Both the position numbers and the translations under genes were made by a program. Shown in pieces: positions 1 to 64,000 of a stretch of DNA of 64,000 nucleotides. The stretch spans positions 310,001 through 374,000 of the forward strand of contig NZ_LPUX01000053.1 in NCBI RefSeq assembly GCF_001651865.1, read 5' to 3'. Positions within the stretch are counted from its first letter, which is position 1; every line of letters begins with the position of its first letter. Under the pieces are notes generated by a model. That model was not told the DNA's origin. It saw nothing but the letters and a program-made list of their open reading frames with translations, and ran no database searches. This DNA comes from Sinorhizobium glycinis. GTDB lineage: Bacteria; Pseudomonadota; Alphaproteobacteria; Rhizobiales; Rhizobiaceae.

Positions 1-78
1 CCCGGCAAGGCCGCCGCCGACGATGACGATGTCATCGATCCCGTTGAAGGATTGCGGGCGGAAGTGGTCAGTCAGCAT
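1..78 (-). CDS. nadB: L-aspartate oxidase, N-terminal fragment
   Basis: Only the first 26 codons lie in the window; the gene runs off its left end. They begin MLTDHFRPQ and lead into a Rossmann strand with the FAD-binding motif IVGGGLAG. NadB oxidises L-aspartate to iminosuccinate, the first step of de novo NAD synthesis. The gene lies 45 bp downstream of nadA on the same strand, as in a nadABC operon. The name rests on the N-terminal motif plus the nadA context. Confidence 0.85.
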
Positions 79-123
79 GGCTCGGTAACTCCTCCAACGG
101 TGCCGGCTCGCAGCCGGCGCAAA

Positions 124-1203
124 TTACTGCTTGAGGTTCACCATGCGCTCGACCGCGAGGCGCGCGCGGTCGGCGATCGCCGGCTCGACCAGAACCTCTT
201 CCGTCATGTTGAGCAGGCTGTCGAGGATCTTCGGCAGCGTGATGCGCTTCATGTGCGGACAGAGATTGCAGGGCTTGACGAAATCGACGCCTTGCACCTC
301 CGCCTGGATGTTTGAGGCCATCGAGCATTCGGTGACGAGCAGCACCCGCTGCGGCCGCTTGTCCTTGACATAGTTGATCATGCCGGAGGTGGAGCCCGAG
401 AAATCGCAGACTTCGATCACATCCGGATGGCACTCCGGATGGCCGATGATCTCGATGCCCGGATTGGCCTCCTTGTAGGCGAGAAGTTCGGCCGCCGTGA
501 AGCGCTCGTGGACCTCGCAATGGCCCTTCCAGGTCAGGATCTTCTTGTTGGTCTGGCGGGCGACGTTCATCGCCAGATATTCGTCGGGAATGCAAAGCAC
601 CGTATCGGATTCGAGGCTCTCGACGACGGCGAGCACGTTGGACGAGGTGCAGCAGATGTCCGTCTCCGCCTTCACATCCGCCGAGGTATTGACATAGGTG
701 ACGACCGGCACGCCGGGGTAGCGCTCTTTGAGCAGCCTTACATCCGCACCGGTGATCGACTCGGAAAGCGAGCAGCCTGCCTTGGCGTCGGGGATCAGCA
801 CGGTCTTTTCCGGATTGAGCAGCTTCGAAGTCTCGGCCATGAAATGCACCCCGCACTGGACGATGATCTCGGCATCGACCCTGGTGGCGTCGCGGGCGAG
901 CTGCAGGGAATCGCCGACGATATCGGCGACGCAGTGGAAGATATCCGGCGTCTGGTAATTGTGCGCCAGGATGACGGCGTTGCGCTCCTTCTTAAGCCGA
1001 TTGATCGCATGAACATAGGGTGCATAGGCCGCCCACTCGAACGGCGGGATGAAGTCCTTGACCCTTTCGTAGAGATGCTCCGTCTCGCGGGCGATTGCCG
1101 GCGTGAAGGTGAGGTCCGGCCTTTCGATGATGCCGTAGCGCGCCGCGGCACTCAGGAAGGCCGGCGCAGGTGCTACGTCCGCGCGAAGGTCAAGACTGGT
1201 CAT
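124..1203 (-). CDS. nadA: quinolinate synthase A
   Basis: A 359-residue protein of normal length for the family. NadA condenses iminosuccinate with dihydroxyacetone phosphate to quinolinate, using a cytosolic [4Fe-4S] cluster held by three cysteines. Candidate ligands are visible in [17 protein letters not shown] and the C-terminal PCNLCPHMK. The family motifs AHNYQ and SGSTSGM are present. The ATG at 1203 has a GAGGAG ribosome site just upstream. nadB follows 45 bp downstream, so the pair shares one transcript, and a perfect palindrome lies 34 bp before the start. Identity is secure. Confidence 0.97.
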
Positions 1204-1236
1204 CGAGCTCTCCTCTCTCGCCGTTGCCGGCCTCCC

Positions 1237-1259
1237 ATTATGCTCAAAATGAGCATAAT
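1237..1259. promoter_or_regulatory. perfect palindrome upstream of nadA, candidate NAD-repressor operator
   Basis: Two 10-bp arms, ATTATGCTCA and TGAGCATAAT, are separated by AAA and lie 34 bp upstream of the nadA start. Alphaproteobacterial nadABC operons are predicted to be controlled by the regulator NadQ. The position and symmetry suggest this is such an operator; assignment to NadQ is inference, and no regulator gene is in the window. Confidence 0.6.
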
Positions 1260-1370
1260 TAGGTCAAAACAAAAGCGGCTGAGCCGCGGCGACTGATTTA
1301 GAAAGTTTTGTGACAGATTTCAAGGATCGAATGTCGCGCCCGAGATATTCTCGGGCGCGTCGGATCAGCT

Positions 1371-2612
1371 TCAGGCCATCGCCGGACGCGCGACGCCCCT
1401 CTCCTCGATCGGCCAATGGACGATGGCCGCGAAGACGCCGAGCCCGACCCCCAGCCACCAGACAGGATCATAGGACCCCAAGCGGTCGTAGAGATAGCCG
1501 CCCATCCAAACGCCCAGGAAAGAGCCGATCTGGTGCGAGAGGAAAACGACTCCGCCGAGAAGTCCGAGATGGCGCGTGCCGAACATGATCGCCACCAGCG
1601 CATTGGTCGGCGGCACCGTCGAGAGCCACAACAGGCCCATGACCACCGCGAAGATGACGACCGAGGTCGGCGACTGCGGCAGAAGCAGGAAGGCTGCAAC
1701 GGCAATCGATCGGCCAAGATAGATGAGTGCCAGGAAATACGGCTTCGAATAGCGCTGGCTGATGAAGCCGGCCGACAGCGAACCGATGATATTGAAGAAG
1801 CCGATCAGGGCGAGAGCGATCACCGCATAGCGCGCGTCGATGCCGATGTCGCCGAGATAGGCGGGGAAATGCGCCGTGATGAAGGCGACCTGATAGCCGC
1901 AGACGAAGAAGCCGGAGACGAGCAGGAGATAGCTTCTGTGCGCGAAAGCCTCCTTGAGCGCCTCTCCGACGGTCTGCTTGGAAAGCGCTTCGGAGTGCCG
2001 CCCGGAGGCCGCGTTGCCGCGCAACGGGATGGCGAAGAGCGGCACGAGCAGCATCAGGAAGCCTAGATAGACGAGACTGTCGGACCAGCCATATGCGGAA
2101 ATCAGCCCCTGGCTCAGCGGCGCGAACAAGAACATGCCGGCCGATCCCGCCGCCGTGCCGATGCCGAAGACAAGCGCGCGCTGGTGAGGCGCGACATTGC
2201 GGGCGAAGGCCGACAGCACGATGCCGAAGGAACCGGAGGCAACGCCCAGACCGACGAGCACGCCGCCGCCGACATGCAGCCAGATCGGCGCACTGGCGAA
2301 AGCCATGATGAAGAGCCCGCTGGAATAGAGAAGACCGGACAGCGCCAGCATGCGCCAGGTGCCGAACTTGTCGGCCAAGGCCCCGAAGACGGGCTGGCCG
2401 AGGCCCCAGCAAAGGTTCTGGATCGCCATGGCAAGACCGAATGTCGTCCGGTCCCAGCCGGTGTCGGCGAGCATCGGCAGTTGGAAGAAGCCCATGGCCG
2501 ACCGTGGACCGAAGGTCAGCATCGCAATCATCGAACCAGCGGCGATGATCAGCCACGGCAGGTGATGATGGTGATGGAGTGCGTGGGCGTCGCCCTGATT
2601 GGCAGCAGACAT
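1371..2612 (-). CDS. major facilitator superfamily transporter
   Basis: A 413-residue polytopic inner-membrane protein with about 12 hydrophobic segments and an MFS loop pattern (GALADKFGTWR after helix 2; SQRYSKPYF mid-protein). The start at 2612 is preferred over an upstream in-frame start because a GGAG site precedes it. The short cytoplasmic N-terminus contains five consecutive histidines just before the first helix. Overall pattern (RSAMGFFQLPMLADTGWDRTTF) resembles carboxylate/monocarboxylate-type MFS carriers, but the substrate cannot be told. It stands alone, with nadA downstream on the same strand and no obvious shared operon. Confidence 0.85.
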   Translation of the reverse strand: MSAANQGDAHALHHHHHLPWLIIAAGSMIAMLTFGPRSAMGFFQLPMLADTGWDRTTFGLAMAIQNLCWGLGQPVFGALADKFGTWRMLALSGLLYSSGLFIMAFASAPIWLHVGGGVLVGLGVASGSFGIVLSAFARNVAPHQRALVFGIGTAAGSAGMFLFAPLSQGLISAYGWSDSLVYLGFLMLLVPLFAIPLRGNAASGRHSEALSKQTVGEALKEAFAHRSYLLLVSGFFVCGYQVAFITAHFPAYLGDIGIDARYAVIALALIGFFNIIGSLSAGFISQRYSKPYFLALIYLGRSIAVAAFLLLPQSPTSVVIFAVVMGLLWLSTVPPTNALVAIMFGTRHLGLLGGVVFLSHQIGSFLGVWMGGYLYDRLGSYDPVWWLGVGLGVFAAIVHWPIEERGVARPAMA

Positions 2613-2742
2613 TGGATGCTCCGGTTTCTTGAGGGCGCATGCTATGTCGGCGCTCAAATTGAGCCAAGCCAATTAAATTGACGATCGGTTCACAGGAATT
2701 GATGGCCGCCTGCAGGTGCAGTTGTCCCGCCGGCCGAGCGCG

Positions 2743-3594
2743 TCATTCAACGCCGCGCCGCTTCATCGGCCAGCGTTCGCTCCGGCGGCGAACGACCTTC
2801 GCCTCGTCGCCGAGCTTCACAATCCCTTCGCCCCTTGGCACGGCGTTCCAGCCAAAGAGCACGCCCGGCACCCGGCGATCCGCGGACATGCGCTTTTCGG
2901 CGAGCCCCTGGATCGGGTTGCCGCCGATGCGTTCGCCGGTCCTCTGATCCTGCGTGGTCATGATGCACCGCGCGCAGGGCTTGACGAGATCGAAGACAAT
3001 GCCGGCGATCTCCAGGCTTTCCCACACGTCCTCGGCCCAAGACTCGTCGCAGTCGATGAGGATGTTGGTGCGGAAGCGCTCCATGCCGACCGGCTCCTGG
3101 CCCTTGTCGGCGAGCGTTCGATTGAGGTCTGCCAGAGAACCAGTCGTCGTGATAAGCACCGGAAAACCGTCTGCAAAGCCGACCGGAGCAGCGATGCCGG
3201 CCCATTCGGCGCCCACGAAACGCTCCGCCACCTCGTCCATGTACACGAGCTTCACCGGCCGCCCGAACCAGGCCGACAGCGTTTCGTTCGTGCCGTCATC
3301 GGCAACGGCAGCATTCACGTCGCTCGACCAGACGCGGACATCCAGCCTGTTATCCGGATCGAACCGGACGGAGACTTCGTTGGCATTCATCTTCAGATGC
3401 ACGCCGCTTTCGATGTGCGTCGCTTCGACCTTAGCCAGCGCCTGCAATTCGCGCTGCGTGATGAACTGGCCATCGGGCTCGACGACCATGAATCGCCGGT
3501 CGCCTGCCAACCCGTCGAGATTGACCGTCACGGCCGTTAGCGGCACGGCGCGCCCGCTCTTCAATGGATAGATATTGAGACCGGTGACTTTCAT
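2743..3594 (-). CDS. MOSC domain protein (mARC/YcbX-like core)
   Basis: A 283-residue protein with an N-terminal MOSC beta-barrel (IYPLKSGRAV, GDRRFMVV) followed by the MOSC core. KPCARCIMTTQDQRTGER holds the cysteine that ligates molybdenum in mARC/YcbX proteins. These enzymes reduce N-hydroxylated compounds using molybdenum cofactor. The C-terminal ferredoxin domain of E. coli YcbX is absent, so a separate electron donor would be needed. The ATG at 3594 has a GGAAAGG site. The substrate is unknown. Confidence 0.85.
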   Translation of the reverse strand: MKVTGLNIYPLKSGRAVPLTAVTVNLDGLAGDRRFMVVEPDGQFITQRELQALAKVEATHIESGVHLKMNANEVSVRFDPDNRLDVRVWSSDVNAAVADDGTNETLSAWFGRPVKLVYMDEVAERFVGAEWAGIAAPVGFADGFPVLITTTGSLADLNRTLADKGQEPVGMERFRTNILIDCDESWAEDVWESLEIAGIVFDLVKPCARCIMTTQDQRTGERIGGNPIQGLAEKRMSADRRVPGVLFGWNAVPRGEGIVKLGDEAKVVRRRSERWPMKRRGVE

Positions 3595-3675
3595 CGCGCC
3601 TTTCCAAGTTCAGAGATCGATTCAGGCCGTTCGCGATTTGATTCATCGCGCTGCAGCAACATACTGAAAATTCGT

Positions 3676-4332
3676 CTAGATTTCATCGAGCAGCATGGCA
3701 AGCACGCTGCGCAGCCGCGTCTGCCGCTCCAGCGCCAGGCGACGCCCCGCCGCGGTCTGGAACCCGTCGGCGAGACGGAAGAGCTTCGTCTCGAAATGGT
3801 CGATCGCAAAGGCCTTGTCGTCGAGCGGCCTGTCCTCGGCCAAGGGATCGAGCGGATCATAGAGGCCGCTTCCCATGCGGCCGGCGATATAGAAGCAACG
3901 TGCGGCGCCGACCATGCCGATCGCGTCGAGCCGGTCCGCATCCTGCAGGATTTTCGCTTCGAGCGTCTCGGGCGCCATGTTGGCCGAGAAGCTGTGCGTC
4001 AGAATGGCATGGGCAACGGCAGAAATTTCCAGCGTATGCCAGCGGAGGCCGTCGAGAATCTGCCAGGCTTTTTCAGCGGCGAGCCGCGATGCCCCGGCCC
4101 TCAGCGGCGAGTTCTTCTCGACGGCGACGCAATCGTGCAGCAGGACGGCGGCGGCGAGTTGACGGCTGTCACCGCCCTCCTCCTCCTGTATGCGCGCCGC
4201 GTTCTTCCAGACCCGGATGAGATGTGCGGCGTCGTGCGAACCATCGTCGCCGGAGAATGCATGCGGCAGGAGCTGGCCGGCGAGCTCATCATGCGGCGCG
4301 AAGGCGGCGGCCAGGGCGTGAAGGTGCGTCAT
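3676..4332 (-). CDS. HD-domain phosphohydrolase (YedJ-like)
   Basis: A 218-residue soluble protein. The metal-binding HD signature is spread over HDAAHLIRVW, LLHDC and a later DADRLDAIG, as in the YedJ/YpgQ group of predicted nucleotide or phosphate-ester hydrolases. The start codon overlaps the stop of the upstream DUF2339 gene by four bases (ATGA), so the two are translationally coupled. The true substrate is not known. Confidence 0.85.
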   Translation of the reverse strand: MTHLHALAAAFAPHDELAGQLLPHAFSGDDGSHDAAHLIRVWKNAARIQEEEGGDSRQLAAAVLLHDCVAVEKNSPLRAGASRLAAEKAWQILDGLRWHTLEISAVAHAILTHSFSANMAPETLEAKILQDADRLDAIGMVGAARCFYIAGRMGSGLYDPLDPLAEDRPLDDKAFAIDHFETKLFRLADGFQTAAGRRLALERQTRLRSVLAMLLDEI

Positions 4333-7127
4333 GCCTGGCGCGCTCCCTCTCCTGGCGCTTCAACCGCTCCCGACGGATCAGCCGAACCGCTCCCCCTGCT
4401 GGAGAGTATCTTCTGATAGAAAAGCCCGATGCCGATCAGCACGCCGCCGAGGCCGATGAAGGAGAGTGCCCGCAGGAAACCTTCGAGATTCGACATGTCG
4501 ACGAGGAAGACCTTGAGCACGGCAATAAAGACCAGCACGGCGGAGGCGATGCGGATGCTCTTCGCGTTGAAGCGTGAGCCGGCCACGAGCAGCAGAACGC
4601 CGAGCACCAGCCAGACCACCGAGTAGGAGTAGGTCTCTCCCTGGAGGAAGCCTTTCCAGTCGGCGACGCTTTCTCCCTGCCAGAAGCGACGCACACTCAA
4701 AGTCGCCCAGGCGAAGGCAAGCACCGCGCCGCTCACCGCAAGCGCCATGACATAGGGCTGCGGGCGTCGGCCTCGCGCATACCAGGCGAGGCCGGCATAG
4801 CCGATGGCAGGCAGCAGATAGCCGATGAAGAGCAGGTCGAGGAAGGGAATTCTGCCGAGCAGCTCGCCGCTGAAATAAGGATTGAGCCCCACGAGATGCG
4901 CCGCGAGCACCGACAGCATGGAGAGCGCGCCAAGCGCCATGCCCCCATAGCTGAACACCGGGCTTGGCGATCTCCCGTCGAGCGTCATGAAGATGCCGGA
5001 AGCGCCGATGGCAAGCAGCGTGTAGATCGCCTGCTCGCCAAGGGTCGGCACGGAACTATCGAGCACCCCGTTGTTCATCGCGTGGCGCACCAGGATCGCG
5101 AGCGTCAGGAGCACGAAGAGACTCGCGAGCGCCTGCAGCAGGTTGCGCACGCGCAGGTCCCGAGAAGCGCGCAGGAAATAGGCGCAGGCGACGAGCAGCA
5201 CTGCCGGTATGCCGTAACCCGGCAGAAGGGCATTGAAGACTGGCGTCGTTCCGAGATTGCCGGGACCGACGATGGTCGGCTCCCAGGCGATCCTCGCAAG
5301 GACGGCTATGGCGGCAGCCACGGTCACCCAGGGCAGGACCGGCCAGCTGCGGACGCGCGTTGCAAAAGTGTACGCAGAGCCGAGGAGCGCGATGACAAGC
5401 GTCGTGGCCAGTCCGTCCGTCCAGGCGTGCAGGCCAATGACAAAGAGGTCCAAGGAGCCGAGCGCCAAAAGGCCGGCTGTAATGTTAAGCTCATGACTTT
5501 CGGCGTTCCGACGGTAGAGCCATTCGACAAGCCCAAGCATGAACAGGCCGCCCGCGAAGGCGGCAAGCCCGTGCGGCAGATCGAAGGCGAAATTGGCCGT
5601 CATCACGAAGGACATGGCGAGGAGCGCATTCGGCACGACGGCGGCGATGCCTGCCCAGAGCATCGCGAACTGCAGCTCACTGGCAAACCGCGAAAGCACG
5701 ACGGCGGCCAGCATAAGAAAGAGCGCCGCCAGGATCATCGCCGTCAGCATGGCCGTTCGGCCTGGAATGACGATCTCCGGCGCCGCGAGCGACGGCTCGA
5801 TATGGGCCAGGACACCGCTCAGCGCCGTCAGGCTCCATGTGCCGACGATCGAGCCGACCGCGGCAAACAGAGCAGGATAGGGCGCCGTTGCCCGCAGGGC
5901 GCCGACGGCGGCAAGCAGTGTGACCACGATCACGAATTCGGCGACCGGGAAACGCGCGGCCTCGACGGCCGGACTGATGAAGAGAAGGGCCAATAGAGTG
6001 GCCACGATCGCCCCCGAGAGGGTGATCGCTGCATGGGGCGGCTTAAACAGCCTCTCCCAAGGGTCTACGGCATCCGTTGCGCGGTCCCCGCGGACTACGC
6101 CGCCGGGCCAGATCAGGCTGATCCCGGCGATCATGACGGCCAGCGCGGCGGTCACCGGAGGCGCCTCGAAGGGCATGGTCAAGGCAACATAGGCAAGTCC
6201 CCAGAGGCCGAGACCGGCATTGGCGAGTGTCGGCACGGCCGTCCATCGCCGCAGGCGCGAAGCGGCGAGCGTGGCAAGCCAGGCGGTACCGAGGAAGCCG
6301 AACAGCACCCAAGGCCGCGGTTCGGTGCTCGAGACGAACAAGGGCGTGAGGAGCGATGCCAGGAGACCAAGGCCGGCGAGCGCCTGGCCATGCAGCAGCG
6401 AGAGGCCGACGGTCGCCAGCGAGACAGCCGCCAGCAGGGTGAAAGCGGAAGTTGCGCCGATATAGCCGTAAATGTCATGGGCGGCATAGACGACGCCGAA
6501 CAGCGTGACGGCGCCAGCCGCGGTCAGCACGCCGGGGATCATGGCATTGCGGAACTCGTCCGCGATTGTCGGCACCGCCCGGCGCCGTATCACTTCGCCG
6601 GCGACCCCCAGCGCCAGCCCGAACACCGCCGCAAGCGTCAGGCGAACCGCCGGGCTCAGCAGTCCCGCTTCGATCGAGTATTGCACGAGGAAGTAACCGC
6701 CAAGCGCGAGTGCCAGCCCGCCGACCCAGACCGGCCAGCGCCCGCCGATCCGGCTTTCGAGGCTCTCAGCGGACCGCGCGGCAACCGGTTGGGCGGCCGC
6801 GACGCTTGCAGGCTCGCTGCTTGCCGCGGCCTCCGCGCCCTCTGTGCCCGACGCGGCGCCGCTGAAGATCCGGGCCCCCTCCCGCGCCTGCGACCACGGT
6901 CCGGGGGCGGCCTCTTCTTCCACTACGGGAGCAGCAGGCACCTCGACCTCGTTTCGGTCGGCGGATGCAAGATCCGACGCCTCCTCCACAACACCCTGCT
7001 TCGCGAGCCGTGCGATCTGCGCCTTCAGGCTCTCGATTTCGGCATCCAGACGATCGGCAGTCCTGCGGCCACCGAGGAAGGCGGCAAGCGCCATGGCAAA
7101 GGCAACAAGGGCGATAAGCTCAAGCAT
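4329..7127 (-). CDS. DUF2339 giant multispanning membrane protein
   Basis: 932 residues from the ATG at 7127. The N-terminus is one hydrophobic helix followed by a charged coiled coil (DAEIESLKAQIARLAKQ) and a linker rich in alanine, proline and glutamate. The remainder, from about residue 130 to the end, is an almost continuous series of hydrophobic segments, well over twenty. This architecture defines the DUF2339 family, which has no established biochemical role; a function in the cell envelope is only a guess. An upstream in-frame start at 7256 would add a basic non-hydrophobic leader and is less likely. Coupled to the HD hydrolase gene downstream. Confidence 0.85.
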   Translation of the reverse strand: MLELIALVAFAMALAAFLGGRRTADRLDAEIESLKAQIARLAKQGVVEEASDLASADRNEVEVPAAPVVEEEAAPGPWSQAREGARIFSGAASGTEGAEAAASSEPASVAAAQPVAARSAESLESRIGGRWPVWVGGLALALGGYFLVQYSIEAGLLSPAVRLTLAAVFGLALGVAGEVIRRRAVPTIADEFRNAMIPGVLTAAGAVTLFGVVYAAHDIYGYIGATSAFTLLAAVSLATVGLSLLHGQALAGLGLLASLLTPLFVSSTEPRPWVLFGFLGTAWLATLAASRLRRWTAVPTLANAGLGLWGLAYVALTMPFEAPPVTAALAVMIAGISLIWPGGVVRGDRATDAVDPWERLFKPPHAAITLSGAIVATLLALLFISPAVEAARFPVAEFVIVVTLLAAVGALRATAPYPALFAAVGSIVGTWSLTALSGVLAHIEPSLAAPEIVIPGRTAMLTAMILAALFLMLAAVVLSRFASELQFAMLWAGIAAVVPNALLAMSFVMTANFAFDLPHGLAAFAGGLFMLGLVEWLYRRNAESHELNITAGLLALGSLDLFVIGLHAWTDGLATTLVIALLGSAYTFATRVRSWPVLPWVTVAAAIAVLARIAWEPTIVGPGNLGTTPVFNALLPGYGIPAVLLVACAYFLRASRDLRVRNLLQALASLFVLLTLAILVRHAMNNGVLDSSVPTLGEQAIYTLLAIGASGIFMTLDGRSPSPVFSYGGMALGALSMLSVLAAHLVGLNPYFSGELLGRIPFLDLLFIGYLLPAIGYAGLAWYARGRRPQPYVMALAVSGAVLAFAWATLSVRRFWQGESVADWKGFLQGETYSYSVVWLVLGVLLLVAGSRFNAKSIRIASAVLVFIAVLKVFLVDMSNLEGFLRALSFIGLGGVLIGIGLFYQKILSSRGSGSADPSGAVEAPGEGARQA

Positions 7128-7288
7128 GGGTCCCCCGACACCACGACGACTGGTGAAACGATTCGCACAAGTTAGCCCGGAATGCCAGCGGAGACATCCG
7201 CTTGAACATCCCCTTCCTCGCAACCGCAGGTTTTTGCCGTGGACACGAATATGCATAAGGGCAGAAGAGCCGTAATCTCTTCATCGAA

Positions 7289-7306
7289 CTGTCGCAGAAC
7301 TGTCAT
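7289..7306 (+). promoter_or_regulatory. Pho box upstream of phoX
   Basis: CTGTCGC-AGAA-CTGTCAT: two 7-bp repeats separated by four bases, the spacing and sequence of a PhoB-binding Pho box. It lies 74 bp before the phoX start. Only one repeat deviates from the consensus half-site CTGTCAT. Predicts induction by phosphate starvation. Confidence 0.85.
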
Positions 7307-7380
7307 CAGCTAGCTGATAGAGCGACGATGGACGCCAACCACCAACGGCGCTTCTATCGTCCTCAAAGGGGAGAATGACC

Positions 7381-9384
7381 ATGGACAAGTACCTCGGCTC
7401 GACGGAAGAAACCGAATTCAAGACGCTGACGGAACGCAGGGAGGAACTGGAAGACATCGGCCAGAACTGTTCCGCCAATCCGACCATGGGCGACATCATC
7501 AATCGCCGCTTCTCGCGCCGGTCGTTCATTGGCGGCTCGCTCGCGGTTGCTGCGATTTCGACGACGGTTAGCCCGCTTGCGCTGCTCTCCGCCGAGGAAG
7601 CGCGCGCCAGCGACAGCGCTTCGCGCTTCGACTTCAAGGAGATCGAAGCCGGCGTCGACGAGAAGCATCACGTCGCCGAAGGCTACGACGCCGACATCCT
7701 GCTGCGCTGGGGCGACAAGATCTTCGCCGACAGTCCGGAATTCGATCCGCTGAAGCAGACGGCCGAAGCGCAGAACCGCCAGTTCGGCTACAACAACGAC
7801 TATGTCGGCTTCATCCCGCTCGACGGCAGCCCGGACCACGGCCTGCTGGTCGTCAATCATGAATACACCAATGCCGAGATCATGTTCCCGAACTTCGCGC
7901 GCGTCGAAAAGGTGACCGAGGACGGCAAGGAGGAAGACAAGGTCGTTCTCGGCGAGTACACCAAGGAACTGGTCGATATCGAGATGGCCGCCCACGGCGG
8001 CACGGTCATCGAGATCCGCAAGGTGGACGGCAAGTGGCAGCCGGTTCTCGACGGCAAGTACAACCGCCGCATCACGGCCAATACCGAGATGCAGCTTTCC
8101 GGTCCGGTGGCCGGTCATGACCGCGTCAAGACCTCCGCCGACCCGAGCGGCAAGAAGGTTTTCGGCACCATCAACAACTGCGCCGGCGGCGTTACCGCCT
8201 GGGGCACCTACATGATGGCCGAGGAAAACTTCAACGGCTATTTCGGCGGCGAGCTCGCCGAGGATCATCCGGAATTCAAGCAGTTGAAGCGCCTCGGCGC
8301 GCCGGGCGGCCAATATGAGTGGTCGAAATTCTATGACCGCTTCGACGTATCGAAGGATCCGAACGAGGCGAATCGCTTCGGCTGGGTCGTCGAGGTCGAT
8401 CCGCTGGACCCGACTTCAGTGCCGAAGAAGCGCACGGCGATAGGCCGCTTCAAGCACGAGGGCTGCGAATCGATCGTCAACAAGGATGGCCGCGTCGTTC
8501 TCTATAGCGGCGACGACGAGCGTTACGACTATGTCTACAAGTTCGTGACCAAGGGCACCTACAACCCGGACGATCGCGCCGCCAACATGGACCTCTTCGA
8601 CGAAGGCACGCTCTACGTGGCGAAGTTCGACGAGGACGGCACCGTCACCTGGATGCCGATCGTCCATGGCGAGGGTCCGCTGACGGCCGAGAACGGCTTT
8701 GCTTCGCAGGCCGACGTGCTGATCAACACCCGTCTTGCCTCCGATGCGCTCGGCGCGACCAAGATGGACCGGCCGGAAGACATCCAGCCGAATGCAAAGA
8801 CCGGCAAGGTCTATGTCATGCTGACCAACAACACCAAGCGCAAGGAGGAAGAGGCGGATGCTGCCAATCCGCGCGCCAAGAACGCCTTCGGCCACATCGT
8901 CGAGATCTCCGAGACGGACGGAGACTTCGCCTCGACGAAATCCAAGTGGGACATCCTGCTGAAGTGCGGTGACCCGAGCGTTGCGGATGTGGGCGCCTCC
9001 TTCTCGACCGCGACGACGAAGAACGGCTGGTTCGGCATGCCGGACAACTGCGCAATCGACGCGGACGGCCGCCTGTGGGTTGCGACCGACGGCAACAACG
9101 AGAAGGAGACGGGCCGCACCGACGGCGTCTGGGCCGTCGAAACGGAGGGCGAAGGCCGCGGCACCTCGAAGCTGTTCTTCCGGGTTCCGGTCGGCGCGGA
9201 AATGTGCGGCCCGAGCTTCAACCCGACGAGCGACACCTTCTTCCTTGCCGTTCAGCACCCGGGCGATGCCGGCCTCGCCACCTATGAGAAGCCGGCCACG
9301 CGCTGGCCCGACTTCCGCGACGACATGCCGGTGCGCCCGGCCGTGGTCGCCGTGACCAAGCAGGGCGGCGGCAAGATCGGCTAA
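7381..9384 (+). CDS. phoX: PhoX-family alkaline phosphatase, Tat-exported
   Basis: A 667-residue DUF839/PhoX protein, normal for the family. After about 40 residues a twin-arginine signal (RRFSRRSFIGGSLAVAA) directs export by the Tat system. PhoX enzymes are calcium- and iron-dependent periplasmic phosphomonoesterases that release phosphate from organic esters. Family blocks such as GTINNCAGGVTAWGTY and FGMPDNCAID are present. The ATG at 7381 sits 7 bases after AAGGGGAG; the ATG at 7375 is too close to that site. The Pho box upstream supports the role, and a strong hairpin terminator follows the stop. Confidence 0.95.
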   Translation: MDKYLGSTEETEFKTLTERREELEDIGQNCSANPTMGDIINRRFSRRSFIGGSLAVAAISTTVSPLALLSAEEARASDSASRFDFKEIEAGVDEKHHVAEGYDADILLRWGDKIFADSPEFDPLKQTAEAQNRQFGYNNDYVGFIPLDGSPDHGLLVVNHEYTNAEIMFPNFARVEKVTEDGKEEDKVVLGEYTKELVDIEMAAHGGTVIEIRKVDGKWQPVLDGKYNRRITANTEMQLSGPVAGHDRVKTSADPSGKKVFGTINNCAGGVTAWGTYMMAEENFNGYFGGELAEDHPEFKQLKRLGAPGGQYEWSKFYDRFDVSKDPNEANRFGWVVEVDPLDPTSVPKKRTAIGRFKHEGCESIVNKDGRVVLYSGDDERYDYVYKFVTKGTYNPDDRAANMDLFDEGTLYVAKFDEDGTVTWMPIVHGEGPLTAENGFASQADVLINTRLASDALGATKMDRPEDIQPNAKTGKVYVMLTNNTKRKEEEADAANPRAKNAFGHIVEISETDGDFASTKSKWDILLKCGDPSVADVGASFSTATTKNGWFGMPDNCAIDADGRLWVATDGNNEKETGRTDGVWAVETEGEGRGTSKLFFRVPVGAEMCGPSFNPTSDTFFLAVQHPGDAGLATYEKPATRWPDFRDDMPVRPAVVAVTKQGGGKIG

Positions 9385-9402
9385 TCAGGTTCGCAGACTT
9401 CA

Positions 9403-9431
9403 GGCGCCGCATAAGATGTGCGGCGCCTTTT
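9403..9431 (+). terminator. rho-independent terminator after phoX
   Basis: Nine-base stem GGCGCCGCA / TGCGGCGCC with a 7-base loop, followed by TTTT. It lies 18 bp past the phoX stop and just before the convergent recO stop. Confidence 0.9.
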
Positions 9432-9438
9432 CTTATGT

Positions 9439-10185
9439 TCATGCCGCGGAGGGTGCGGCTGGCTTCAGCGCCTTCAGCGTCGCATGAACGAAACCGTCGC
9501 GCGCCGAGGAAACGTCGACACCGCGCGGTTCATAGACGTGGCGATTGAGGAAATACGCGGTGAGTCGGAAGGCTGCGGCGAGGCTGTCGTGATCGGCCGC
9601 GCTGTGCGCTCCAGACAGGAAATCCGGAAGGGCGAGCATGCGCTCCGCATAGGGTGCGCCCGCCGCACGGCTGACGGCGCGGCCAGTTTTCGGCGAAACG
9701 TAGACAAGTTCGGCCCGGCTTCCGGTCGCCGCGCATTCCGAAAGGTCGAGCCCGAAGCCGAGATCGTTCAACACCGCCAGTTCGAAGCGCACGAACAATT
9801 CGCCGGCATCGGCCGGGTCCTGAAGGTGATCGACGATGACGGCGAGCGCCTCGTAGAGATGCGGATGCGGATCGCGCTCCGGCAGCAGTCTCAGGAGGGC
9901 GCCGAGCGCCTGGATGCCGTAGACCGAAGTTGCCGCCTCCATTAGCCTCGCCGCCCTGAGTTCGAGCGGCTCGACGCGGAATTCGCCGAGATGCTCGTCG
10001 AGCCGCGCCCGCCAGGTCACCTCCACCGAATTGCCCGGCTGCAGCACCGGCTGCATCGCCCGCGACCGGCCGGAGCGCACGAGACCCAGGTGCCGCCCGT
10101 GTGCGGACGTCATGACCTCGGCGATGACAGAGCTTTCGCCGTGCCGCCGGACGCCGAGGATGATGGCCTGATCGCTCCATTGCAT
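9439..10185 (-). CDS. recO: DNA repair protein RecO
   Basis: A 248-residue protein with the RecO N-terminal OB fold ([17 protein letters not shown]) and helical C-terminus. RecO anneals DNA and, with RecR, loads RecA onto SSB-coated single strands in RecF-pathway repair. The start at 10185 matches the conserved N-terminus; a longer in-frame extension is not conserved-looking. In many alphaproteobacteria recO sits beside era; here about 11 kb of other genes separate them. Confidence 0.93.
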
Positions 10186-10402
10186 GGAAAAGGCATACAC
10201 CTGGGGCGGAAGGCGGATCAAGCGACGATGACGCGTGCAACGGGGCACGGCAGCGGAGCGGGCCCAATGAAGTGTCCCCTTTTCGCGACATGTTCGCCGC
10301 ACTACAATTCTGTCATTACCTGCCGAATCGCGGCCATGCTTCACTCGCGAGTCGACGCTGGCTGCCGATCTCGAAATTGGCATCATCAGGTTTGTCTGGA
10401 GT

Positions 10403-11149
10403 ATGTGTGTGTTCCGCCTCGCCCAGCTTCTCACGCTCCTCCTTGTTCTAGCCGCACTGGCGGGTTGCGCGACGAGTGCCGCCCAGCCGCCCCGGCCGAG
10501 AGGACCGGATCCCTATTTCACAACGATGTACGGACCGCAGCCGGACGAGGCATTCCCGCTGCCTGCGACGGACATCAGCAAGGTCGATCCGCGCTATCTC
10601 CGCCAGCAGGTGCCCTACGTCACCCACGAGCCGCCTGGCACGATCGTCATCGACACGCCGAACAGACACCTCTATCTCGTGCAGGGCGGCGGCATGGCAT
10701 TGCGCTACGGCATCGGTGTCGGCAAGGCAGGGCTGGAATTTGCCGGCGAGGCGCGGATCGGCCGCAAAGCGCAATGGCCCCGCTGGATACCGACATCGGA
10801 CATGGTCGCCCGCGAGCCGGAACGTTACGGGCCTCTCGCCGGCGGCATGGATCCGGGTCCCACCAATCCGCTTGGGCCGCGCGCGCTCTATCTATACCAG
10901 GGCAACCGCGACACATTGTTCCGCATCCACGGCACGACCGAGGCGTGGTCGATCGGCAGTGCCGTCTCGAGCGGCTGCATCCGCATGTTCAATCCAGACG
11001 TCATCGATCTATACAACCGAGTGCCGGAGGGGACCCGGGTAGTGGTTATCCAGGCGGAAGAGCCGATGAGTGCGCCGATGCCGCCGATCGAGCCTCCGAT
11101 TGACGCGCCGGTCGAAGCAGCGGCAGACAACCCGCTGCTTTCGTTCTAA
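10403..11149 (+). CDS. L,D-transpeptidase lipoprotein (YkuD domain)
   Basis: A 248-residue protein with a lipoprotein signal: a hydrophobic helix ending LAALAGC, so Cys22 would be lipidated. A YkuD domain fills the second half. Its catalytic signature HGT...SSGCIRM contains the histidine and nucleophilic cysteine. Such enzymes make 3-3 peptidoglycan cross-links or attach proteins to peptidoglycan in the periplasm. The ATG at 10403 is close to its GGAG site, so the in-frame GTG at 10409 may be the real start. A RIME-like repeat begins right after the stop codon. Confidence 0.9.
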
Positions 11150-11251
11150 AGCGCGTCGCGTTCAAACGGGCTCACGCGACGCGCTGTAGGTCTTTGTTTT
11201 GATGCATGTCGTTATCCCAAAACCGCTACACACTTTTGGGCGGCATGCATT
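11150..11251. repeat. RIME-like palindromic intergenic element, copy A
   Basis: Starts one base after the L,D-transpeptidase stop. It has an 11-bp inverted repeat AGCGCGTCGCG / CGCGACGCGCT, then a second palindrome with arms around GATGCATGTCGTT and GCGGCATGCAT enclosing CCAAAA / TTTTGG. A closely similar unit lies at about 36680-36765. Such mosaics are a known family of rhizobial intergenic repeats; the first palindrome may also serve as a terminator. Confidence 0.75.
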
Positions 11252-11257
11252 AGCGTA

Positions 11258-11620
11258 TCACCAAGCGTCCGGCGTGCGCACGAGATGCACGATATTGGCG
11301 GGATTCATTACCCAGCCGCCGCGAAAGCCCTCGCCCAGCTCCTCCACAGCATCGCAGCGCACCGCCCCGTTCGCCGCAAGATGGGTCAATGCCCGTTCGT
11401 GGTCGTCCGTGAACAGCTCCAGCCATACCTCCGCCTGGCTCAAATGCGGCATTTCATCGATCCAAAGACGGTTCGGACCGAGGATGAAGCCCTTGGCCGG
11501 CTGCTTCTCGTCGAATGGCGGCAGGCCGACGACGTCGCGGTAGAAGGCGACCACGGCCTCGTACTCATGGCTCGGTACCTTCATGGCGATGTTGATGCCG
11601 CCCCTTATCTCCACTGCCAT
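11258..11620 (-). CDS. VOC (glyoxalase/dioxygenase) superfamily protein
   Basis: 120 residues with a single VOC beta-alpha-beta unit (VAFYRDVVGLP, WLELFTDD, IVHLVRTPD). The fold coordinates a metal in glyoxalases, dioxygenases and resistance proteins. The specific reaction cannot be named. It is 12 bp downstream of the SRPBCC gene behind a good AGGAGG site, so the two are co-transcribed and probably share the divergent ArsR regulator. Confidence 0.8.
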   Translation of the reverse strand: MAVEIRGGINIAMKVPSHEYEAVVAFYRDVVGLPPFDEKQPAKGFILGPNRLWIDEMPHLSQAEVWLELFTDDHERALTHLAANGAVRCDAVEELGEGFRGGWVMNPANIVHLVRTPDAW

Positions 11621-11632
11621 CGCGCGCTCCTC

Positions 11633-12115
11633 CTATGTCTGCGGCTCGAGCGCCGGCTTGCCGGAGAGCTCGCTGACATAATAGCCTTCCCTGAGGTTGA
11701 TGCCGTATTCGACCCAGGCCTTCATGCAGGCGAGCATCTGGGACCAGCCCTCGCAGTTGAGATAGGAGCTCTTCTGCCCCTGCTCGTTCTCGCGCCAGCC
11801 GCTTTCGGCAATGGTCACCATTGTGGCGCCGTCCTCGAGCGGCTGGAATCGCATTTCGACTCGCGTCTGGTACGGGGCTTCTTCCTTCGCAACCATCGCA
11901 TCCCAGCGGAAGACGATCCGCTCATTGGGCTCGACGACTTCCACTTCGACCGGCACTTCGCCCCACCAGGTCACGGTGGCGCCGGCGAGCAATGGCCCGC
12001 TTATGCCGCCGAGCGTCACGAAATAGCGGCCGAGCTTATCGGGATTGACCACCGCGTCGAAGACCTGCTCGACGGGACGGGCAATTCGCCCGTTCACACG
12101 AAATTCGAAAGCCAT
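11633..12115 (-). CDS. SRPBCC/AHSA1 family protein
   Basis: 160 residues with the AHSA1 (activator of Hsp90 ATPase homologue 1-like) START-type fold: FRVNGRIARPVEQVFDAVVNPDKL at the N-terminus and a closing helix GWSQMLACMKAWVEYG. These proteins form a deep ligand pocket; ligand unknown. The ATG at 12115 follows GAGGAGGTCGTC, fixing the start. It is divergent from an arsR-type gene, a pairing seen widely for AHSA1 proteins, which implies repression by that regulator. Confidence 0.8.
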   Translation of the reverse strand: MAFEFRVNGRIARPVEQVFDAVVNPDKLGRYFVTLGGISGPLLAGATVTWWGEVPVEVEVVEPNERIVFRWDAMVAKEEAPYQTRVEMRFQPLEDGATMVTIAESGWRENEQGQKSSYLNCEGWSQMLACMKAWVEYGINLREGYYVSELSGKPALEPQT

Positions 12116-12148
12116 GACGACCTCCTCTCGATTGTGTCGGCGCATAAT

Positions 12149-12168
12149 ATGTTATAAAAATATAACAT
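12149..12168. promoter_or_regulatory. perfect palindrome overlapping the arsR start, candidate operator
   Basis: ATGTTATA-AAAA-TATAACAT, two 8-bp arms with a 4-bp spacer, in the 51-bp gap between the divergent SRPBCC and ArsR genes. Its right end overlaps the ArsR start codon (12167). The placement suits simultaneous autorepression and control of the SRPBCC-VOC operon. Confidence 0.65.
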
Positions 12169-12499
12169 GTCAAATGATTCGAAGGACGATGCGGTTTTCA
12201 AGGCGCTCGCCAACGGCCTGCGCCGGCAGATTCTCGATGCGCTGAAGGAGGCGCCCCGGACGACAGGCATGTTGTGCGAGCGATTTTCCGATCTCGACCG
12301 CTGTACCGTGATGCAGCACTTGAAGGTGTTGGAAGAGGCAAATCTCGTTCTGGTCAGGCGCGACGGCCGGGAGCGATGGAACCACCTGAATGCCTTGCCC
12401 ATCCAGGCCATTCACGACCGCTGGATCAGCCGGTATTCGGGCCACGCGATGTCCGTGCTCACCGCCTTGCAACAGCAACTCGACGGCGAGCCGGAGTGA
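12167..12499 (+). CDS. ArsR-family transcriptional regulator
   Basis: 110 residues forming a winged helix (VFKALANGLRRQILDALKEAP, CTVMQHLKVLEEANLVLVRRDGRERWNHLN). The metal-binding CxC of ArsR/SmtB sensors is absent, placing it with the non-metal ArsR proteins that accompany AHSA1 genes. It probably represses the divergent SRPBCC-VOC pair through the palindrome that overlaps its own start codon. Confidence 0.85.
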   Translation: MSNDSKDDAVFKALANGLRRQILDALKEAPRTTGMLCERFSDLDRCTVMQHLKVLEEANLVLVRRDGRERWNHLNALPIQAIHDRWISRYSGHAMSVLTALQQQLDGEPE

Positions 12500-12570
12500 C
12501 TGTTTCGTCTTTCCATTGCCCGGCTTTCTTCGTATGAACGATCAAGTTCAAGAAAACTGGGATAATTTCC

Positions 12571-13596
12571 GTGCGTTACCTCATCACCGGCACCGCAGGT
12601 TTCATCGGCTTTCACATCGCCAAGCGGCTGATAGACGATGGGCATTTCGTGGTCGGCTTCGACGGCATGACGCCCTATTACGACGTGACGCTCAAGGAAC
12701 GCCGCCACGCGATCCTTGAGCGTTCCAACGGCTTCAAAGCGGTAACCGCGATGCTCGAGGACCGCGATGCCCTCGACCGCGCCGCAGAGCTTGCAGAGCC
12801 GGAGGTCATCATCCACCTCGCCGCGCAGGCGGGCGTTCGTTACAGCCTTGAAAACCCGAAGGCCTATGTGGACGCGAACCTTGTCGGTTCATGGAACATC
12901 CTCGAGCTTGCCAGGGCGATCGGCCCGAAGCATCTGATGCTGGCATCGACCTCGTCGATTTACGGCGCCAACGAGAAGATACCCTTTGCCGAGGCGGACC
13001 GGGCCGACGAGCCGATGACGCTCTATGCGGCGACGAAGAAATCGATGGAGCTGATGGCCCACAGCTACGCCCATCTCTACAAGGTGCCGACCACCGCCTT
13101 TCGCTTCTTCACCGTCTATGGCCCCTGGGGAAGGCCAGACATGGCGCTCTTCAAATTCGTCGATGCCATCCTCAACGGCCGGCCGATCGATATTTATGGC
13201 GAGGGCCGGATGAGCCGCGACTTCACCTATATCGACGATCTGGTCGAGGGCATCCTGCGGCTTTCCCACGTCGCACCCTCAGAAGCCAATCGCGTCGACC
13301 TGGACCTGGCGCAGGACACGCTTTCCCGCCACGCGCCGTTCCGCGTCGTCAATGTCGGAGGCGGCCAGCCGGTGGAGCTGATGACTTTCGTCGAAACCGT
13401 CGAGAGGGCCGTCGGTCGCCAAGCTGTGCGCAATATGCTGCCGATGCAGATGGGCGACGTGCCGCGCACCTACGCGTCCCCGGACCTGCTCGAAGCGCTG
13501 ACCGGCTTCAAGCCGACCATGCCCATCGAGGAGGGCATCGCCCGCTTCGTCGAATGGTATCAACAATATTATCGCCCTGCAGGAACCACCGCCTGA
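12571..13596 (+). CDS. lpsL: UDP-glucuronate 4-epimerase
   Basis: A 341-residue extended short-chain dehydrogenase. The NAD-binding motif GTAGFIG is at residues 7-13, and the catalytic pair appears as YAATKKS. The C-terminal half carries sugar-nucleotide epimerase blocks ([23 protein letters not shown]). It converts UDP-glucuronate to UDP-galacturonate, a precursor of rhizobial LPS and K-antigen. rkpK, which makes UDP-glucuronate, follows 131 bp downstream. The start is GTG with a weak ribosome site. Confidence 0.9.
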
Positions 13597-13727
13597 GGAC
13601 AACCGGGCGATTTGTCGCGCCGGAAAACTCCCCTGTCATTTGCAGGTCGAAAAACGGTCCTATTTGCCTATCAATGGATGAGTAGCTCCCAAGGCTCAAC
13701 AAGGACCCAACAACAAAGGAAGAGCGG

Positions 13728-15041
13728 ATGAAGATTACGATGATTGGCGCCGGCTATGTCGGCCTCGTGTCCGGTGTTTGTTTCGCGGATTTCGGCCACG
13801 ATGTCGTCTGCCTCGACAAGGACGAAGGCAAGATCGCGGCCCTCAAGAAGGGTGAGATCCCGATTTTCGAGCCGGGTCTCGACCATCTTGTGGCCAGCAA
13901 CGTCGCTGCAGGACGCCTGCACTTCACCACTGATCTCGCTTCGGCCGTTGCCGACAGCGAAGTCATCTTCATCGCCGTCGGAACGCCGTCGCGGCGCGGC
14001 GACGGCCACGCGGACCTCTCCTATGTCCATGCCGCCGCGCGCGAGATCGCGGCGAATCTCAATGGCTTTACCGTCGTCGTCACCAAATCGACCGTGCCGG
14101 TCGGCACCGGCGACGAGGTCGAACGCATCATCCGCGAAACCAATCCTGATGCGGACTTTGCCGTCGTCTCCAACCCGGAGTTCCTGCGCGAGGGCGCGGC
14201 GATCGATGATTTCAAGCGGCCGGACCGCATCGTCATCGGCCTTGCGGACAACGATCAGCGGGCCCGCGACGTGATGACCGAAGTCTATCGCCCCCTGTAT
14301 CTGAACCAGGCCCCCCTCGTCTTCACTTCCCGTCGCACCTCCGAACTGATCAAATATGCGGGCAACGCCTTCCTGGCGATGAAGATTACCTTCATCAACG
14401 AGATGGCCGATCTTTGCGAAAAGGTCGGCGCCAATGTCCAGGATGTCGCCCGCGGTATCGGCCTCGACGGGCGTATCGGCGCCAAGTTCCTGCATGCCGG
14501 CCCGGGCTACGGCGGCTCGTGCTTCCCCAAGGACACCTTGGCACTGGTCAAGACCGCGCAGGATCACGACAGTCCGGTACGGCTGGTCGAGACTACCGTC
14601 GCGATCAACGACAACCGCAAGCGGGCTATGGGCCGCAAGGTGATTACCGCGGTCGGCGGCGATGTGCGCGGCCGCAAGGTCGCCGTGCTCGGCCTCACCT
14701 TCAAGCCGAACACCGACGACATGCGCGACAGCCCGGCGATCGCCATCGTCCAGACGCTGCAGGATGCGGGCGCCAGAGTGACGGGCTACGACCCGGAGGG
14801 CATGGAGAACGCGCGCAAGGTCATCGACGGCCTCGACTGTGCGACCGATCCCTATGATGCGGCGGCGGAAGCGGATGCACTGGTGATCGTCACCGAGTGG
14901 AACGAGTTCCGGGCACTGGACTTCACGCGGCTGAAACGCACCATGAGCACACCGTTGCTCGTCGATCTGCGCAACATCTACCGCAAGGAGGAGATCGCCC
15001 GGCACGGCTTCACCTATGCCAGCGTCGGCCGACCGGACTGA
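13728..15041 (+). CDS. rkpK: UDP-glucose 6-dehydrogenase
   Basis: 437 residues, full length. The N-terminus is a Rossmann domain (MIGAGYVGLVSG), and the catalytic cysteine lies in GPGYGGSCFPKDT. The C-terminal domain carries LGLTFKPNTDDMRDSP. It oxidises UDP-glucose twice to UDP-glucuronate, feeding the LpsL epimerase encoded upstream. Both are required for surface polysaccharide in Sinorhizobium. The ATG follows AAAGGAAGAG and a strong terminator ends the unit. Confidence 0.95.
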   Translation: MKITMIGAGYVGLVSGVCFADFGHDVVCLDKDEGKIAALKKGEIPIFEPGLDHLVASNVAAGRLHFTTDLASAVADSEVIFIAVGTPSRRGDGHADLSYVHAAAREIAANLNGFTVVVTKSTVPVGTGDEVERIIRETNPDADFAVVSNPEFLREGAAIDDFKRPDRIVIGLADNDQRARDVMTEVYRPLYLNQAPLVFTSRRTSELIKYAGNAFLAMKITFINEMADLCEKVGANVQDVARGIGLDGRIGAKFLHAGPGYGGSCFPKDTLALVKTAQDHDSPVRLVETTVAINDNRKRAMGRKVITAVGGDVRGRKVAVLGLTFKPNTDDMRDSPAIAIVQTLQDAGARVTGYDPEGMENARKVIDGLDCATDPYDAAAEADALVIVTEWNEFRALDFTRLKRTMSTPLLVDLRNIYRKEEIARHGFTYASVGRPD

Positions 15042-15057
15042 CCGGCGAAAAAGACTG

Positions 15058-15093
15058 GCGGGAGCAGGACATGCTCGTCCCGCTCCCGCTTTT
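15058..15093 (+). terminator. rho-independent terminator after rkpK
   Basis: GCGGGAGC and GCTCCCGC arms around an internal loop, followed by TTTT, 17 bp after the rkpK stop. Confidence 0.85.
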
Positions 15094-15204
15094 GAGATCT
15101 GGAGCTGAAACGATGGTCAATGGGCTCGGGATTTCGCGCGCTGGCGAGCGCGCCATCGCGCATGGAGTGAACAAGACGCACCGCCGGAAAAGCGATCCGG
15201 CTGC

Positions 15205-15519
15205 TTAGGCTTTGGGGCCTACGGGAATAATCGTCTCCCAGCTCTTGCCGGCGAGAATCACGCAGCTTCGGCCCGAGACGTCGGTTATGATCAAGGTCCA
15301 GCTGCCGCTATCGGCGGCGTAGAGTTCCATGACCGCCTGCTGATTGATCATTCCAACCGCGGCTTGCTTCTCGGCGTATTGTCGAGTGAGAAACTCGATC
15401 ACCTGCGAGCGCTCGGCGCAATTCACGACACCTTGCGCGCCTGCTGTTTGGGGATATACGCTTACCGCCGCCGCCAAGACGACGGCGCACGGAAGGCCGC
15501 GGATCACATTGCGTACCAT
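15205..15519 (-). CDS. small exported protein of unknown function
   Basis: 104 residues from the ATG at 15519, which is preceded by AAAGGAGGTGCG. A signal peptide with hydrophobic core AVVLAAAVSVYPQ is followed by a probable cleavage site after AGAQG. The mature part is about 75 residues with two cysteines (VNCAER, GRSCVIL) that could form a disulfide. I do not recognise the family. It stands alone between the rkpK terminator and tex. Confidence 0.7.
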   Translation of the reverse strand: MVRNVIRGLPCAVVLAAAVSVYPQTAGAQGVVNCAERSQVIEFLTRQYAEKQAAVGMINQQAVMELYAADSGSWTLIITDVSGRSCVILAGKSWETIIPVGPKA

Positions 15520-15759
15520 GACGCACCTCCTTTCGCCGGGAGCCCCGGCGGAAGAGGATTTTCCGCTGACCTGTTCCGCCGTAGACCGGCATTTCCGTGG
15601 CGACACTGCCCGCGACGAACCAACATCGCCACGAAATCAGTATGACGGAGGGCAGGTTATATTTCAATTAGCTAATAAATAGATCATTGCCTGCACCCGT
15701 CGCGCCACTCGCCGATGAGCACGTAACGATCCGTGGCGCGGGGCCGTTCCATGCCCCGC

Positions 15760-18063
15760 TCATTTTTTCTTCATTGCTTCCATCAGCGCCGCACCAAATG
15801 CGCCCTGAGCCGGCGCCTGCTTGCCTGCTGATCTGACGGCTGCATTACGATTGCCACCGTTCGGCGACGGTCCCCTTGCCTCGCGCCCGCCACCATCGGC
15901 ACCGTCATCCTTGCGCATGCTCAACCCGATGCGCTTGCGCGCCACATCGATCTCGGTGACGCGGACCCGCACCACGTCGCCGGCCTTCACGACCTCATGC
16001 GGATCCTTGACGAAACGATCGGCGAGCTGGGAAACATGCACGAGCCCGTCCTGATGCACGCCGATATCGACGAAGGCTCCGAAGGCCGCGACATTGGTCA
16101 CCGTCCCTTCGAGCTGCATCCCGACCTTCAGGTCCTTGATGTCGTCGACCCCCTCGGCGAAGGTCGCCGTCTTGAAGCTCGGGCGCGGATCGCGGCCCGG
16201 CTTCTCCAGTTCGGAAAGAATGTCCTTGACAGTCGGCAGGCCGAAACGTTCGTCGACGAAAGTGCGCGGATCGAGCGCCTTCAAAGCCGCACTGTCTCCC
16301 ATCAGGGAGCGCACGTCGCGGCCGCAGGCGGCGACGATCTTCTTGGCCACGCCATAGGCCTCCGGATGAACGGCCGAGGCGTCAAGCGGCTCGGAACCGT
16401 TGGAAATCCGCAGGAAACCGGCGCATTGCTCGAAGGTGCGGGCACCGAGGCGCGGCACCTTGAGGAGTTGCTGCCGGTTTGCGAAGGCGCCCATCGCATC
16501 GCGATGCGCGACGATCGCTTCCGCCGATGATTTTCCCAGGCCCGAAACACGTGCCAGCAAGGGTGCCGATGCGGTGTTGAGATCGACCCCGACGGCATTC
16601 ACCGCATCCTCGACGACCGCATCCAGGGAACGGCTGAGATGCGTCTGGTCGACGTCGTGCTGGTACTGGCCGACGCCAATCGATTTCGGTTCGATCTTGA
16701 CCAGTTCGGCAAGCGGGTCCTGCAGTCTTCGGGCGATGGACACGGCACCGCGCAGCGAGACGTCCAGATTCGGAAATTCCGCCGCCGCCGTTTCCGAAGC
16801 GGAATAGACGGAAGCGCCCGCCTCGGAGACGATTACCTTGGTCGGCTTCGGCGCCGCCATCTGCGCGAGCATATCGGCGACGAGCTTCTCGGTTTCGCGG
16901 CTGCCGGTGCCGTTGCCGATGGCGATCAGCTCGACCTTGTGTTTGCGGACGAGCGCCGCGAGCTCCGCCTGGGTGCCCCGAATGTCGTTCTTCGGAGGGA
17001 ACGGGTAAACCGTCGTCGTGTCGAGCAGTTTGCCGGTGCCGTCGACGACCGCGACCTTGACGCCGGTCCGGATGCCGGGATCGAGACCCATGGTCGGACG
17101 TGAGCCGGCGGGCGCAGCAAGCAACAGGTCCTTGAGGTTGCGTGCGAAGACGCGGATCGCTTCCTCCTCGGCCCGCTCGCGCAACTCGCGCATCAGATCG
17201 AGCGAGAGCGACAGTGAAAGCTTGACCCGCCAGGTCCAGCCGATGACGTCCAGCAGCCATTTGTCGCCGGGCAGGTGCGCGCCGACGTCGTACGCGGCGG
17301 CAATCATGCGCTCGACGGGTTTTTGTTGAGATGCCGCGTCCTGGTCGACGACGATGTCGACCGACAGGATTTCTTCGTTCCAGCCGCGCAGCATCGCCAG
17401 GGCGCGGTGACCAGGCGCCGTCGCCCAGCGCTCCGAGTGATCGAAATAGTCCGAGAACTTCGCGCCTGTCTCCTGCTTGCCGTCGACGACCTTGGCTCTC
17501 AGGAACGCCGCCTCCCGCATATGATTGCGCAGGCGCCCGAGGAGGTCGGCGTTTTCGGTCATGGCTTCGGCAATGATGTCGCGGGCGCCGTCGAGTGCCG
17601 CCTTTGCGTCCGGGACCTCGGCGGAGAGGAAGGCCGCCGCCCGATCGGCGGGCACAATCGAGCGATCGGCGAGGATCGCCTCGGCGAGGGGCCCGAGCCC
17701 CCGCTCCCGGGCAATCTCCGCCTTGGTCCGCCGCTTCGGCTTGTAAGGCAGGTAGATATCCTCGAGTTCGGCCTTGGTAACGGCGACAGCGATCTTGCCT
17801 TCCAGCTCGTCTGTGAGCTTACCTTGGCCGCGGATCGATTCGAGGATGGACGCCCGGCGCGCTTCGAGTTCGCGCAGATAGGCGAGCCGCTCCGAGAGGG
17901 TGCGCAATTGCGTGTCGTCGAGACCACCGGTAACCTCCTTGCGGTAGCGGGCGATGAAAGGCACCGTCGCGCCGGCGTCGAGAAGCTCGACGGCGGCGCC
18001 GACCTGCGCGGCAGTTGCCTTGATCTCGCTTGCAATGATGGCGGCGATGGGCTTTGCGGTCAT
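15760..18063 (-). CDS. tex: Tex-family S1 RNA-binding protein
   Basis: 767 residues with Tex layout: helical N-terminus ([17 protein letters not shown]), YqgF-like nuclease fold ([16 protein letters not shown]), helix-hairpin-helix region (VNTASA-like block [18 protein letters not shown]) and a C-terminal S1 domain ([25 protein letters not shown]). Tex/Spt6-like proteins bind nucleic acid and influence transcription and stress tolerance. The start at 18063 fits the conserved N-terminus; an upstream in-frame start is possible but unlikely. The last 40 residues are a basic low-complexity tail. Confidence 0.93.
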
Positions 18064-18187
18064 CTCTCTCGTTCCGTCTGCTGTTTCAGGCCGGACCATA
18101 GTGGCGCAGACGATGAAGGCCAAGTGAGGGCCGCGATTGGGTCAGTCGCACTCCACAGAAGATAGGAGATGACTTAAAGACTGGCAT

Positions 18188-18297
18188 GCCCCTCATCCGC
18201 CTGCCGGCACCTTCTCCCCGCAAGCGGGGCGAAGGGGCAAGCTGCGCGCTCTCCGTCCCCTCGCCCCGCTTGCGGGGAGAGGGCTAGGATGAGGGGC
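18188..18297. repeat. REP-like palindromic intergenic repeat
   Basis: About 110 bp between tex and cfa. Outer arms GCCCCTCATCC / GGATGAGGGGC enclose a second inverted pair around CTCCCCGCAAGCGGGG and CCCCGCTTGCGGGGAG. This is typical of rhizobial REP-type elements; no coding content. Confidence 0.8.
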
Positions 18298-18326
18298 TAT
18301 TTCGCCTGCCTGTAAGCGGGGCAGCG

Positions 18327-19583
18327 CTAGACCGCCACCAATTCCAGCCGCGAGCGCGTCTTCTCGAATTCCAGCAATTCGCGCTCCTTCGCTTCGATGT
18401 AATCGCGCGAGACCGGCACCGTCTCCAGTGATGGCGAAAGCTGCAGCTGGAAGATGAAGTGCCTGTCATAGAGGAAGGCGGTCTCGGAAGCGGCGAGATA
18501 GAACTCCCACATCCGGAAGAAGCGCTCGTCATAGAGCTTCACCGCTTCATCTCGGCGTGCGACGAAGCGCTCGCGCCAGGCCCTGAGCGTCCAGGCATAG
18601 TGCATCGGCAGGATCTCGATATCCTTGACGAGCAGGCGCGTGCTCTCGACCGGCGGCAAGACCTCGGAAAGCGCGGGGATGTAGCCGCCCGGGAAGATGT
18701 ATTTTTCGATCCACGGGTTGGTTGCCCAGGGCTTGTAGACCTGGCCGATCGAATGAAGCAGCATGACGCCGTCGGGTCTCATCAATTCCTTCATCTTGCG
18801 GAAGAAATTGCCGTAGTTGCCGATGCCTACATGTTCGAACATGCCGACGGAGACGACGCGGTCGAACTGCCGTCCCTGCATGGTGCGGTAATCCTGCAAC
18901 TCGAACCGCACGCGATCGGAAAGTCCGCGCCTGGCGGCGCGTTCCCGCGAGACCTTCAGTTGCTCTTCGCTCAATGTGATGCCGGTGACTTCGACTCCCG
19001 TCGCCTCGGCAAGGTACATCGCCAGGCCTCCCCAGCCTGAACCGACTTCCAGCACCTGCTGACCGGGCTCGAGCAGCAGCTTCGCCGCGATATGGCGTTT
19101 CTTGGCGCGTTGCGCCTCGTCGAGCGAAATGCCCGGCGGATGAAAATAGGCGCAGGAATATTGCCAGTCCTCGTCCAGGAAGAGGTTGAAGAGCTTGCCG
19201 TCCAGATCGTAGTGGTGCGCAACGTTGTAGCGGTTGCGGTTGACCGGCAGCCGGCTTTTCATCTGCTGGCGCAGTACATGCCAAAGACCGACGAGGGAGT
19301 TGGCGAAGGTCGCCGCCTTTTGCACACCATTGTTCTTGATGATGGACAGGACATCGAAAATATCTCCCTCTTCGACCACCACACGGCCGTCCATGTACAT
19401 CTCCCCGAATTTCAGGCCCGGGTCGTGCAGTATCGCCCTTTCCGCCTCGGCGTCCGCTATGCGGATGGCTGCGGGCTTTCCCGTGCCGTCACCCAGGACG
19501 ACTTTTTTTCCCGATGAAAAAATGACCGTCAAAGTTCCCTTCTGGACAAGACGGCGAAGCAACTTCAACAATGCTGCATTCAT
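18327..19583 (-). CDS. cfa: cyclopropane-fatty-acyl-phospholipid synthase
   Basis: 418 residues. The N-terminal domain is followed by a SAM methyltransferase fold with motif I VLEVGSGWGGLAMYLAE, and CFA-specific blocks such as YSCAYF and SVGMFEHVG. It adds a methylene from S-adenosylmethionine across the double bond of membrane unsaturated acyl chains. The ATG at 19583 follows GAGG; the long upstream in-frame extension is not conserved-looking and lacks CFA features. Rhizobia often carry more than one cfa copy, so the symbol gives the family. Confidence 0.92.
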   Translation of the reverse strand: MNAALLKLLRRLVQKGTLTVIFSSGKKVVLGDGTGKPAAIRIADAEAERAILHDPGLKFGEMYMDGRVVVEEGDIFDVLSIIKNNGVQKAATFANSLVGLWHVLRQQMKSRLPVNRNRYNVAHHYDLDGKLFNLFLDEDWQYSCAYFHPPGISLDEAQRAKKRHIAAKLLLEPGQQVLEVGSGWGGLAMYLAEATGVEVTGITLSEEQLKVSRERAARRGLSDRVRFELQDYRTMQGRQFDRVVSVGMFEHVGIGNYGNFFRKMKELMRPDGVMLLHSIGQVYKPWATNPWIEKYIFPGGYIPALSEVLPPVESTRLLVKDIEILPMHYAWTLRAWRERFVARRDEAVKLYDERFFRMWEFYLAASETAFLYDRHFIFQLQLSPSLETVPVSRDYIEAKERELLEFEKTRSRLELVAV

Positions 19584-20239
19584 TTCCAACCTCAGCGCCA
19601 GACCTACACGGACCATGTTGGTTCTTCCGCATGGAGCGCACGGTTCGGTCGGCTTCCGGAAAGGTGCGCGCCAGTCGACAGCGACGGTGGGTCCAGAAGC
19701 AGCGAGAAACCGGTTCGGGCAAGCCTCACGGTCTCCGGCGGGCCGGCGCCGTGCATGAGGCACGGGCTGCAACCGGGATGTCGTCAGGCCAGCCTCTTCA
19801 GGCTCCTATCCATCAGAACTTCCATTAACTTAGCGGTGTTCGGCGGTTAATCAATGGGGCTGTTTTGTGGCCCCTCAAGGATTTGTTTCCTTAGTAGATG
19901 TTGAAGCAAATCGAGCGTCGGCCGAGCAGCGTAGCCGCCAGTATACCCCACCCGCGACGTCGAAACGGACCAGGGTCATAAACAGAGGGATATCCGCGTC
20001 GTCGAAACCGTTGTTCATCCCCCTTGCGGCGATATCATCCTTGACCCTGGACGAGTTGCGGCAGCTAAGTTCTCCGGCGGCATTGCATCGGGCGGCACGG
20101 AAGCCTACCTCCCATAGGGCCCACTACCGGTCAACCGCGCGAAGATGACAGCTTGTTCGCAGTCCGCATGACAGGGAGCGTGGGAGCGCACGTTCGGCGT
20201 CGCCACAGAGCAAAGCGCGGTACGAGAGGAGGACTTACG
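19584..20239. other. 650-bp non-coding stretch between cfa and the GDPD gene
   Basis: It separates divergent genes and should hold both promoters. Open frames here are short, arginine-rich and lack ribosome sites. I see no RNA gene, repeat or clear operator. Confidence 0.5.
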
Positions 20240-21238
20240 ATGAGGAAGTTTGCCGTCATCGCCGTCGTCGCGGTCATCATCGTCGGCGTCGTCTGGGTCC
20301 TCAACACATCCTACCTGGCAGCGCCGCCGGCCGGTGCGGCTAAAGTCGTCGCCCATCGCGGCATCCATCAGGTCTATAATCCGGACGGAGTGGGCAACGA
20401 CACCTGCACGGCTCAGCGCATCGAACCACCCCGTCATGGCTATCTCGAGAACACCATCGCGTCCATGCGCGCGGCCCTCGACAGCGGCGCCGAGGTGATC
20501 GAACTGGACGTGCATCTCACACCGGATCGCCAGTTCGCCGTCTTCCACGACTGGACGCTCGACTGCCGCACCAATGGAGCGGGTGTCACCGAGGAGACGC
20601 CGATGGCCAAGCTGAAAACGCTCGACATCGGCTACGGCTACACGGCCGATGGTGGCAAGACCTTTCCCTTCCGCGGCCAGGGAGAAGGCCAGATGCCGAC
20701 ACTGACGGAGGTCTTTGCAGCCCTGCCCCACGGCCGTTTCCTGATCAATTTCAAGAGCGAGCGGCGGGAGGAAGGCGCTACCCTGGCGGTCATGCTGCGA
20801 TTTCGGCCGGAGTGGCGCAAGCTGGTCTTCGGGGTATACGGAGGCAGAACGCCGACCCAGGAGGCCCTGCGGCTCGTAACAGGGCTGAGGGGCTACGACA
20901 GGCGCTCCACCATGGCCTGCCTCGGCCGCTACGCCGCCTATGGCTGGACCGGAATGGTGCCGGATGCGTGCCGCGACACGTTGATCGTCGTGCCCGCCAA
21001 TTACGCGCCTTTCCTGTGGGGCTGGCCCTATCGGTTTGCCGCCCGGATGCAGGCCGCCGGAAGCGAGATCATCCTGCTTGGGCCCGATAGCGGCGGCGAG
21101 TTCACCTCCGGCATCGACAGCGCCGATGAGCTCGCACTCGTTCCGGAGAATTTTTCCGGCTACGTCTGGACCAACCGGGCCGAGACGATCGGGCCGCTGC
21201 TGAACAAGAGACTCGCTGCCTCGAACGACCAGAAATAG
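20240..21238 (+). CDS. glycerophosphodiester phosphodiesterase family protein
   Basis: 332 residues from the ATG at 20240, preceded by AGAGGAGG. An N-terminal hydrophobic helix (residues 4-22) anchors or exports it. The GDPD TIM barrel shows VVAHRG, the catalytic ELDVHLT and later HDWTLDCRTNGAG. The family hydrolyses glycerophosphodiesters to glycerol-3-phosphate and an alcohol, usually for phosphate or lipid-headgroup salvage. An insertion with cysteine (DTCTAQRIEPPRHG) lies between the HRG motif and ENT. Exact substrate unknown. No Pho box was seen upstream. Confidence 0.85.
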   Translation: MRKFAVIAVVAVIIVGVVWVLNTSYLAAPPAGAAKVVAHRGIHQVYNPDGVGNDTCTAQRIEPPRHGYLENTIASMRAALDSGAEVIELDVHLTPDRQFAVFHDWTLDCRTNGAGVTEETPMAKLKTLDIGYGYTADGGKTFPFRGQGEGQMPTLTEVFAALPHGRFLINFKSERREEGATLAVMLRFRPEWRKLVFGVYGGRTPTQEALRLVTGLRGYDRRSTMACLGRYAAYGWTGMVPDACRDTLIVVPANYAPFLWGWPYRFAARMQAAGSEIILLGPDSGGEFTSGIDSADELALVPENFSGYVWTNRAETIGPLLNKRLAASNDQK

Positions 21239-21273
21239 CGGACGGCACTCCGGCGCCGACCACGTAAAAGCGG

Positions 21274-22203
21274 CTACTTCGGAAAATCGAGGCCCATTTC
21301 GCGGAAGCGCTCCGGATCGTCGCCCCAGTTCTCGCGCACCTTGACGAAGAGGAAGAGATGCACGGGCTGCTCCAGGATCTCGGAAATTTCCTTCCGGGCT
21401 GCGGTCGATATCGCCTTGATCGCCTCCCCTCCCTTGCCCAGCGCGATCTTCTTCTGGCTGTCGCGCTCGACATAGATCACCTGCTCGATGCGCACCGAGC
21501 CGTCCTTGCGCTCTTCCCATTTCTCCGTCTCGACGTGAGACGCGTAGGGAAGCTCCTGATGCAGGCGCAGGAACAGCTTCTCGCGGGTGATTTCGGCTGC
21601 GAGCTGGCGCATCGGCAGGTCGGAGATCTGGTCCTCCGGATAGTACCACGGCCCCTCCGGCAGCGCCGTGGCGAGATAATCCATGAGGTCCTTGCAGCCG
21701 GAGCCGTTGAGCGCCGAGATCATGAAGGTGCGCTCGAAGGAAACGGCTTCGTTGGCGGCCGCCGCAAGCTTCAAGAGGTCCTCGGAGCGCACCCGGTCGA
21801 TCTTGTTGAGCACAAGGATCTTCGGTTGGGGAACGTCCTTCAGGGCTTCGAGGATCGCTTCGGCATCCCCCTTCAGGCCGCGCTCGCTGTCGATCAGCAG
21901 CACGATCAGATCGGCGTCCTTTGCGCCGCCCCAGGCCGAAGTCACCATGGCGCGATCGAGCCGGCGGCGCGGCTTGAAGATGCCGGGCGTGTCCATGAAC
22001 ACGATCTGGGTGTTGTCGTGGATGGCAATGCCACGAATGATCGCCCGCGTCGTCTGCACCTTGTGGCTGACGATCGATACCTTCGCGCCGACCAGGTGGT
22101 TCACCAAAGTCGATTTGCCTGCATTCGTCGCGCCGATCAGCGCCACGAAGCCCGAGCGGGTCGCCGTGGTTTCGGCGCCCGTGTCCTGTTCCTTGTCCGT
22201 CAT
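21274..22203 (-). CDS. era: GTPase Era
   Basis: 309 residues. The G domain shows G1 GATNAGKST, G3 DTPG and G4 NKID, and a C-terminal KH domain binds RNA near LEQPVHLFLFVKV. Era binds 16S rRNA and assists 30S ribosome maturation. The start at 22203 lies 8 bp after the rnc stop with GGAAG in between; an upstream in-frame ATG would overlap rnc. It is the last gene of lepB-rnc-era. Confidence 0.96.
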   Translation of the reverse strand: MTDKEQDTGAETTATRSGFVALIGATNAGKSTLVNHLVGAKVSIVSHKVQTTRAIIRGIAIHDNTQIVFMDTPGIFKPRRRLDRAMVTSAWGGAKDADLIVLLIDSERGLKGDAEAILEALKDVPQPKILVLNKIDRVRSEDLLKLAAAANEAVSFERTFMISALNGSGCKDLMDYLATALPEGPWYYPEDQISDLPMRQLAAEITREKLFLRLHQELPYASHVETEKWEERKDGSVRIEQVIYVERDSQKKIALGKGGEAIKAISTAARKEISEILEQPVHLFLFVKVRENWGDDPERFREMGLDFPK

Positions 22204-22211
22204 GGCTTCCG

Positions 22212-22931
22212 TCAATTCCCGGCAGACCGTTTCTGCCAAACACCTTCGCGTTCCAGCAATCGCATGGCGGCGACCTGCTCGGCGCCGCGCTTCGAGCGAT
22301 CGGTCCCCGTTTCCGGCGCGATCCCGTCGACCTCTACGGTCACCGTGAAGCGCGGATCGTGGTCCGGACCGGAGCGATCATCCGTCCTGTATCTCGGCGC
22401 GGCGCCGAACCTGGCATGCGCCCATTCCTGCAATTCCGTCTTGGCGTCACGGCGCGCACCGTCGGCGCTCGCCGCGCGACCGGCCCAGTGCCGCAACACG
22501 AAGCGACGCGCTGCCTCCAGGCCGCCATCGAGATAGATCGCGGCGATCAGCGACTCTACCACATCGGCCCGCACATTCATCATGTGCTTGCCGGTGATCT
22601 TCTTCACGTCGGAGCCGGTGCGAATGTACTCGTGCAGCGACAGTTCATCCGCAACATTGGCGCAGCTTTCGGCACTGACAAGCTGATTCAAGCGAACCGA
22701 CAGTTCTCCCTCATTGGCATCGAGAAAGGTCTGGAACAGAAGTTCGGCGACGCAAAGCCCGAGCACGCGGTCGCCCAGGAATTCAAGGCGCTGATAGTTG
22801 CTCGCCCGCGCATTGCGGGCGCTGGAATGCGTCAGCGCGCGGTCGAGGCGCTCCTTCTCGGCGAACTGATAACCGATCGCGGCTTCGAGCCTCGCCCGAT
22901 CCTCCGCGCTCAGCGAGCGGCCCTTCATCAT
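22212..22931 (-). CDS. rnc: ribonuclease III
   Basis: 239 residues. The RNase III signature is QRLEFLGDRVLGL, the second catalytic acidic block is VVESLIAAIYLDGG, and a double-stranded RNA-binding domain fills the C-terminal 70 residues. It cleaves double-stranded RNA in rRNA and mRNA processing. Two consecutive ATGs (22931 and 22928) overlap the lepB stop, so translation is coupled and either could be used. Confidence 0.95.
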   Translation of the reverse strand: MMKGRSLSAEDRARLEAAIGYQFAEKERLDRALTHSSARNARASNYQRLEFLGDRVLGLCVAELLFQTFLDANEGELSVRLNQLVSAESCANVADELSLHEYIRTGSDVKKITGKHMMNVRADVVESLIAAIYLDGGLEAARRFVLRHWAGRAASADGARRDAKTELQEWAHARFGAAPRYRTDDRSGPDHDPRFTVTVEVDGIAPETGTDRSKRGAEQVAAMRLLEREGVWQKRSAGN

Positions 22932-23671
22932 TCGACAACCTTGAACAGCCGGTCGTAACGCAGATTCGCCGGCCAACTCCAGACCTTCAGGAAGGATGTG
23001 CCGTTGCCGAGCGAGAAGAAGATCATGCTGGCGCGGCCGACCAGGTTTTCCGCCGGCACGAAGCCGACGTCAAAGCGGCTGTCGGAGGAATTGTCCCTGT
23101 TGTCGCCCATCATGAAATAATGGCCTTCCGGCACCAGGAACTCGCGGGTGTTGTCACCACTGGAGTCCGGGAACTGGTCGAGGGTGTCATAGGTGACACC
23201 CGTGTCCATCGTCTCGCGATAGACCGGTACGTCGCCGCCGGTGTCGTATTTGTCGTCTGCACGGAAAGTACCATCAGGGATACGATCGACCGGCTTGTCG
23301 TTGACATGCAGCACGCCGTTCCTGACCTGAATGCGGTCGCCGGGAAGGCCTACGACGCGCTTGATGTAGTCGATGTCCGGGTTGGGCGGAAAGCGGAAGA
23401 CGGCGATATCGCCGCGCTTCGGCTCGCTGGCAAAGATCCGGCCGCTGAAAAGGTCCGGCGAAAAGGGCAGCGAGTATTTCGAATAGCCGTAGGCGAACTT
23501 GTTGACGAAGATATAGTCGCCGACGAGGAGCGTCGGCATCATCGAGCCGGACGGGATCGTGAAGGGCTGGAAGAAAACGGTGCGGATGACCAAAGCCAGG
23601 AGCAGCGCCTGAATAATGACCTTGACATTCTCCCAGAGGGCGCTCTGGTGCGTTTCTGTCTTTTCTTCCAC
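22928..23671 (-). CDS. lepB: signal peptidase I
   Basis: 247 residues. One N-terminal membrane segment (VIIQALLLALVIRTVFF) is followed by the catalytic serine in IPSGSMMPTL and the catalytic lysine in DYIKRVVGLPGDR. The box GDNRDNSSDSR is near the C-terminus. It cleaves Sec and Tat signal peptides on the periplasmic face. The start is GTG at 23671. First gene of lepB-rnc-era, about 100 bp after acpS. Confidence 0.95.
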   Translation of the reverse strand: MEEKTETHQSALWENVKVIIQALLLALVIRTVFFQPFTIPSGSMMPTLLVGDYIFVNKFAYGYSKYSLPFSPDLFSGRIFASEPKRGDIAVFRFPPNPDIDYIKRVVGLPGDRIQVRNGVLHVNDKPVDRIPDGTFRADDKYDTGGDVPVYRETMDTGVTYDTLDQFPDSSGDNTREFLVPEGHYFMMGDNRDNSSDSRFDVGFVPAENLVGRASMIFFSLGNGTSFLKVWSWPANLRYDRLFKVVE

Positions 23672-23774
23672 GCTCAGTTCTTCCTTGTCATCCTGCCGGG
23701 CAATCGCATCTATATGCTCACCGGATTACTTCGCTTCAAGCGAAGGCGGGAGCCGGCACTATCCCGGCAGTGCT

Positions 23775-24194
23775 CTAAACCGTTCCCTCGGCGGGGGCAA
23801 CCGGGAGCGCCTCGATAATCACGAAAGCTTGTGCAAGCGGGAAATCATCGGTGATCGTCAGATGAATGGCGGCGCGATGTCCGACGGGCAGCATCTCCTG
23901 AAGGCGAGCTGCCGCACCGCCGGTCAATTGCATCGTCGGCTTTCCGCCCGGCATGTTGACGACGCCCATGTCCTTCCAGAAGACGCCCTGGGCGAGCCCG
24001 GTGCCCAGGGCCTTCGAACAGGCCTCCTTGGCGGCGAAGCGCTTGGCGTAGGAAGCCGCGCGGTTCTTGCGCGCATCCGACTTGGCGATCTCGATGTCGG
24101 TGAAACAGCGATTGACGAAGCGCTCGCCAAAACGTTCGAGCGAATTTTCGATGCGGCGAATGTCTATGAGGTCGCTGCCGATGCCGATGATCAT
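23775..24194 (-). CDS. acpS: holo-[acyl-carrier-protein] synthase
   Basis: 139 residues, full length. The N-terminus [11 protein letters not shown] holds the magnesium-binding aspartate and [15 protein letters not shown] the second acidic ligand and coenzyme-A loop. It transfers 4'-phosphopantetheine from coenzyme A to acyl carrier protein. The ATG at 24194 overlaps the stop of the DUF2062 gene (ATGA), so the two are coupled. Confidence 0.95.
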
Positions 24195-24745
24195 GACGTG
24201 TATCCGGCCTTTTGCAGACGCTCCCGCCGACGCACCTGGAAGATCCGGGCGGTCTGGAAAGCGAGCGGGTAGAAGATCGAGGCGCCGGCCAGCGCAAGGG
24301 CCAGCGAGCCGACGAGCGTCGGCTTGAGTACCGGCCCCCAAAGCTCGCCGATCTGCATGTGCTCGACCAACCGGGCGATCTCCGCCGAGCCGACGCTCGG
24401 ACCGGCCTGCGGACCGGTGAGAGCGGTGCCGATCTCGTAGGACGCCGCCAGGATAACGGGAATGGTGATTGGATTGGCGAGTGCAGTGGTGATCACGGCC
24501 GCCACCAGATTCCCGGAGAAGAGCCACGCGAGGATGATGGCAAGGACGATGTGCAAGCCGAACAACGGCGTGCAGGCAGAAGCAGCGCCCGCGGCCACGC
24601 CGACGGCGATCGAATGAGGAGAGGAATTCAGGCGAAGAATGCGCAGGGCGATATAACGCGGACCGCGCGACAGCCCTTTGCGCGGCCAGACGAAGGCGCG
24701 AAGCCTTTCGGAAATCGTGACCGGTTCTCTGCGCCTAAATAGCAT
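24191..24745 (-). CDS. DUF2062 membrane protein
   Basis: 184 residues. After a basic cytoplasmic N-terminus come the DUF2062 signature [19 protein letters not shown] and further hydrophobic segments around [31 protein letters not shown] and [19 protein letters not shown]. The family has no assigned activity; homologues often lie beside acpS and lepB. The start at 24745 follows no strong ribosome site. An in-frame extension to 24868 is arginine- and cysteine-rich and unlikely. Confidence 0.8.
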
Positions 24746-24996
24746 TCTGACGTTGTCGCATCGTGAAACCGCCCATCGGCGCAAGACGGCCCGCCCGCCT
24801 TTTTGACGGGCGCAAGATAGGCGCCGGACCCGCCAGGCGCAAGGCTGTGCCGCGGACGGGCGAAACACGCATCCGAGCCATTCGGTAAACGCATAGCTCG
24901 AGATCGTCTTCTCGCAACGTCGCGCCGTACTCCCAGGCCGCCAGGGAAGCCGGATCCTTCGGATCCGGGAACCGTCGCGCGGGCGCCGCCTGCGGA

Positions 24997-25149
24997 TCAG
25001 AAACCCTTACGGAACAGGCCGCGGTCGATCTGGCGCTGACGGTACTCGAGGTCGATGCGGTCGACCGAACCGTTCAGATAGGCGATCTCGCGCTCCGCGA
25101 CGGTAGGAATGTGCAGGGCACGGGTGATTTTCTTCAACTGCTTGAACAT
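24997..25149 (-). CDS. DUF3563 family small protein
   Basis: A 50-codon gene: MFKQLKKITRALHIPTVAER at the start, then EIAYLNGSVDRIDLEYRQRQ, ending DRGLFRKGF. A GAGG site precedes the ATG at 25149. The length and the aromatic-acidic core (YLNGSVDRIDLE) match DUF3563, a family of about 50-residue proteins common in rhizobia with no assigned function. It lies between rel and the DUF2062 gene on the same strand, with about 175 bp of its own upstream region. A perfect GGATCC-centred hairpin (24950-24968) follows 28 bp downstream but lacks a U-run. Confidence 0.8.
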   Translation of the reverse strand: MFKQLKKITRALHIPTVAEREIAYLNGSVDRIDLEYRQRQIDRGLFRKGF

Positions 25150-25326
25150 GGCAAACCTCTTCGTTTACCTCCCGAGCCGAAAGTAATTTAGCGATCGGTG
25201 TTCCACCAGCGTCATGATCAATCGGCAGCCATGCGTGTTGCGCATGGCATGCCGATTCAACGTTGCCCACTGCTCAAGAAGAAGGCAGAGAAAGCAGACC
25301 GATGCCCGCACCGACCTCGGCGCGGC

Positions 25327-27552
25327 CTATTCGAAGAGGCGCTTGATCATCGAAATGCAGGGCAATTCCTTGAGCTGCGTCATCAGGTGATTGAGCTGTC
25401 GCAGATCCCAGACCTCGAGATCGAACTGCAATTCGCTGAAATCAGCGGCCACGCGGCCCATGGAAAGGGAGCGGATGTTCACGTCGCTCGTGGCGATTGC
25501 CTGCGCGATCTCCGCCAGGGTGCCTGGCTCGTTCAGCGCGCTGACGGCGATTCGCGCCATGAAGCGGCTATTGTTGGCCTCGTCGAGGTCCCAGCGAACG
25601 TCGATCCAGCGCTCCGGCTCCTCGTCGAATTTCTGCAGGATCGGCGACTGGATGGGATAGATGGTGATCCCCTTGTCCCTGTCCATGATACCGACGATGC
25701 GATCGCCGGGAACGGCCCCCGCTGGACTGAAATGCACCTCGGCATTGCCGGATAGGCCGCGGATCGGCAGCGCCTCCGGTCCCTCCACCTGCCCCGCCGC
25801 GGCGACCTCCTTCGAGCGCTCCGGCAGTTTGAAGACCATGCCTGCGGCGCTGCGCATGTTGAACCAGCCGTCGTCGGCACTCGGCTTGACGGTCACGCGT
25901 TCGTCCTGGTGATCGGGGAAGACAGCACGCAACACGTCGAGCGAGGAGAGTTCGCCGCGGCCGACCGCGGCGATCGCATCCTCGACTTCCTTCTGGCCAA
26001 GCCGGTGCAGCGCCGGCTTCAGCCCCTCGCGCGAGAAGATCTTGCCGGCTCGTTCGAAGGTGCGCTCCAGGATGCGGTAGCCAAGACCCGCATATTGCTT
26101 GCGAATTGCGGCACGGGTGGCGCGCCGGATCGCCGCGCGCGCCTTGCCGGTGACGACGATCTCCTCCCAGGCGGGCGGCGGCACCTGGATGCCCGAGCGG
26201 ATGATCTCGACCTCGTCGCCATTGTTGAGGCGGGTGACGAGCGGCATGATGCGGCCGTTGATCTTGGCGCCCACGCAGGTGTCGCCGATATTGGTGTGCA
26301 CCGCATAGGCGAAGTCGATCGGCGTCGCGCCACGCGGCAGTGCGATCAACTGTCCCTTGGGGGTGAAGCAGAAAACCTGATCCTGGAAGAGCTCGAGCTT
26401 GGTGTGCTCCAGGAATTCCTCGGGATTGTCGCCTTCGGCGAGCGACTCGATCGTGCGGCGCAGCCAGGCGTAGGCATTCGACGTCGGAGACCGTGTCGGG
26501 TCACCGGTGACAGCGTCGCGGTCCTTGTAAAGCGCATGGGCGGCGATGCCGTATTCGGCGATCTCATGCATGCGCCTGGTGCGGATCTGCAGTTCGATGC
26601 GTTGGCGCGACGGCCCGATGATCGTCGTGTGGATCGACTGATAGTCGTTCTGCTTCGGCGTCGAGACATAGTCCTTGAAGCGGCCGGGAACGACGCGCCA
26701 GCGGGTATGCACGATGCCGAGCGCCCGATAGCAGGAGGGGATATCGTCGACGACGATGCGGAAGCCCCAGACATCCGACAGCTGCTCGAAGGAAAGCGAT
26801 TTCGACTGCATCTTGCGGAAGACGGAATAGGGCTTCTTCTGACGTCCCTTCACCTGCGCATTCTTCAAGCCTTCGGCCTGCAGCAGCTCGCTCAGCTCCT
26901 CCTCGATCTTCTTGATTAGGCCCTCGTTGCGCTGGGAGAGCTCTTCCAGTCTCCTCGTGACGGTCTCGTAGGCCTCCGGATTGATATGGCGGAAGGCGAG
27001 GTTCTCGAGCTCCTCGCGCATGTCCTGCATGCCCATGCGCCCAGCCAGCGGCGCATAGATGTCCATCGTCTCCTCGGAAATGCGCGCGCGTTTTTCAGCC
27101 GACATGTGCTCGAGGGTGCGCATGTTGTGCAGCCGGTCCGCGAGCTTCACCAGGAGCACGCGAACATCATCCGATATCGCCAATAGAAGCTTGCGCAGGT
27201 TCTCCGCCTGCTTGGCCTTCTTGGTGACGAGATCGAGCTTCTTGATCTTCGTCAGGCCTTCGACAAGCGCCCCGATGTCCTCGCCGAAGAGTTCGTCGAT
27301 CTCCTGCCGCGTCGCGGTCGTGTCCTCGATCGTGTCATGCAGCAGCGCAACGGCGATCGTGGATTCGTCGAGATGCATTTCCGTGAGAATCGCCGCCACT
27401 TCCAGGGGATGGGAAATGTAAGGATCGCCGCTTGCCCGCTTCTGCTGGCCGTGTTTCTGCATGGCATAGACATAGGCCTTGTTCAGCAAGGCCTCGTTCA
27501 CGTCGGGCTTGTATTTCTGCACGCGCTCAACGAGCTCGTATTGGCGCATCAT
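25327..27552 (-). CDS. rel: bifunctional (p)ppGpp synthetase/hydrolase (Rel/RSH)
   Basis: 741 residues in the long RSH layout: HD hydrolase (residues about 20-180; ISHPLEVAAIL, LHDTIEDT), synthetase (about 230-350; FKDYVSTPKQNDYQSIHTT), TGS (VFCFTPKGQLIALP) and C-terminal ACT. Both the hydrolase ED box and the synthetase block are intact, so it should be the cell's dual-function alarmone enzyme controlling the stringent response. Neighbours are rpoZ upstream, after a terminator, and the DUF3563 gene downstream. Confidence 0.95.
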   Translation of the reverse strand: MMRQYELVERVQKYKPDVNEALLNKAYVYAMQKHGQQKRASGDPYISHPLEVAAILTEMHLDESTIAVALLHDTIEDTTATRQEIDELFGEDIGALVEGLTKIKKLDLVTKKAKQAENLRKLLLAISDDVRVLLVKLADRLHNMRTLEHMSAEKRARISEETMDIYAPLAGRMGMQDMREELENLAFRHINPEAYETVTRRLEELSQRNEGLIKKIEEELSELLQAEGLKNAQVKGRQKKPYSVFRKMQSKSLSFEQLSDVWGFRIVVDDIPSCYRALGIVHTRWRVVPGRFKDYVSTPKQNDYQSIHTTIIGPSRQRIELQIRTRRMHEIAEYGIAAHALYKDRDAVTGDPTRSPTSNAYAWLRRTIESLAEGDNPEEFLEHTKLELFQDQVFCFTPKGQLIALPRGATPIDFAYAVHTNIGDTCVGAKINGRIMPLVTRLNNGDEVEIIRSGIQVPPPAWEEIVVTGKARAAIRRATRAAIRKQYAGLGYRILERTFERAGKIFSREGLKPALHRLGQKEVEDAIAAVGRGELSSLDVLRAVFPDHQDERVTVKPSADDGWFNMRSAAGMVFKLPERSKEVAAAGQVEGPEALPIRGLSGNAEVHFSPAGAVPGDRIVGIMDRDKGITIYPIQSPILQKFDEEPERWIDVRWDLDEANNSRFMARIAVSALNEPGTLAEIAQAIATSDVNIRSLSMGRVAADFSELQFDLEVWDLRQLNHLMTQLKELPCISMIKRLFE

Positions 27553-27579
27553 CCGCAGGCGGCTCCATCAAAGTCAGAC

Positions 27580-27615
27580 AAACAAAAAGTGCGCCAATCA
27601 TATGAGTGGCGCACT
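27580..27615 (-). terminator. rho-independent terminator after rpoZ
   Basis: On the minus strand AGTGCGCCA and TGGCGCACT form a 9-bp stem with a 10-base loop, followed by TTTTTGTTTG. It separates rpoZ from rel. Confidence 0.9.
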
Positions 27616-27656
27616 GCTTCGAAAACACGTTTGGAACGTCTGTTCGCGAACGGATC

Positions 27657-28061
27657 TCAGTAGTCGTCGCTCTTTTCCGGAGGTACCAGCCCTTCGATGC
27701 CGGCCAACAGCTCCTCTTCGGACATGCGATCGAAGGTCAGCGCTTCCGGCTGGTCTTCGTCTTCCGCAGCCTCCGCAAAAGCAGCGGGTTCCGCCTGAGC
27801 GATCGCGGCCGCGTCGGGCTCGGGCTCGTCCACTTCCACATGCTTCTGCAGGGAATGGATCAGATCTTCCTTGAGATCGCCGGGCGAAAGGGTCTCATCG
27901 GCGATCTCACGCAGGGCAACAACCGGGTTCTTGTCGTTGTCGCGGTCGACCGTGATGGGGGCGCCCTGCGAGATCAGGCGTGCGCGGTGGCTGGCAAGCA
28001 GGACGAGTTCGAAACGGTTTTCGACCTTGTCGATACAATCTTCGACGGTGACGCGGGCCAT
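27657..28061 (-). CDS. rpoZ: RNA polymerase omega subunit
   Basis: 134 residues. The conserved N-terminus [28 protein letters not shown] is followed by [12 protein letters not shown], and the C-terminus is acidic and alanine-rich, as in other alphaproteobacteria. Omega stabilises the beta-prime subunit and forms part of a ppGpp site in proteobacterial RNA polymerase. Placement beside rel is a conserved arrangement. A strong terminator follows. Confidence 0.95.
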
Positions 28062-28526
28062 GGCCTTGTCCTTTGCGAGAGCGCGGCGGCAGCCGCGGCA
28101 GGATTAACGACATGAAACCGGAACAGCCGCGACAGGACGGCACTTGCAGCTCCGATTTCTGGAATTAGCCGCCCGGATACAATCAAAACAGCATAAGTTC
28201 AAGTTTTTCCTGCGTCCGGCGCTCACATCATGCCCGGCCTCATGTTAGAATACGACATGCGCGCGATGCGGCCGAGGGATACAGATACGGATTGTATTTC
28301 AGGAGCTATCAGCCAAAAACTCCACCAGCAATCGTAAATTGAAGTGTGGATGAACTGGAGCAACTGCTAAAACTTGCTATATGCACCGTACGCCGCTTGG
28401 ATTAATGCGTGGCATAACTTACATTATTTGCAATATCAGCAATTATTAATGTAATGCACCTATTTTCTGCGCAGCCCCGCCGCGGCGGTCGGGTATAATG
28501 CGCAGGGCATGGAAAAGGAAATTACG
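28062..28526. other. AT-rich intergenic region with a perfect -10 box
   Basis: About 465 bp between the divergent rpoZ and NYN genes, clearly more AT-rich than its flanks from about 28190 to 28455. A perfect TATAAT lies at 28494-28499 on the plus strand; no good -35 hexamer was found at normal spacing. No open frame with a ribosome site and no RNA structure was recognised. Confidence 0.5.
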
Positions 28527-29105
28527 ATGTTCGATCCTCGCGAAAAAATCGCTCTTTTCATCGACGGCGCCAATCTCTACGCCGCCTCGAAGAGCCTGGG
28601 CTTCGACATCGATTATCGAAAGCTGCTGAAGGCGTTCCAGAAGCGTGGCTACCTGCTGCGCGCCTATTATTACACCGCCCTTATCGAGGACCAGGAATAC
28701 TCCTCGATCCGCCCGCTGATCGACTGGCTTGACTACAACGGCTACAAGGTCGTCACTAAACCGGCCAAGGAATTCACGGACTCGCTCGGACGGCGCAAGA
28801 TCAAGGGCAATATGGATATCGAGCTGGCGATCGACGCCATGGAGCAGTCCGAAACCGTCGATCACCTGGTGATCTTCTCGGGCGACGGCGATTTCACCAC
28901 ACTTGTCGAGGCGCTGCAGCGCAAGGGACGCAAGGTCTCCGTCGTGTCGACGATGTCGACGCAGCCGCCGATGATCGCCGACGACCTGCGTCGCCAGGCC
29001 GATCACTTCATCGATCTCGCCACACTCAGGGGCGAGATCGGCCGTGAGCCGTCCGAACGCGTGCCGCGCCCGGCCGAGCCCGTCGCCAACGACGCCGAGC
29101 TTTAA
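28527..29105 (+). CDS. NYN-domain (LabA/DUF88) putative RNase
   Basis: 192 residues. The PIN-like NYN fold carries its acidic residues in LFIDGANLY, KGNMDIELAIDAM and IFSGDGDF. NYN proteins are predicted metal-dependent ribonucleases; the LabA/DUF88 branch is common in alphaproteobacteria. I chose the ATG at 28527 because AAGGAAA precedes it and a TATAAT at 28494 would put the transcript start near 28506. An ATG at 28509 would be almost leaderless. The C-terminal 25 residues are a proline-rich tail. Confidence 0.85.
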   Translation: MFDPREKIALFIDGANLYAASKSLGFDIDYRKLLKAFQKRGYLLRAYYYTALIEDQEYSSIRPLIDWLDYNGYKVVTKPAKEFTDSLGRRKIKGNMDIELAIDAMEQSETVDHLVIFSGDGDFTTLVEALQRKGRKVSVVSTMSTQPPMIADDLRRQADHFIDLATLRGEIGREPSERVPRPAEPVANDAEL

Positions 29106-29219
29106 TATAGAAACCAACGGATCCCGATTAACCCGGCCATCGCGCGAGTGGGAACGACGCGAATCGAGTCCGCTATTTGGTTCCCTCCCGCGGAGAGGGA
29201 AGGGCGGCGCGGCAGCGGA

Positions 29220-29699
29220 TCAGCCGCGCTCCTTCAGCAGGCGATTCTTCTGCCGGTTCCAATCGCGCTCCTTGGAGGTCTCGCGCTTGTCGTGCAGTTT
29301 CTTGCCCTTGCCGAGCGCCAGTTCCAGCTTCGCCCTGCCCCGCTCGTTGAAATAAATCCTGAGCGGGATCAGCGACATGCCTTCGCGATTGACGGCGCCC
29401 TGCAGCCGGTTCACCTCGCGCTTCGACAACAGCAATTTGCGACGACGCCGGGTTTCGTGGTTGAAACGATTGGCCTGGAGATATTCCGGCAGGTAGGAAT
29501 TGATCAGCCAGATTTCGCCACCCTCGTCGGTCGCGTAGGATTCCGCGATATTGGCCTTTCCCTCGCGCAACGACTTGACCTCCGTGCCGGTCAGCACGAG
29601 ACCGGCCTCGTAGGTGTCGACGATCTCGTAGTTGAAGCGGGCCTTGCGGTTTTCCGCCACCACTTTCCGGACCGTACGCTCGCTGCCCTTGGGTGCCAT
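29220..29699 (-). CDS. smpB: SsrA-binding protein
   Basis: 159 residues, full length. The OB-fold core carries [21 protein letters not shown] and [12 protein letters not shown], and the basic tail [18 protein letters not shown] enters the ribosomal decoding site. SmpB delivers tmRNA to stalled ribosomes. Its start codon shares one base with the dapA stop (TGATG), so dapA and smpB are translated in tandem. No tmRNA gene was found in the window. Confidence 0.95.
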
Positions 29700-30583
29700 C
29701 AGTTCATCAATCCTGCATGCCTGAGCGCCGCATCGATCGCCGCTTCGGTCGACGGCTCGAGCGTCGGCAGCAGGGGCGAGCGCACGGCGCGGCTCATCCT
29801 CCCGAGGCGATGGAGCGCATACTTCGCGCCGCAGAGGCCGGGCTCGAGGAAGATGGCCTTGTGAAGCGGCATCAACTTGTCCTGATATTCCAGCGCCTTG
29901 GCGAAGTCGCCGGCAAGGGTCGCCTCCTGGAATTCGGCGCAGAGACGCGGTGCGACATTGGCAGTCACTGAGATGCAGCCGACACCGCCATGCGCGTTGA
30001 AGCCGAGCGCCGTCGCATCCTCGCCGGAGAGCTGGACGAAACTCTTGCCGCAGGCCATGCGCTGCTCGGAAACGCGCTCGATCTTGCCGGTCGCGTCCTT
30101 GACACCGATGATCGTCGGATAGGCCTTTGCCAGCGCGGCCATGGTTTCGACGCTCATGTCGACCACCGAGCGACCCGGGATGTTGTAGATCACGATCGGC
30201 AGCTTCACGCTTTCGGCGATCGCGGCATAGTGGGCGAAGAGGCCCTTCTGCGTCGGCTTGTTGTAATAGGGCGTCACGACCAGGATTGCATCCGCGCCGG
30301 CCTGCTCGGCATGCTGTGCCAGTTCGACCGCCTCGGTCGTGTTGTTCGAGCCGGCGCCGGCGATGACCGGCACGCGCCGCGCCGCCGCTTCGACGCAGAG
30401 TTCCACCACCTGCTTGTGTTCGTCATGGGAAAGGGTCGGCGATTCACCGGTCGTGCCGACTGGCACCAGACCGTGGCTGCCCTCTTTTATCTGCCATTCC
30501 ACATGCGCGGCGAAACTTTCCGCATCCACCGCACCGGTGGACGTGAACGGGGTTACGAGTGCGGGAATGGAACCCTTGAACAT
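29699..30583 (-). CDS. dapA: 4-hydroxy-tetrahydrodipicolinate synthase
   Basis: 294 residues, full TIM barrel. Family blocks are GTTGESPTL, the tyrosine in VVTPYYNKP, and the Schiff-base lysine in IIGVKDATG. It condenses pyruvate with aspartate semialdehyde in lysine and diaminopimelate synthesis. The start at 30583 matches the conserved [13 protein letters not shown]; a long in-frame upstream extension is spurious. Coupled to smpB. Confidence 0.96.
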
Positions 30584-30883
30584 GCACAACTCCTGACGGC
30601 TGAAGGGGCAAGACACGCGCCCACGCTTTGGCCGCAATCGACGGTTAGAAACTGCCGCACCATAATCATGTGACATGGCCGCGGCAAGCGTCGGACAGGC
30701 GCATTTCCTAGCAGTTTCCTGCAATTCGACCGCGCGACGCGCGCCGCTCGGCAGGGGCCAGCCAGGGATGCGGGAGGATTGGCTTTTTGCCGGCGATTGC
30801 AGCGACGACGGTTGTCCGCTAACGTTTCGCTGGTGAATCCGGCAGCTAATGAAGTTGAGAGAAACGGGGAAGCACGGGGCTTG

Positions 30884-32950
30884 ATGCGCGGACCACTCTT
30901 TCTGCCTGTCGCCGCCATTCTCGGTGCCGCGATGCTGGCGTCCTCCGCCCTTGCAAACGAGACTCGCATACCCGTGCCGACGGGCAAGCCCGGCTCTACC
31001 GGCAAATCGGCTCGCGTCGTGGCCAGCGAAGTCACCGGCGCCATACGGGCCGCGGTCGCGCCTGTCGACGGAGATCTTAAAGCCGGCCTCGATGCCCTGT
31101 CCGACCGCAACCCAGCCGAGGCGATCACCATCCGCAACCGCATGCGTGCGGCAACGCTCGACCGGCATATCCTCACCTGGGCCATCGCGGTTTCCGGGCA
31201 GAAGGACATACCGTCTTACGAGATCGCCGAAGCGCAGCGCGAGCTTCAGGGCTGGCCCGGCCTGAAGACGCTGCGCGACCGTTCCGAGCGGGCGCTCTAT
31301 CGCGAAAATCCGCGTGCGGCAGACGTGATCGCCGCCTTCGGCTCGACCCGGCCGGAAACGGCGGAGGGCGCCATCATCCTCGCGCGGGCTCTCGTGACCG
31401 CGGGGAAGGCCGACGCGGCGGCACAGCACCTCCGTGCTTTCTGGCTAGAGGAGGCGCTGGACACGGATACGGAAAGCAAGATCCTTTCGGAGTTCTCCTC
31501 CCTGCTTGCGCCTGCCGACCACAGGCGCCGCATGGAGATGCTTCTCTACCGCAGCCGTGTCGAGCAGGCGCAGCGGTTCAGCGAACTCGGGCAGGCGCAA
31601 TCGCTCTACAGGGCGTGGGCTGCCGTCATTCGCGGCAATGGCAAGGCGGCGGCTCTGATTAAAGCGGTCGACCCCTCGTGGCGCGACAATCCCGCCTATC
31701 TTTTCGTGCGCATCGAACATCTGCGCAAGCAGGAGAAGTTCGAGGACGCGGCAGAGCTCCTCGCCCTGGCGCCGAAGACCAGCAATTCTCTCGTCGATCC
31801 CGGCGAATGGTGGACGGAACGAAGGATCGTCAGCCGGGGGCTGCTCGACAAGGGCGATTTCCGCCGAGCCTACCGGGTTGCCGCCAATCACGCCGCAACC
31901 GAATCGGCCGACAGGGTCGACGCGGAATTCCATGCTGGGTGGTACGCGCTTCGCGGGCTGGAAGATCCGTCCACGGCAGCTCGTCACTTTCGCAAGATCC
32001 TTGAGGCGTCCAGCCGGCCGATTTCTGCGTCGCGAGCCTGGTATTGGCTGGGACGTGCCGCCGAGGCCGGCGGTCCCGGGAGTTCGGACGAGTATTTCGC
32101 CAATGCGGCGCGCTATCCAGGCACATTCTACGGCCAACTCGCCGCGGCGCGACTTGGGCGCCCAACCCTCAACGTCACCTATCCCTCGCCTACTCCAGAG
32201 GATCGCGCACGACTGGAGGGTCGCGAACCGGTGCGGGCGATCGAACGGCTGGAAGCGGCCGGCCACGGCTGGCGTGCGGAGAGCCTCTACCGGGCGCTCG
32301 CTGAAGACCTGACCAGCCCTGGCGAACTCGCCATTCTCTCGGCCCGCGCGGAAAAGGCGGGCAACCACCAGCTGTCCCTGCAGATCGGCAAGATCGCGTT
32401 CGGACGCGGCATCGATGTCGCCGCACTCGCCTTTCCGCTCGGCGTCATCCCGTCGGACGCCAATATCAGCGGGGCCGGCAAGGCACTTGCCTACGCGATC
32501 GCCCGCCAGGAAAGCGCCTTCAATCCGGCCGCCGTGTCAGCGGCCAATGCCCGCGGCCTGCTGCAGCTTCTGCCGGCGACCGCCAAGGGCGTCGCCAGCC
32601 GCTACGGCCTGGCCTATTCCAAGGACCGCCTGACGACGGACGCCGGCTACAACGCAACCCTCGGCTCGCACTATCTCGGCGAGCAGATCGACACGTTCGG
32701 CGGCTCCTACATCCTGACGTTCATCGCCTACAATGCCGGACCGGGCCGTGTGCCGGAATGGCTGGAGCGCTATGGCGACCCGCGCGGCAAGCCGATCGAC
32801 GAGGTGGTCGATTGGATCGAACGCATTCCCTTTCAGGAAACGCGCAACTATGTTCAGCGGGTGATGGAGAACTACCAGGTCTACAAGTCCCGCCTTGGGC
32901 AAAAGGCGGACATCGTCGCCGACCTGAGGATGGGCCGCAACCCGTCCTGA
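30884..32950 (+). CDS. soluble lytic murein transglycosylase (Slt70-like)
   Basis: 688 residues. The signal peptide ([19 protein letters not shown]) is followed by a long alpha-helical superhelix region (residues about 40-500) and a C-terminal SLT domain. The catalytic glutamate is in ARQESAFNP, followed by [11 protein letters not shown] and [10 protein letters not shown]. It cleaves peptidoglycan glycan strands to 1,6-anhydro products in the periplasm. The ATG at 30884 gives a proper signal peptide; upstream in-frame starts would bury it. Divergent from dapA across 300 bp with no other feature seen. Confidence 0.92.
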
Positions 32951-32990
32951 GCAGTGGCGAGGATAATCCGGCAATGGTGAAGGTGGAACC

Positions 32991-33887
32991 ATGCGAGTGC
33001 ATGTGGCGCGCGAGGCGCGAGTGTTCGAGGACCATTATTTCCGCGCAAGCGACGGCCTCAGGCTCTACGGCAGGCGCTACGGCAGCGAAGTCCTGCGGCG
33101 CGAGAAGGCACCCATCGTCTGCTTGCCCGGGTTGACGCGCAACAGCCGCGATTTTCATCCGCTGGCGGCCTTCCTTGCCTCTCCGGAGGGCGGTGCCCAT
33201 CCCGTCGTCACCCTGGACTATCGGGGCCGCGGGCAATCGGAGCGCGACAGCGACACGCGCCGCTACGCGATCGCCGTCGAGGCAGAGGATGTCATCGCAG
33301 CCTGCGGGCATTTCGGCATCGACAAGGCGACCTTCATCGGAACGTCGCGGGGTGGCCTCATCCTGCATCACCTTATCACCTTAGCCCCTGCCCTCATCAC
33401 CCGCGTCGTGCTCAACGACATCGGTCCGGTGATCGAGCTCGAGGGGCTGCTGAGGATCAGGGACTACCTCAACGCTCCACGAGCGCCGAGCAGCTGGGCC
33501 GAGGCGCCAGGCTTCCTGCAGCGCATGCACGGAGCAGACTTCCCTCGTCTCGGCCCAGCGGACTGGCGCGAGATGGCCGAAGCGCTCTATCGCAACGAAA
33601 ACGGGATTCCGGTTGCCGATTTCGATCCGGCGATCGCGGCACAACTGCAAGGCCTCACCAACGAAGCCGTGCTGCCGTCGCTGTGGCCGCAATTCGAAGC
33701 CTTTGCAGGCATCCCCACAATGGTGGTCCGCGGCGAATATTCACGATTGCTAAGCACGGTGACCGTGAAGGAAATGGCCCGGCGCCATCCCGGCCTGGTT
33801 GCTGTCACCGCGCCCGGCCAGGGCCACGCGCCGCTTTTGCATCTCGACGGGCTGAAACAGGTGATCGACGACTTCGTTCGGAAGTAG
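32991..33887 (+). CDS. alpha/beta hydrolase
   Basis: 298 residues. The core shows an oxyanion-hole strand (VCLPGLTRNSRDF), the nucleophile elbow GTSRGG with the catalytic serine, DIGP after strand 6 and a C-terminal histidine in GQGHAPLLH. The acid is probably the aspartate or glutamate in VRGEYSRLL. The substrate is unknown. It begins 40 bp after the lytic transglycosylase and may share its transcript. Confidence 0.85.
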   Translation: MRVHVAREARVFEDHYFRASDGLRLYGRRYGSEVLRREKAPIVCLPGLTRNSRDFHPLAAFLASPEGGAHPVVTLDYRGRGQSERDSDTRRYAIAVEAEDVIAACGHFGIDKATFIGTSRGGLILHHLITLAPALITRVVLNDIGPVIELEGLLRIRDYLNAPRAPSSWAEAPGFLQRMHGADFPRLGPADWREMAEALYRNENGIPVADFDPAIAAQLQGLTNEAVLPSLWPQFEAFAGIPTMVVRGEYSRLLSTVTVKEMARRHPGLVAVTAPGQGHAPLLHLDGLKQVIDDFVRK

Positions 33888-34180
33888 CGAAGGAGGCGCC
33901 ATATGCCTCCACCCCCTCTCCAAATTGGCTGGTGACGGCGGTCAGATTTCCCCCTTCTGCCCCGCGGGGCATTTCCCGGCAAGAGCGGTCGACCCGATGC
34001 AGGGATCTGCCGTGAGCAAAGGCTCTTGCAGATTTCGGCCGCTTTGATGGGCGCACCGGGGCCTGCCAACTGCGATCTTACCCATGTGGACCTTGCCAAT
34101 CACCCTCCGCAGCTGCTGACAGCTGCTGCCTTGGACAGGCAGCAGGTCACCCGATTTTCAATTCTGACTGGAGGTCAGAA

Positions 34181-35182
34181 ATGAACATCAAGAGCCTTCT
34201 TCTCGGCTCTGCTGCCGCTCTCGCAGCAGTATCCGGCGCCCAGGCTGCCGACGCCATCGTCGCTGCCGAGCCGGAGCCCATGGAATACGTTCGCGTCTGC
34301 GACGCTTTCGGCACGGGCTACTTCTACATCCCGGGCACGGAAACCTGCCTCAAGATCGGCGGCTTCATCCGCGTTCAGGGCAACTTCGGCGAAGATCGCT
34401 CAGGTTCTTCCGACTGGGATGTCTTCTCCCGCGCTTACCTCTCGTTCGACGCCAAGAGCGACACCGAGTACGGCACGCTCACCGGCTTCTTCGCTGGTGA
34501 ATTCAACGCCGACAACGACAGCGATGCTGGCGACAGCCTGATCGACGTCGACGAAGCCTACATCCAGCTCGGCGGCCTCAAGGCCGGCTTCTTCTACAGC
34601 TGGTGGGATAAGGGCCTGAACGGCGAAACCGACTCGATCGGCGAAAACACCGAGTTCAACTCGATCGCCTACCTCTATGACGGCGGCACCTTCCAGGCCG
34701 GTATTGCTGTTGACGAACTCGAAGCTGCTACCACGAAGCCGAACGGCGTCGGCATCGAAGGTATCGTTTCCGCTACGCTCGGTGGCGTAAGCGTCGACCT
34801 GCTCGGCGGCTTCGACACCGAACGGGAAGAAGGTGCGATCCGCGGCCTGCTCTCTGCAGACGTTGGTCCGGGCACCTTCCAGGCTGCCGCAATCTGGGCA
34901 TCCGACCCGAACGCCTACTGGTCTGACTCCGAGTGGAGCGTTGCTGCTTCGTACCGCTTCAACGCAACCGAGAAGTTCGCAATCACCCCCGGTGTCCAGT
35001 ACTGGGGTAGCCTGCAAGACTCGCTCACCAGCTTCGGTGACGACGATGCGTGGCGCGTTGGCGTCACGGCTGATTACCAGATCACCGAAGGCCTCGCTTC
35101 CCGTTTCACGATCAACTACACGGATCCGGATAACGGTGACGAAGAGGTCACCGGCTTCCTCCGCCTGCAGCGCGACTTCTAA
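34181..35182 (+). CDS. ropA: outer-membrane porin, RopA type (copy 1)
   Basis: 333 residues, porin family 2 of alphaproteobacteria. A cleavable signal peptide ends GAQAADA, and the mature protein starts with the family signature EYVRVCDAFGTGYFYIPGTETCLKIGG. The C-terminal strand ends in phenylalanine (RLQRDF), the BAM targeting signal. It forms a trimeric diffusion pore. A GGAGGT site precedes the ATG. A near-duplicate lies in the opposite orientation at 36824-37864. A strong terminator follows. Confidence 0.95.
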   Translation: MNIKSLLLGSAAALAAVSGAQAADAIVAAEPEPMEYVRVCDAFGTGYFYIPGTETCLKIGGFIRVQGNFGEDRSGSSDWDVFSRAYLSFDAKSDTEYGTLTGFFAGEFNADNDSDAGDSLIDVDEAYIQLGGLKAGFFYSWWDKGLNGETDSIGENTEFNSIAYLYDGGTFQAGIAVDELEAATTKPNGVGIEGIVSATLGGVSVDLLGGFDTEREEGAIRGLLSADVGPGTFQAAAIWASDPNAYWSDSEWSVAASYRFNATEKFAITPGVQYWGSLQDSLTSFGDDDAWRVGVTADYQITEGLASRFTINYTDPDNGDEEVTGFLRLQRDF

Positions 35183-35196
35183 TCTGATTTAGCGTC

Positions 35197-35226
35197 AAGC
35201 CCGCAACTCTAAGAGTTGCGGGCTGT
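35197..35226 (+). terminator. rho-independent terminator after porin copy 1
   Basis: AGCCCGCAACTC / GAGTTGCGGGCT, a 12-bp stem with a 3-base loop, beginning 14 bp after the stop; the T-rich tail is interrupted (GTTGCTGTT). Confidence 0.8.
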
Positions 35227-35346
35227 TGCTGTTATGCAACATATGCGTGCCGCCTAGCTCATTGAGATTGCTGAAATATAAGCGCTGGCTTGAACGCCAG
35301 CGGTTTCTTGGTCCATTCGCAGCAGAGTGGGAAGGAAACAGCAAAC

Positions 35347-36282
35347 GTGACGTTGGACGCCGACAAATTGGTGAGCGACTTCGGGATCCCGGGCATGCGT
35401 TCGGGGTACGAGGTCAATTATTGTTTTGGCCAGCAGGGGCCGACCGGGGTCGTCAAGGAGACCTCGCTTGCCGAGTTGTTTCATCGCTATGCCGACATTC
35501 TGTGGGACGAAGGACACCACAAATATAATGTGAAGGCCTTCATCGGCGAGCTCGACGAGATTCTACTCGGTGCGCGGTTTTCCACCTTCTCGCAAGACTT
35601 GCTCGACAATCTGATCGGCGCGTTACGCAAACGTGGCAACAGCAACGCGACCATCAATCGAAAGATGGCGGCGCTGAGCAAGTTGCTTCGGAAAGCGTAC
35701 AAGATGGGCGATGTCCATAGTCTGCCGGAGTTCCGGCGTCAGAAGGAGAGAGCCGGACGGCTGCGTTTCCTCGAAGCTGATGAAGAGGAAGCTTTGTTCC
35801 GAGAGATCGGGATCCGTTCCGATTACTTCTTGCAGTTCTCGATATTCCTGGTCGATTCAGGCGCCCGCCTTGGCGAGGCAATCGGCCTCAAATGGAATGA
35901 CATCCATGAAGGTCGGGCAACGTTCTGGATCACGAAATCAGGACGCAGCCGCACCGTTCCCCTGACCGCGAGAGCCAAGGAGGTCCTGAATGCCCTTGCA
36001 AACAGGTCTCCGGGACCTTTTACCGCCGTTGATCCGCAAAAATACCGGGCTGCCTGGAATGCGGCCAAGCTGGATGCGGGGCTGGGAGAAGAGGAAGACA
36101 TCGTTCCCCACATCCTAAGACACACCTGCGCTTCCCGGCTGGTGCGGGGCGGCATCGATCTCCGGCGGGTTCAGATGTGGCTTGGCCATCAGACGCTGAC
36201 CATGACCATGCGCTATGCGCATTTGGCCACGCACGATCTGGACATGTGCGTGCCCGTGCTCGAGCGGCATCTGGCAAGTTAG
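35347..36282 (+). CDS. tyrosine recombinase / phage-type integrase
   Basis: 311 residues from a GTG at 35347. The SAM-like core-binding domain lies at residues about 40-135. The catalytic domain follows, with the first arginine in SGARLGEAIGL, a lysine in TKSGRSRTVPL, the H-x-x-R box in HILRHTCAS and the tyrosine nucleophile in TMRYAHL. All catalytic residues are present, so it may be active. An in-frame TTG at 35290 lies inside a hairpin and is less likely. It is stranded between two porin genes rather than beside the phage remnant it may once have served. Confidence 0.9.
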   Translation: MTLDADKLVSDFGIPGMRSGYEVNYCFGQQGPTGVVKETSLAELFHRYADILWDEGHHKYNVKAFIGELDEILLGARFSTFSQDLLDNLIGALRKRGNSNATINRKMAALSKLLRKAYKMGDVHSLPEFRRQKERAGRLRFLEADEEEALFREIGIRSDYFLQFSIFLVDSGARLGEAIGLKWNDIHEGRATFWITKSGRSRTVPLTARAKEVLNALANRSPGPFTAVDPQKYRAAWNAAKLDAGLGEEEDIVPHILRHTCASRLVRGGIDLRRVQMWLGHQTLTMTMRYAHLATHDLDMCVPVLERHLAS

Positions 36283-36451
36283 ACGTATCAACAGTCCGTC
36301 ATCCCCGTGTTTTTCACAGGAACCCAGCGGCCAAGTCTTGGGCGCATAGGTGTGTTGTGCCGGCAGATCGGCAAAGCGAAAGCACCCCCGAGTCGTTTCG
36401 CCAACTCATCCATCCAACCGCCGCCACTAAAGCGCGTCGAATCAAATGTAT

Positions 36452-36466
36452 TCCACAGTACACGAC
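36452..36466. repeat. 15-bp direct repeat, left copy
   Basis: TCCACAGTACACGAC, 170 bp beyond the integrase stop. An identical copy in the same orientation is at 41707-41721. The pair brackets the second porin and the phage remnant. It could be an attachment-site duplication or part of a dispersed repeat. Confidence 0.5.
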
Positions 36467-36500
36467 AATAGCGCAATTGGGCTTGGGGATGCTTTTCCGC

Positions 36501-36615
36501 CCTCATCCCTGTGCTTGTCACAGGGATCCAGCAGCGCCGCCTCCGCGGCGCGGAAAGGGTCTTCAGCCCAAGGACTTGGGCTGGCTGGATTCCTGTGACA
36601 AGCACAGGAATGAGG
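36501..36615. repeat. large inverted repeat, REP-like
   Basis: Two 32-base arms that differ at a few positions (36501-36532 and 36584-36615; outer CCTCATCCCTGTGCTTGTCA, inner GGATCCAGC) enclose a GC-rich loop. A degenerate single arm lies at about 36297-36335. With the RIME-like copy next to it, this accounts for the whole gene-free stretch 36283-36769. Confidence 0.8.
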
Positions 36616-36679
36616 ACCGAGGAGAGACCCTGCCGTACCGCAACCGACGAAGCCCAGTAGGCTGCTGCCGTGTGGTGTG

Positions 36680-36765
36680 AACGTATTCACGCGGCGCGCT
36701 TTAGGTCCTTGTTCTTATGCATGTCGTTACCCCAAAACCGCTGCACTTTTGGACGACATGCATTA
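36680..36765. repeat. RIME-like palindromic element, copy B
   Basis: Arms ATGCATGTCGT / ACGACATGCAT with an inner CCAAAA / TTTTGG pair, preceded by CGCGGCGCGCTTTAGGTC. The same arrangement is at 11150-11251. It ends a few bases before the terminator of porin copy 2. Confidence 0.75.
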
Positions 36766-36769
36766 AATG

Positions 36770-36796
36770 AAAAAGCCCGGCTCAAGAGCCGGGCTT
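36770..36796 (-). terminator. rho-independent terminator after porin copy 2
   Basis: On the minus strand AGCCCGGCTC / GAGCCGGGCT with a 2-base loop, followed by TTTTTC. Confidence 0.9.
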
Positions 36797-36823
36797 CTCA
36801 CTACTGACCGAGGTCAGGTCAGA

Positions 36824-37864
36824 TTAGAAGTCACGCTGCAGGCGGAGGAAGCCGCTGACTTCCTCTTCGGCGTTGTCCGGATCCGTGTAGTTGATCGTGA
36901 AACGCGAAGCGAGGCCTTCGGTGATCTGGTAATCAGCCGTGATACCAACGCGCCACTGATCGTCACCGGAGTCGAAGCCGCCAGCGCCGTCGTTCAGGTC
37001 ACCCCAGTACTGAGCGCCGGGGGTGATTGCGAACTTTTCGGTTGCGTTGAAGCGGTACGAAGCAGCAACGCTCCACTCGGAAGCAGCCCAGTAAGCGTTC
37101 GGGTCGGATGCCCAGATCGCAGCAGCCTGGAAGACGCCCGGGCCGAGGTCTGCAGAGAGCAGAGCGCGGATCGCGCCTTCTTCAACTTCCGTGTCGAAAG
37201 CGCCGAGCAGGTCGAAGCTTACGCCACCGAGCGTAGCGGAGACGATACCTTCGACGCCGACGCCGTTAGCCTTCGTGGTAGCGCCTTCGAGCTCGTCGAC
37301 TGCGATACCGGCCTGGAAGGTGCCGCCATCGTAGAGGTAAGCGATCGAGTTGAATTCGGTGACGTTGCCGAGCGAGTCGGTTTCACCGTTCAGACCCTTA
37401 TCCCACCAGCTGTAGAAGAAGCCGGCCTTGAGGCCGCCGAGCTGGATGTAGGCTTCGTCGACGTCGATGAAGCTATCACCAACGTCGGTGTCGTTGTCGG
37501 CGTTGAACTCAGCGGCGAAGAAGCCGGTGAGCGTGCCGAACTCGGTGTCGCTCTTGGCGTCGAACGAGATGTAAGCGCGGGAGAACATGTCCCAGTCAGA
37601 CGTGGACTGACCGCCGAAATCTTCCTCGTTGTAACGGCTGTCGGCAGCGTCACGGCCGAACGAGCCCTGTACGCGGATGAAGCCGCCGATCTTGAGGCAG
37701 GTTTCCGTGCCCGGGATGTAGAAGTAGCCCGTGCCGAAAGCGTCGCAGACGCGAACGTATTCCAGGGGCTCCGGCTCGGCAGCGACGATAGCGTCGGCAG
37801 CCTGAGCGCCGGATACTGCTGCGAGAGCGGCAGCGGAGCCGAGAAGAAGGCTCTTGATGTTCAT
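36824..37864 (-). CDS. outer-membrane porin, RopA type (copy 2)
   Basis: 346 residues, aligning along its length with porin copy 1 and with an identical signal peptide and N-terminus. It differs mainly by a longer loop after VQGSFG (RDAADSRYNEEDFGGQ). The 15 bases before the ATG (GACTGGAGGTCAGAA) are identical in both copies, so translation control is shared. The start is ATG at 37864; an in-frame extension upstream is non-coding leader. The opposite orientation makes the pair a roughly 1-kb inverted repeat around the integrase. Confidence 0.95.
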   Translation of the reverse strand: MNIKSLLLGSAAALAAVSGAQAADAIVAAEPEPLEYVRVCDAFGTGYFYIPGTETCLKIGGFIRVQGSFGRDAADSRYNEEDFGGQSTSDWDMFSRAYISFDAKSDTEFGTLTGFFAAEFNADNDTDVGDSFIDVDEAYIQLGGLKAGFFYSWWDKGLNGETDSLGNVTEFNSIAYLYDGGTFQAGIAVDELEGATTKANGVGVEGIVSATLGGVSFDLLGAFDTEVEEGAIRALLSADLGPGVFQAAAIWASDPNAYWAASEWSVAASYRFNATEKFAITPGAQYWGDLNDGAGGFDSGDDQWRVGITADYQITEGLASRFTINYTDPDNAEEEVSGFLRLQRDF

Positions 37865-38507
37865 TTCTGACCTCCAGTCAAAAGTTTCAAACGGGTCTGG
37901 GTTTCTTTGCTGAAGGACAGCGTTCCCTGCCCCATCCCCAACGTTCAAGAAGTCGGACGATCAACCGCCCTTGCTTCCGGAGTTGAAAATACAAAACCGA
38001 GAGGGGCGCGCAATGTCCAACTTGTCAGATCAACTCCTTTGCGCCGCCCTTCCCTGATCCCTGTTGCTGAAACGACACAAAATCGCCCCAGACCACCCGG
38101 GGTTATTAACAAACCATTAAGAAAATCCTTTAGGCACGGGGGGTTAGCCCTGGCCCGCAGGGTAGCTTTTGTTTCAGAAAGAGGCAGAAAAGGGCCCAAA
38201 ACAGGGGCAAAACCGGGCAGCGGGGTTGTGAGGCGCCGACTTTGCACAAGCCTCGGCGCGTCCGGAGGGCCGCACGGCGAAACGGAGCCGGAGCCGCTTC
38301 CGGGCGATTCCCGGAGAATCAGCATCCGGAGATTCGCGACAGTCCGGCACACATCGCGCAGAGTCCGAGGAAATCGGACAGGCGTACTTAAGCGTAAGAA
38401 AGCATCTGGCGATGCAGCCCTGGAGAGGCCTCGACCCGCGCCGACAGATGTGGCGCATGAACTCTACGGCGACACCGTCCGCAGCTTGTAAACGGCTTTG
38501 CAAGAAA
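37865..38507. other. leader and promoter region of porin copy 2, otherwise gene-free
   Basis: It contains the porin ribosome site and an AT-rich tract around 38100-38135 that could hold the promoter on the minus strand. Beyond 38200 the sequence has no credible gene, and it ends at the tRNA-like fragment at 38508. Confidence 0.5.
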
Positions 38508-38530
38508 TGGCGGAGAAGAAGGGATTCGAA
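38508..38530 (-). other. 3' end of a tRNA-Ser-like gene, probable attachment-site scar
   Basis: On the minus strand this reads TTCGAAT (T-loop), CCCTT (3' T-stem), CTTCTCC (3' acceptor strand), discriminator G and CCA. The preceding bases (ACCAA) cannot pair with CCCTT, so the tRNA body is missing. Tyrosine-recombinase elements commonly integrate at tRNA 3' ends and leave such partial copies. Phage-derived genes begin shortly to the right. Assignment to serine rests on the acceptor sequence only. Confidence 0.65.
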
Positions 38531-38747
38531 TTGGTCTTGGTAAGCGATTGAAATATCATTTGGAGAAAACGAGATTTTTTGGCACATGCCCGCAAAGGTA
38601 CCCGCAAAAAATCCCTAGGGATGGCTTCCGAGCGCATTCGTGAACGGCGAGACCGACGTCAGCCACGTCCGGCGCTATCCGGATCAATGGGTTGGAACGA
38701 CTTGTCACCGCCTTGTAGGCGCTGTGGCTTCCGGCGTTTCGTGCCGA

Positions 38748-38772
38748 TTTCCTTTAGGGGTGACAAAACCTC
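38748..38772. repeat. 25-bp direct repeat, left copy
   Basis: Contains CCTTTAGGGGTGACAAAACC; identical to 39753-39777 and flanked by weaker similarity (GTTTCG...ATTT). On the minus strand one frame reads GFVTPKG. Confidence 0.8.
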
Positions 38773-38793
38773 CGCACCTTGTGCCACTTTCGC

Positions 38794-39540
38794 TTACGCC
38801 GCCTGCAGATTCCCAGTCGGCACTTCCGGCATCACGGCATCGATGTCTGCCTGAACCCTGCGGCAATGGCCATTCGCTCGGCAGTGATGTTCGGTGGCCG
38901 GAAGCGCCGTGATCTTCTCCGACATCTCCACTTGCTTCGGAGAGGGCGGCAGAGCAGGTGTCTGCTTCTCCTTCTCCGCGATGTGCCAGCGGACGCGCGC
39001 ACGGGCTTCTGGATCACGGCACGTTCCTTCGTCGCTCTCGGCGTTGCTCGCGCGAGCGGCCGCCTCGCTGAGGGTCGCCGCGGTCTCGCGTTTGCGCATC
39101 AAGTCCTCGCGTATCAGCCGCCATTCTGCCATCGCTAGCGCAGCCAGGACCGGCGGCTTAAGGATCGTCCCCAGCAGAACATCAGGGTTGCCGGCGTACT
39201 CCCCGTTGATCAGCTTCTGCCTGGCGATGGTCAGTCCGCAGTTCGGGACCCCTTGTTGCGCATGATCTTGGACGCGGTGAACTGGTCCTGCGCAATGATC
39301 GCGGCCTTCTGGTTCTCGTTGAAGAGGCACGCATCGAGGATGATGTTGGATCAGCGTCGAGAAACCGCGCTGGCGTGCCTTCGGAACGATGTTCCGGTGC
39401 CACATGCGGCGAAGAAGCTTGCGCTGTGCCTCATTCGGCTGGAAGAGGACCGTGTCGCCCTTCTTGTCGAGGATGTAATACAGGTTCTCGATGCGCCACA
39501 TCGGGTCGGCGCATTTAGCCTTCAACTCCTCCGCGGTCAT
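38794..39540 (-). pseudogene. phage terminase large-subunit fragment, frameshifted
   Basis: Starts with the ATG at 39540. The first frame has the N-terminal terminase-like region (MWRIENLYYILDKKGDTVLF, QPNEAQRKLLRRMWHRNIV) up to RGFSTLIQ near 39340. The reading then continues in another frame as ILDACLFNENQKAAIIAQDQ to about 39255. A third segment from NCGLTIARQKLINGEYAG to the stop at 38794 is in the first frame again but does not look like terminase, so a deletion or fusion is likely. At least two frameshifts and loss of the nuclease half make it non-functional. Confidence 0.7.
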
Positions 39541-39840
39541 CCCGACCAGATGCCGGGTGCTCCTCCTTCCACCATTCCAGCGTCTCGACATCGATACCGA
39601 ACGATTCGGCGATGTCCTTGTCGTTGACCTTCGACAGGAACATCAGCCGAGCGATGCTGACGAACCGCTTCTGAAACTTCACCGGCTTCGGCTCTTCCGG
39701 CTTGTCGACAGCCTTGCGACGGGGCCCGCATTTTTGCGGTTTCGCTGCGGATTTTCCTTTAGGGGTGACAAAACCTCGCCGGCGTTCGCCTTCGTCTGGC
39801 GCTTGCCGGCGGATTTGGTCGGTTCCTTCCTCGCTGCCAT
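39515..39840 (-). pseudogene. phage small HTH protein (terminase small-subunit-like), frameshifted
   Basis: The ATG at 39840 overlaps the stop of the upstream gene and reads MAARKEPTKSAGKRQTKANA. The frame then has to shift to give GFVTPKGKSAAKPQ and the convincing C-terminal part: KFQKRFVSIARLMFLSKVND, followed by an HTH-like DIAESFGIDVETLEWW and a stop at 39515. It overlaps the start of the terminase fragment, as in phage packaging operons. The 25-bp direct repeat (39753-39777) lies at the frame change. Confidence 0.55.
39753..39777. repeat. 25-bp direct repeat, right copy
   Basis: Identical to 38748-38772, 1 kb away in the same orientation. It encodes GFVTPKG within the frameshifted small phage gene. 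Confidence 0.8.
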
Positions 39841-40493
39841 CAGTGCACCCCTACTTGCGCGCCCTTCACCACGCGCGTTTCAAAAAGGCGGGAAGGCTGG
39901 TCCGGCCGGGGCTTCCGGAGCGCGTCCAGCTTCTGCCGCGTATCGTCGGTGATGCCCTGATGGGGTTGCCCATTGTGAGCCTTGACCGCGCCAGCACGGA
40001 CAGAGCTCACGAGGTCGGCGATGCGCTCCTTCATCTTAGGGTCTGCGCGCTCCAACTCCATCCGATTCCGCCGTGCTTCATCCTCGGCGCGCTGCAGCAG
40101 CCTCTCGGCCTCGTTCTTGAGGCTGGCACGCTCGGCTATGAACGGCCGGATGATCGAGCGGGCATGCCGGGCAAACTCGGCGCAGGTTGGCATGAACTGG
40201 CCGGTATGGTTCTCAACGCGCCCGGCGAGATAATCGTTGGCCGCCTCCGATATCGCCCACTCCGGCAGGTCCGAGCACGCGACGCGGAACTCGCTGGCTA
40301 CTTCGGTAAGGGCGATATCCGGCTGCGGGCGTAGTTGGCTCCGCAGGCGCAGCACAGCGTCGCCTACTGCCGTCGGCTGGGCCCGGGCAAGAACAGCATC
40401 GATTTCCGCGACTCGAGCGGCGATTTGGCGTGCTCGGTTCCGGTATCGCTCGGGAAGCCGATTGAACACCTCTCCGGTGACTAGCTCAGACAT
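39840..40493 (-). CDS. phage-derived hypothetical protein
   Basis: 217 residues, intact. Two helical regions are visible, one with a charged coiled coil (ERASLKNEAERLLQRAEDEARR). I do not recognise a family. It overlaps the upstream DUF1376 gene by 8 bases and the downstream HTH pseudogene by one base, the tight packing of a phage operon. A replication or packaging accessory role is only suggested by position. Confidence 0.65.
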   Translation of the reverse strand: MSELVTGEVFNRLPERYRNRARQIAARVAEIDAVLARAQPTAVGDAVLRLRSQLRPQPDIALTEVASEFRVACSDLPEWAISEAANDYLAGRVENHTGQFMPTCAEFARHARSIIRPFIAERASLKNEAERLLQRAEDEARRNRMELERADPKMKERIADLVSSVRAGAVKAHNGQPHQGITDDTRQKLDALRKPRPDQPSRLFETRVVKGAQVGVH

Positions 40494-40974
40494 CGCTCAA
40501 AGCCTCCAATATCTCGTCTCGTGGGGATTTTTTCTGCGCGCCAGCGCCCAAAAAGAAATCGTTAGATTTCTTATTGGTTATGGTATCTGGAGAATGCTTG
40601 AGCAAACCTGTGTCATTTTCTAAAGGCCGTTGCTTATTTTTCAACGACTTAGCCGCTGCACCCTTTGCCCCTGCGGCGGCTCTCGAATTGGATTTCCTCT
40701 CGCTTTTCTGAAGCTCTTTCGTCAGACGATTATGGGAGATTTCGTGCTCCCCAACTTCGAAGAAAGCGAGCAAATCGCCTTCGATGGCACGCCACTTTTT
40801 TAGGCTCATTCGAGTGATCAGGGCGAGCTTCGACGGGTCGCGAGGGAGCTTCCCGCCAGCGTTCCACATGGCCATGAGCAGCAGCATGTAAGCCCCAATC
40901 TGCTCGGTGCTGAGATGTAGGGTATCCCCGATGAAATCGGAGACATAAAGCTGCATGAAGGGACGTTCGCTCAT
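40486..40974 (-). CDS. DUF1376 (YdaU-like) phage protein
   Basis: 162 residues from the ATG at 40974 with a GGAGGGA site. The N-terminal 90 residues are a DUF1376 domain (MQLYVSDFIGDTLHLSTEQI, AYMLLLMAMWNAGGKLPRD), found in lambdoid replication regions. The C-terminal third is a basic, lysine- and asparagine-rich linker. It is probably a helicase-loader- or replication-associated phage protein that has survived intact. Overlaps its downstream neighbour. Confidence 0.8.
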   Translation of the reverse strand: MSERPFMQLYVSDFIGDTLHLSTEQIGAYMLLLMAMWNAGGKLPRDPSKLALITRMSLKKWRAIEGDLLAFFEVGEHEISHNRLTKELQKSERKSNSRAAAGAKGAAAKSLKNKQRPLENDTGLLKHSPDTITNKKSNDFFLGAGAQKKSPRDEILEALSDV

Positions 40975-41240
40975 GAGGTCCCTCCTGAGAGCAACGATGA
41001 CGGTGAGGCGGCCGGCTTGCAAGGTGCGGCACCGACTTCGGGATACGGCGCAATCAGAATGGAGTGTTGCCGGCGCCCCGCGGGCAAAGTTCCTGCCCAT
41101 ACCATCACAGTATGCTTTGCGCGCAGCTGCGCATCACCCCGGCCACAGAAATTGCAGGATGCTATCGTCGGGATCGGAACATCAGGAGTGGAAGATGGGT
41201 GGCGCTTGGCACTTCCATTTCGTGCATTTCGGTCGAACAT
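40971..41240 (-). CDS. small hypothetical protein, phage remnant region
   Basis: 89 residues. Evidence is a GAGGATAG ribosome site before the ATG and a 4-base overlap (ATGA) with the DUF1376 start. It contains a possible half zinc motif, ASCNFCGRG. The C-terminus is alanine- and serine-rich without recognisable structure, so it may be decayed or non-coding. Confidence 0.35.
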   Translation of the reverse strand: MFDRNARNGSAKRHPSSTPDVPIPTIASCNFCGRGDAQLRAKHTVMVWAGTLPAGRRQHSILIAPYPEVGAAPCKPAASPSSLLSGGTS

Positions 41241-41284
41241 TCTATCCTCTGCAAATTGCGTCCGTGACCTTGCCGCCGTCGGCG

Positions 41285-41572
41285 TTAGGCATCGTGACTT
41301 CGGCGACGATTTCTTCGTCGCAGTTCAGGTGGAATAGACAGGAAGGTCGCCGCGTAATCCGCGACAGACATCGCGAGACGCATCACGGTATGGCGAAGAC
41401 GGGCGTTAAACCAAGCGGGTGAGGAGATTGGAAGATCACTCAACGGTTCGCGCGGAATCGCCGACTTGACCAAAACCGCTGCATGATCGATCGCGATCAT
41501 GCAGCGGGTCAGCCTGTCGTCATATTCCCTGTCCGCCGGAATAAGAACCCGAAACGAATCGAGTGGCCTCAA
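41285..41572 (-). CDS. small hypothetical protein, phage remnant region
   Basis: Up to 95 residues from a TTG at 41572, with a possible internal ATG start at MIAIDHAAVLVK. A helical segment (RHTVMRLAMSVADYAATFL) and a basic tail are visible. There is no family match from inspection. It is kept because it lies in line with the phage genes downstream. Confidence 0.35.
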   Translation of the reverse strand: MRPLDSFRVLIPADREYDDRLTRCMIAIDHAAVLVKSAIPREPLSDLPISSPAWFNARLRHTVMRLAMSVADYAATFLSIPPELRRRNRRRSHDA

Positions 41573-42324
41573 CCGTTACAAGTCACTTAAAGCGGTAATG
41601 CCGGCTCGCAGAAAAGTCCAACACGTATGAGTTGATTTCCAGATCTGCTAACGTGAAACTTATTTTGCTGAGACTTCTCCGACGTGTATGCCGCTTGCAT
41701 TCACAGTCCACAGTACACGACGGCTAGTTCTTGAGCGTCATACATTCGATCTGCATGGCAGAGCTATGCTTGGGCCATTAAGTTGACAATTCTAGACGGC
41801 ACGCGCTCAACTTGAGCCCGAGTTTGCCGGTCTTGGCCGTACCGGATCCAAGCGCTGCCGAACCTTGGTTCCACCCTCCTACGACCTCTGATCAACGCCA
41901 AATGACCGCTTCGCGCCCAAGTCGGGCACTGAGCAGAGCACGGTGGCATCCCAGAAGCGGACATGCATACATGCCGCCGAGCTGCAGGTTTGCACCACTT
42001 CCAGACCTTACCCTCTGAAGCTGCGATCGACGCGTTTCGACCCGTGGCGGTCATTCGCCCGCAGAGTCCGGCAGGACAGGAATGCGTACGAAAAGGAGAC
42101 ACACAAGGTTCAGCAATAATCGGCCAGATCCTCATTGATCAGAGTTCTGTCTGCCCGCACGCTGCGGCGTTGGGCATGGTTTTGCCGTCGGCTCAACCCC
42201 GGGTCACCGGCCACGGCGGCGGTGGAATGAGCAAAACGCTCGGTAGATTGGTCTGTTTGTGCCGTTCCGACTGAGCGATCCGCATCTCATCATTGCGGAG
42301 AAGAACGCTTCACCGGAGGATCCA
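41573..42324. other. gene-free junction between phage remnant and catabolic island
   Basis: About 750 bp without a credible gene; frames are short, cysteine- and arginine-rich and lack ribosome sites. It contains the right copy of the 15-bp direct repeat and must hold the promoter of the homoserine operon. No transposase remnant was recognised. Confidence 0.5.
41707..41721. repeat. 15-bp direct repeat, right copy
   Basis: TCCACAGTACACGAC, identical in sequence and orientation to 36452-36466. Confidence 0.5.
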
Positions 42325-43386
42325 ATGACACTCTACAACATTGCTCTTATCGGGTTTGGTGGCGTCAATCGCGCCTTGGCCGAACTCATTGCGACGAAGA
42401 ACCCGCTCTGGGAACGAGACCTCGGCTTCCGCCTGAACATTGTTGCTGTCAGCGACCTCTATCTCGGTTCCGTTATTTCGCCGAACGGGCTCGATGCCAA
42501 AACCCTCGTTGAAGCGAACTTCGCAAAAGGCGGGTTTGGACAGCTCTCTGGCGGCAGTGCGGAAGCCGACAACGAGACAATCATCAAGACGGCGCCTGCT
42601 GACATCATCGTGGAAGCGACATTTACAAACCCGAAGGACGGCGAGCCCGCTGTTTCGCACTGCCGCTGGGCCCTGCAGTCCGGCAAGCATGTCGTCACCA
42701 CGAACAAAGGGCCGGTCGCGATCGCTGCGCAGGAACTGAAGGCTCTTGCAAAGGCGAACGGCGTTCATTTCGAATATGAGGGCTCCGTCATGAGTGGCAC
42801 CCCTGTCATCCGGATGGCAGAAAAGACACTTGCCGGCGCAGAGGTGAAGGGCTTCGAGGGGATCTTGAACGGTACCTCGAACTTTGTCCTCGGCCGCATG
42901 GAAGGCGGCCTTGACTTCGCCACTGCGGTCAAGGAAGCCCAGATACTCGGCTATGCGGAAGCCGATCCGACCGCCGATGTCGAAGGTTTTGACGTTCGCC
43001 TCAAGGTGGTGATCCTGGCAAACGAGCTGCTGGGGGCAAGCCTCAAGCCCGAAGAGGTCACGTGCACGGGGATCTCCAAGCTTTCTCCATCCGATATCGA
43101 AAACGCAAAAGCAGCAAATAACCGTTGGAAGTTAATCGGATCGGCGGTTCGGAATGAAGACGGGACGGTAACAGGCAGCGTTTCTCCGAAGCAACTTCCC
43201 TTCGAGCATCCACTCGCTGGTGTAAACGGCGCGACCAATGCCGTATCGCTTAACACCGAACTACTCGGCTCTGTCACCATCACCGGACCTGGCGCCGGCC
43301 GGATTGAGACCGCTTATGCGCTGCTGTCCGATATCGTCGCCATCCACAAAGCCCAGACGGCCGCCGCTACCAAGGAGGCCGCATGA
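42325..43386 (+). CDS. homoserine dehydrogenase-family oxidoreductase (no ACT domain)
   Basis: 353 residues from an ATG preceded by CCGGAGG. An N-terminal NAD(P) fold ([17 protein letters not shown]) is followed by the substrate domain with [21 protein letters not shown] and the signature [19 protein letters not shown] that supplies the catalytic acids and lysine. The C-terminal regulatory ACT domain of biosynthetic Hom is missing. Family members interconvert homoserine and aspartate semialdehyde. Next to an aldehyde dehydrogenase, aspartase and a homoserine-kinase paralogue, a catabolic direction is likely. First gene of the operon. Confidence 0.9.
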
Positions 43387-44798
43387 TGCAGAGCCTCGCC
43401 CTCAAGGAGACGTCCGTAGACCAGATCATTATCTGCAACCCCTTCGACGGCAGCTTTGTCGGAGCGGTCTCTGAGACCAGTGCCGACAGTGTAAACCTGC
43501 TGCTTGAGCGCGCCAATCGGGGTGCGCAGATCGCACGGTCCCTGCCCCGTCATAGACGCTCCGCAATTCTCGAAAAGGCGGCAGCGACCGTCGAAGCCCG
43601 CAAGGAGGAATTTGCACTCCTTATCGTGCGGGAAGCAGGGAAGACAATCACCCAAGCCCGCAAAGAGGCTACGCGGTGTGTCAATACGTTGAAGCTCTCG
43701 GCGGACGAAGCCAAGCGGAATGCTGGCGAGGTGATCCCCTTCGATTCCTATGCCGGCTCGGAATCCCGTCAAGGCTGGTACACCCGCGAGCCGCTCGGCA
43801 TCATCACTGCAGTCACGCCTTACAATGACCCGCTCAATCTCGTGGCCCACAAACTCGGCCCCGCGATCGCCGGCGGCAATGCGGTACTCCTGAAGCCCTC
43901 GGAGCTTACGCCTCTGTCGGCCATCAAGCTGGTGGAAGTGCTGCTCGAAAGCGGGTTGCCGGAGGAAGTCATCACGGTAGCTGTCGGCGGGGCGGAGCTG
44001 GGCAAAGCGCTCGTTTCGGCCAAGGACGTTCGGATGATCTCCTTTACAGGCGGTTTTTCGACCGGCGAGGCCATCGCGAAGAGCGCCGGCATCAAGAAGC
44101 TAGCGATGGATCTCGGCGGAAATGCGCCGGTTATCGTCATGGAGAATAGCCATTTTGACGCGGCGGTTGAAGCGTGCGCGTCTGGAGCTTACTGGGCGGC
44201 GGGCCAGAACTGCATCGGCACGCAGCGAATTCTGGTCCAGCGACCGATCTACGAGCGGTTCAAAGCAGCGTTCGTCGCTCGGACTGCAAAGCTCAAGACC
44301 GGCAATCCGATGGAATCAGATACTGACGTAGGCCCGATGATTTCCGAAAAGGCGGTTAGCAGAGCTGCTGCCATGGTCGAGCGTGCAATCGCCGCTGGCG
44401 CAACGCTCCTTTGCGGGCACAAGCCCTCCCGCACTCTCTACCCCCCGACAGTGCTGGAGAACGCGCCGGCAACGTGCGACCTGTGGAATGAGGAGGTCTT
44501 TGCACCGATAGCCATCCTGCAGACGTTCGATGAACTGGAGGAGGCAATCCGGTTGGCAAACAGCCCGGAATACAGCCTCCACGCTGGTATCTTCACCAAC
44601 GATCTGGAGGAGGCTCTCGATGCCGCCAATCAAATCGACGCCGGGGGTGTCATGATCAATGACTCGTCCGACTATCGGTTCGACGCGATGCCCTTTGGCG
44701 GCTTCAAATACGGCAGCATGGGACGTGAGGGCGTTCGGTTTGCCTATGAAGACATGACCCAGCCGAAGGTCGTCTGCATCAATCGGCTGAAGTGGTAG
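43383..44798 (+). CDS. NAD(P)-dependent aldehyde dehydrogenase, probable aspartate-semialdehyde oxidase
   Basis: 471 residues, full ALDH fold. Catalytic Cys277 lies in GQNCIG and Asn148 in TPYND, but the general-base position usually held by Glu in ELGG is Asp243 (MDLGGN). The start overlaps the homoserine dehydrogenase stop (ATGATG), so the two are co-translated. This coupling suggests it takes the aspartate semialdehyde made by its partner to aspartate; this is inference. The sequence is nearer to lactaldehyde/phosphonoacetaldehyde-type ALDHs than to phosphorylating Asd. Confidence 0.88.
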
Positions 44799-44914
44799 CA
44801 GCAACGCTTCCTCCAGCTCAGCCCATCAATGCGTCGAGCTGAGCCCACGTGCTCTAAAAGGCAATCACTGATGCAATGCACCACGCCGGAATTCTGGACT
44901 AGGAGGAGTAAAGA

Positions 44915-46330
44915 ATGGGAACTGAACGCATAGAGACCGACTTGATCGGATCCCTTCCGATCCCGCGCGATGCTCTGTACGGCGTCCACACTCGTCGAGC
45001 CGAGCTCAACTTCAACGTTTCGGGCCTCCGGCTGAAAGACTTCCCCGAACTTGTTCAATCTATGGCTATGGTCAAGAAAGCCGCCGCGCTCGCGAATGCT
45101 GAGCTTGCCCTTCTGCCGGTGGAAAAAGCATCGGCGATCTCCGAGGCCTGTGATGATCTCATCGAGTTGAAGGGTGTCGATGAGAACTTCCCGATCGATA
45201 TGATGCAGGGTGGCGCTGGCACGTCCACGAATATGAACGTTAATGAGGTGGTAACCAACCTGGCGCTCTTGAAGCTCGGGGCCAATGTGGGCGACTACGC
45301 AAAGCTGCATCCCAATGATGATGTGAACCTTTCCCAGTCGACCAACGATGTCTATCCGACCGCGCTCCGTCTGACCATTCTTCGCGCTTGTGACGGACTG
45401 ATAGCATCCCAGGTCGGCTTGCGCGACGCATTCCGTGCTAAGGCGAGTGAGTATGCGACTGCCCTGAAGGTCGGCCGCACTCAGTTGCAGGATGCTGTTC
45501 CGATGACAGCAGGGCAGGAATTTGAAGCGTTTGCGGAGCTCATCGACGAAGATATCATCCAACTGCAGTCGGCGTCCGAGCTGTTGAAAGAGGTCAATCT
45601 CGGTGGATCTGCGATCGGCACCTCAATCAACGTCCCTCCCGGTTTTTCCGGCGCAGCTTGCGTGCACCTGACGCAGATTTCGCGGATCCACGTCATTCCG
45701 GCCCGAAACCTGATTGAAGCCACATCTGATGCAGGCGGGTTCGTTTCCTTCTCCAGTGTTCTGAAACGAATTGCAGTGAAGCTGACTAAGATCTGCAATG
45801 ATTTGCGTCTGTTGAGCAGTGGACCTCGCGGGGGCCTGGGTGAAATCCGACTGCCGCCTGTGCAGGTGGGATCCTCAATCATGCCCGGCAAAGTCAATCC
45901 CGTCATTCCAGAAATGATGAACCAGATCGGGTTCCAGGTTATCGGAAATGATCTCACGGTAACGCTCGCGGCCAGCGCGGGGCAGTTGCAACTGAATGCA
46001 ATGGAGCCAGTGATGGTTCTCAACATCCTTCAATCCATGCGGATGCTGACGCGGGGGATGGATATTTTTAAGCAGCGATGCATCGACGGAATTGAAGTCG
46101 ACGTCGACCGCTGCAAGGCCCTCCTAGACCAGTCTCTCGTGCTCGCAACGCCGTTGGCAATGCTTATCGGGTATAGCACGGCAGCGTATCTTTCCAGAAA
46201 GGCGCTGGCCGAAAAGCGGGAGTTGCGGCAGGTCGTCGAGGAGGAAGGAATTTTGGCGCGTGGCCAAATTGACGAGCTCTTTGAAGACAGCGCGGAGTTC
46301 GGAAATACGTCGCTGAGTTCGTCGGCCTGA
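44915..46330 (+). CDS. aspA: aspartate ammonia-lyase
   Basis: 471 residues of the fumarase/aspartase superfamily. The signature GSSIMPGKVNPVIPEMMNQI carries the catalytic serine loop, with GGAGTSTNMNVNEV and HPNDDVNLSQSTND upstream. The DALYGVHT and QIGFQVIGND blocks favour aspartase over fumarase. It would deaminate aspartate to fumarate and ammonia, closing a homoserine-to-TCA route with the two genes before it. A very strong AGGAGGAG site precedes the ATG. Confidence 0.9.
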   Translation: MGTERIETDLIGSLPIPRDALYGVHTRRAELNFNVSGLRLKDFPELVQSMAMVKKAAALANAELALLPVEKASAISEACDDLIELKGVDENFPIDMMQGGAGTSTNMNVNEVVTNLALLKLGANVGDYAKLHPNDDVNLSQSTNDVYPTALRLTILRACDGLIASQVGLRDAFRAKASEYATALKVGRTQLQDAVPMTAGQEFEAFAELIDEDIIQLQSASELLKEVNLGGSAIGTSINVPPGFSGAACVHLTQISRIHVIPARNLIEATSDAGGFVSFSSVLKRIAVKLTKICNDLRLLSSGPRGGLGEIRLPPVQVGSSIMPGKVNPVIPEMMNQIGFQVIGNDLTVTLAASAGQLQLNAMEPVMVLNILQSMRMLTRGMDIFKQRCIDGIEVDVDRCKALLDQSLVLATPLAMLIGYSTAAYLSRKALAEKRELRQVVEEEGILARGQIDELFEDSAEFGNTSLSSSA

Positions 46331-46343
46331 TAGGGTAGGAAAA

Positions 46344-47129
46344 ATGGCTGTTTTTACCGAGCTTTCTGATGAAGATCGCCAATCGATCACTGCAGCCTAT
46401 GGGTTGAAGTCGCTTTTGTCAGTGATTGGGATCGCGGACGGCGACAGCGAGACGACCTACCTGTTTCGCGCCCAGGAAGGCGAATTCATCGTTACGCTCT
46501 TCGAGAACGGAGCCCAGCCTTCAGATCTCGAAAGAGCCTTCGAGACCATGGAGGCGCTCCATCGAAAGGGCGTCCCCTGCCCCAAACCGCTGCGCACTGT
46601 CGAAGGCCACGCCACTTGCAGGGCCGCAGGTCGATTGGTTGCCGTCGTCAGCTTCGTACCGGGCTCCTCATCCACCATTGCAGGCGCGGCAAAATGCCGA
46701 AGCCTGGGTCGTGTGATGGCTCAAATCCATACTGTCTCGGAACGGAAGGAAAAGCGCGCATCAACGGATCTTCCAGCTGGGGCTGTTCACGGCGCGTTGG
46801 TCCAAGAGAATGTCTTTTTCCTTGGAGAGGAAGTAAGCGGGGTCATTAACTTCAGGCTGCGGCACGATGATGCGCTGTTGTCGGAGGTTGCGGATGTGCT
46901 TGTCGGTTGGGCGGGGGAAACCAACGGAGAACTGAACAAAGAACGGGCGCGCGCGCTACTGCAGGGTTATGAAGAGGTTCGAAACCTGACCGCCGCGGAA
47001 AAGGAGGCATTGCCAGGTTTCATAATGGCTTCGACATCGAAGCGATTTGCGAGCCAGAAGGAAAGAGCCTTCCTACCGGAAATCGCCGTGGTAGCTTATC
47101 GATCGGTAACGCCCGACATTTTAGGTTAA
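46344..47129 (+). CDS. homoserine kinase (ThrB/APH-fold) paralogue, predicted catalytically dead
   Basis: 261 residues against about 320 for rhizobial ThrB. The N-terminus (MAVFTELSDEDRQSI, LLSVIGIADG, EFIVTLFENG) and C-terminal half (LLQGYEEVRNLTAAEKEALP) follow ThrB closely. The catalytic loop HADLFPDNVFF of ThrB is here HGALVQENVFF, so the catalytic aspartate is Ala151. The metal-binding aspartate of IDF is Asn169 (INF). About 40 residues before the loop and the last 30 or so are missing. The frame is open, has its own AGGAAA site and sits 13 bp after aspA. A ligand-binding or regulatory role is inferred. Confidence 0.85.
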   Translation: MAVFTELSDEDRQSITAAYGLKSLLSVIGIADGDSETTYLFRAQEGEFIVTLFENGAQPSDLERAFETMEALHRKGVPCPKPLRTVEGHATCRAAGRLVAVVSFVPGSSSTIAGAAKCRSLGRVMAQIHTVSERKEKRASTDLPAGAVHGALVQENVFFLGEEVSGVINFRLRHDDALLSEVADVLVGWAGETNGELNKERARALLQGYEEVRNLTAAEKEALPGFIMASTSKRFASQKERAFLPEIAVVAYRSVTPDILG

Positions 47130-47147
47130 TCGACCGGCACTAACCCC

Positions 47148-47591
47148 ATGAAATACCTTCTCGATCGAACTGACGAACAGATACTTGCCGAATTGAAGGC
47201 AAACGCCCGGATCTCGCACGCGGAGTTGTCGGCGAAGGTGAATCTCTCGCGTAACGCCGTGCGAGTGCGGATCGAACGACTTGAGCGCGAAGGCTTCATC
47301 AAGGGATATACGATCGTCACCGGCGAGGGAGGGAGTAGCCAACACGTCACGACCGCACTGATCTTCGTGTATCGGCACGATCGCATGAGGGGTGGCGACG
47401 TTATTCAGGCGCTGCGGAAAATCCCGGAAGTCGTGGCTTGCGACGTTATGACTGGTGACTTCGATCTCCTCGTCAGGGTCGAGTCTCCCGAGGCCGACCG
47501 CATCCGGCAAATTTGGCAGTTGATAGCCGAGATGCCCGGGGTGCGCGATACGCTGACTGCCTTTGCTCTCTCCTCGGTGATCCGAAAGTAG
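47148..47591 (+). CDS. Lrp/AsnC-family transcriptional regulator
   Basis: 147 residues. An N-terminal helix-turn-helix (LDRTDEQILAELKANARISH, LSAKVNLSRNAVRVRIERLE) is joined to a RAM effector-binding domain (VVACDVMTGDFDLLVRVES). Lrp-type proteins sense amino acids and often control adjacent amino-acid catabolic genes. Being 18 bp after the kinase-like gene it is the last member of the homoserine operon and the likely local regulator, with homoserine or aspartate as candidate effector. Confidence 0.9.
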   Translation: MKYLLDRTDEQILAELKANARISHAELSAKVNLSRNAVRVRIERLEREGFIKGYTIVTGEGGSSQHVTTALIFVYRHDRMRGGDVIQALRKIPEVVACDVMTGDFDLLVRVESPEADRIRQIWQLIAEMPGVRDTLTAFALSSVIRK

Positions 47592-47796
47592 ACGCCGCAA
47601 AGCAGATGCACATCTTGCCCCAACAGAAGACACGTTTACATCAGCTATCGTTCGACATCGAGCGCGTAGATGCGTTTGTTAACGCCCTTCTTAAGCGAAC
47701 ATTCAGGCGACATAAATTGCCGTCTTCAGGTGAAATGGGGCATGCTTCTGACGTAGGCCCGCCCCGGCCGCATTGCACTGTCGAAAGGTTCAAACC

Positions 47797-49224
47797 ATGA
47801 TAACCGAACGAGGAACCCAGTTCTATATTGGCGGGGAGTGGCAAGAACACGCGGACGCACCAAGTCTGCCCGTCGTTGATCCCGCCTCGGAACGGATTAT
47901 TGGGCGTATCGCCGCCGGAGACGCAAACCACGTCGATCTTGCAGTTGCGGCAGCGCGCAAGGCCTTCCCTGCCTTCTCTCAATCATCTGTGTCCGAGAGG
48001 CTCGAGCTGCTCGGCAGGGTGCATGCGCTACTGAAGGAGAGAGCGGAATTATTCGCGGAGACTCTCGTCATGGAGATGGGCGCAGCGATCAGCTTCGCGC
48101 GTGCCTCGCAGGTTTTCTTCGCTGCCGAGCACGTTCGCATCCAGATGGAGGTGCTTCAGAACTACCCGTTCCTGACGATAAATGGGCACACCGCAACGGC
48201 CAAGGAACCGATCGGCGTTTGTGCTTTGATCACCCCGTGGAACTGGCCACTCTACCAGATCACCGCCAAGCTTGCCCCAGCGATCGCGGGCGGTTGCACC
48301 GTCGTTCTCAAACCCAGTGAGCTGTCCCCCTACAGCGCCTTGCTCTTCGCCCAACTGATGCACGACGCCGGTACTCCGCCAGGAGTGTTCAACCTGGTCA
48401 ATGGCACCGGAGAGAGTGTTGGTGCAGCTCTCTCAAGCCATCCCGATGTCGACATGATCTCAATCACCGGCTCGACGCGCGCGGGGGTACTCGTCGCGCA
48501 GGCGGCGGCCCCGACGGTCAAGCGAGTGGTCCAGGAACTTGGCGGCAAGTCCCCCAATATTCTGCTCGATGATGCTGATTTCGCCGAGGCGGTGCCAAAG
48601 GGCGTCCTTGCCGGCATGCGCAATGTCGGCCAGTCATGCAGCGCCCCGACGCGCATGCTCGTACCCGCCCATCGGCTCGCCGAGGTCGAGCGTCTGGCCA
48701 GCAAAACCGCGCTTGCCATCCGTGTCGGCGATCCGAAGGATCCGGCGACCACCATGGGGCCCATCGCCAATCGCGCTCAGTATGAGCGGGTGCAGGCCAT
48801 GATCCGGGTGGGAATCGACGAAGGCGCGAAGCTCCTGTGCGGCGGACTGGGACGCCCAGCAGGTCTCGATCGAGGCTTCTTCACGCAGCCGACGATTTTT
48901 TCCGAGGTTCGGCCAGAGATGCGCGTCGCTCGCGAGGAAATCTTCGGGCCGGTCCTGGCGATCATGCCGTACCGGGACGAAGAAGAGGCAATCGCGATCG
49001 CCAATGACACGGTTTACGGACTGGGAGCCCACGTCCAGTCCTCGGATCCCGAGCGGGCACGGCGGGTCGCCTCCCGGATCCGCGCCGGGCAGGTTCATAT
49101 CAACTATCCGGCATGGGACGGGGCGGCCACGTTTGGTGGCTACAAACGGTCAGGCAATGGTCGCGAATATGGCGTTCACGGGCTCGAGGAGTATCTCGAG
49201 ACGAAGGCCATCCTCGGTTACTGA
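47797..49224 (+). CDS. aldehyde dehydrogenase
   Basis: 475 residues, canonical ALDH: Asn149 in TPWNWP, Glu247 in ELGG and Cys281 in GQSCSAP are all present. Similar to betaine-aldehyde and gamma-aminobutyraldehyde-type enzymes; the substrate is not determined. A 205-bp gap after the Lrp gene suggests its own promoter. The last 7 bases overlap the end of the convergent LysR gene. Confidence 0.88.
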   Translation: MITERGTQFYIGGEWQEHADAPSLPVVDPASERIIGRIAAGDANHVDLAVAAARKAFPAFSQSSVSERLELLGRVHALLKERAELFAETLVMEMGAAISFARASQVFFAAEHVRIQMEVLQNYPFLTINGHTATAKEPIGVCALITPWNWPLYQITAKLAPAIAGGCTVVLKPSELSPYSALLFAQLMHDAGTPPGVFNLVNGTGESVGAALSSHPDVDMISITGSTRAGVLVAQAAAPTVKRVVQELGGKSPNILLDDADFAEAVPKGVLAGMRNVGQSCSAPTRMLVPAHRLAEVERLASKTALAIRVGDPKDPATTMGPIANRAQYERVQAMIRVGIDEGAKLLCGGLGRPAGLDRGFFTQPTIFSEVRPEMRVAREEIFGPVLAIMPYRDEEEAIAIANDTVYGLGAHVQSSDPERARRVASRIRAGQVHINYPAWDGAATFGGYKRSGNGREYGVHGLEEYLETKAILGY

Positions 49225-50147
49225 CGAGGAGACCCCGCGCTAAGGGCTTGCCAGGGCGGCGGCTTCAGCGCCTGTCGAAGCATCGTCAGGAAGGCCGCAG
49301 TCCGGGCGCTTCGCCCGTGACGCGAACCGAGCATCGCGACAATGTCGGCCGGTGGGAGCTTCCAGTTGGGCAGCACCTGCCGCAGCCGTCCGTCAGCGAG
49401 ATCTTCTGCCACGTTCCACTCCGAACGGATCATGATGCCCTGACCGGCAAGCGCCCACTCCCGGATGACGGCACCATCGTTGCTCGACATGACCGGATTG
49501 ACGCGCACCGTCGCAATCTCCTGCCGCGGCCCCTTGAAACGCCACAGCGTCACGTCCTCCTCGTTCTCGCGCACGGCAAGACAGCGATGTTGAGCAAGAT
49601 CGACAGGCGCTGAAATGGGCGGTGCCGAGTCGAGGTACCTCGGACTTGCGCAGAGTATTCGAGGGTTCGGCGCTAATGTCGTAACGACCTGGTCCAGATG
49701 CCCCGGCGCCCCGATGTGAACAACGACATCATAGCTTTCGACGAGCAGAGCCGCCGGATGGTCGGACAGCTGCAGCGTAGCGGTCGCGCCGCCGTGCTCT
49801 CGTGCGAACGCTTCCACGACCGGGGCCACATAGAGCCGTCCAAACCCGTGCGGTGCGGCGACCCTGAGGTGTCCGCGAACCGCACCCCTGCGATCAGCTA
49901 AGGCTTCAGCAAGCGAATCGATGGCCTCGCTGACGATAACGCTGTGAGAAGCGACCAGCGAGCCCTCTTCCGTAAGCCGCAGCCGCCGTCCGGACCTGTC
50001 GATCAGCCGCACCCCGACTTTCTCCTCCAGCGCACGCAGCCGCTGTGTCACCGCCGGAGGCGTCACGTTCAGCTTTCTCGCGCTTTCCGCGAGAGATTTC
50101 GAGTCTGTCAGCACCGAAAAGAAGGCAAGATCGTCGGACGTCAACAT
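49218..50147 (-). CDS. LysR-family transcriptional regulator
   Basis: 309 residues. The HTH is LTSDDLAFFSVLTDSKSLAE with VTPPAVTQRLRALEEKVGVRL, and a substrate-binding domain follows (RGHLRVAAPHGFGRLYVAPV). It is divergent from the aldolase-like gene at 50239, the usual LysR arrangement, and so likely controls the aldolase-RidA-oxidase unit. The start at 50147 fits the conserved N-terminus. A 7-bp inverted pair (ATTAATG at 50146, CATTAAT at 50179) lies in the intergenic region but is weak evidence for an operator. Confidence 0.88.
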   Translation of the reverse strand: MLTSDDLAFFSVLTDSKSLAESARKLNVTPPAVTQRLRALEEKVGVRLIDRSGRRLRLTEEGSLVASHSVIVSEAIDSLAEALADRRGAVRGHLRVAAPHGFGRLYVAPVVEAFAREHGGATATLQLSDHPAALLVESYDVVVHIGAPGHLDQVVTTLAPNPRILCASPRYLDSAPPISAPVDLAQHRCLAVRENEEDVTLWRFKGPRQEIATVRVNPVMSSNDGAVIREWALAGQGIMIRSEWNVAEDLADGRLRQVLPNWKLPPADIVAMLGSRHGRSARTAAFLTMLRQALKPPPWQALSAGSPRQ

Positions 50148-50238
50148 TAATGAGAACCTGAATCGAACATTCACTTGTCATTAATTGTCATCTTTATGAT
50201 TTGACCGCAAGCTGAAATCCCGAATTGGAGATCAGATC

Positions 50239-51417
50239 ATGGTCCTAGCGACGATCGACCCGACCACCCGGCTGGCCGCCTCGACCAGCCTTGAGGACCT
50301 GGAAACACCCTGTTTGGTCCTGGACGCCGACCGAATGGACAGGAATGTTCAGCGGCTCAGGAGCCGACTTGACGCCATGGGAGTGTCGCTCCGGCCCCAT
50401 TTGAAGACCGCTAAGTCGATCGAAGTGGCACGGCAGGTGATGAGCTCGCCGGAGGGACCGGCGACCGTCTCTACCCTGAAGGAAGCTGAACAGTTCGCAG
50501 CGGCAGGCGTCCGGGACATAATCTATGCGGTCGGCATCGCCCCAGCCAAGCTCGCGCGTGTCGCGGAACTGCGGGCGAGCGGCGTCGATCTCGTAGTCAC
50601 TCTGGATACCGTTCAGCAGGCAGAAGCGGTGGCCGAGGTGTCTCGGTGGACCGGGACGCGCATCCCGGCCATGATCGAGATCGATTGCGACGGCCATCGC
50701 TCCGGTGTGCGACCCACTGATCAGGCGCAGCTGCTGGAAATCGGCCAGGCGCTGACGGCAGGTGCCGAGCTGCGTGGCGTTCTCACCCATGCCGGCGACA
50801 GCTACAAGGGCGGAGGCGTCGAGGCGCTGCGGCTCTACGCGGAGACGGAACGATTGGCAGTCGTGGAGTCCGCGCGCATTCTGCGGACCGCGGGGCTGCC
50901 GTGCCCGATTGTCAGCGTCGGCTCGACACCGACGGCCCATCACGCGACGGATCTCGCTGGAGTGACGGAAGTCCGCGCGGGCGTGTTCGTCTTCTTCGAT
51001 CTGGTAATGGCTGGGCTCGGTGTTTGCCAAATCGACGACATCGCGCTGAGCGTGCTCGCGACCGTCATCGGACACCAACGCGAGAAAGGCTGGATCATAA
51101 CCGACGGCGGATGGATGTCGCTGTCGCGGGACCGTGGCACTGGCAAGCAGGCCGTCGACCAGGGCTATGGTCTGGTATGTGACGTGGATGGCACGCCGTA
51201 TCAAGACGTCATCGTTGCCGACGCGAACCAGGAACATGGAATTATAGCGGTACGCCCCGGATCGAATGTACGACTCCCGGACCTGGCGGTCGGAGACCGG
51301 GTGCGGATCCTGCCGAACCACGCCTGCGCGACTGCTGCGCAGCACGAAACCTATCACGTGGTCCGCGGCCGCTCGCACGCTGTCGAGACCTGCTGGACCC
51401 GCTTCGGAGGCTGGTGA
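50239..51417 (+). CDS. D-threonine aldolase / D-serine dehydratase (DSD1) family enzyme
   Basis: 392 residues, fold-type III PLP enzyme. Lys56 in RPHLKTAK binds PLP, a TIM barrel follows, and the C-terminal domain has the metal-binding pair His361 and Cys363 (NHACATA) expected for the zinc site. The family includes D-serine dehydratase, D-threonine aldolase, D-threo-3-hydroxyaspartate dehydratase and beta-hydroxyaspartate aldolase; sequence alone does not choose between them. Its stop overlaps the ridA start. Together with RidA and an FAD oxidase it suggests a D-3-hydroxy-amino-acid substrate. Confidence 0.85.
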   Translation: MVLATIDPTTRLAASTSLEDLETPCLVLDADRMDRNVQRLRSRLDAMGVSLRPHLKTAKSIEVARQVMSSPEGPATVSTLKEAEQFAAAGVRDIIYAVGIAPAKLARVAELRASGVDLVVTLDTVQQAEAVAEVSRWTGTRIPAMIEIDCDGHRSGVRPTDQAQLLEIGQALTAGAELRGVLTHAGDSYKGGGVEALRLYAETERLAVVESARILRTAGLPCPIVSVGSTPTAHHATDLAGVTEVRAGVFVFFDLVMAGLGVCQIDDIALSVLATVIGHQREKGWIITDGGWMSLSRDRGTGKQAVDQGYGLVCDVDGTPYQDVIVADANQEHGIIAVRPGSNVRLPDLAVGDRVRILPNHACATAAQHETYHVVRGRSHAVETCWTRFGGW

Positions 51418-51842
51418 TGCCCAAATCCCTGACTGTGAATACCGATCGAGTACCAAGCCCGGCGGGCCACTACTCACAAGCGAAGCTCGTCGGTCAGCAC
51501 CTCTACATTTCGGGCCAGCTACCGATACGACCGGGTGGAGAGGCCCTGGCGGACGACAGCTTCGAGACCCAGGCGGCGCAGGCCCTCGATAACTTACTGG
51601 CGATTCTGGAAGCCGCAGGCGGAACCCCGGCCGATCTCGTGAGGGTAACCGCCTACATCGTCGACGTGGCGAATTGGCCTCGCTTCAACCAGGTTTATGT
51701 GGCGCGACTAGCGGATTCCCGCCCGGCTCGCACCGTCGTTCCGGTACCGGAACTTCACTACGGCTACCTCGTGGAAGTCGATGCAATAGCCGTCATTGCC
51801 TCCGATGCTCCTGCCACAGGGGCAGGAAACAGTGCCGAATAG
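51417..51842 (+). CDS. RidA-family enamine/imine deaminase
   Basis: 141 residues. The catalytic Arg105 of RidA is present (SRPARTVVPV), with the Glu120 region LVEVDAIAV. RidA hydrolyses 2-aminoacrylate and related imines released by PLP dehydratases. The start ATG shares a base with the aldolase stop and follows CGGAGG, so it is made together with the PLP enzyme, as expected if that enzyme produces an enamine. Confidence 0.9.
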   Translation: MPKSLTVNTDRVPSPAGHYSQAKLVGQHLYISGQLPIRPGGEALADDSFETQAAQALDNLLAILEAAGGTPADLVRVTAYIVDVANWPRFNQVYVARLADSRPARTVVPVPELHYGYLVEVDAIAVIASDAPATGAGNSAE

Positions 51843-51871
51843 ATCGGCCGCCAGAGCTCAGGTCAGCCCCC

Positions 51872-53194
51872 ATGTCTCCAATTGTCAAACGCATCCAGAA
51901 CGATCAAGAGCTTCCCGCCAAGGCGGATGTCGTCGTCATCGGCGGCGGCATTGTTGGTGCAACGGCGGCATTCCTTCTCGCCGAGCGAGGACTGTCCGTC
52001 GCCCTGGTCGAAAAAGGCCATGTCGGAGGCGAGCAGTCGAGCCGCAACTGGGGCTGGTGCCGGCGGCAAAACCGGGATGAGCGCGAACTGCCGCTCTCAG
52101 GCGTCGCTTTGCAAGTCTGGGATGAGTTTGCGGCGAAGATCGGTGAGGACGTCGGCTTCCGCCGATGCGGCCTGCTCTACGCTACGGATGATCCCCGGCA
52201 GCTTGCGGAATGGGAAGCATGGCGTGATACGGCGCGCCCGTTCGACGTCAATACGAAGATGCTGAGCGCCAAGGAAGCGGCTGCCGCTATTCCGGCGAAA
52301 GGCCGCCGATGGCTGGGCGGAGTCCATTCGATCGATGACGGCAAGGCCGAGCCTGCCATCGCCGCGCCGACGATCGCGAACGGCGCTCGCAGATTTGGGG
52401 CGACGATCCATCAGGAGTGCGCGGCGCGAGGCCTCGATCTGGTCAATGGAGCGGTGGCTGGGGTGATCACCGAAAAGGGGATCATCCGGACACAAGCCGT
52501 TCTCTGCGCCGGCGGTGCCTGGACGTCCATGTTCTGTCGACAGTACGGAGTTCTGTTTCCGCAGGCGAGCGTGCGCCAGACAGCGCTTCGTACGCGACCT
52601 ACAACGGATCTGGGCGAAGCGATCTACACGCCGGAGTGTGCGTTGACCCGCCGGTTGGATGGCAGCTACACGCTTGCGATCAGCGGCAGGGCTACACTGG
52701 ATATCACCCCACAAGGCATTCGCTACGCCCGCTGGTTTATGCCGATGTTCCTGGCACGTCTGAAAGCGGTGCAAATAGGCATCGGCGAGTCCTTCTTTCA
52801 TGGTCCGGAGGCATTCGCTAGCTGGAATGGCGACACGACGTCGCCTTTCGAACGGATGCGCGTTCTCGACCCCGCGCCGAGCCGTCGCACGATTGCGACT
52901 ATTTTGAAGCGGGTCACGGAGCAGTTCCCTGCGATGGCAGGCATCGAAATCGCCGACAGCTGGGGAGCCTATGTGGATTGCACGCCGGACGCGGTGCCGG
53001 TCATCTCGCCGGCCGATGGCGTGAAGGGCCTTTACCTGGCCGCGGGCGGTTCCGGCCACGGCTTCGGCCTTGGCCCGGGCATCGGCCGTCTGGCGGCCGA
53101 CCTGGTTGCCAACGATCAACCTTGTGTCGACCCCAGCCCCTTCCGCCTGTCGCGTTTCGTCGATGGTTCGAAAGTCAAAGTCGGCGCAATCTGA
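51872..53194 (+). CDS. FAD-dependent D-amino-acid oxidase/dehydrogenase family protein (DadA-like)
   Basis: 440 residues from the ATG at 51872. The FAD motif is DVVVIGGGIVGATAAFLLAE, with a DAO-family core and a C-terminal FAD loop LYLAAGGSGHGFGLGPGIG. The block SSRNWGWCRRQNRDERELPL is typical of a rhizobial group of uncharacterised amine oxidoreductases. It probably oxidises a D-amino acid or N-substituted amino acid to the imine, which RidA next door could hydrolyse. It is 29 bp after ridA. Confidence 0.85.
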   Translation: MSPIVKRIQNDQELPAKADVVVIGGGIVGATAAFLLAERGLSVALVEKGHVGGEQSSRNWGWCRRQNRDERELPLSGVALQVWDEFAAKIGEDVGFRRCGLLYATDDPRQLAEWEAWRDTARPFDVNTKMLSAKEAAAAIPAKGRRWLGGVHSIDDGKAEPAIAAPTIANGARRFGATIHQECAARGLDLVNGAVAGVITEKGIIRTQAVLCAGGAWTSMFCRQYGVLFPQASVRQTALRTRPTTDLGEAIYTPECALTRRLDGSYTLAISGRATLDITPQGIRYARWFMPMFLARLKAVQIGIGESFFHGPEAFASWNGDTTSPFERMRVLDPAPSRRTIATILKRVTEQFPAMAGIEIADSWGAYVDCTPDAVPVISPADGVKGLYLAAGGSGHGFGLGPGIGRLAADLVANDQPCVDPSPFRLSRFVDGSKVKVGAI

Positions 53195-53323
53195 TTGTGA
53201 AGGTTAGATCAGGACTAAGCGGCTAGTGCGACGCGCAGAGGGAAGCTGGCTGATTGGATCTGCATCCGTCATCTAACGACCACGCAGAAATCGCTTTCAC
53301 TCAGGTAAAAAATGGAGAACCAG

Positions 53324-53670
53324 ATGTCACTACTGAAAACCATCGACCCGAATCCCTCGTTTGAGCCGAAGCATAGAACTGCCGAGCCGGATCGCCTCAT
53401 CGCAGGCAGCCCCGCTTTCAAGACCTGGTTGCAGGACACCGCCAAGGAGGGCAGAGTCAATACCGGCGTTTTCGAGGCGACGCCGGGCGAGACGCACTCC
53501 ATCAAGGGCGAAACCTTTGAGTTCACGTCCATGGTGTGATCGAATTGACCGAGAAGGGTAAGGAGCCGGTCATTTATCGCGCGGGCGACAGCTTCGTCAT
53601 GAAACCCGGCTATGTCGGAGTCTGGAAGACAATCGAGACAGTGCGGAAAATCTTCGTCACAGTCACCTGA
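53324..53670 (+). pseudogene. small cupin (DUF861-like), copy 1, broken by a 7-bp deletion
   Basis: The ATG at 53324 has a GGAG site and reads MSLLKTIDPNPSFEPKH through KGETFEFTSMV, then stops at 53539. The next frame continues GVIELTEKGKEPVIYRAGDS to VRKIFVTVT and a stop at 53670. Compared with the inverted second copy, 8 bases instead of 15 separate GAGTTC from GGTGTG, so 7 bases are lost. The intact relative is at 59397-59750. Function unknown; the family is often beside amino-acid catabolic genes. Confidence 0.85.
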
Positions 53671-53947
53671 TCATTCGAGCGAGCGATGCTGTTTCGAGGT
53701 ACATCGTCTCCTGATTTCAGGGCGGGAATGGGGCGATCCGGCACGCAAGGCCTTTCGATCGGCTCCATCCCGAAATTGGATGGGCGGTTTATCCGCCCAT
53801 ACCGTCTTCCAAACCGGCTCGCGCTTGCAGCGGAAGCCCCTTCAAAGAAGGGCTCGCGCACCGCTGTCGTCGCGGGTACAGCCTGAAACTTCAATATTTC
53901 ACCCGGTATCGCGACAACCCGCCGAGGTGAGCTTAGAGACCAACGAA

Positions 53948-54799
53948 ATGGATCAACCTATGCAAACGGAAACGGTCACTCTCGCGCCTTTCGAGGCGCA
54001 CCATCTGGACGGTGCACTGGCGCTGTCGCGTGCAGCGGGCTGGGCGCACAGGAGAGAAGACTGGAAAATGATTTGGTCGATAAGCGAGGGACGCGTTGCC
54101 CTCGCGGGTGACCGTGTGGTGGGCACGGCGCTCATGACTCCCTTCGGCAACACCTGTTCAGCAATCAACATGATTATTGTCGATGAAAGCCAGCGCGGCC
54201 GTGGGCTGGGAAGACAATTGACCAGCGCCGTGCTCGAGCTCGCCGGGGATCGGGAATGCCGTTTGACGGCGACGAGCGACGGCTTACCTCTTTACGAGAA
54301 GCTCGGCTTCGTTGCGACGCATCAAGTCGTACGCCATCAGGGTGTTGTTGGTCGCGTCGATACACCTGAAAATGTCGGGTGGATCGGGCCCGACGACGCC
54401 CTGCCGGCAATCAAAGCGCTCGATCGTGCGGCTTTCGACGCCGATCGCGACGCGCTCCACGATGCGCTGGCGAAGGAGGGGCCGTTTGCCGTCGTCCGGA
54501 ACGGTGACAATATCGTCGCCTTCGCGGCCACGCGGTCTTTCGGGATCGGCGAAGTCGTCGGGCCGGTAGTGGCAGAGAACGCCGAACGGGCGAGGGATTT
54601 GATCGCCTTCATCCTCTCCGGTAAGGAAGGCCGTTTCGTGCGCATCGACATCCCTGAACAGAGCGGCCTTTCCTCATTGCTCGAAGGTTGGGGGCTCCCT
54701 CACGAGGGCGGAGTTGTTGCGATGGCTCGAGGTGCTACAGCCGGGTCGCAAACGCCAAAGGTTCGGACTTTCGTCTTGGCCAGCCAGGCTCTCGGCTGA
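53948..54799 (+). CDS. GNAT-family N-acetyltransferase, two-domain type
   Basis: 283 residues. The N-terminal GNAT domain has the acetyl-CoA loop ESQRGRGLGRQL and LPLYEKLGF. The second half (VGWIGPDDALPAIKALDRAA onward) is a second, degenerate GNAT-like domain of the YitH/Acetyltransf_18 kind. Substrate unknown. The ATG at 53948 is assumed; another lies at 53960. It is enclosed by two inverted cupin pseudogene copies and sits on the plus strand in a mainly minus-strand neighbourhood. Confidence 0.82.
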   Translation: MDQPMQTETVTLAPFEAHHLDGALALSRAAGWAHRREDWKMIWSISEGRVALAGDRVVGTALMTPFGNTCSAINMIIVDESQRGRGLGRQLTSAVLELAGDRECRLTATSDGLPLYEKLGFVATHQVVRHQGVVGRVDTPENVGWIGPDDALPAIKALDRAAFDADRDALHDALAKEGPFAVVRNGDNIVAFAATRSFGIGEVVGPVVAENAERARDLIAFILSGKEGRFVRIDIPEQSGLSSLLEGWGLPHEGGVVAMARGATAGSQTPKVRTFVLASQALG

Positions 54800-54979
54800 C
54801 CTGAATATCTCAAGGGCATACTGCTGGAAGCACGAGCTGGGTTTAGCAGACGCTGGGACGAAATCCGATCAGCCCTTTTTCGGGCATTGCCGACCGGCAG
54901 ACCTCCCCTGCCAGGTCGCTCCGTTCCCGCTTTAAAATAGGAGGTAGGGTGAGTTGGAACGGTCTCTTCGGTGCAACGG

Positions 54980-55332
54980 TTAAGTGACGGTGACGTAGAT
55001 TTTTCGTACCGTCTCGATCGTTTTCCAGACCCCGACATAGCCGGGTTTCATGACGAAGCTGTCGCCCGCGCGATAGATGACCGGCTCCTCACCCTTCTCT
55101 GTCAATTCGACCACTCCCTGCAGGATATGGCAGAACTCAAAGGTTTCGCCCTTGATGGAGTGCGTCTCGCCGGGAGTGGCTCCCAGACGCCGGTATTCAT
55201 CTTACCCTCTTTGTCGCTATCCTGCGCCCAAGTTTTGAAGACGGGTGCACCCGCGATCAGGCGATCCGGCGCGGGGGTCGCGTGCTTCGGTTCAAACGAT
55301 GGATCCAGGTCGATCGATTTAAGTAGTGACAT
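54980..55332 (-). pseudogene. small cupin (DUF861-like), copy 2, broken by a 1-bp deletion
   Basis: Reads MSLLKSIDLDPSFEPKH to MNTGVWE, where one G is missing (expected GAG-GCC-ACT, present GAG-CCACT, near 55172). After restoring that base the frame runs ETHSIKGETFEFCHILQGVV to VRKIYVTVT and the stop at 54980. It is an inverted duplicate of copy 1; the similarity includes about 60 bp of upstream leader (to about 55392). The lesion differs from that in copy 1, so the copies decayed independently. Confidence 0.88.
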
Positions 55333-55459
55333 CTAGTTCTCCATTTTAACCTGAGTGAAAGCAAATCGTCGTCGTTAGACAAGATGGATGCGAGTCGCCT
55401 CCGACCCCTTAAGTTGTGAATAACGGTAGGAGGACGGAGCGGTCGGAATCGTCGGGTGC

Positions 55460-56977
55460 CTACCAGCTTGCGGCGATGTATTTCGTTTCGAGATATTCGA
55501 GCATGCCGTGATGGCTTCCCTCGCGGCCGAGGCCGCTCTGCTTCATGCCGCCGAACGGTGCGGCAGCATCGGAGACGACGCCTCGGTTGATTCCGACCAT
55601 GCCACTTTCCAGCCGTCCGGCGACCGCAAGCGCGCGTTTGAGGTCACTGCTGAACACATAGGACACCAGCCCGTATTCGGTGTCGTTGGCCATCTGGACG
55701 ACCTCGTCCTCGGTTTCAAACGGAATGACTGGCGCAACCGGCCCGAAGATTTCTTCGCCAAGTACCTCGGCATCGCGAGAAACGTCTGCCAGTACGGTAG
55801 GCGGATAGTAGAAGCCGTCCCCGTTCAACCGGCTGCCGCCGGTAACCAATCGGGCTCCCTTGGCAACAGCGTCGTCAACCAGGCGCTCCACCTTGGCGAC
55901 CGCGGCCTCGGTGATCATTGGCCCGAGTTGCGTGTCCGGCGCCAGTCCTGGTCCGACCTTGAGCGCGGCCATCTCTTCCGCAAACCGGCGCGTGAAGTCC
56001 GCCAGAATCCCCTTCTGCACATAGAAGCGGTTCGCGGCAGTGCATGCTTCGCCGCCGTTGCGCATTTTGGCAACCATTGCTCCAGCGACAGCCGTCTCCA
56101 AGTCGGCATCGTCGAATACAATGAAGGGCGCATTGCCGCCGAGTTCCATGGAACAACTGACAACCTGGTCCGCAGCCTCGCGCAGCAGTGTCCGGCCGAC
56201 GCCTGTCGAGCCGGTAAACGACAGCTTCCGTACCCGCTTGTCATGCAGCATGGCGCTGACCACGGGGCCGGCCTTCCTCGTTGTCACGATGTTGACCACT
56301 CCGGCCGGAACGCCGGCCTGCCGCATAATTTCGCCGATCGCCAGCGCCGTAAGCGGGGTCTCCGCTGCGGGCTTCAGGATACACGTGCAGCCCGCGGCCA
56401 GTGCGGGCGCCATCTTTCGGGTCGCCATTGCTGCCGGGAAGTTCCAAGGGGTCACCAACACGGCGATACCAATCGGCTCATGGTTGACGATGATCTGATT
56501 GGCGCCGGAAGGTGCAGGTCCGAATTCGCCCGGCGCCCGTACAGCTTCTTCCGCATACCAGCGGAAAAACTCCGCCGCGTAGGCGACCTCCGACCTGGCG
56601 TCGGCAAGTGCCTTGCCGTTTTCGACGGTGATCAATTGTGCCAACCATTCGGCCTGCTCGAGCACAAGGTGAAAACACTTCATCAAAACGTCCGAGCGAC
56701 GCCGCGGCGAGGTCGCCTTCCAAACCGCAGCGGCCTTTTCCGCTGCGTCGACCGCGGATATTCCATCGCGGATATCACCGTCGGAAACTGTGGCGATCAC
56801 ATCTCCGGTCGAGGGGTCGACCACTTCAAAGGTGCGGTCTTCTTTTGCAGAAACCCATTCGCCGCCGATGAACAGTTGCGTAGGAGCATCGCGGACTACG
56901 GCAGCTGAGGCGGGAGAGACAAGCGGGGTTGTTTTTTGCGCGGGAGTTGGTTTCACGTTCAGCACCTTCGCTACCAA
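55460..56977 (-). CDS. NAD(P)-dependent succinate-semialdehyde dehydrogenase family protein
   Basis: 505 residues, GabD-type ALDH. TPWNFPAAMATRK, MELGGNAPFIVFDDAD and the catalytic cysteine in GEACTAANR are intact. The first 30 residues are a variable leader and the start (TTG at 56977) is uncertain. It probably oxidises a C4 semialdehyde produced by the class III aminotransferase of the same gene set. Upstream are three ATTGGT repeats. The final minus-strand gene of the island cluster. Confidence 0.88.
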   Translation of the reverse strand: MVAKVLNVKPTPAQKTTPLVSPASAAVVRDAPTQLFIGGEWVSAKEDRTFEVVDPSTGDVIATVSDGDIRDGISAVDAAEKAAAVWKATSPRRRSDVLMKCFHLVLEQAEWLAQLITVENGKALADARSEVAYAAEFFRWYAEEAVRAPGEFGPAPSGANQIIVNHEPIGIAVLVTPWNFPAAMATRKMAPALAAGCTCILKPAAETPLTALAIGEIMRQAGVPAGVVNIVTTRKAGPVVSAMLHDKRVRKLSFTGSTGVGRTLLREAADQVVSCSMELGGNAPFIVFDDADLETAVAGAMVAKMRNGGEACTAANRFYVQKGILADFTRRFAEEMAALKVGPGLAPDTQLGPMITEAAVAKVERLVDDAVAKGARLVTGGSRLNGDGFYYPPTVLADVSRDAEVLGEEIFGPVAPVIPFETEDEVVQMANDTEYGLVSYVFSSDLKRALAVAGRLESGMVGINRGVVSDAAAPFGGMKQSGLGREGSHHGMLEYLETKYIAASW

Positions 56978-57004
56978 TCAGGTTGGACACGCGATCAATA
57001 TAAG

Positions 57005-57043
57005 ATTGGTTTTGCAATTGGTGTCAATATAGATCAAATTGGT
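57005..57043. promoter_or_regulatory. three ATTGGT repeats upstream of the semialdehyde dehydrogenase
   Basis: Direct repeats ATTGGT at 57005, 57017 and 57038 in an AT-rich stretch 28-66 bp before the gene start. Spacings are 12 and 21 bp, near one and two helical turns, which fits cooperative regulator binding. No regulator is assigned. Confidence 0.4.
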
Positions 57044-57151
57044 TGCGGTAATAATCTGCGAAGGCTCATGAACGCGGCTGCGGACTTTTGACCTTTGAGG
57101 CGGCAGTCTGTGGGTGTCCGAACATGAGCGTTGCGCAAAGACACGGCCGCC

Positions 57152-58147
57152 TCAGCACTCGAACATCTTGCCGGCGTTGAGTTCCTCGGCGCGCTGAAAG
57201 GCCAACGTGGCAATTGCGGTGTCCTGAACACCTGTACCGGTGAGATCGGCTATTGTGATGTCTGCATCGCGAATACGTCCGACCTTGCCGCCGGCAATGA
57301 TTTGCCCCAGTTCCGGAAAATCCGTGTCGCTCGCAACCAGCCTACCCTCTATGGCATGATGAAGTTCCCCCAGCCTCCGCGTCTGTTTCAGGCTGTCCGC
57401 CACATAAAGGTCTGCGCGCGCAATCGCGGCCGGATCGATCTCGTTCTTATGTTCGGCGTCGGAGCCCATGGCTGTCACGTGCTGCCCGGGTTCTAGCCAG
57501 GAGGCATGAAGAATGGGGCGGTCTGCGGGTGTCGTTGTCACAATGATATGGGAACCCGATACTGCCTCCTTTGGATCGGCGAACGCAGTAACCGGCACGC
57601 TGTGCTCGAACTTCAACTGTTCGACGAGCGCCTCCGCCTTGGAGTGATCACGCGCCCAAATACGGACTTCTTGGATTGGTCTCACCAGAGTGAGCGCTTG
57701 GAGTTGCAGTCTCGCCTGAACACCCGCGCCAAAGATGGTTGCGATCGATGCATCGTGTCGCGACAGATGTTTTGCCGCGACTGCGCCGGCGGCTGCTGTC
57801 CTGATGTCGGTCAGGTAGCCATTATCCAGAAGAAGCGCCTGAATCAGTCCGGTTTTACTTGAGAGCAAAACCATCATCCCGTTTGTACTCGGAAGGCCGA
57901 GCTTCGGATTGTCAAAGAAACCGGGGCTGATTTTGATCGCGAAGCCGGTCAAGCCCGGAATATAGGCGGTTTTCACATCGACTTCGCCTCTGCTCTCAGG
58001 CACATCCAGACGCAGAATGGGCGGCATCTGCACCGCACTATCGACCGCCAGCGCGCGAAACGCGCCTTCCGTGCATTTAACCGCCTCGACGTCGAGCGGA
58101 ATGATCTGTCTGAGCTCAGGCTCGGTAAGTATTCTAATAATAGGCAT
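57152..58147 (-). CDS. eutC: ornithine cyclodeaminase-family reductase, EutC-like
   Basis: 331 residues. The N-terminal part (PPILRLDVPESRGEVDVKTA) and NAD fold (IFGAGVQARLQLQAL) with HVTAMGSDAEHKNE and DLTGTGVQDTAIATL match ectoine-utilisation EutC. EutC and its relative BhcD are thought to reduce iminosuccinate to aspartate. It lies 16 bp after eutB with a GAGGTGG site. The other ectoine genes (eutA, eutD, eutE) are not in the window, so the symbol marks the family. Confidence 0.82.
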   Translation of the reverse strand: MPIIRILTEPELRQIIPLDVEAVKCTEGAFRALAVDSAVQMPPILRLDVPESRGEVDVKTAYIPGLTGFAIKISPGFFDNPKLGLPSTNGMMVLLSSKTGLIQALLLDNGYLTDIRTAAAGAVAAKHLSRHDASIATIFGAGVQARLQLQALTLVRPIQEVRIWARDHSKAEALVEQLKFEHSVPVTAFADPKEAVSGSHIIVTTTPADRPILHASWLEPGQHVTAMGSDAEHKNEIDPAAIARADLYVADSLKQTRRLGELHHAIEGRLVASDTDFPELGQIIAGGKVGRIRDADITIADLTGTGVQDTAIATLAFQRAEELNAGKMFEC

Positions 58148-58163
58148 CAGTCCACCTCAGTTT

Positions 58164-59129
58164 CTATATAAGTCCGTTGATGACTTTTCGATGCAATGTC
58201 ATGTCGATATTCTGACCCGACAGTATGACTGCTACCGGACCTTTAAGATGAGCCAGCTTAGCGGAAAGCAGCGCTGCGATACCAACTGCGCCAGCGCCTT
58301 CGACGACCTCCCGCTCTTTTTCGTAAGCGTGCCGCACACCGGCAGCTATCTCGCGTTCATTGACAAGAACGATATCGTCGAGAAGCGCTTTGCACATCGG
58401 GAAAGTCAAAGCGTTGCCCAACCCGATTCCACCGCCGAGCGAGTCGGCCAGGCTGCGATACTCCTTCACTTGCACCGGCTGGCCCGCGTCGATGCTAGCC
58501 TTCATGGCTGCCCCCCGATCCATGGTGACGCCGATGACCGTGGCCTGGGGTCGCTTGGCCTTTACGGCTGCCGCGACGCCTGCGGCCAACCCACCTCCAG
58601 AAAGTGGAACGAGAACAGTCGCGACCTCGGGCATCTCCTCGACGATTTCAAGCCCGACCGTTCCCTGGCCGGCGATAACGTGGGGATGATCAAAAGGCGG
58701 GATCATGCTGAGCCCATCTTCTGCAACCAGCCGCTCGACTTCTGCTTGTGCGTCGTCCTGCGAAGAGCCGACTGTCCGTACTGTTGCGCCCAGCCGTCGG
58801 ATTTCCGAGACCTTGTTCTCCGGCACCAGACGCGACATGCAAATGGTCGCGCTAGAACCGACTACCCGGGCAGCATAGGACAGTGCCCTTCCGTGATTGC
58901 CGGTTGAGGCTGCGATGACGCCGCGATCGCGCTCCGATTGGCTGAGTTGAAGAACTGCATTGGTTGCACCCCGGAGCTTAAAGCTACCGGTCAATTGGCG
59001 ATGCTCGAGCTTCAAGCTGACCTGCGCTCCGATGCGTTCGGAAAGCGATGTCGATATCGCTAGAGGAGTGCGGACAACGTGATTGGCGATCCGCCCACGT
59101 GCCTGCTCGATGAGGTGTTGGCTAATCAT
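58164..59129 (-). CDS. eutB: threonine dehydratase-like PLP enzyme, EutB-like
   Basis: 321 residues from the ATG at 59129, fold-type II PLP enzyme. Lys51 (GSFKLRGA) binds PLP, STGNHGRALSYAA is the substrate loop and SGGGLAAG binds phosphate. EutB and the relative BhcB dehydrate 3-hydroxyaspartate to iminosuccinate; serine/threonine dehydratase is the wider family. Pairing with EutC gives a two-step conversion of 3-hydroxyaspartate to aspartate. A longer start (TTG at 59153) is possible. Confidence 0.82.
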   Translation of the reverse strand: MISQHLIEQARGRIANHVVRTPLAISTSLSERIGAQVSLKLEHRQLTGSFKLRGATNAVLQLSQSERDRGVIAASTGNHGRALSYAARVVGSSATICMSRLVPENKVSEIRRLGATVRTVGSSQDDAQAEVERLVAEDGLSMIPPFDHPHVIAGQGTVGLEIVEEMPEVATVLVPLSGGGLAAGVAAAVKAKRPQATVIGVTMDRGAAMKASIDAGQPVQVKEYRSLADSLGGGIGLGNALTFPMCKALLDDIVLVNEREIAAGVRHAYEKEREVVEGAGAVGIAALLSAKLAHLKGPVAVILSGQNIDMTLHRKVINGLI

Positions 59130-59396
59130 TGCGTTATATTTCACCTGCTTCAAAACCGGTCATGATCGGCCAAGTGGTCGCGTACCGGGCTCCCTCATCG
59201 GAGGTGCTCATGCAGCAACTCGGCGCGGCGGCCCAGTTCATCCTACCGCACCGGGGTTGGTGGCAGCGTCGAACAGCCAGTGGGACGTCAATCGGAAGCC
59301 TGCTCTAGCAACAAGGCTCAGGTCGTTGCGCGCGCCGCCTTTCACAAAGATGGCGGTCGCGCGCACTTCACGGATTTGCGACGGATGCCGGCGCGC

Positions 59397-59750
59397 TCAG
59401 TCGCGCGCGACCCAAAGTTTGCGTGTGGTCTCGATAACCCGCCATGTGCCGACGAAGCCGGGATGCATCACAAAAGCGTCACCAGCGCTGATCCTGCGGG
59501 GTTCGCCTCCATCCTCGGTGAGTTCGGAGACTCCGGAAAGGATGACGCAGAATTCAAAGGTCTCGCCCTTGATCGAACGGTAGGCGCCTGGAGTTGCCTC
59601 CCATACGCCCGTCCGCATCTTTCCGTCTGCGGTCGCGGCAATGTCCCAGCTAAGAAACTGCGGCTGTCCGTCGACCAGCCGCTCGGGAGGCGGGGCGCCC
59701 TTGCGCGGCGTCGGGAGATTGTTCTGGTCGACGAAGGTTAGTTTTGACAT
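59397..59750 (-). CDS. small cupin domain protein (intact copy)
   Basis: 117 residues of the same family as the two broken cupins. A single cupin barrel is visible: GVWEATPGAYRSIKGETFEF, SELTEDGGEPRRISAGDAFV, MHPGFVGTWRVIETTRKLWV. The usual two-histidine metal motif is not evident in the first cupin box, so metal binding is doubtful. It lies 23 bp before the frameshifted permease and may belong to the transporter operon. The next 267 bp towards eutB hold nothing recognisable. Function unknown. Confidence 0.82.
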   Translation of the reverse strand: MSKLTFVDQNNLPTPRKGAPPPERLVDGQPQFLSWDIAATADGKMRTGVWEATPGAYRSIKGETFEFCVILSGVSELTEDGGEPRRISAGDAFVMHPGFVGTWRVIETTRKLWVARD

Positions 59751-59773
59751 AGGTCACCTTTCTACTGTGACGT

Positions 59774-60455
59774 TTATTTTCCGAAAGACAGTTTTCTCTC
59801 GATCAGCTTTAGAGAAGTTAAGCTGATCACGTTCATCATCAGGTAGAACGCCGATGTGATGATGAAGATGTCCATGATGGCGAAGGTTTCGCTCATCAAC
59901 CGTTTGGCATAGCCTGTGATCTCGAGGACCGTGATCGTCGATGCAAGGCTCGATTCCTTGACGATGATCGCAACTTCGCTGCTATAGGCAGGCAAGGCTT
60001 GCCTAACCGCCAGCGGAAACTTGACGTGGCGAAAAGTGGACCACACCGAAAGGCCGCAGGCTTGCGAAGCCTCGATTAGACCCCGCGGAAGGGAAAGGAG
60101 TGCGGTCCGGAAGATTTCCGCCGTATAGGCACCGGTGTTGAGCACGACTGGCCAGGGTCGCCGCATGCAGGCTGTCGCCGACAATCCACCAGATCACCGG
60201 GTTGCTGCGAACGGCACCTAGCTGGCCTAGTCCGTAATAGATCACGAAGACCTGCACCAGCATGGGCGTGCCGCGGAAGATGGCGCAGTAGATATCCGCG
60301 CTCCTGCTCAATATCCGGTTCCTGGATGTGCGGATGACAGCCAATGCAATGCCGAACGGCAATCCCAGAGCGACGCCGAAGACGCTGATCAGCAGGGTTA
60401 TCTTGGCGCCCACCAGAAGGAACGGAACCGCATATGTGACAAGGTCTAGTTCCAT
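59774..60455 (-). pseudogene. amino-acid ABC transporter permease (HisM-type), frameshifted
   Basis: From the ATG at 60455 the frame gives the N-terminal helices (VPFLLVGAKITLLISVFGVA) to IVGDSLHAATLA. The sequence then has one extra base between GCC and GTG (near 60146-60152). The shifted frame continues VLNTGAYTAEIFRTALLSLP with the EAA loop EASQACGLSVWSTFRHVKFP to LIERKLSFGK. As written, no full permease can be made. A sequencing error is the alternative. Confidence 0.85.
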
Positions 60456-60456
60456 C

Positions 60457-61170
60457 TTATCCCCGACTGAAGCCACGGTTGAAGAACCGCTCCGTATGAC
60501 TGAAGAGCGTCTGGCTGACTGCCGTCAGCGCAAAAAACATCCCTGCAGCGGCGCAGTAGAACAAAAGCGGAGAGCGAGTGATGCCGGCGGCGATCGCCGC
60601 GGAGCGCATCAATTCCTGCATACCCACGACCGACACCAGCGAGGTGTCCTTGATGGTCATCTGCCAAACATTGTTGAGGCCGCCGAGGGCCAGTCGCAGA
60701 GCGATAGGCAGAGTGACGCGGAAGAAGGTGACGTGGGTCGGCAGGGCAAGGGATTTTGCCGCTTCCAGCAAGCCCACCGGCACGGCGTCGAGCGCGCCGC
60801 GGAACACTTCGATCGAATAGGCACATGATATTGCCGCGATCGCGACAACGCCGATGACGAAGGGATAAGCGTCGTCGGCGCTATTTTGGTATCCGAACGC
60901 GGTTGCCAGCCGCTGAACCCACTCGATCGAGCCGAAGAACAAGAGGTAGATGACGAGCAGTCCGGGAACGCCGCGCACAAGAATGCTGTAGCCGTCCACC
61001 GCTTGCGAGATTATGGGAAGGCGTCGCCACCGCAAAAGGGCCAGCGGCACCGCCACGATGATCCCGGCGAGCATGCCGAGCAGGCCGACCGCCAGTGTCA
61101 CCGTCGCGCCGCGAAGAAGGGCAAATCCCCACCCCCGCTCAACCAGTAGAACCCATAGGTCTAAAGACAT
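60457..61170 (-). CDS. amino-acid ABC transporter permease (HisQ-type)
   Basis: 237 residues with about five membrane helices and an intact EAA loop (EAAKSLALPTHVTFFRVTLP) that contacts the ATPase. It belongs to the polar amino-acid/opine uptake permeases, which act as HisQ-HisM pairs. Its partner, beginning one base after this stop, is frameshifted, so transport may be lost unless this subunit pairs with itself. Confidence 0.9.
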   Translation of the reverse strand: MSLDLWVLLVERGWGFALLRGATVTLAVGLLGMLAGIIVAVPLALLRWRRLPIISQAVDGYSILVRGVPGLLVIYLLFFGSIEWVQRLATAFGYQNSADDAYPFVIGVVAIAAISCAYSIEVFRGALDAVPVGLLEAAKSLALPTHVTFFRVTLPIALRLALGGLNNVWQMTIKDTSLVSVVGMQELMRSAAIAAGITRSPLLFYCAAAGMFFALTAVSQTLFSHTERFFNRGFSRG

Positions 61171-61230
61171 CGGACATATCTCCCGTTACGTCGTCGCGAC
61201 TTCGGCCGCGACGACGTGTGGATCTCAGCC

Positions 61231-62046
61231 TCACTTCGTGCAGGGAATGGTGTAATCGTCCTTGAACCAATGAAGGCTGGCATTCTTCACCTTGCCTTCG
61301 GTGACCATTTTGCAGAGCGCCGCATCCAGTTTTGCCTTGAGCTCGGCATTGCCCTTGCGCATGCCGACGCCCATGCCGTGACCGAGCGACGCTGGATCGT
61401 CCATCGCCATGATCTTGACGTTCACTCGGGTGAACCCCGCCCCGTCCGGAGTGGCGAGGAAATCCGCCCAGGTCGGGTTGTCGCCGAAGGCGGCATCAAG
61501 GCGGCCTGCGGCGAGGTCAGCCGTCTGCTGCGTCGTTGCGTCGTAGGTTTTCAGATCTGCGCCGGGAACATGTTTTTGGATGAACCTGGCGTATGTGGTT
61601 CCGGTGACCACGCCGAGGCTCTTGCCGTCGAGCGCCTTTACGATCTCATCCAGGCTCTTGAGGCCGGCGATCGGAGAGTCCTTCGCCACCACGAAATAGA
61701 GGGGCGTGGTGGCATACGGAATGGAGTAGTCGATTTTCTTCTGGCGTTCCGCCGTGATGCCCAAACCGGAGATGATGACGTCAAACCGGTCGCTATCCAT
61801 GGAAGGCACGAGCGTGCTGAAGGATTGGACAACGAACTTGCACTTCAACTTGAGCTCAGCGCAGATGCCGTTCGCTATGTCGGCATCGAAGCCGGTAACG
61901 TTGCCGTCAGCGTCGGCCATGCTGAACAGCGGTGCGTCTCCTTCAGTGCCGATCCGCAGTACGCCTTCTTCGGCTTGCGATGCCGCGGCTGAGGCCAGGA
62001 AGAGACCGGATGCGAGAACTGAGCGAAGCTTCGTGATTGTCGACAT
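61231..62046 (-). CDS. periplasmic amino-acid-binding protein
   Basis: 271 residues of solute-binding family 3. The signal peptide (LASGLFLASAAASQA) is followed by mature lobes with GFDADIANGICAELKLKCKF and the signature GLGITAERQKKIDYSIPY. Similar in style to HisJ, ArgT and opine-binding proteins. A cysteine pair near the ligand strand (ICAELKLKC) may form a disulfide. The ligand is presumably an amino acid handled by the neighbouring enzymes. Confidence 0.9.
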   Translation of the reverse strand: MSTITKLRSVLASGLFLASAAASQAEEGVLRIGTEGDAPLFSMADADGNVTGFDADIANGICAELKLKCKFVVQSFSTLVPSMDSDRFDVIISGLGITAERQKKIDYSIPYATTPLYFVVAKDSPIAGLKSLDEIVKALDGKSLGVVTGTTYARFIQKHVPGADLKTYDATTQQTADLAAGRLDAAFGDNPTWADFLATPDGAGFTRVNVKIMAMDDPASLGHGMGVGMRKGNAELKAKLDAALCKMVTEGKVKNASLHWFKDDYTIPCTK

Positions 62047-62080
62047 TGGAGTTACCCCTCTTTTCGTTTGAAAGCGGCCG

Positions 62081-62866
62081 TCAGGCGGCCAGTGGCATCA
62101 CGCTGGAAAGGAATCGCGCCACAGCGTCAGACGCTGGATTGCGAAGCAATTCTTCCGGCGTACCGTCCTGCTCAATTTCACCTTTGTGCAGGAAGATCAT
62201 TCGGTTCGAGACGTCTCGCGCGAACCGCATTTCGTGGGTGACGAGAAGGATGGTGGCTCCCTCGTCGGCAAGCCCTCTGATGACCCTCAGAACCTCCCCG
62301 ACAAGCTCCGGATCAAGCGCGGAGGTGGGTTCGTCGAAAAGCATGATCTTCGGGCTCATCGCGAGCACGCGGGCGATCGCGACACGCTGTTGCTGGCCGC
62401 CGGAGAGTTGATGGGGATAGCGGTCGCGAAAATCGGCCATGCCGACCTTCGCAAGTGCCGAGAGCGCGATCTCCTTCGCGTCGCGCTTGTTCTTTCCGAG
62501 CACGTGGAGCAACGCCAGGGTCACATTGCCAAGCGCGGTCTGGTGCGGCCACAGATTGAAGTTCTGGAACACCATGCCGATGCGACGCCGGAAGTTCCTG
62601 ATGTGGTGAGCACTGTGGATCTCGGTCTTGCCATGATGGTTCACGGCTGCCGAAACGGCGTCACCCATGACCTCGATTTCACCGGAGGTCGGCGTCTCAA
62701 GGAAATTCACGCAGCGTAGCGCCGTGCTCTTGCCCGAACCGGACGATCCAACCAGCGAAATGACCTCGCCCTCGGTCATTCGAAAGCTGACGCCGTTCAA
62801 TACCTTCGTCGGTCCAAAGGATTTGCAGAGTTCACGGACTTTCAGCACGTTTGCCTTCATGACCAA
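62081..62866 (-). CDS. amino-acid ABC transporter ATP-binding protein
   Basis: About 261 residues. Walker A is GSSGSGKST, the Q-loop FQNFNLWPH, the ABC signature LSGGQQQR and Walker B IMLFDEPTSALD. It powers the HisQ/M-type importer encoded downstream. A GAGG site fits a TTG start at 62866 better than the ATG at 62860. It starts 10 bp after the aminotransferase stop, so the two are co-transcribed. Confidence 0.92.
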   Translation of the reverse strand: MVMKANVLKVRELCKSFGPTKVLNGVSFRMTEGEVISLVGSSGSGKSTALRCVNFLETPTSGEIEVMGDAVSAAVNHHGKTEIHSAHHIRNFRRRIGMVFQNFNLWPHQTALGNVTLALLHVLGKNKRDAKEIALSALAKVGMADFRDRYPHQLSGGQQQRVAIARVLAMSPKIMLFDEPTSALDPELVGEVLRVIRGLADEGATILLVTHEMRFARDVSNRMIFLHKGEIEQDGTPEELLRNPASDAVARFLSSVMPLAA

Positions 62867-62876
62867 TGCCGTATCC

Positions 62877-64000
62877 TCAGCCTTTCACCGCACCCTGCGC
62901 GTAAAGTTCGCGCAGGACTTCATCCACTGCAGCCTTTGCGATGAAGACCATCTCGTCGATCTCCGCTTCGCTCATGGTAAGCGGTGGTGCGAACCCCAGG
63001 ATGTCGCCATGGGGCATGGCGCGAGCGATGAGGTTCCGGTTGCGCGCGGCCTGAGAAATACGCGCGCCGACCTTCAACGCGGGACTGAATGGCACTTTCA
63101 CGCCGCGGTCCGGGACAAATTCGACCGCCGCCATCATGCCCACGCCGCGCACTTCGCCAACGATTGGGTTCTGTTCCAATTCGGCCTTGAGCCGGCCCAG
63201 GAGATAGTCTCCCTTCTTTGCCGCCTGCCCGGGGAGGTCGTCGCGCTCCACGATGTCAAGGACCGCGTTTGCGGCTGCTGCGCCGATCGGGTGGCCGGAA
63301 TAGGTGTAGCCGTGCGAGAAGGCGCCCACTTGAGGCGTCGCCTCCTGCATGACGTCGTAAACCTGTTCGGATACGATCGCGGCCGAAAGCGGCACGTATG
63401 CCGATGTCAACCCCTTCGCGACCGTGACGAGGTCCGGCACCATGCCGTACAAATCGGAGCCGAACATTGCTCCCGTGCGGCCAAAACCGCAGATCACCTC
63501 GTCAGCAATCAACAGGACGTCGTACTTCTTCAGCACCGCCTGGATTCTTGACCAGTAGCCTGACGGCGGCGGGATAATACCGCCGGTGCCGAGCACCGGT
63601 TCAGCGATGAATGCAGCCACCGTTTCCGGGCCTTCGGCCAGGATAAGTGCTTCGAGCTCACGCGCGCGACGTTCAGAAAACGCCTCTTCCGTCTCGCCCG
63701 GTAATGCGCCGCGATAATGATGAGGCACGCCGGTGCGCAGTATGCCGGCTACGGGCAGGTCCATGTGGTCGTGGTAGAAGCTGAGCCCGGTCATCGAGCC
63801 CGACACGACGGAGCATCCGTGATAGCCGCGTTCGCGCGCAATGATCTTCTTCTTCGCGGGCTTGCCGCGAAGATTGTTGTAATACCAAACGATCTTGGCT
63901 TGCGTCTCGTTGGCGTCCGACCCGGAAAGGCCAAAGAAGACCTTGGACATGCGCCCGGGCGCCATTTTCACAAGCCGATCAGAAAGCCGGGCGAGTTCTT
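62877..64000 (-). CDS. class III PLP aminotransferase, N-terminus beyond the window
   Basis: At least 374 residues; the reading frame is open through the right edge (ELARLSDRLVKMAPGRMSKV). The fold-type I core has FFGLSGSDANETQAKI, the active-site block VLLIADEVICGFGRTG and the PLP lysine in LVTVAKGLTSAYVPLSA. Members transfer amino groups from omega-amines (GABA, diaminobutyrate, beta-alanine, taurine) to pyruvate or 2-oxoglutarate. With a semialdehyde dehydrogenase at the other end of the cluster, an omega-amino acid substrate is plausible. It heads the transporter operon as seen here. Confidence 0.88.
   Translation of the reverse strand, partial: ELARLSDRLVKMAPGRMSKVFFGLSGSDANETQAKIVWYYNNLRGKPAKKKIIARERGYHGCSVVSGSMTGLSFYHDHMDLPVAGILRTGVPHHYRGALPGETEEAFSERRARELEALILAEGPETVAAFIAEPVLGTGGIIPPPSGYWSRIQAVLKKYDVLLIADEVICGFGRTGAMFGSDLYGMVPDLVTVAKGLTSAYVPLSAAIVSEQVYDVMQEATPQVGAFSHGYTYSGHPIGAAAANAVLDIVERDDLPGQAAKKGDYLLGRLKAELEQNPIVGEVRGVGMMAAVEFVPDRGVKVPFSPALKVGARISQAARNRNLIARAMPHGDILGFAPPLTMSEAEIDEMVFIAKAAVDEVLRELYAQGAVKG

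Follow-up and report, generated by a model that had tools for sequence, protein, structure and literature searches.

The window, a 64,000-nucleotide stretch of Sinorhizobium glycinis DNA, carries a shortened relative of homoserine kinase (ThrB) that has lost the residues of phosphotransfer and lies in an operon for the breakdown of homoserine. The question raised by this locus is whether the gene, designated PSK, is decaying or has been retained for another function and, if so, which one. The first-pass annotation had proposed that this pseudoenzyme derives from ThrB and is kept in an apparent homoserine catabolic operon because it has taken on another role, a proposal that the motifs, the dN/dS values and the operon linkage described here support.

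The gene, its operon and its family

PSK is an open reading frame with an ATG start, directly preceded by AGGGTAGGA, its own ribosome-binding site. The start is 13 nt downstream of the end of aspA and the end is 18 nt upstream of the start of an Lrp/AsnC gene, confirming the open frame, separate ribosome site and tight spacing first described. The gene order in the window is hom-ald-aspA-PSK-lrp, and the features are as follows.

42325..43386, + strand: hom, catabolic-type homoserine dehydrogenase, 353 aa, no ACT domain (NF004912, 483.9 bits, cut-off 373)
43383..44798, + strand: ald, aldehyde dehydrogenase, presumed to oxidise aspartate semialdehyde
44915..46330, + strand: aspA-like aspartate ammonia-lyase (NF008909, above cut-off)
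46344..47129, + strand: PSK, putative pseudokinase of the ThrB/HSK2 family, 261 aa (open frame, profile matches, alignment with relatives)
46443..46457, + strand: PSK codons 34-38, re-cast glycine-rich loop D-S-E-T-T, with E36 and T38 versus N36 and N38 in canonical ThrB
46788..46811, + strand: PSK codons 149-156, catalytic loop H-G-A-L-V-Q-E-N, with the catalytic Asp replaced by A151
46845..46865, + strand: PSK codons 168-174, metal-site loop I-N-F-R-L-R-H, with the metal Asp replaced by N169 and with R171 and R173 new and fixed
47148..47591, + strand: lrp, Lrp/AsnC family regulator

The presence of a catabolic homoserine dehydrogenase and an aldehyde dehydrogenase in one gene cluster identifies a homoserine catabolic operon. 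In the window (47773-49224) and in the S. fredii relatives, lrp is followed by a second aldehyde dehydrogenase gene in the same orientation; in the Rhizobium relatives this gene is inverted and lies at a distance of kilobases.

Homoserine clusters of this kind are already known. In R. leguminosarum the use of homoserine is reported to depend on the cluster (Vanderlinde et al. 2014, as cited in PMC10228743), a plasmid-borne homoserine cluster reportedly influences how well strains compete for the nodulation of pea (Vanderlinde et al. 2014), and the pRL8 hom gene, pRL80071 of R. leguminosarum 3841, is induced in the pea rhizosphere (PMC3333776). The pRL8 cluster (L004) has a similar arrangement, hom-ald-(aspA remnant)-PSK-lrp, while the window differs in having an intact aspA and the second aldehyde dehydrogenase downstream. 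The pRL8 PSK is annotated as 'homoserine kinase' (RL_RS25490).

The product belongs to the phosphotransferase/APH superfamily (PF01636, 65 bits against a gathering cut-off of 23.2). Its scores with the homoserine kinase models NF003558 (171.5 bits) and TIGR00938 (150.3 bits) were well under the equivalog cut-offs of 271 and 255.9, respectively, indicating a homoserine kinase relative rather than an equivalog of that family. The best PDB match was A. tumefaciens homoserine kinase (2ppq), with a sequence profile E value of 2e-46, and the same structure ranked first in Foldseek and VIA. These matches bear out the derivation from ThrB that had been claimed for the gene. The genome also encodes a normal ThrB of 326 aa (G000:C53:553575-554492, 403.5 bits). 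Compared with this enzyme PSK is approximately 65 aa shorter: the stretch that separates H129 from the catalytic loop has lost about 41 residues and the C-terminus about 24, in agreement with the initial estimate of 60-70.

The AlphaFold model of PSK had the two-lobed kinase fold, with a mean pLDDT of 89.9 and a pTM of 0.88. The model was matched by 2ppq with Z 25.0 and an rmsd of 2.7 over 246 residues at 33% identity, and by other APH-fold kinases with Z 14-21. The input consisted of 38 sequences, 20 PSK and 18 ThrB; a control model made from the 20 PSK sequences only gave the same order of helices and strands (pLDDT 85.6, pTM 0.83), so the predicted kinase fold is kept rather than imposed by the ThrB sequences. 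Like ThrB/HSK2 (2ppq), PSK has the N-terminal MAVxT, G29xxxG33, H129, H149, N156, W189 and Y209. Unlike ThrB/HSK2, it has replacements of the catalytic Asp, the metal Asp and the nucleotide-loop Asn, lacks the 65 or so residues and forms a separate clade. The modelled kinase fold, together with the loss of phosphotransfer residues conserved across the orthologues, would make PSK a pseudokinase.

The altered cleft and its conservation

The PSK family comprises at least 34 distinct intact members, the window copy and at least 33 others, mostly from Rhizobiaceae. They came from tblastn searches of plasmids, from 84,980 scanned species genomes and from whole-genome searches, with one duplicate removed. 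The hosts are Rhizobium, Sinorhizobium/Ensifer, Agrobacterium, Mesorhizobium, Shinella and Microvirga, and one genome (G684) from another family of the same order. Identity to the window copy ranged from 90% to 43% among the aligned members and was as high as 92% in plasmid hits left out of the alignment. Among the matches listed in the species scan, the next after PSK were canonical ThrBs at 25-30%, mostly from gamma- and betaproteobacteria, and this drop leaves a clean gap between PSK and ThrB. When the distant PSK of G684 was used as the query against 384 genomes sampled from the class, only the window's own PSK reached 1e-30. In the phylogenetic tree, a branch with 100/100 support separated PSK from the 28 ThrBs included; the two longest rows, L008 and L138, paired with each other and their placement is unsure. 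The tree was rooted by midpoint, which makes a single origin likely rather than proven; PSK probably diverged once from a homoserine kinase.

Alignment with the genome's own ThrB confirmed that the catalytic Asp (D193) corresponds to A151 and the metal Asp (D211) to N169, as first assigned. The catalytic position was Ala in all 34 PSK sequences and Asp in all 85 ThrBs, a set chosen by a pattern that requires this Asp, and the metal position was Asn in 34/34 and fixed as Asp in the ThrBs. An intact HxD or DF motif was found in none of the 34 homologues, so the two replacements proved to be conserved among the shortened relatives. In the combined alignment of 34 PSK and 85 ThrB sequences, seven sites were at least 97% fixed within each group as different residues: N36E, N38T, D193A, D211N, Y213R, A215R and D223E. 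All but D223E are in the glycine-rich/nucleotide, catalytic or metal loops. With the cleft delimited by motif, a division made in this analysis, 6 of the 15 canonical invariants that belong to cleft loops had switched versus 1 of 26 elsewhere (Fisher p=0.006), a concentration which argues that the cleft was rebuilt, not eroded.

The codons at these positions have continued to change. Four codons were used for A151, five for R171, two for N169 and five for R173 (the latter in 33/34 members). Since the codons vary while A151 and R171 are fixed, the "dead" residues are actively kept, and such uniform, codon-independent fixation after the loss points to selection for the new state, not drift. The dN/dS of PSK was 0.07-0.27 (Nei-Gojobori, 16 pairs with measurable dS), compared with 0.015-0.18 for its operon neighbours, and the mean amino acid distance was 0.46 versus 0.19-0.24, approximately twofold faster. 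PSK is thus constrained, but less so than the neighbouring genes. One member, the PSK of NGR234 (L148:7001-7732), has a 17-aa in-frame deletion in the C-lobe directly after INFRLRH.

Linkage to the operon and loss

The cluster of every PSK member had hom and/or ald. The fetched flanks of L006 and L007 were too short to include hom, which was on the same plasmid, and at L034 ald was at the border of the retrieved sequence. PSK belongs to the accessory genes: among 395 sampled genomes of the family, hom was present in 15 and PSK in 14, with an overlap of 14 (Fisher p=7e-25), and G071 had two copies of each. Every sampled genome with PSK had ald as well. Operon linkage alone would, however, yield much of this co-occurrence, which weakens it as support for a partnership.

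The genes next to PSK are not all equally constant. Lrp was directly 3' of PSK in 33/34 loci, with a spacing of -17 to +22 nt where measured and a 4-nt overlap in 12/31; at L008, PSK was at the upstream end of the operon and Lrp at the downstream end. dapA was present in most PSK loci and absent from the window and L012. At six loci (L004, L023, L030, L031, L032 and L138), PSK was open and aspA was a remnant or absent, and PSK as an obligate partner of aspA was rejected on these grounds. Linkage of PSK to hom/ald was complete in the loci examined, and linkage to aspA was not strict. On pRL8 of the model strain 3841 (L004:8115-8981), only residues 178-468 of the aspA remnant could be aligned, and hom, ald, PSK and lrp were open. 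Partial correlations of distance matrices with PSK were 0.09 for hom, 0.26 for ald and 0.28 for lrp, too weak for the choice of a partner by co-evolution, and this approach was dropped.

PSK was broken or missing in a minority of lineages. G288, the sole hom-only genome of the sample, had a 28-codon PSK remnant, MAVFTEISDEDRNSVAAETAQQAECRPA-stop, in which the N- and C-terminal ends were fused by deletion, and in WSM2304 PSK had been lost together with part of aspA. In both, hom, ald and lrp were intact, indicating that the enzymes can do without PSK. In the R. etli group (IE4771, Kim5), hom and ald were absent from the region, PSK was in pieces and Lrp was intact; the check for hom elsewhere in these two strains covered plasmid records. 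The pTi plasmid of A. larrymoorei had an ald remnant, a divergent but open hom, a frameshifted PSK and an open Lrp, and one further broken PSK was an IS-hit copy. These cases indicate that PSK is dispensable in some lineages. No PSK was found in the hom-ald clusters of Paraburkholderia and Streptomyces plasmids, so that PSK looks like an addition within Hyphomicrobiales.

Many PSK operons have, upstream of hom, a PLP enzyme of the Cys/Met type together with an SMR transporter, as at L005 (303-1938) and similarly at L010, L011, L024, L025 and L027-L029; the window has neither. By its protein family the PLP enzyme is plausibly a canavanine gamma-lyase that would feed homoserine into the pathway. 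The arrangement recalls the operon by which Rhizobiales degrade canavanine (Hauth et al. 2022, as cited in PMC10018355), with the likeness to the cited operon lying in protein family only, and the window differs from that operon in lacking both genes.

Candidate functions of the pseudokinase

The retained fold, the lost phosphotransfer residues, the new cleft residues and the absence of any intact PSK apart from the hom/ald module are best explained by a pseudokinase that acts through binding. On this sequence evidence PSK has very probably acquired a new, non-enzymatic function in the homoserine pathway and is not simply decaying. It is tentatively viewed as a non-catalytic pseudokinase that purifying selection has preserved as an accessory protein dedicated to the homoserine-oxidation module of rhizobia. 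PSK would bind the homoserine dehydrogenase and/or the aldehyde dehydrogenase as a subunit for regulation or assembly, with no catalysis of its own, and would balance the oxidation of homoserine against the cellular pools of homoserine and aspartate semialdehyde. The rebuilt cleft may hold an effector or a salt bridge between loops, with E36-R171/R173 proposed, in place of MgATP. A more specific and distinctly speculative version is that a metabolic kinase came to serve solely as an allosteric subunit for the dehydrogenase that consumes the kinase's former substrate, homoserine, along a different route, such that the inactive descendant of a kinase of threonine synthesis controls homoserine oxidation and its arginine-rich cleft senses a pathway ligand without metal.

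The dependence of PSK on hom and ald and its decay where hom/ald have been lost while Lrp remains favour the enzymes as partner, whereas the constant adjacency and overlap favour Lrp. With modest confidence, the hom/ald enzymes were ranked first and Lrp was considered the main rival. Modulation of the housekeeping ThrB, one of the roles first suggested, found no support, as the distribution of PSK tracks the catabolic homoserine dehydrogenase and not ThrB. PDB entry 9a5i, 'MTNK-DHOM by crosslinking MS', appeared in the VIA list of the PSK model. It is an integrative model of MtnK, which has the same fold, with homoserine dehydrogenase, and suggests by analogy that another APH-fold kinase can touch this dehydrogenase; the main text of the likely source papers does not mention it, and it was not counted as evidence for a PSK-Hom contact.

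It is possible, though less likely, that PSK is a co-regulator of the adjacent Lrp/AsnC protein, binding Lrp or holding its effector so that transcription of the operon would depend on homoserine or a pathway intermediate. The adjacency persists where aspA or dapA has been lost (L004, L023, L031, L032 and L138), the 4-nt overlaps suggest translational coupling, and the partial distance correlation, though low, was highest with Lrp. However, 1) Lrp has stayed intact in the lineages with a broken or lost PSK (R. etli group, A. larrymoorei, WSM2304 and G288), 2) related Lrps occur near hom without PSK in Paraburkholderia and Streptomyces, 3) PSK is at the opposite end of the operon on pAt2788b of A. 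fabrum and 4) the adjacency may be mere inherited gene order.

The first-pass annotation had also suggested that PSK senses or buffers homoserine, which it would do by binding the free compound or, alternatively, homoserine phosphate. The descent from homoserine kinase, the place in a homoserine operon and the retention of several canonical fold and cleft residues (G29, G33, H149, N156, W189, Y209 and R213) are consistent with this role, which is nevertheless unlikely. Canonical N141 and W148 are missing with the deleted segment of about 41 residues, F195, N229, R280 and D283 are free to vary, and the two structural segments lost affect C-lobe regions that, to judge from PMC2860764, carry substrate sites in the choline-aminoglycoside kinase fold. 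An unchanged homoserine site is therefore doubtful, while homoserine as a ligand is still possible.

Pseudokinases of the SelO and SidJ types have enzymatic activity. A residual or new activity of this kind would also be expected to show a rebuilt, strictly conserved cleft, and H149 and N156 remain in PSK. This explanation is quite improbable, as no member retains the catalytic Asp, the metal Asp or either nucleotide-loop Asn, with no obvious new constellation of Asp, His or Cys except E36, H174 and E181. The last of these replaces D223, which by its spacing from the metal Asp appears to match the structural C-lobe Asp of YtaA (PMC2860764).

Least probable of all, and strongly disfavoured, is a decaying or hitch-hiking gene without function: the broken copies in several lineages and the faster evolution of PSK fit this idea, but simple decay was rejected because dN/dS is far below 1, codons vary at fixed residues at exactly the lost sites, 34 frames are open across a divergence as deep as 43% identity, and PSK has outlived aspA on pRL8 and elsewhere. 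Of the two signs of decay that had been named beforehand, dN/dS near 1 did not appear, and frameshifted, deleted or truncated copies did in that minority of lineages.

Pseudokinases near HSK2 are already known from spore coats, YutH and others of the CotS/YtaA family (PMC2860764). Like PSK, these bacterial kinase-fold proteins, whose group is the nearest to HSK2, have lost the catalytic Asp and kept the fold, and were assigned a non-enzymatic function from their conservation. Unlike PSK, they are a different family, mostly of Gram-positive spore coats and outside metabolic operons, and they have been inactivated by a variety of changes, in contrast to the single uniform set of PSK. In a search of openly accessible papers for homoserine kinase and pseudokinase, PMC2860764 was the only relevant report and none treated the PSK gene as a pseudokinase; a conserved ThrB pseudokinase in homoserine catabolism thus appears to be undescribed in that literature. 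A conserved bacterial pseudokinase that descends from a small-molecule kinase is seldom recognised, and since databases label PSK 'homoserine kinase' or 'phosphotransferase', metabolic models of rhizobia are misled. If the preferred reading, an accessory of homoserine oxidation, is right, PSK would clearly exemplify the conversion of an enzyme into a regulator in the pathway of its own metabolite, in a plasmid-borne cluster.

On Agrobacterium plasmids the PSK operon adjoins traR (L008:13819-14699, with traM; L009:9504-10208). Homoserine is reported to induce pRL8 transfer (PMC7449395, citing Vanderlinde 2014), and together these observations suggest that the homoserine cluster may be tied to the control of conjugation.

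Follow-up and report, generated by a model that had tools for sequence, protein, structure and literature searches.

Gene clusters for the utilization of ectoine and 5-hydroxyectoine contain eutB and eutC together with transporter genes, and the ectoine hydrolase EutD/DoeA is described as the key enzyme of ectoine catabolism in one study (PMC5924519). The other described systems to which the locus reported here can be compared are the Cupin_3/EutQ-like cupins (PF05899), gene-order changes that arise by homologous recombination between inverted paralogues, and invertible switches, whose repeats are near-identical and maintained by exchange. The locus is located in a stretch of 64,000 nucleotides (the window, C53:310001-374000) of a 6.04-Mb draft genome that consists of 68 contigs and belongs to a root-nodule bacterium, placed by its relatives in the Sinorhizobium/Ensifer group. 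None of the titles found in a literature search dealt with this locus. Two Cupin_3 genes are found in opposite orientation on either side of a GNAT acetyltransferase gene, and each of them carries a separate frame lesion. The best explanation of the locus as a whole is likely to be an old paralogue pair combined with relaxed selection and rare rearrangement, in which two diverged EutQ-like Cupin_3 paralogues oppose each other around the GNAT gene inside a eutB/eutC-type catabolic cluster.

The gene cluster and its inverted arms

The minus strand of the cluster encodes an aldehyde dehydrogenase (ALDH) of the succinate-semialdehyde type upstream of the second cupin copy (55460..56977; PF00171, and TIGR01780 with 560.6 bits, below the cutoff of 646), a EutC-like cyclodeaminase (57152..58147; TIGR02992, 554.6 bits, above cutoff), a EutB-like dehydratase (58164..59153; NF005680 with 526 bits and TIGR02991 with 519.2 bits, both above cutoff), a third cupin termed cup3 (59397..59750), two ABC-transporter permeases, a binding protein and an ATPase. 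The second of the permease genes (59774..60476, minus strand) exceeds its counterparts in five relatives by 1 nt, and its frame is broken near position 60149. On the plus strand, the first cupin copy is preceded by genes for a BhcC-like aldolase (with a score below the cutoff of the model), a RidA-type protein and an FAD oxidase. EutB and EutC matches that exceed the NCBIfam cutoffs and amino-acid type ABC-transporter genes are features shared with the described ectoine/5-hydroxyectoine utilization clusters. In contrast to these clusters, no EutD match above cutoff was detected in the genome, the best match reaching 131.8 of the required 613 bits on another contig, and the locus is therefore referred to as a eutB/eutC-type cluster and not as an ectoine cluster.

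Comparison of the two cupin regions by blastn delineated two inverted arms, each composed of a leader, a cupin copy and a 3' flank, at positions 53262..53842 (arm 1, plus strand) and 54812..55391 (arm 2, minus strand). The arms share 75.7% identity over 593 alignment columns (E value 4.6e-111), which is far above chance, their longest exact match is 44 nt, and the open reading frame portions of the two copies are only approximately 82% identical. The only gene enclosed by the arms is the intact GNAT gene (53948..54799, plus strand; Pfam PF18014 and PF00583), and the inner end of arm 2 at 54812 is located 12 nt from the GNAT stop codon. Two inverted cupin pseudogenes with different lesions thus flank the GNAT gene, as stated in the initial annotation of this DNA. 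Its description of an inverted duplication of about 400 bp including the leader was correct with regard to the inverted similarity, but each arm extends over approximately 580 bp and the arms represent an old paralogue pair.

A hairpin is located between copy 1 and the GNAT gene (53780..53800, plus strand). The structure GGGCGG-loop-CCGCCC is likewise present in R. ruizarguesonis and in nearly all aligned Sinorhizobium spacers; bases are altered yet still fold in E. aridi, genome G009 and Neorhizobium, the hairpin is weak in R. pisi and R. vallis, and it is deleted in CCBAU 45436. It is a possible intercistronic RNA element, and an Rfam scan of the window yielded no matches at gathering scores.

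Lesions and history of the cupin copies

Copy 1 (53324..53670, plus strand) has a length of 347 nt and copy 2 (54980..55332, minus strand) a length of 353 nt, as compared to 354 nt for intact orthologues, which verified the previously proposed loss of 7 bp and 1 bp, respectively. Alignment to orthologues places the lesion of copy 2 near 55180 and that of copy 1 near 53522, where a substitution adjoins the 7-nt gap. As judged from these broken frames and the open, constrained frames of the orthologues, both window copies would be classified as pseudogenes, which sets them apart from the Cupin_3/EutQ-like cupins that they otherwise resemble. PF05899 was matched with 67-83 bits (cutoff 23.5) by copies 1 and 2 of USDA 205, copy 2 of NGR234, one Rhizobium orthologue and cup3, and the broken fragments from the window gave no Pfam match at 0.001. 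The best solved chain by sequence for the cupin is 3bcw, an uncharacterized protein. The constant position of a cupin before the GNAT gene in Rhizobium loci suggests that both gene products may share a pathway step.

A total of 33 genomes of the genus, including that of the window, were searched. Copy 1 DNA has some match in 30 of them and a GNAT orthologue with 88-100% identity was identified in 12 of them, again counting the window's genome. Fifteen genomes were compared at the locus, namely 13 from the genus set (the 12 with GNAT and genome G008) together with S. fredii CCBAU 45436 and GR64, which were taken from a plasmid collection; S. americanum CCGM7, which has a full-length match, is not part of this comparison. 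G008 contains ALDH and copy 2 without the orthologous GNAT gene and copy 1, and in S. shofinae the genes are divided over two contigs, one with ALDH and copy 2 and the other with GNAT and copy 1. Copy 1 is intact in ten of the 15 genomes, broken in four (the window's genome, IC4062, G009 and E. aridi) and absent from G008, and the corresponding numbers for copy 2 are 12 genomes with an intact gene, one with a broken gene (the window's genome) and two that lack it (S. sojae and S. saheli). The c1-GNAT-c2 architecture is conserved in several species, and all genomes except that of the window (14 of 15) retain at least one intact copy.

The lesions of the four broken copy 1 genes all differ from each other. 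Twelve other genomes retain the site at which copy 1 of the window is damaged (E. aridi has lost it by deletion, and G008 has no copy 1), and none of them carries the lesion; the same holds for the site of the copy 2 lesion, which likewise exists in 12 other genomes. These private and differing lesions indicate that the copies were inactivated separately, as had been proposed, and the search for lesions shared by all relatives, which would point to the opposite, returned none at either site. Copy 1 has 0/1/4 and copy 2 has 3/2/8 substitutions private to the window at the first, second and third codon positions, respectively; they are still rich in third positions, which suits a recent loss. 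Mean dN/dS among intact genes is 0.054 for copy 1 (45 pairs, 10 genes) and 0.088 for copy 2 (66 pairs, 12 genes), and both copies are under purifying selection in the relatives.

A tree was built from 42 cupin sequences, including two partial ones, and its bootstrap values were not fully settled. The 14 copy 1 rows group in it with nine Rhizobium and Neorhizobium cupins encoded ahead of GNAT (99/99). A separate clade is formed by the copy 2 rows (98/96), beside which the Chelativorans cupin is weakly placed (91/57). Mean dS is 0.71 between the two types, 0.23 within copy 1 and 0.17 within copy 2. Identity between copies 1 and 2 across 11 genomes is 0.825 within and 0.824 between genomes, a comparison which revealed no sign of recent gene conversion or exchange between the arms. 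On this sequence evidence the two copies are old paralogues, or one of them is a transferred relative. A recent duplication was considered and rejected, as the copies fall into separate clades and show no recent exchange.

The third copy was described in the initial annotation as more distant and intact, and cup3 indeed encodes an intact Cupin_3 protein. It was further proposed that selection acted against the duplicated cupin or that this third copy replaced it. Both copies are lost in the window's genome where cup3 is intact, and copy 1 is broken in three other genomes as well, which is in line with this proposal. However, cup3 accompanies intact versions of both copies in five genomes (USDA 205, NGR234, S. 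kostiense, BR816 and GR64), its protein identity to the copy 2 type is only 54%, which marks it as an older paralogue and not as a recent substitute, and both copies are maintained by purifying selection elsewhere. We therefore regard selection against the cupin, or its replacement by cup3, as very improbable. A further open cupin relative is encoded on contig C64 (56% identity to cup3 and 75% to the copy 2 type), and copies of similar divergence are found in other genomes of the genus. A backup may therefore be present, but it is likewise older than the loss of copies 1 and 2.

Instead of a rejected duplicate, the old paralogue pair would have provided redundancy that buffered the cupin function, so that single copies could be lost repeatedly in different species. 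Each of the two copies is lost more than once where the other one remained, and they would be nearly interchangeable.

Possible decay beyond the cupins

The permease of the same cluster is broken too, and thus the cupin does not seem to be singled out for loss; this also speaks against selection directed at the duplicated cupin. The extent of frame damage was analyzed with a strict test of 46 gene families that are full in at least three of six genomes. In the window's genome, 44 families are full and two are split (copy 1 and the permease). The test merged copy 2 with copy 1, so that the copy 2 lesion counts as an additional third, and the merging likewise hides the broken copy 1 of genome G026. 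Within the cluster (49218-62866), 12 of 14 families are full and two are split in the window's genome, and outside of it all 32 are full. Full frames were recorded for 46 of 46 families in G007 and 45 of 45 in G021, and the remaining genomes gave 33 full and one with a stop (G006), 27 full and one partial (G026), and 28 full and one split (S. kostiense, G011). The split frame of S. kostiense is located in the ABC ATPase gene of the cluster.

One gene dropped out of the strict family filter as it was displaced by a shadow ORF. This gene (C53:385291-386386) lies outside the window at a distance of 11-12 kb. Its frame is full in NGR234, USDA 205 and BR816 and is probably broken near its start in the window's genome. 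With copy 2 counted and this gene left aside, Fisher's test of the cluster against the outside gave p = 0.028; with the gene included, 3 of 15 cluster genes compare to 1 of 33 others (p ~0.08 by hand arithmetic), both tests being post hoc. A loose scan, in which splits were counted per ORF at 80% identity or more, detected a larger number of splits in all genomes and in a chromosomal control, with the following numbers for NGR234 ORFs: 5 of 52 split in the window's genome (four more partial), 1 of 36 in G006, 4 of 50 in G021, 2 of 35 in G026 and 2 of 30 in S. kostiense. ORFs of G006 and G021 were split in the window's genome in 6 of 34 and 3 of 41 cases, respectively, and in the chromosomal control 3 of 86 NGR234 ORFs were split there (eight more partial). 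These counts include artefacts, such as one NGR234 ORF that is split in three genomes and ORFs antisense to real genes. The three extra candidate lesions consist of this ORF, the gene at C53:385291-386386 and one ORF that is full only in NGR234. Another ORF, from USDA 205, was found split in the window's genome at C53:378012. A genome-wide excess of frame errors was not supported, but a local excess is possible.

One alternative is that the lesions are sequencing or assembly errors and that the strain itself carries both cupins and the permease with intact frames. The analysis covered a draft assembly of 68 contigs, copy 2 and the permease are each off by a single base, the window's genome alone among the 15 has both copies broken, and the contig that carries the permease has a further candidate lesion approximately 16 kb away from it. 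Against this, the copy 1 lesion comprises 7 nt and an adjoining substitution, which is atypical of a base-calling error, the completeness of the genome is listed as 99.97%, and the 44 of 46 conserved families that are full argue that the contig is not error-ridden. Taken over all lesions, this alternative is considered unlikely; sequencing error is nevertheless the main rival explanation for the two single-base lesions in copy 2 and the permease.

Regional relaxed selection or local sequence errors fit the data better than selection against the cupin. The loss of both cupins and the permease is most simply explained by relaxed selection, in that selection on the cluster or region would have been relaxed in the window's genome and all three genes would have decayed. 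The 12 remaining cluster families are full in this genome and make a weak case for whole-cluster decay, and the apparent deterioration of the cluster may reflect either decay or sequence error that extends across a somewhat wider stretch.

Orientation of the GNAT gene

The gene order outside of Sinorhizobium was examined in 16 loci with a GNAT orthologue of at least 73% identity, two of which are Rhizobium plasmid matches. ALDH, cupin and GNAT follow each other on one strand in 15 of these loci, with Chelativorans as the exception. ALDH and GNAT are readable on one stretch in 11 Sinorhizobium/Ensifer genomes, and in nine of them GNAT is encoded against ALDH (the window's genome, USDA 205, NGR234, IC4062, S. 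kostiense, BR816, G001, CCBAU 45436 and GR64; four S. fredii records are among them). The two remaining genomes, E. aridi and G009, have GNAT on the ALDH strand. They constitute a clade (98/95) that is separate from the remaining 12 taxa, with E. aridi represented by only 30% of the columns. The outgroup likewise has GNAT and ALDH on one strand, so that at least two rearrangements are needed to derive these arrangements from the Rhizobium order.

In E. aridi and G009, the sequence that separates copy 2 from GNAT is of the copy 2 type up to the inner arm end (54812 in the window), and past this point the GNAT leader is the one found behind copy 1 in the window (53843 on). This junction fits a crossover in the inner part of the arms. 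The second junction expected from a clean inversion of GNAT was not recovered in either genome; downstream of GNAT, the two genomes have in common a flank of approximately 210 nt without a match to either arm, and E. aridi has a truncated and G009 a displaced copy 1. The spacers of four Rhizobium/Neorhizobium loci resemble the copy 1 type (0.61-0.67) more than the copy 2 type (0.51-0.58), and those of E. aridi and G009 resemble the copy 2 type (0.80 and 0.77) more than the copy 1 type (0.61 and 0.59). These similarities favour the c1-GNAT pair as the older adjacency. The 3' flanks of GNAT in five Rhizobium/Neorhizobium loci had no match among the 14 Sinorhizobium loci to which the comparison was filtered, and they were therefore uninformative with regard to the polarity of the downstream junction.

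It had been suggested that the arms could flip the GNAT gene by recombination. Inverted arms, a flipped gene in two relatives and a junction at an arm end are shared with rearrangements between inverted paralogues that occur by homologous recombination, from which the locus differs in that only one junction is recoverable and that no ongoing exchange is seen between the diverged arms. The suggestion is thus borne out to the extent that orientation differs in two of 11 genomes with one junction at the repeat end, but the other junction is lost and there is no sign of a switch. For an invertible switch that flips GNAT within a population, one could point to arms of approximately 580 bp with an exact match of 44 nt and to the different orientation in E. 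aridi and G009. Nevertheless, the nine other readable genomes have the same orientation, GNAT alone is enclosed by the arms, both oppositely oriented genomes lack the second junction, and the repeats are not of the near-identical, exchange-maintained kind, being 76% identical with a within-genome identity not above that between genomes. Such a switch is considered exceedingly improbable, and we read the change in GNAT orientation as a rare rearrangement.

Several loci carry additional gene content. A threonine-dehydratase-like gene is found beside a cupin copy in BR816, G009, G001 and CCBAU 45436, accompanied in G009 and CCBAU 45436 by an isolated piece from the 3' end of the oxidase gene, and G001 and CCBAU 45436 contain an extra broken cupin of the copy 2 type. 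The GNAT orthologue of Rhizobium sp. Pop5 matches in two pieces (6549-7393 of the locus) and is absent from an incomplete gene table.

The Rhizobium and Neorhizobium loci examined have one cupin between ALDH and GNAT on a single strand. The S. fredii group has another type of cupin (c2) behind ALDH, next to which the c1-GNAT pair is found in reversed orientation. The arms would have been involved in rare rearrangements during evolution, among them the change in GNAT orientation between the E. aridi/G009 lineage and the rest, and would not act as a routine invertible switch. A more far-reaching and rather doubtful proposal is that the cupin copies form a recombination node, in which the arms would repeatedly have switched the cupin that precedes GNAT and the threonine-dehydratase-like gene would have moved in or out in four genomes, twice with the oxidase fragment. 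If this were true, GNAT could in the course of evolution come to be expressed from either the ALDH operon or the oxidase operon.

The locus corrects a story of recent duplication, rejection of the duplicate and replacement by a third copy. Its practical use is modest and consists in pointing to a possible failure of a eutB/eutC-type cluster in this strain. It provides an example of inverted paralogues that accompany a local change in gene order, and a small example of how redundancy allows either member of a paralogue pair to be lost in different species.
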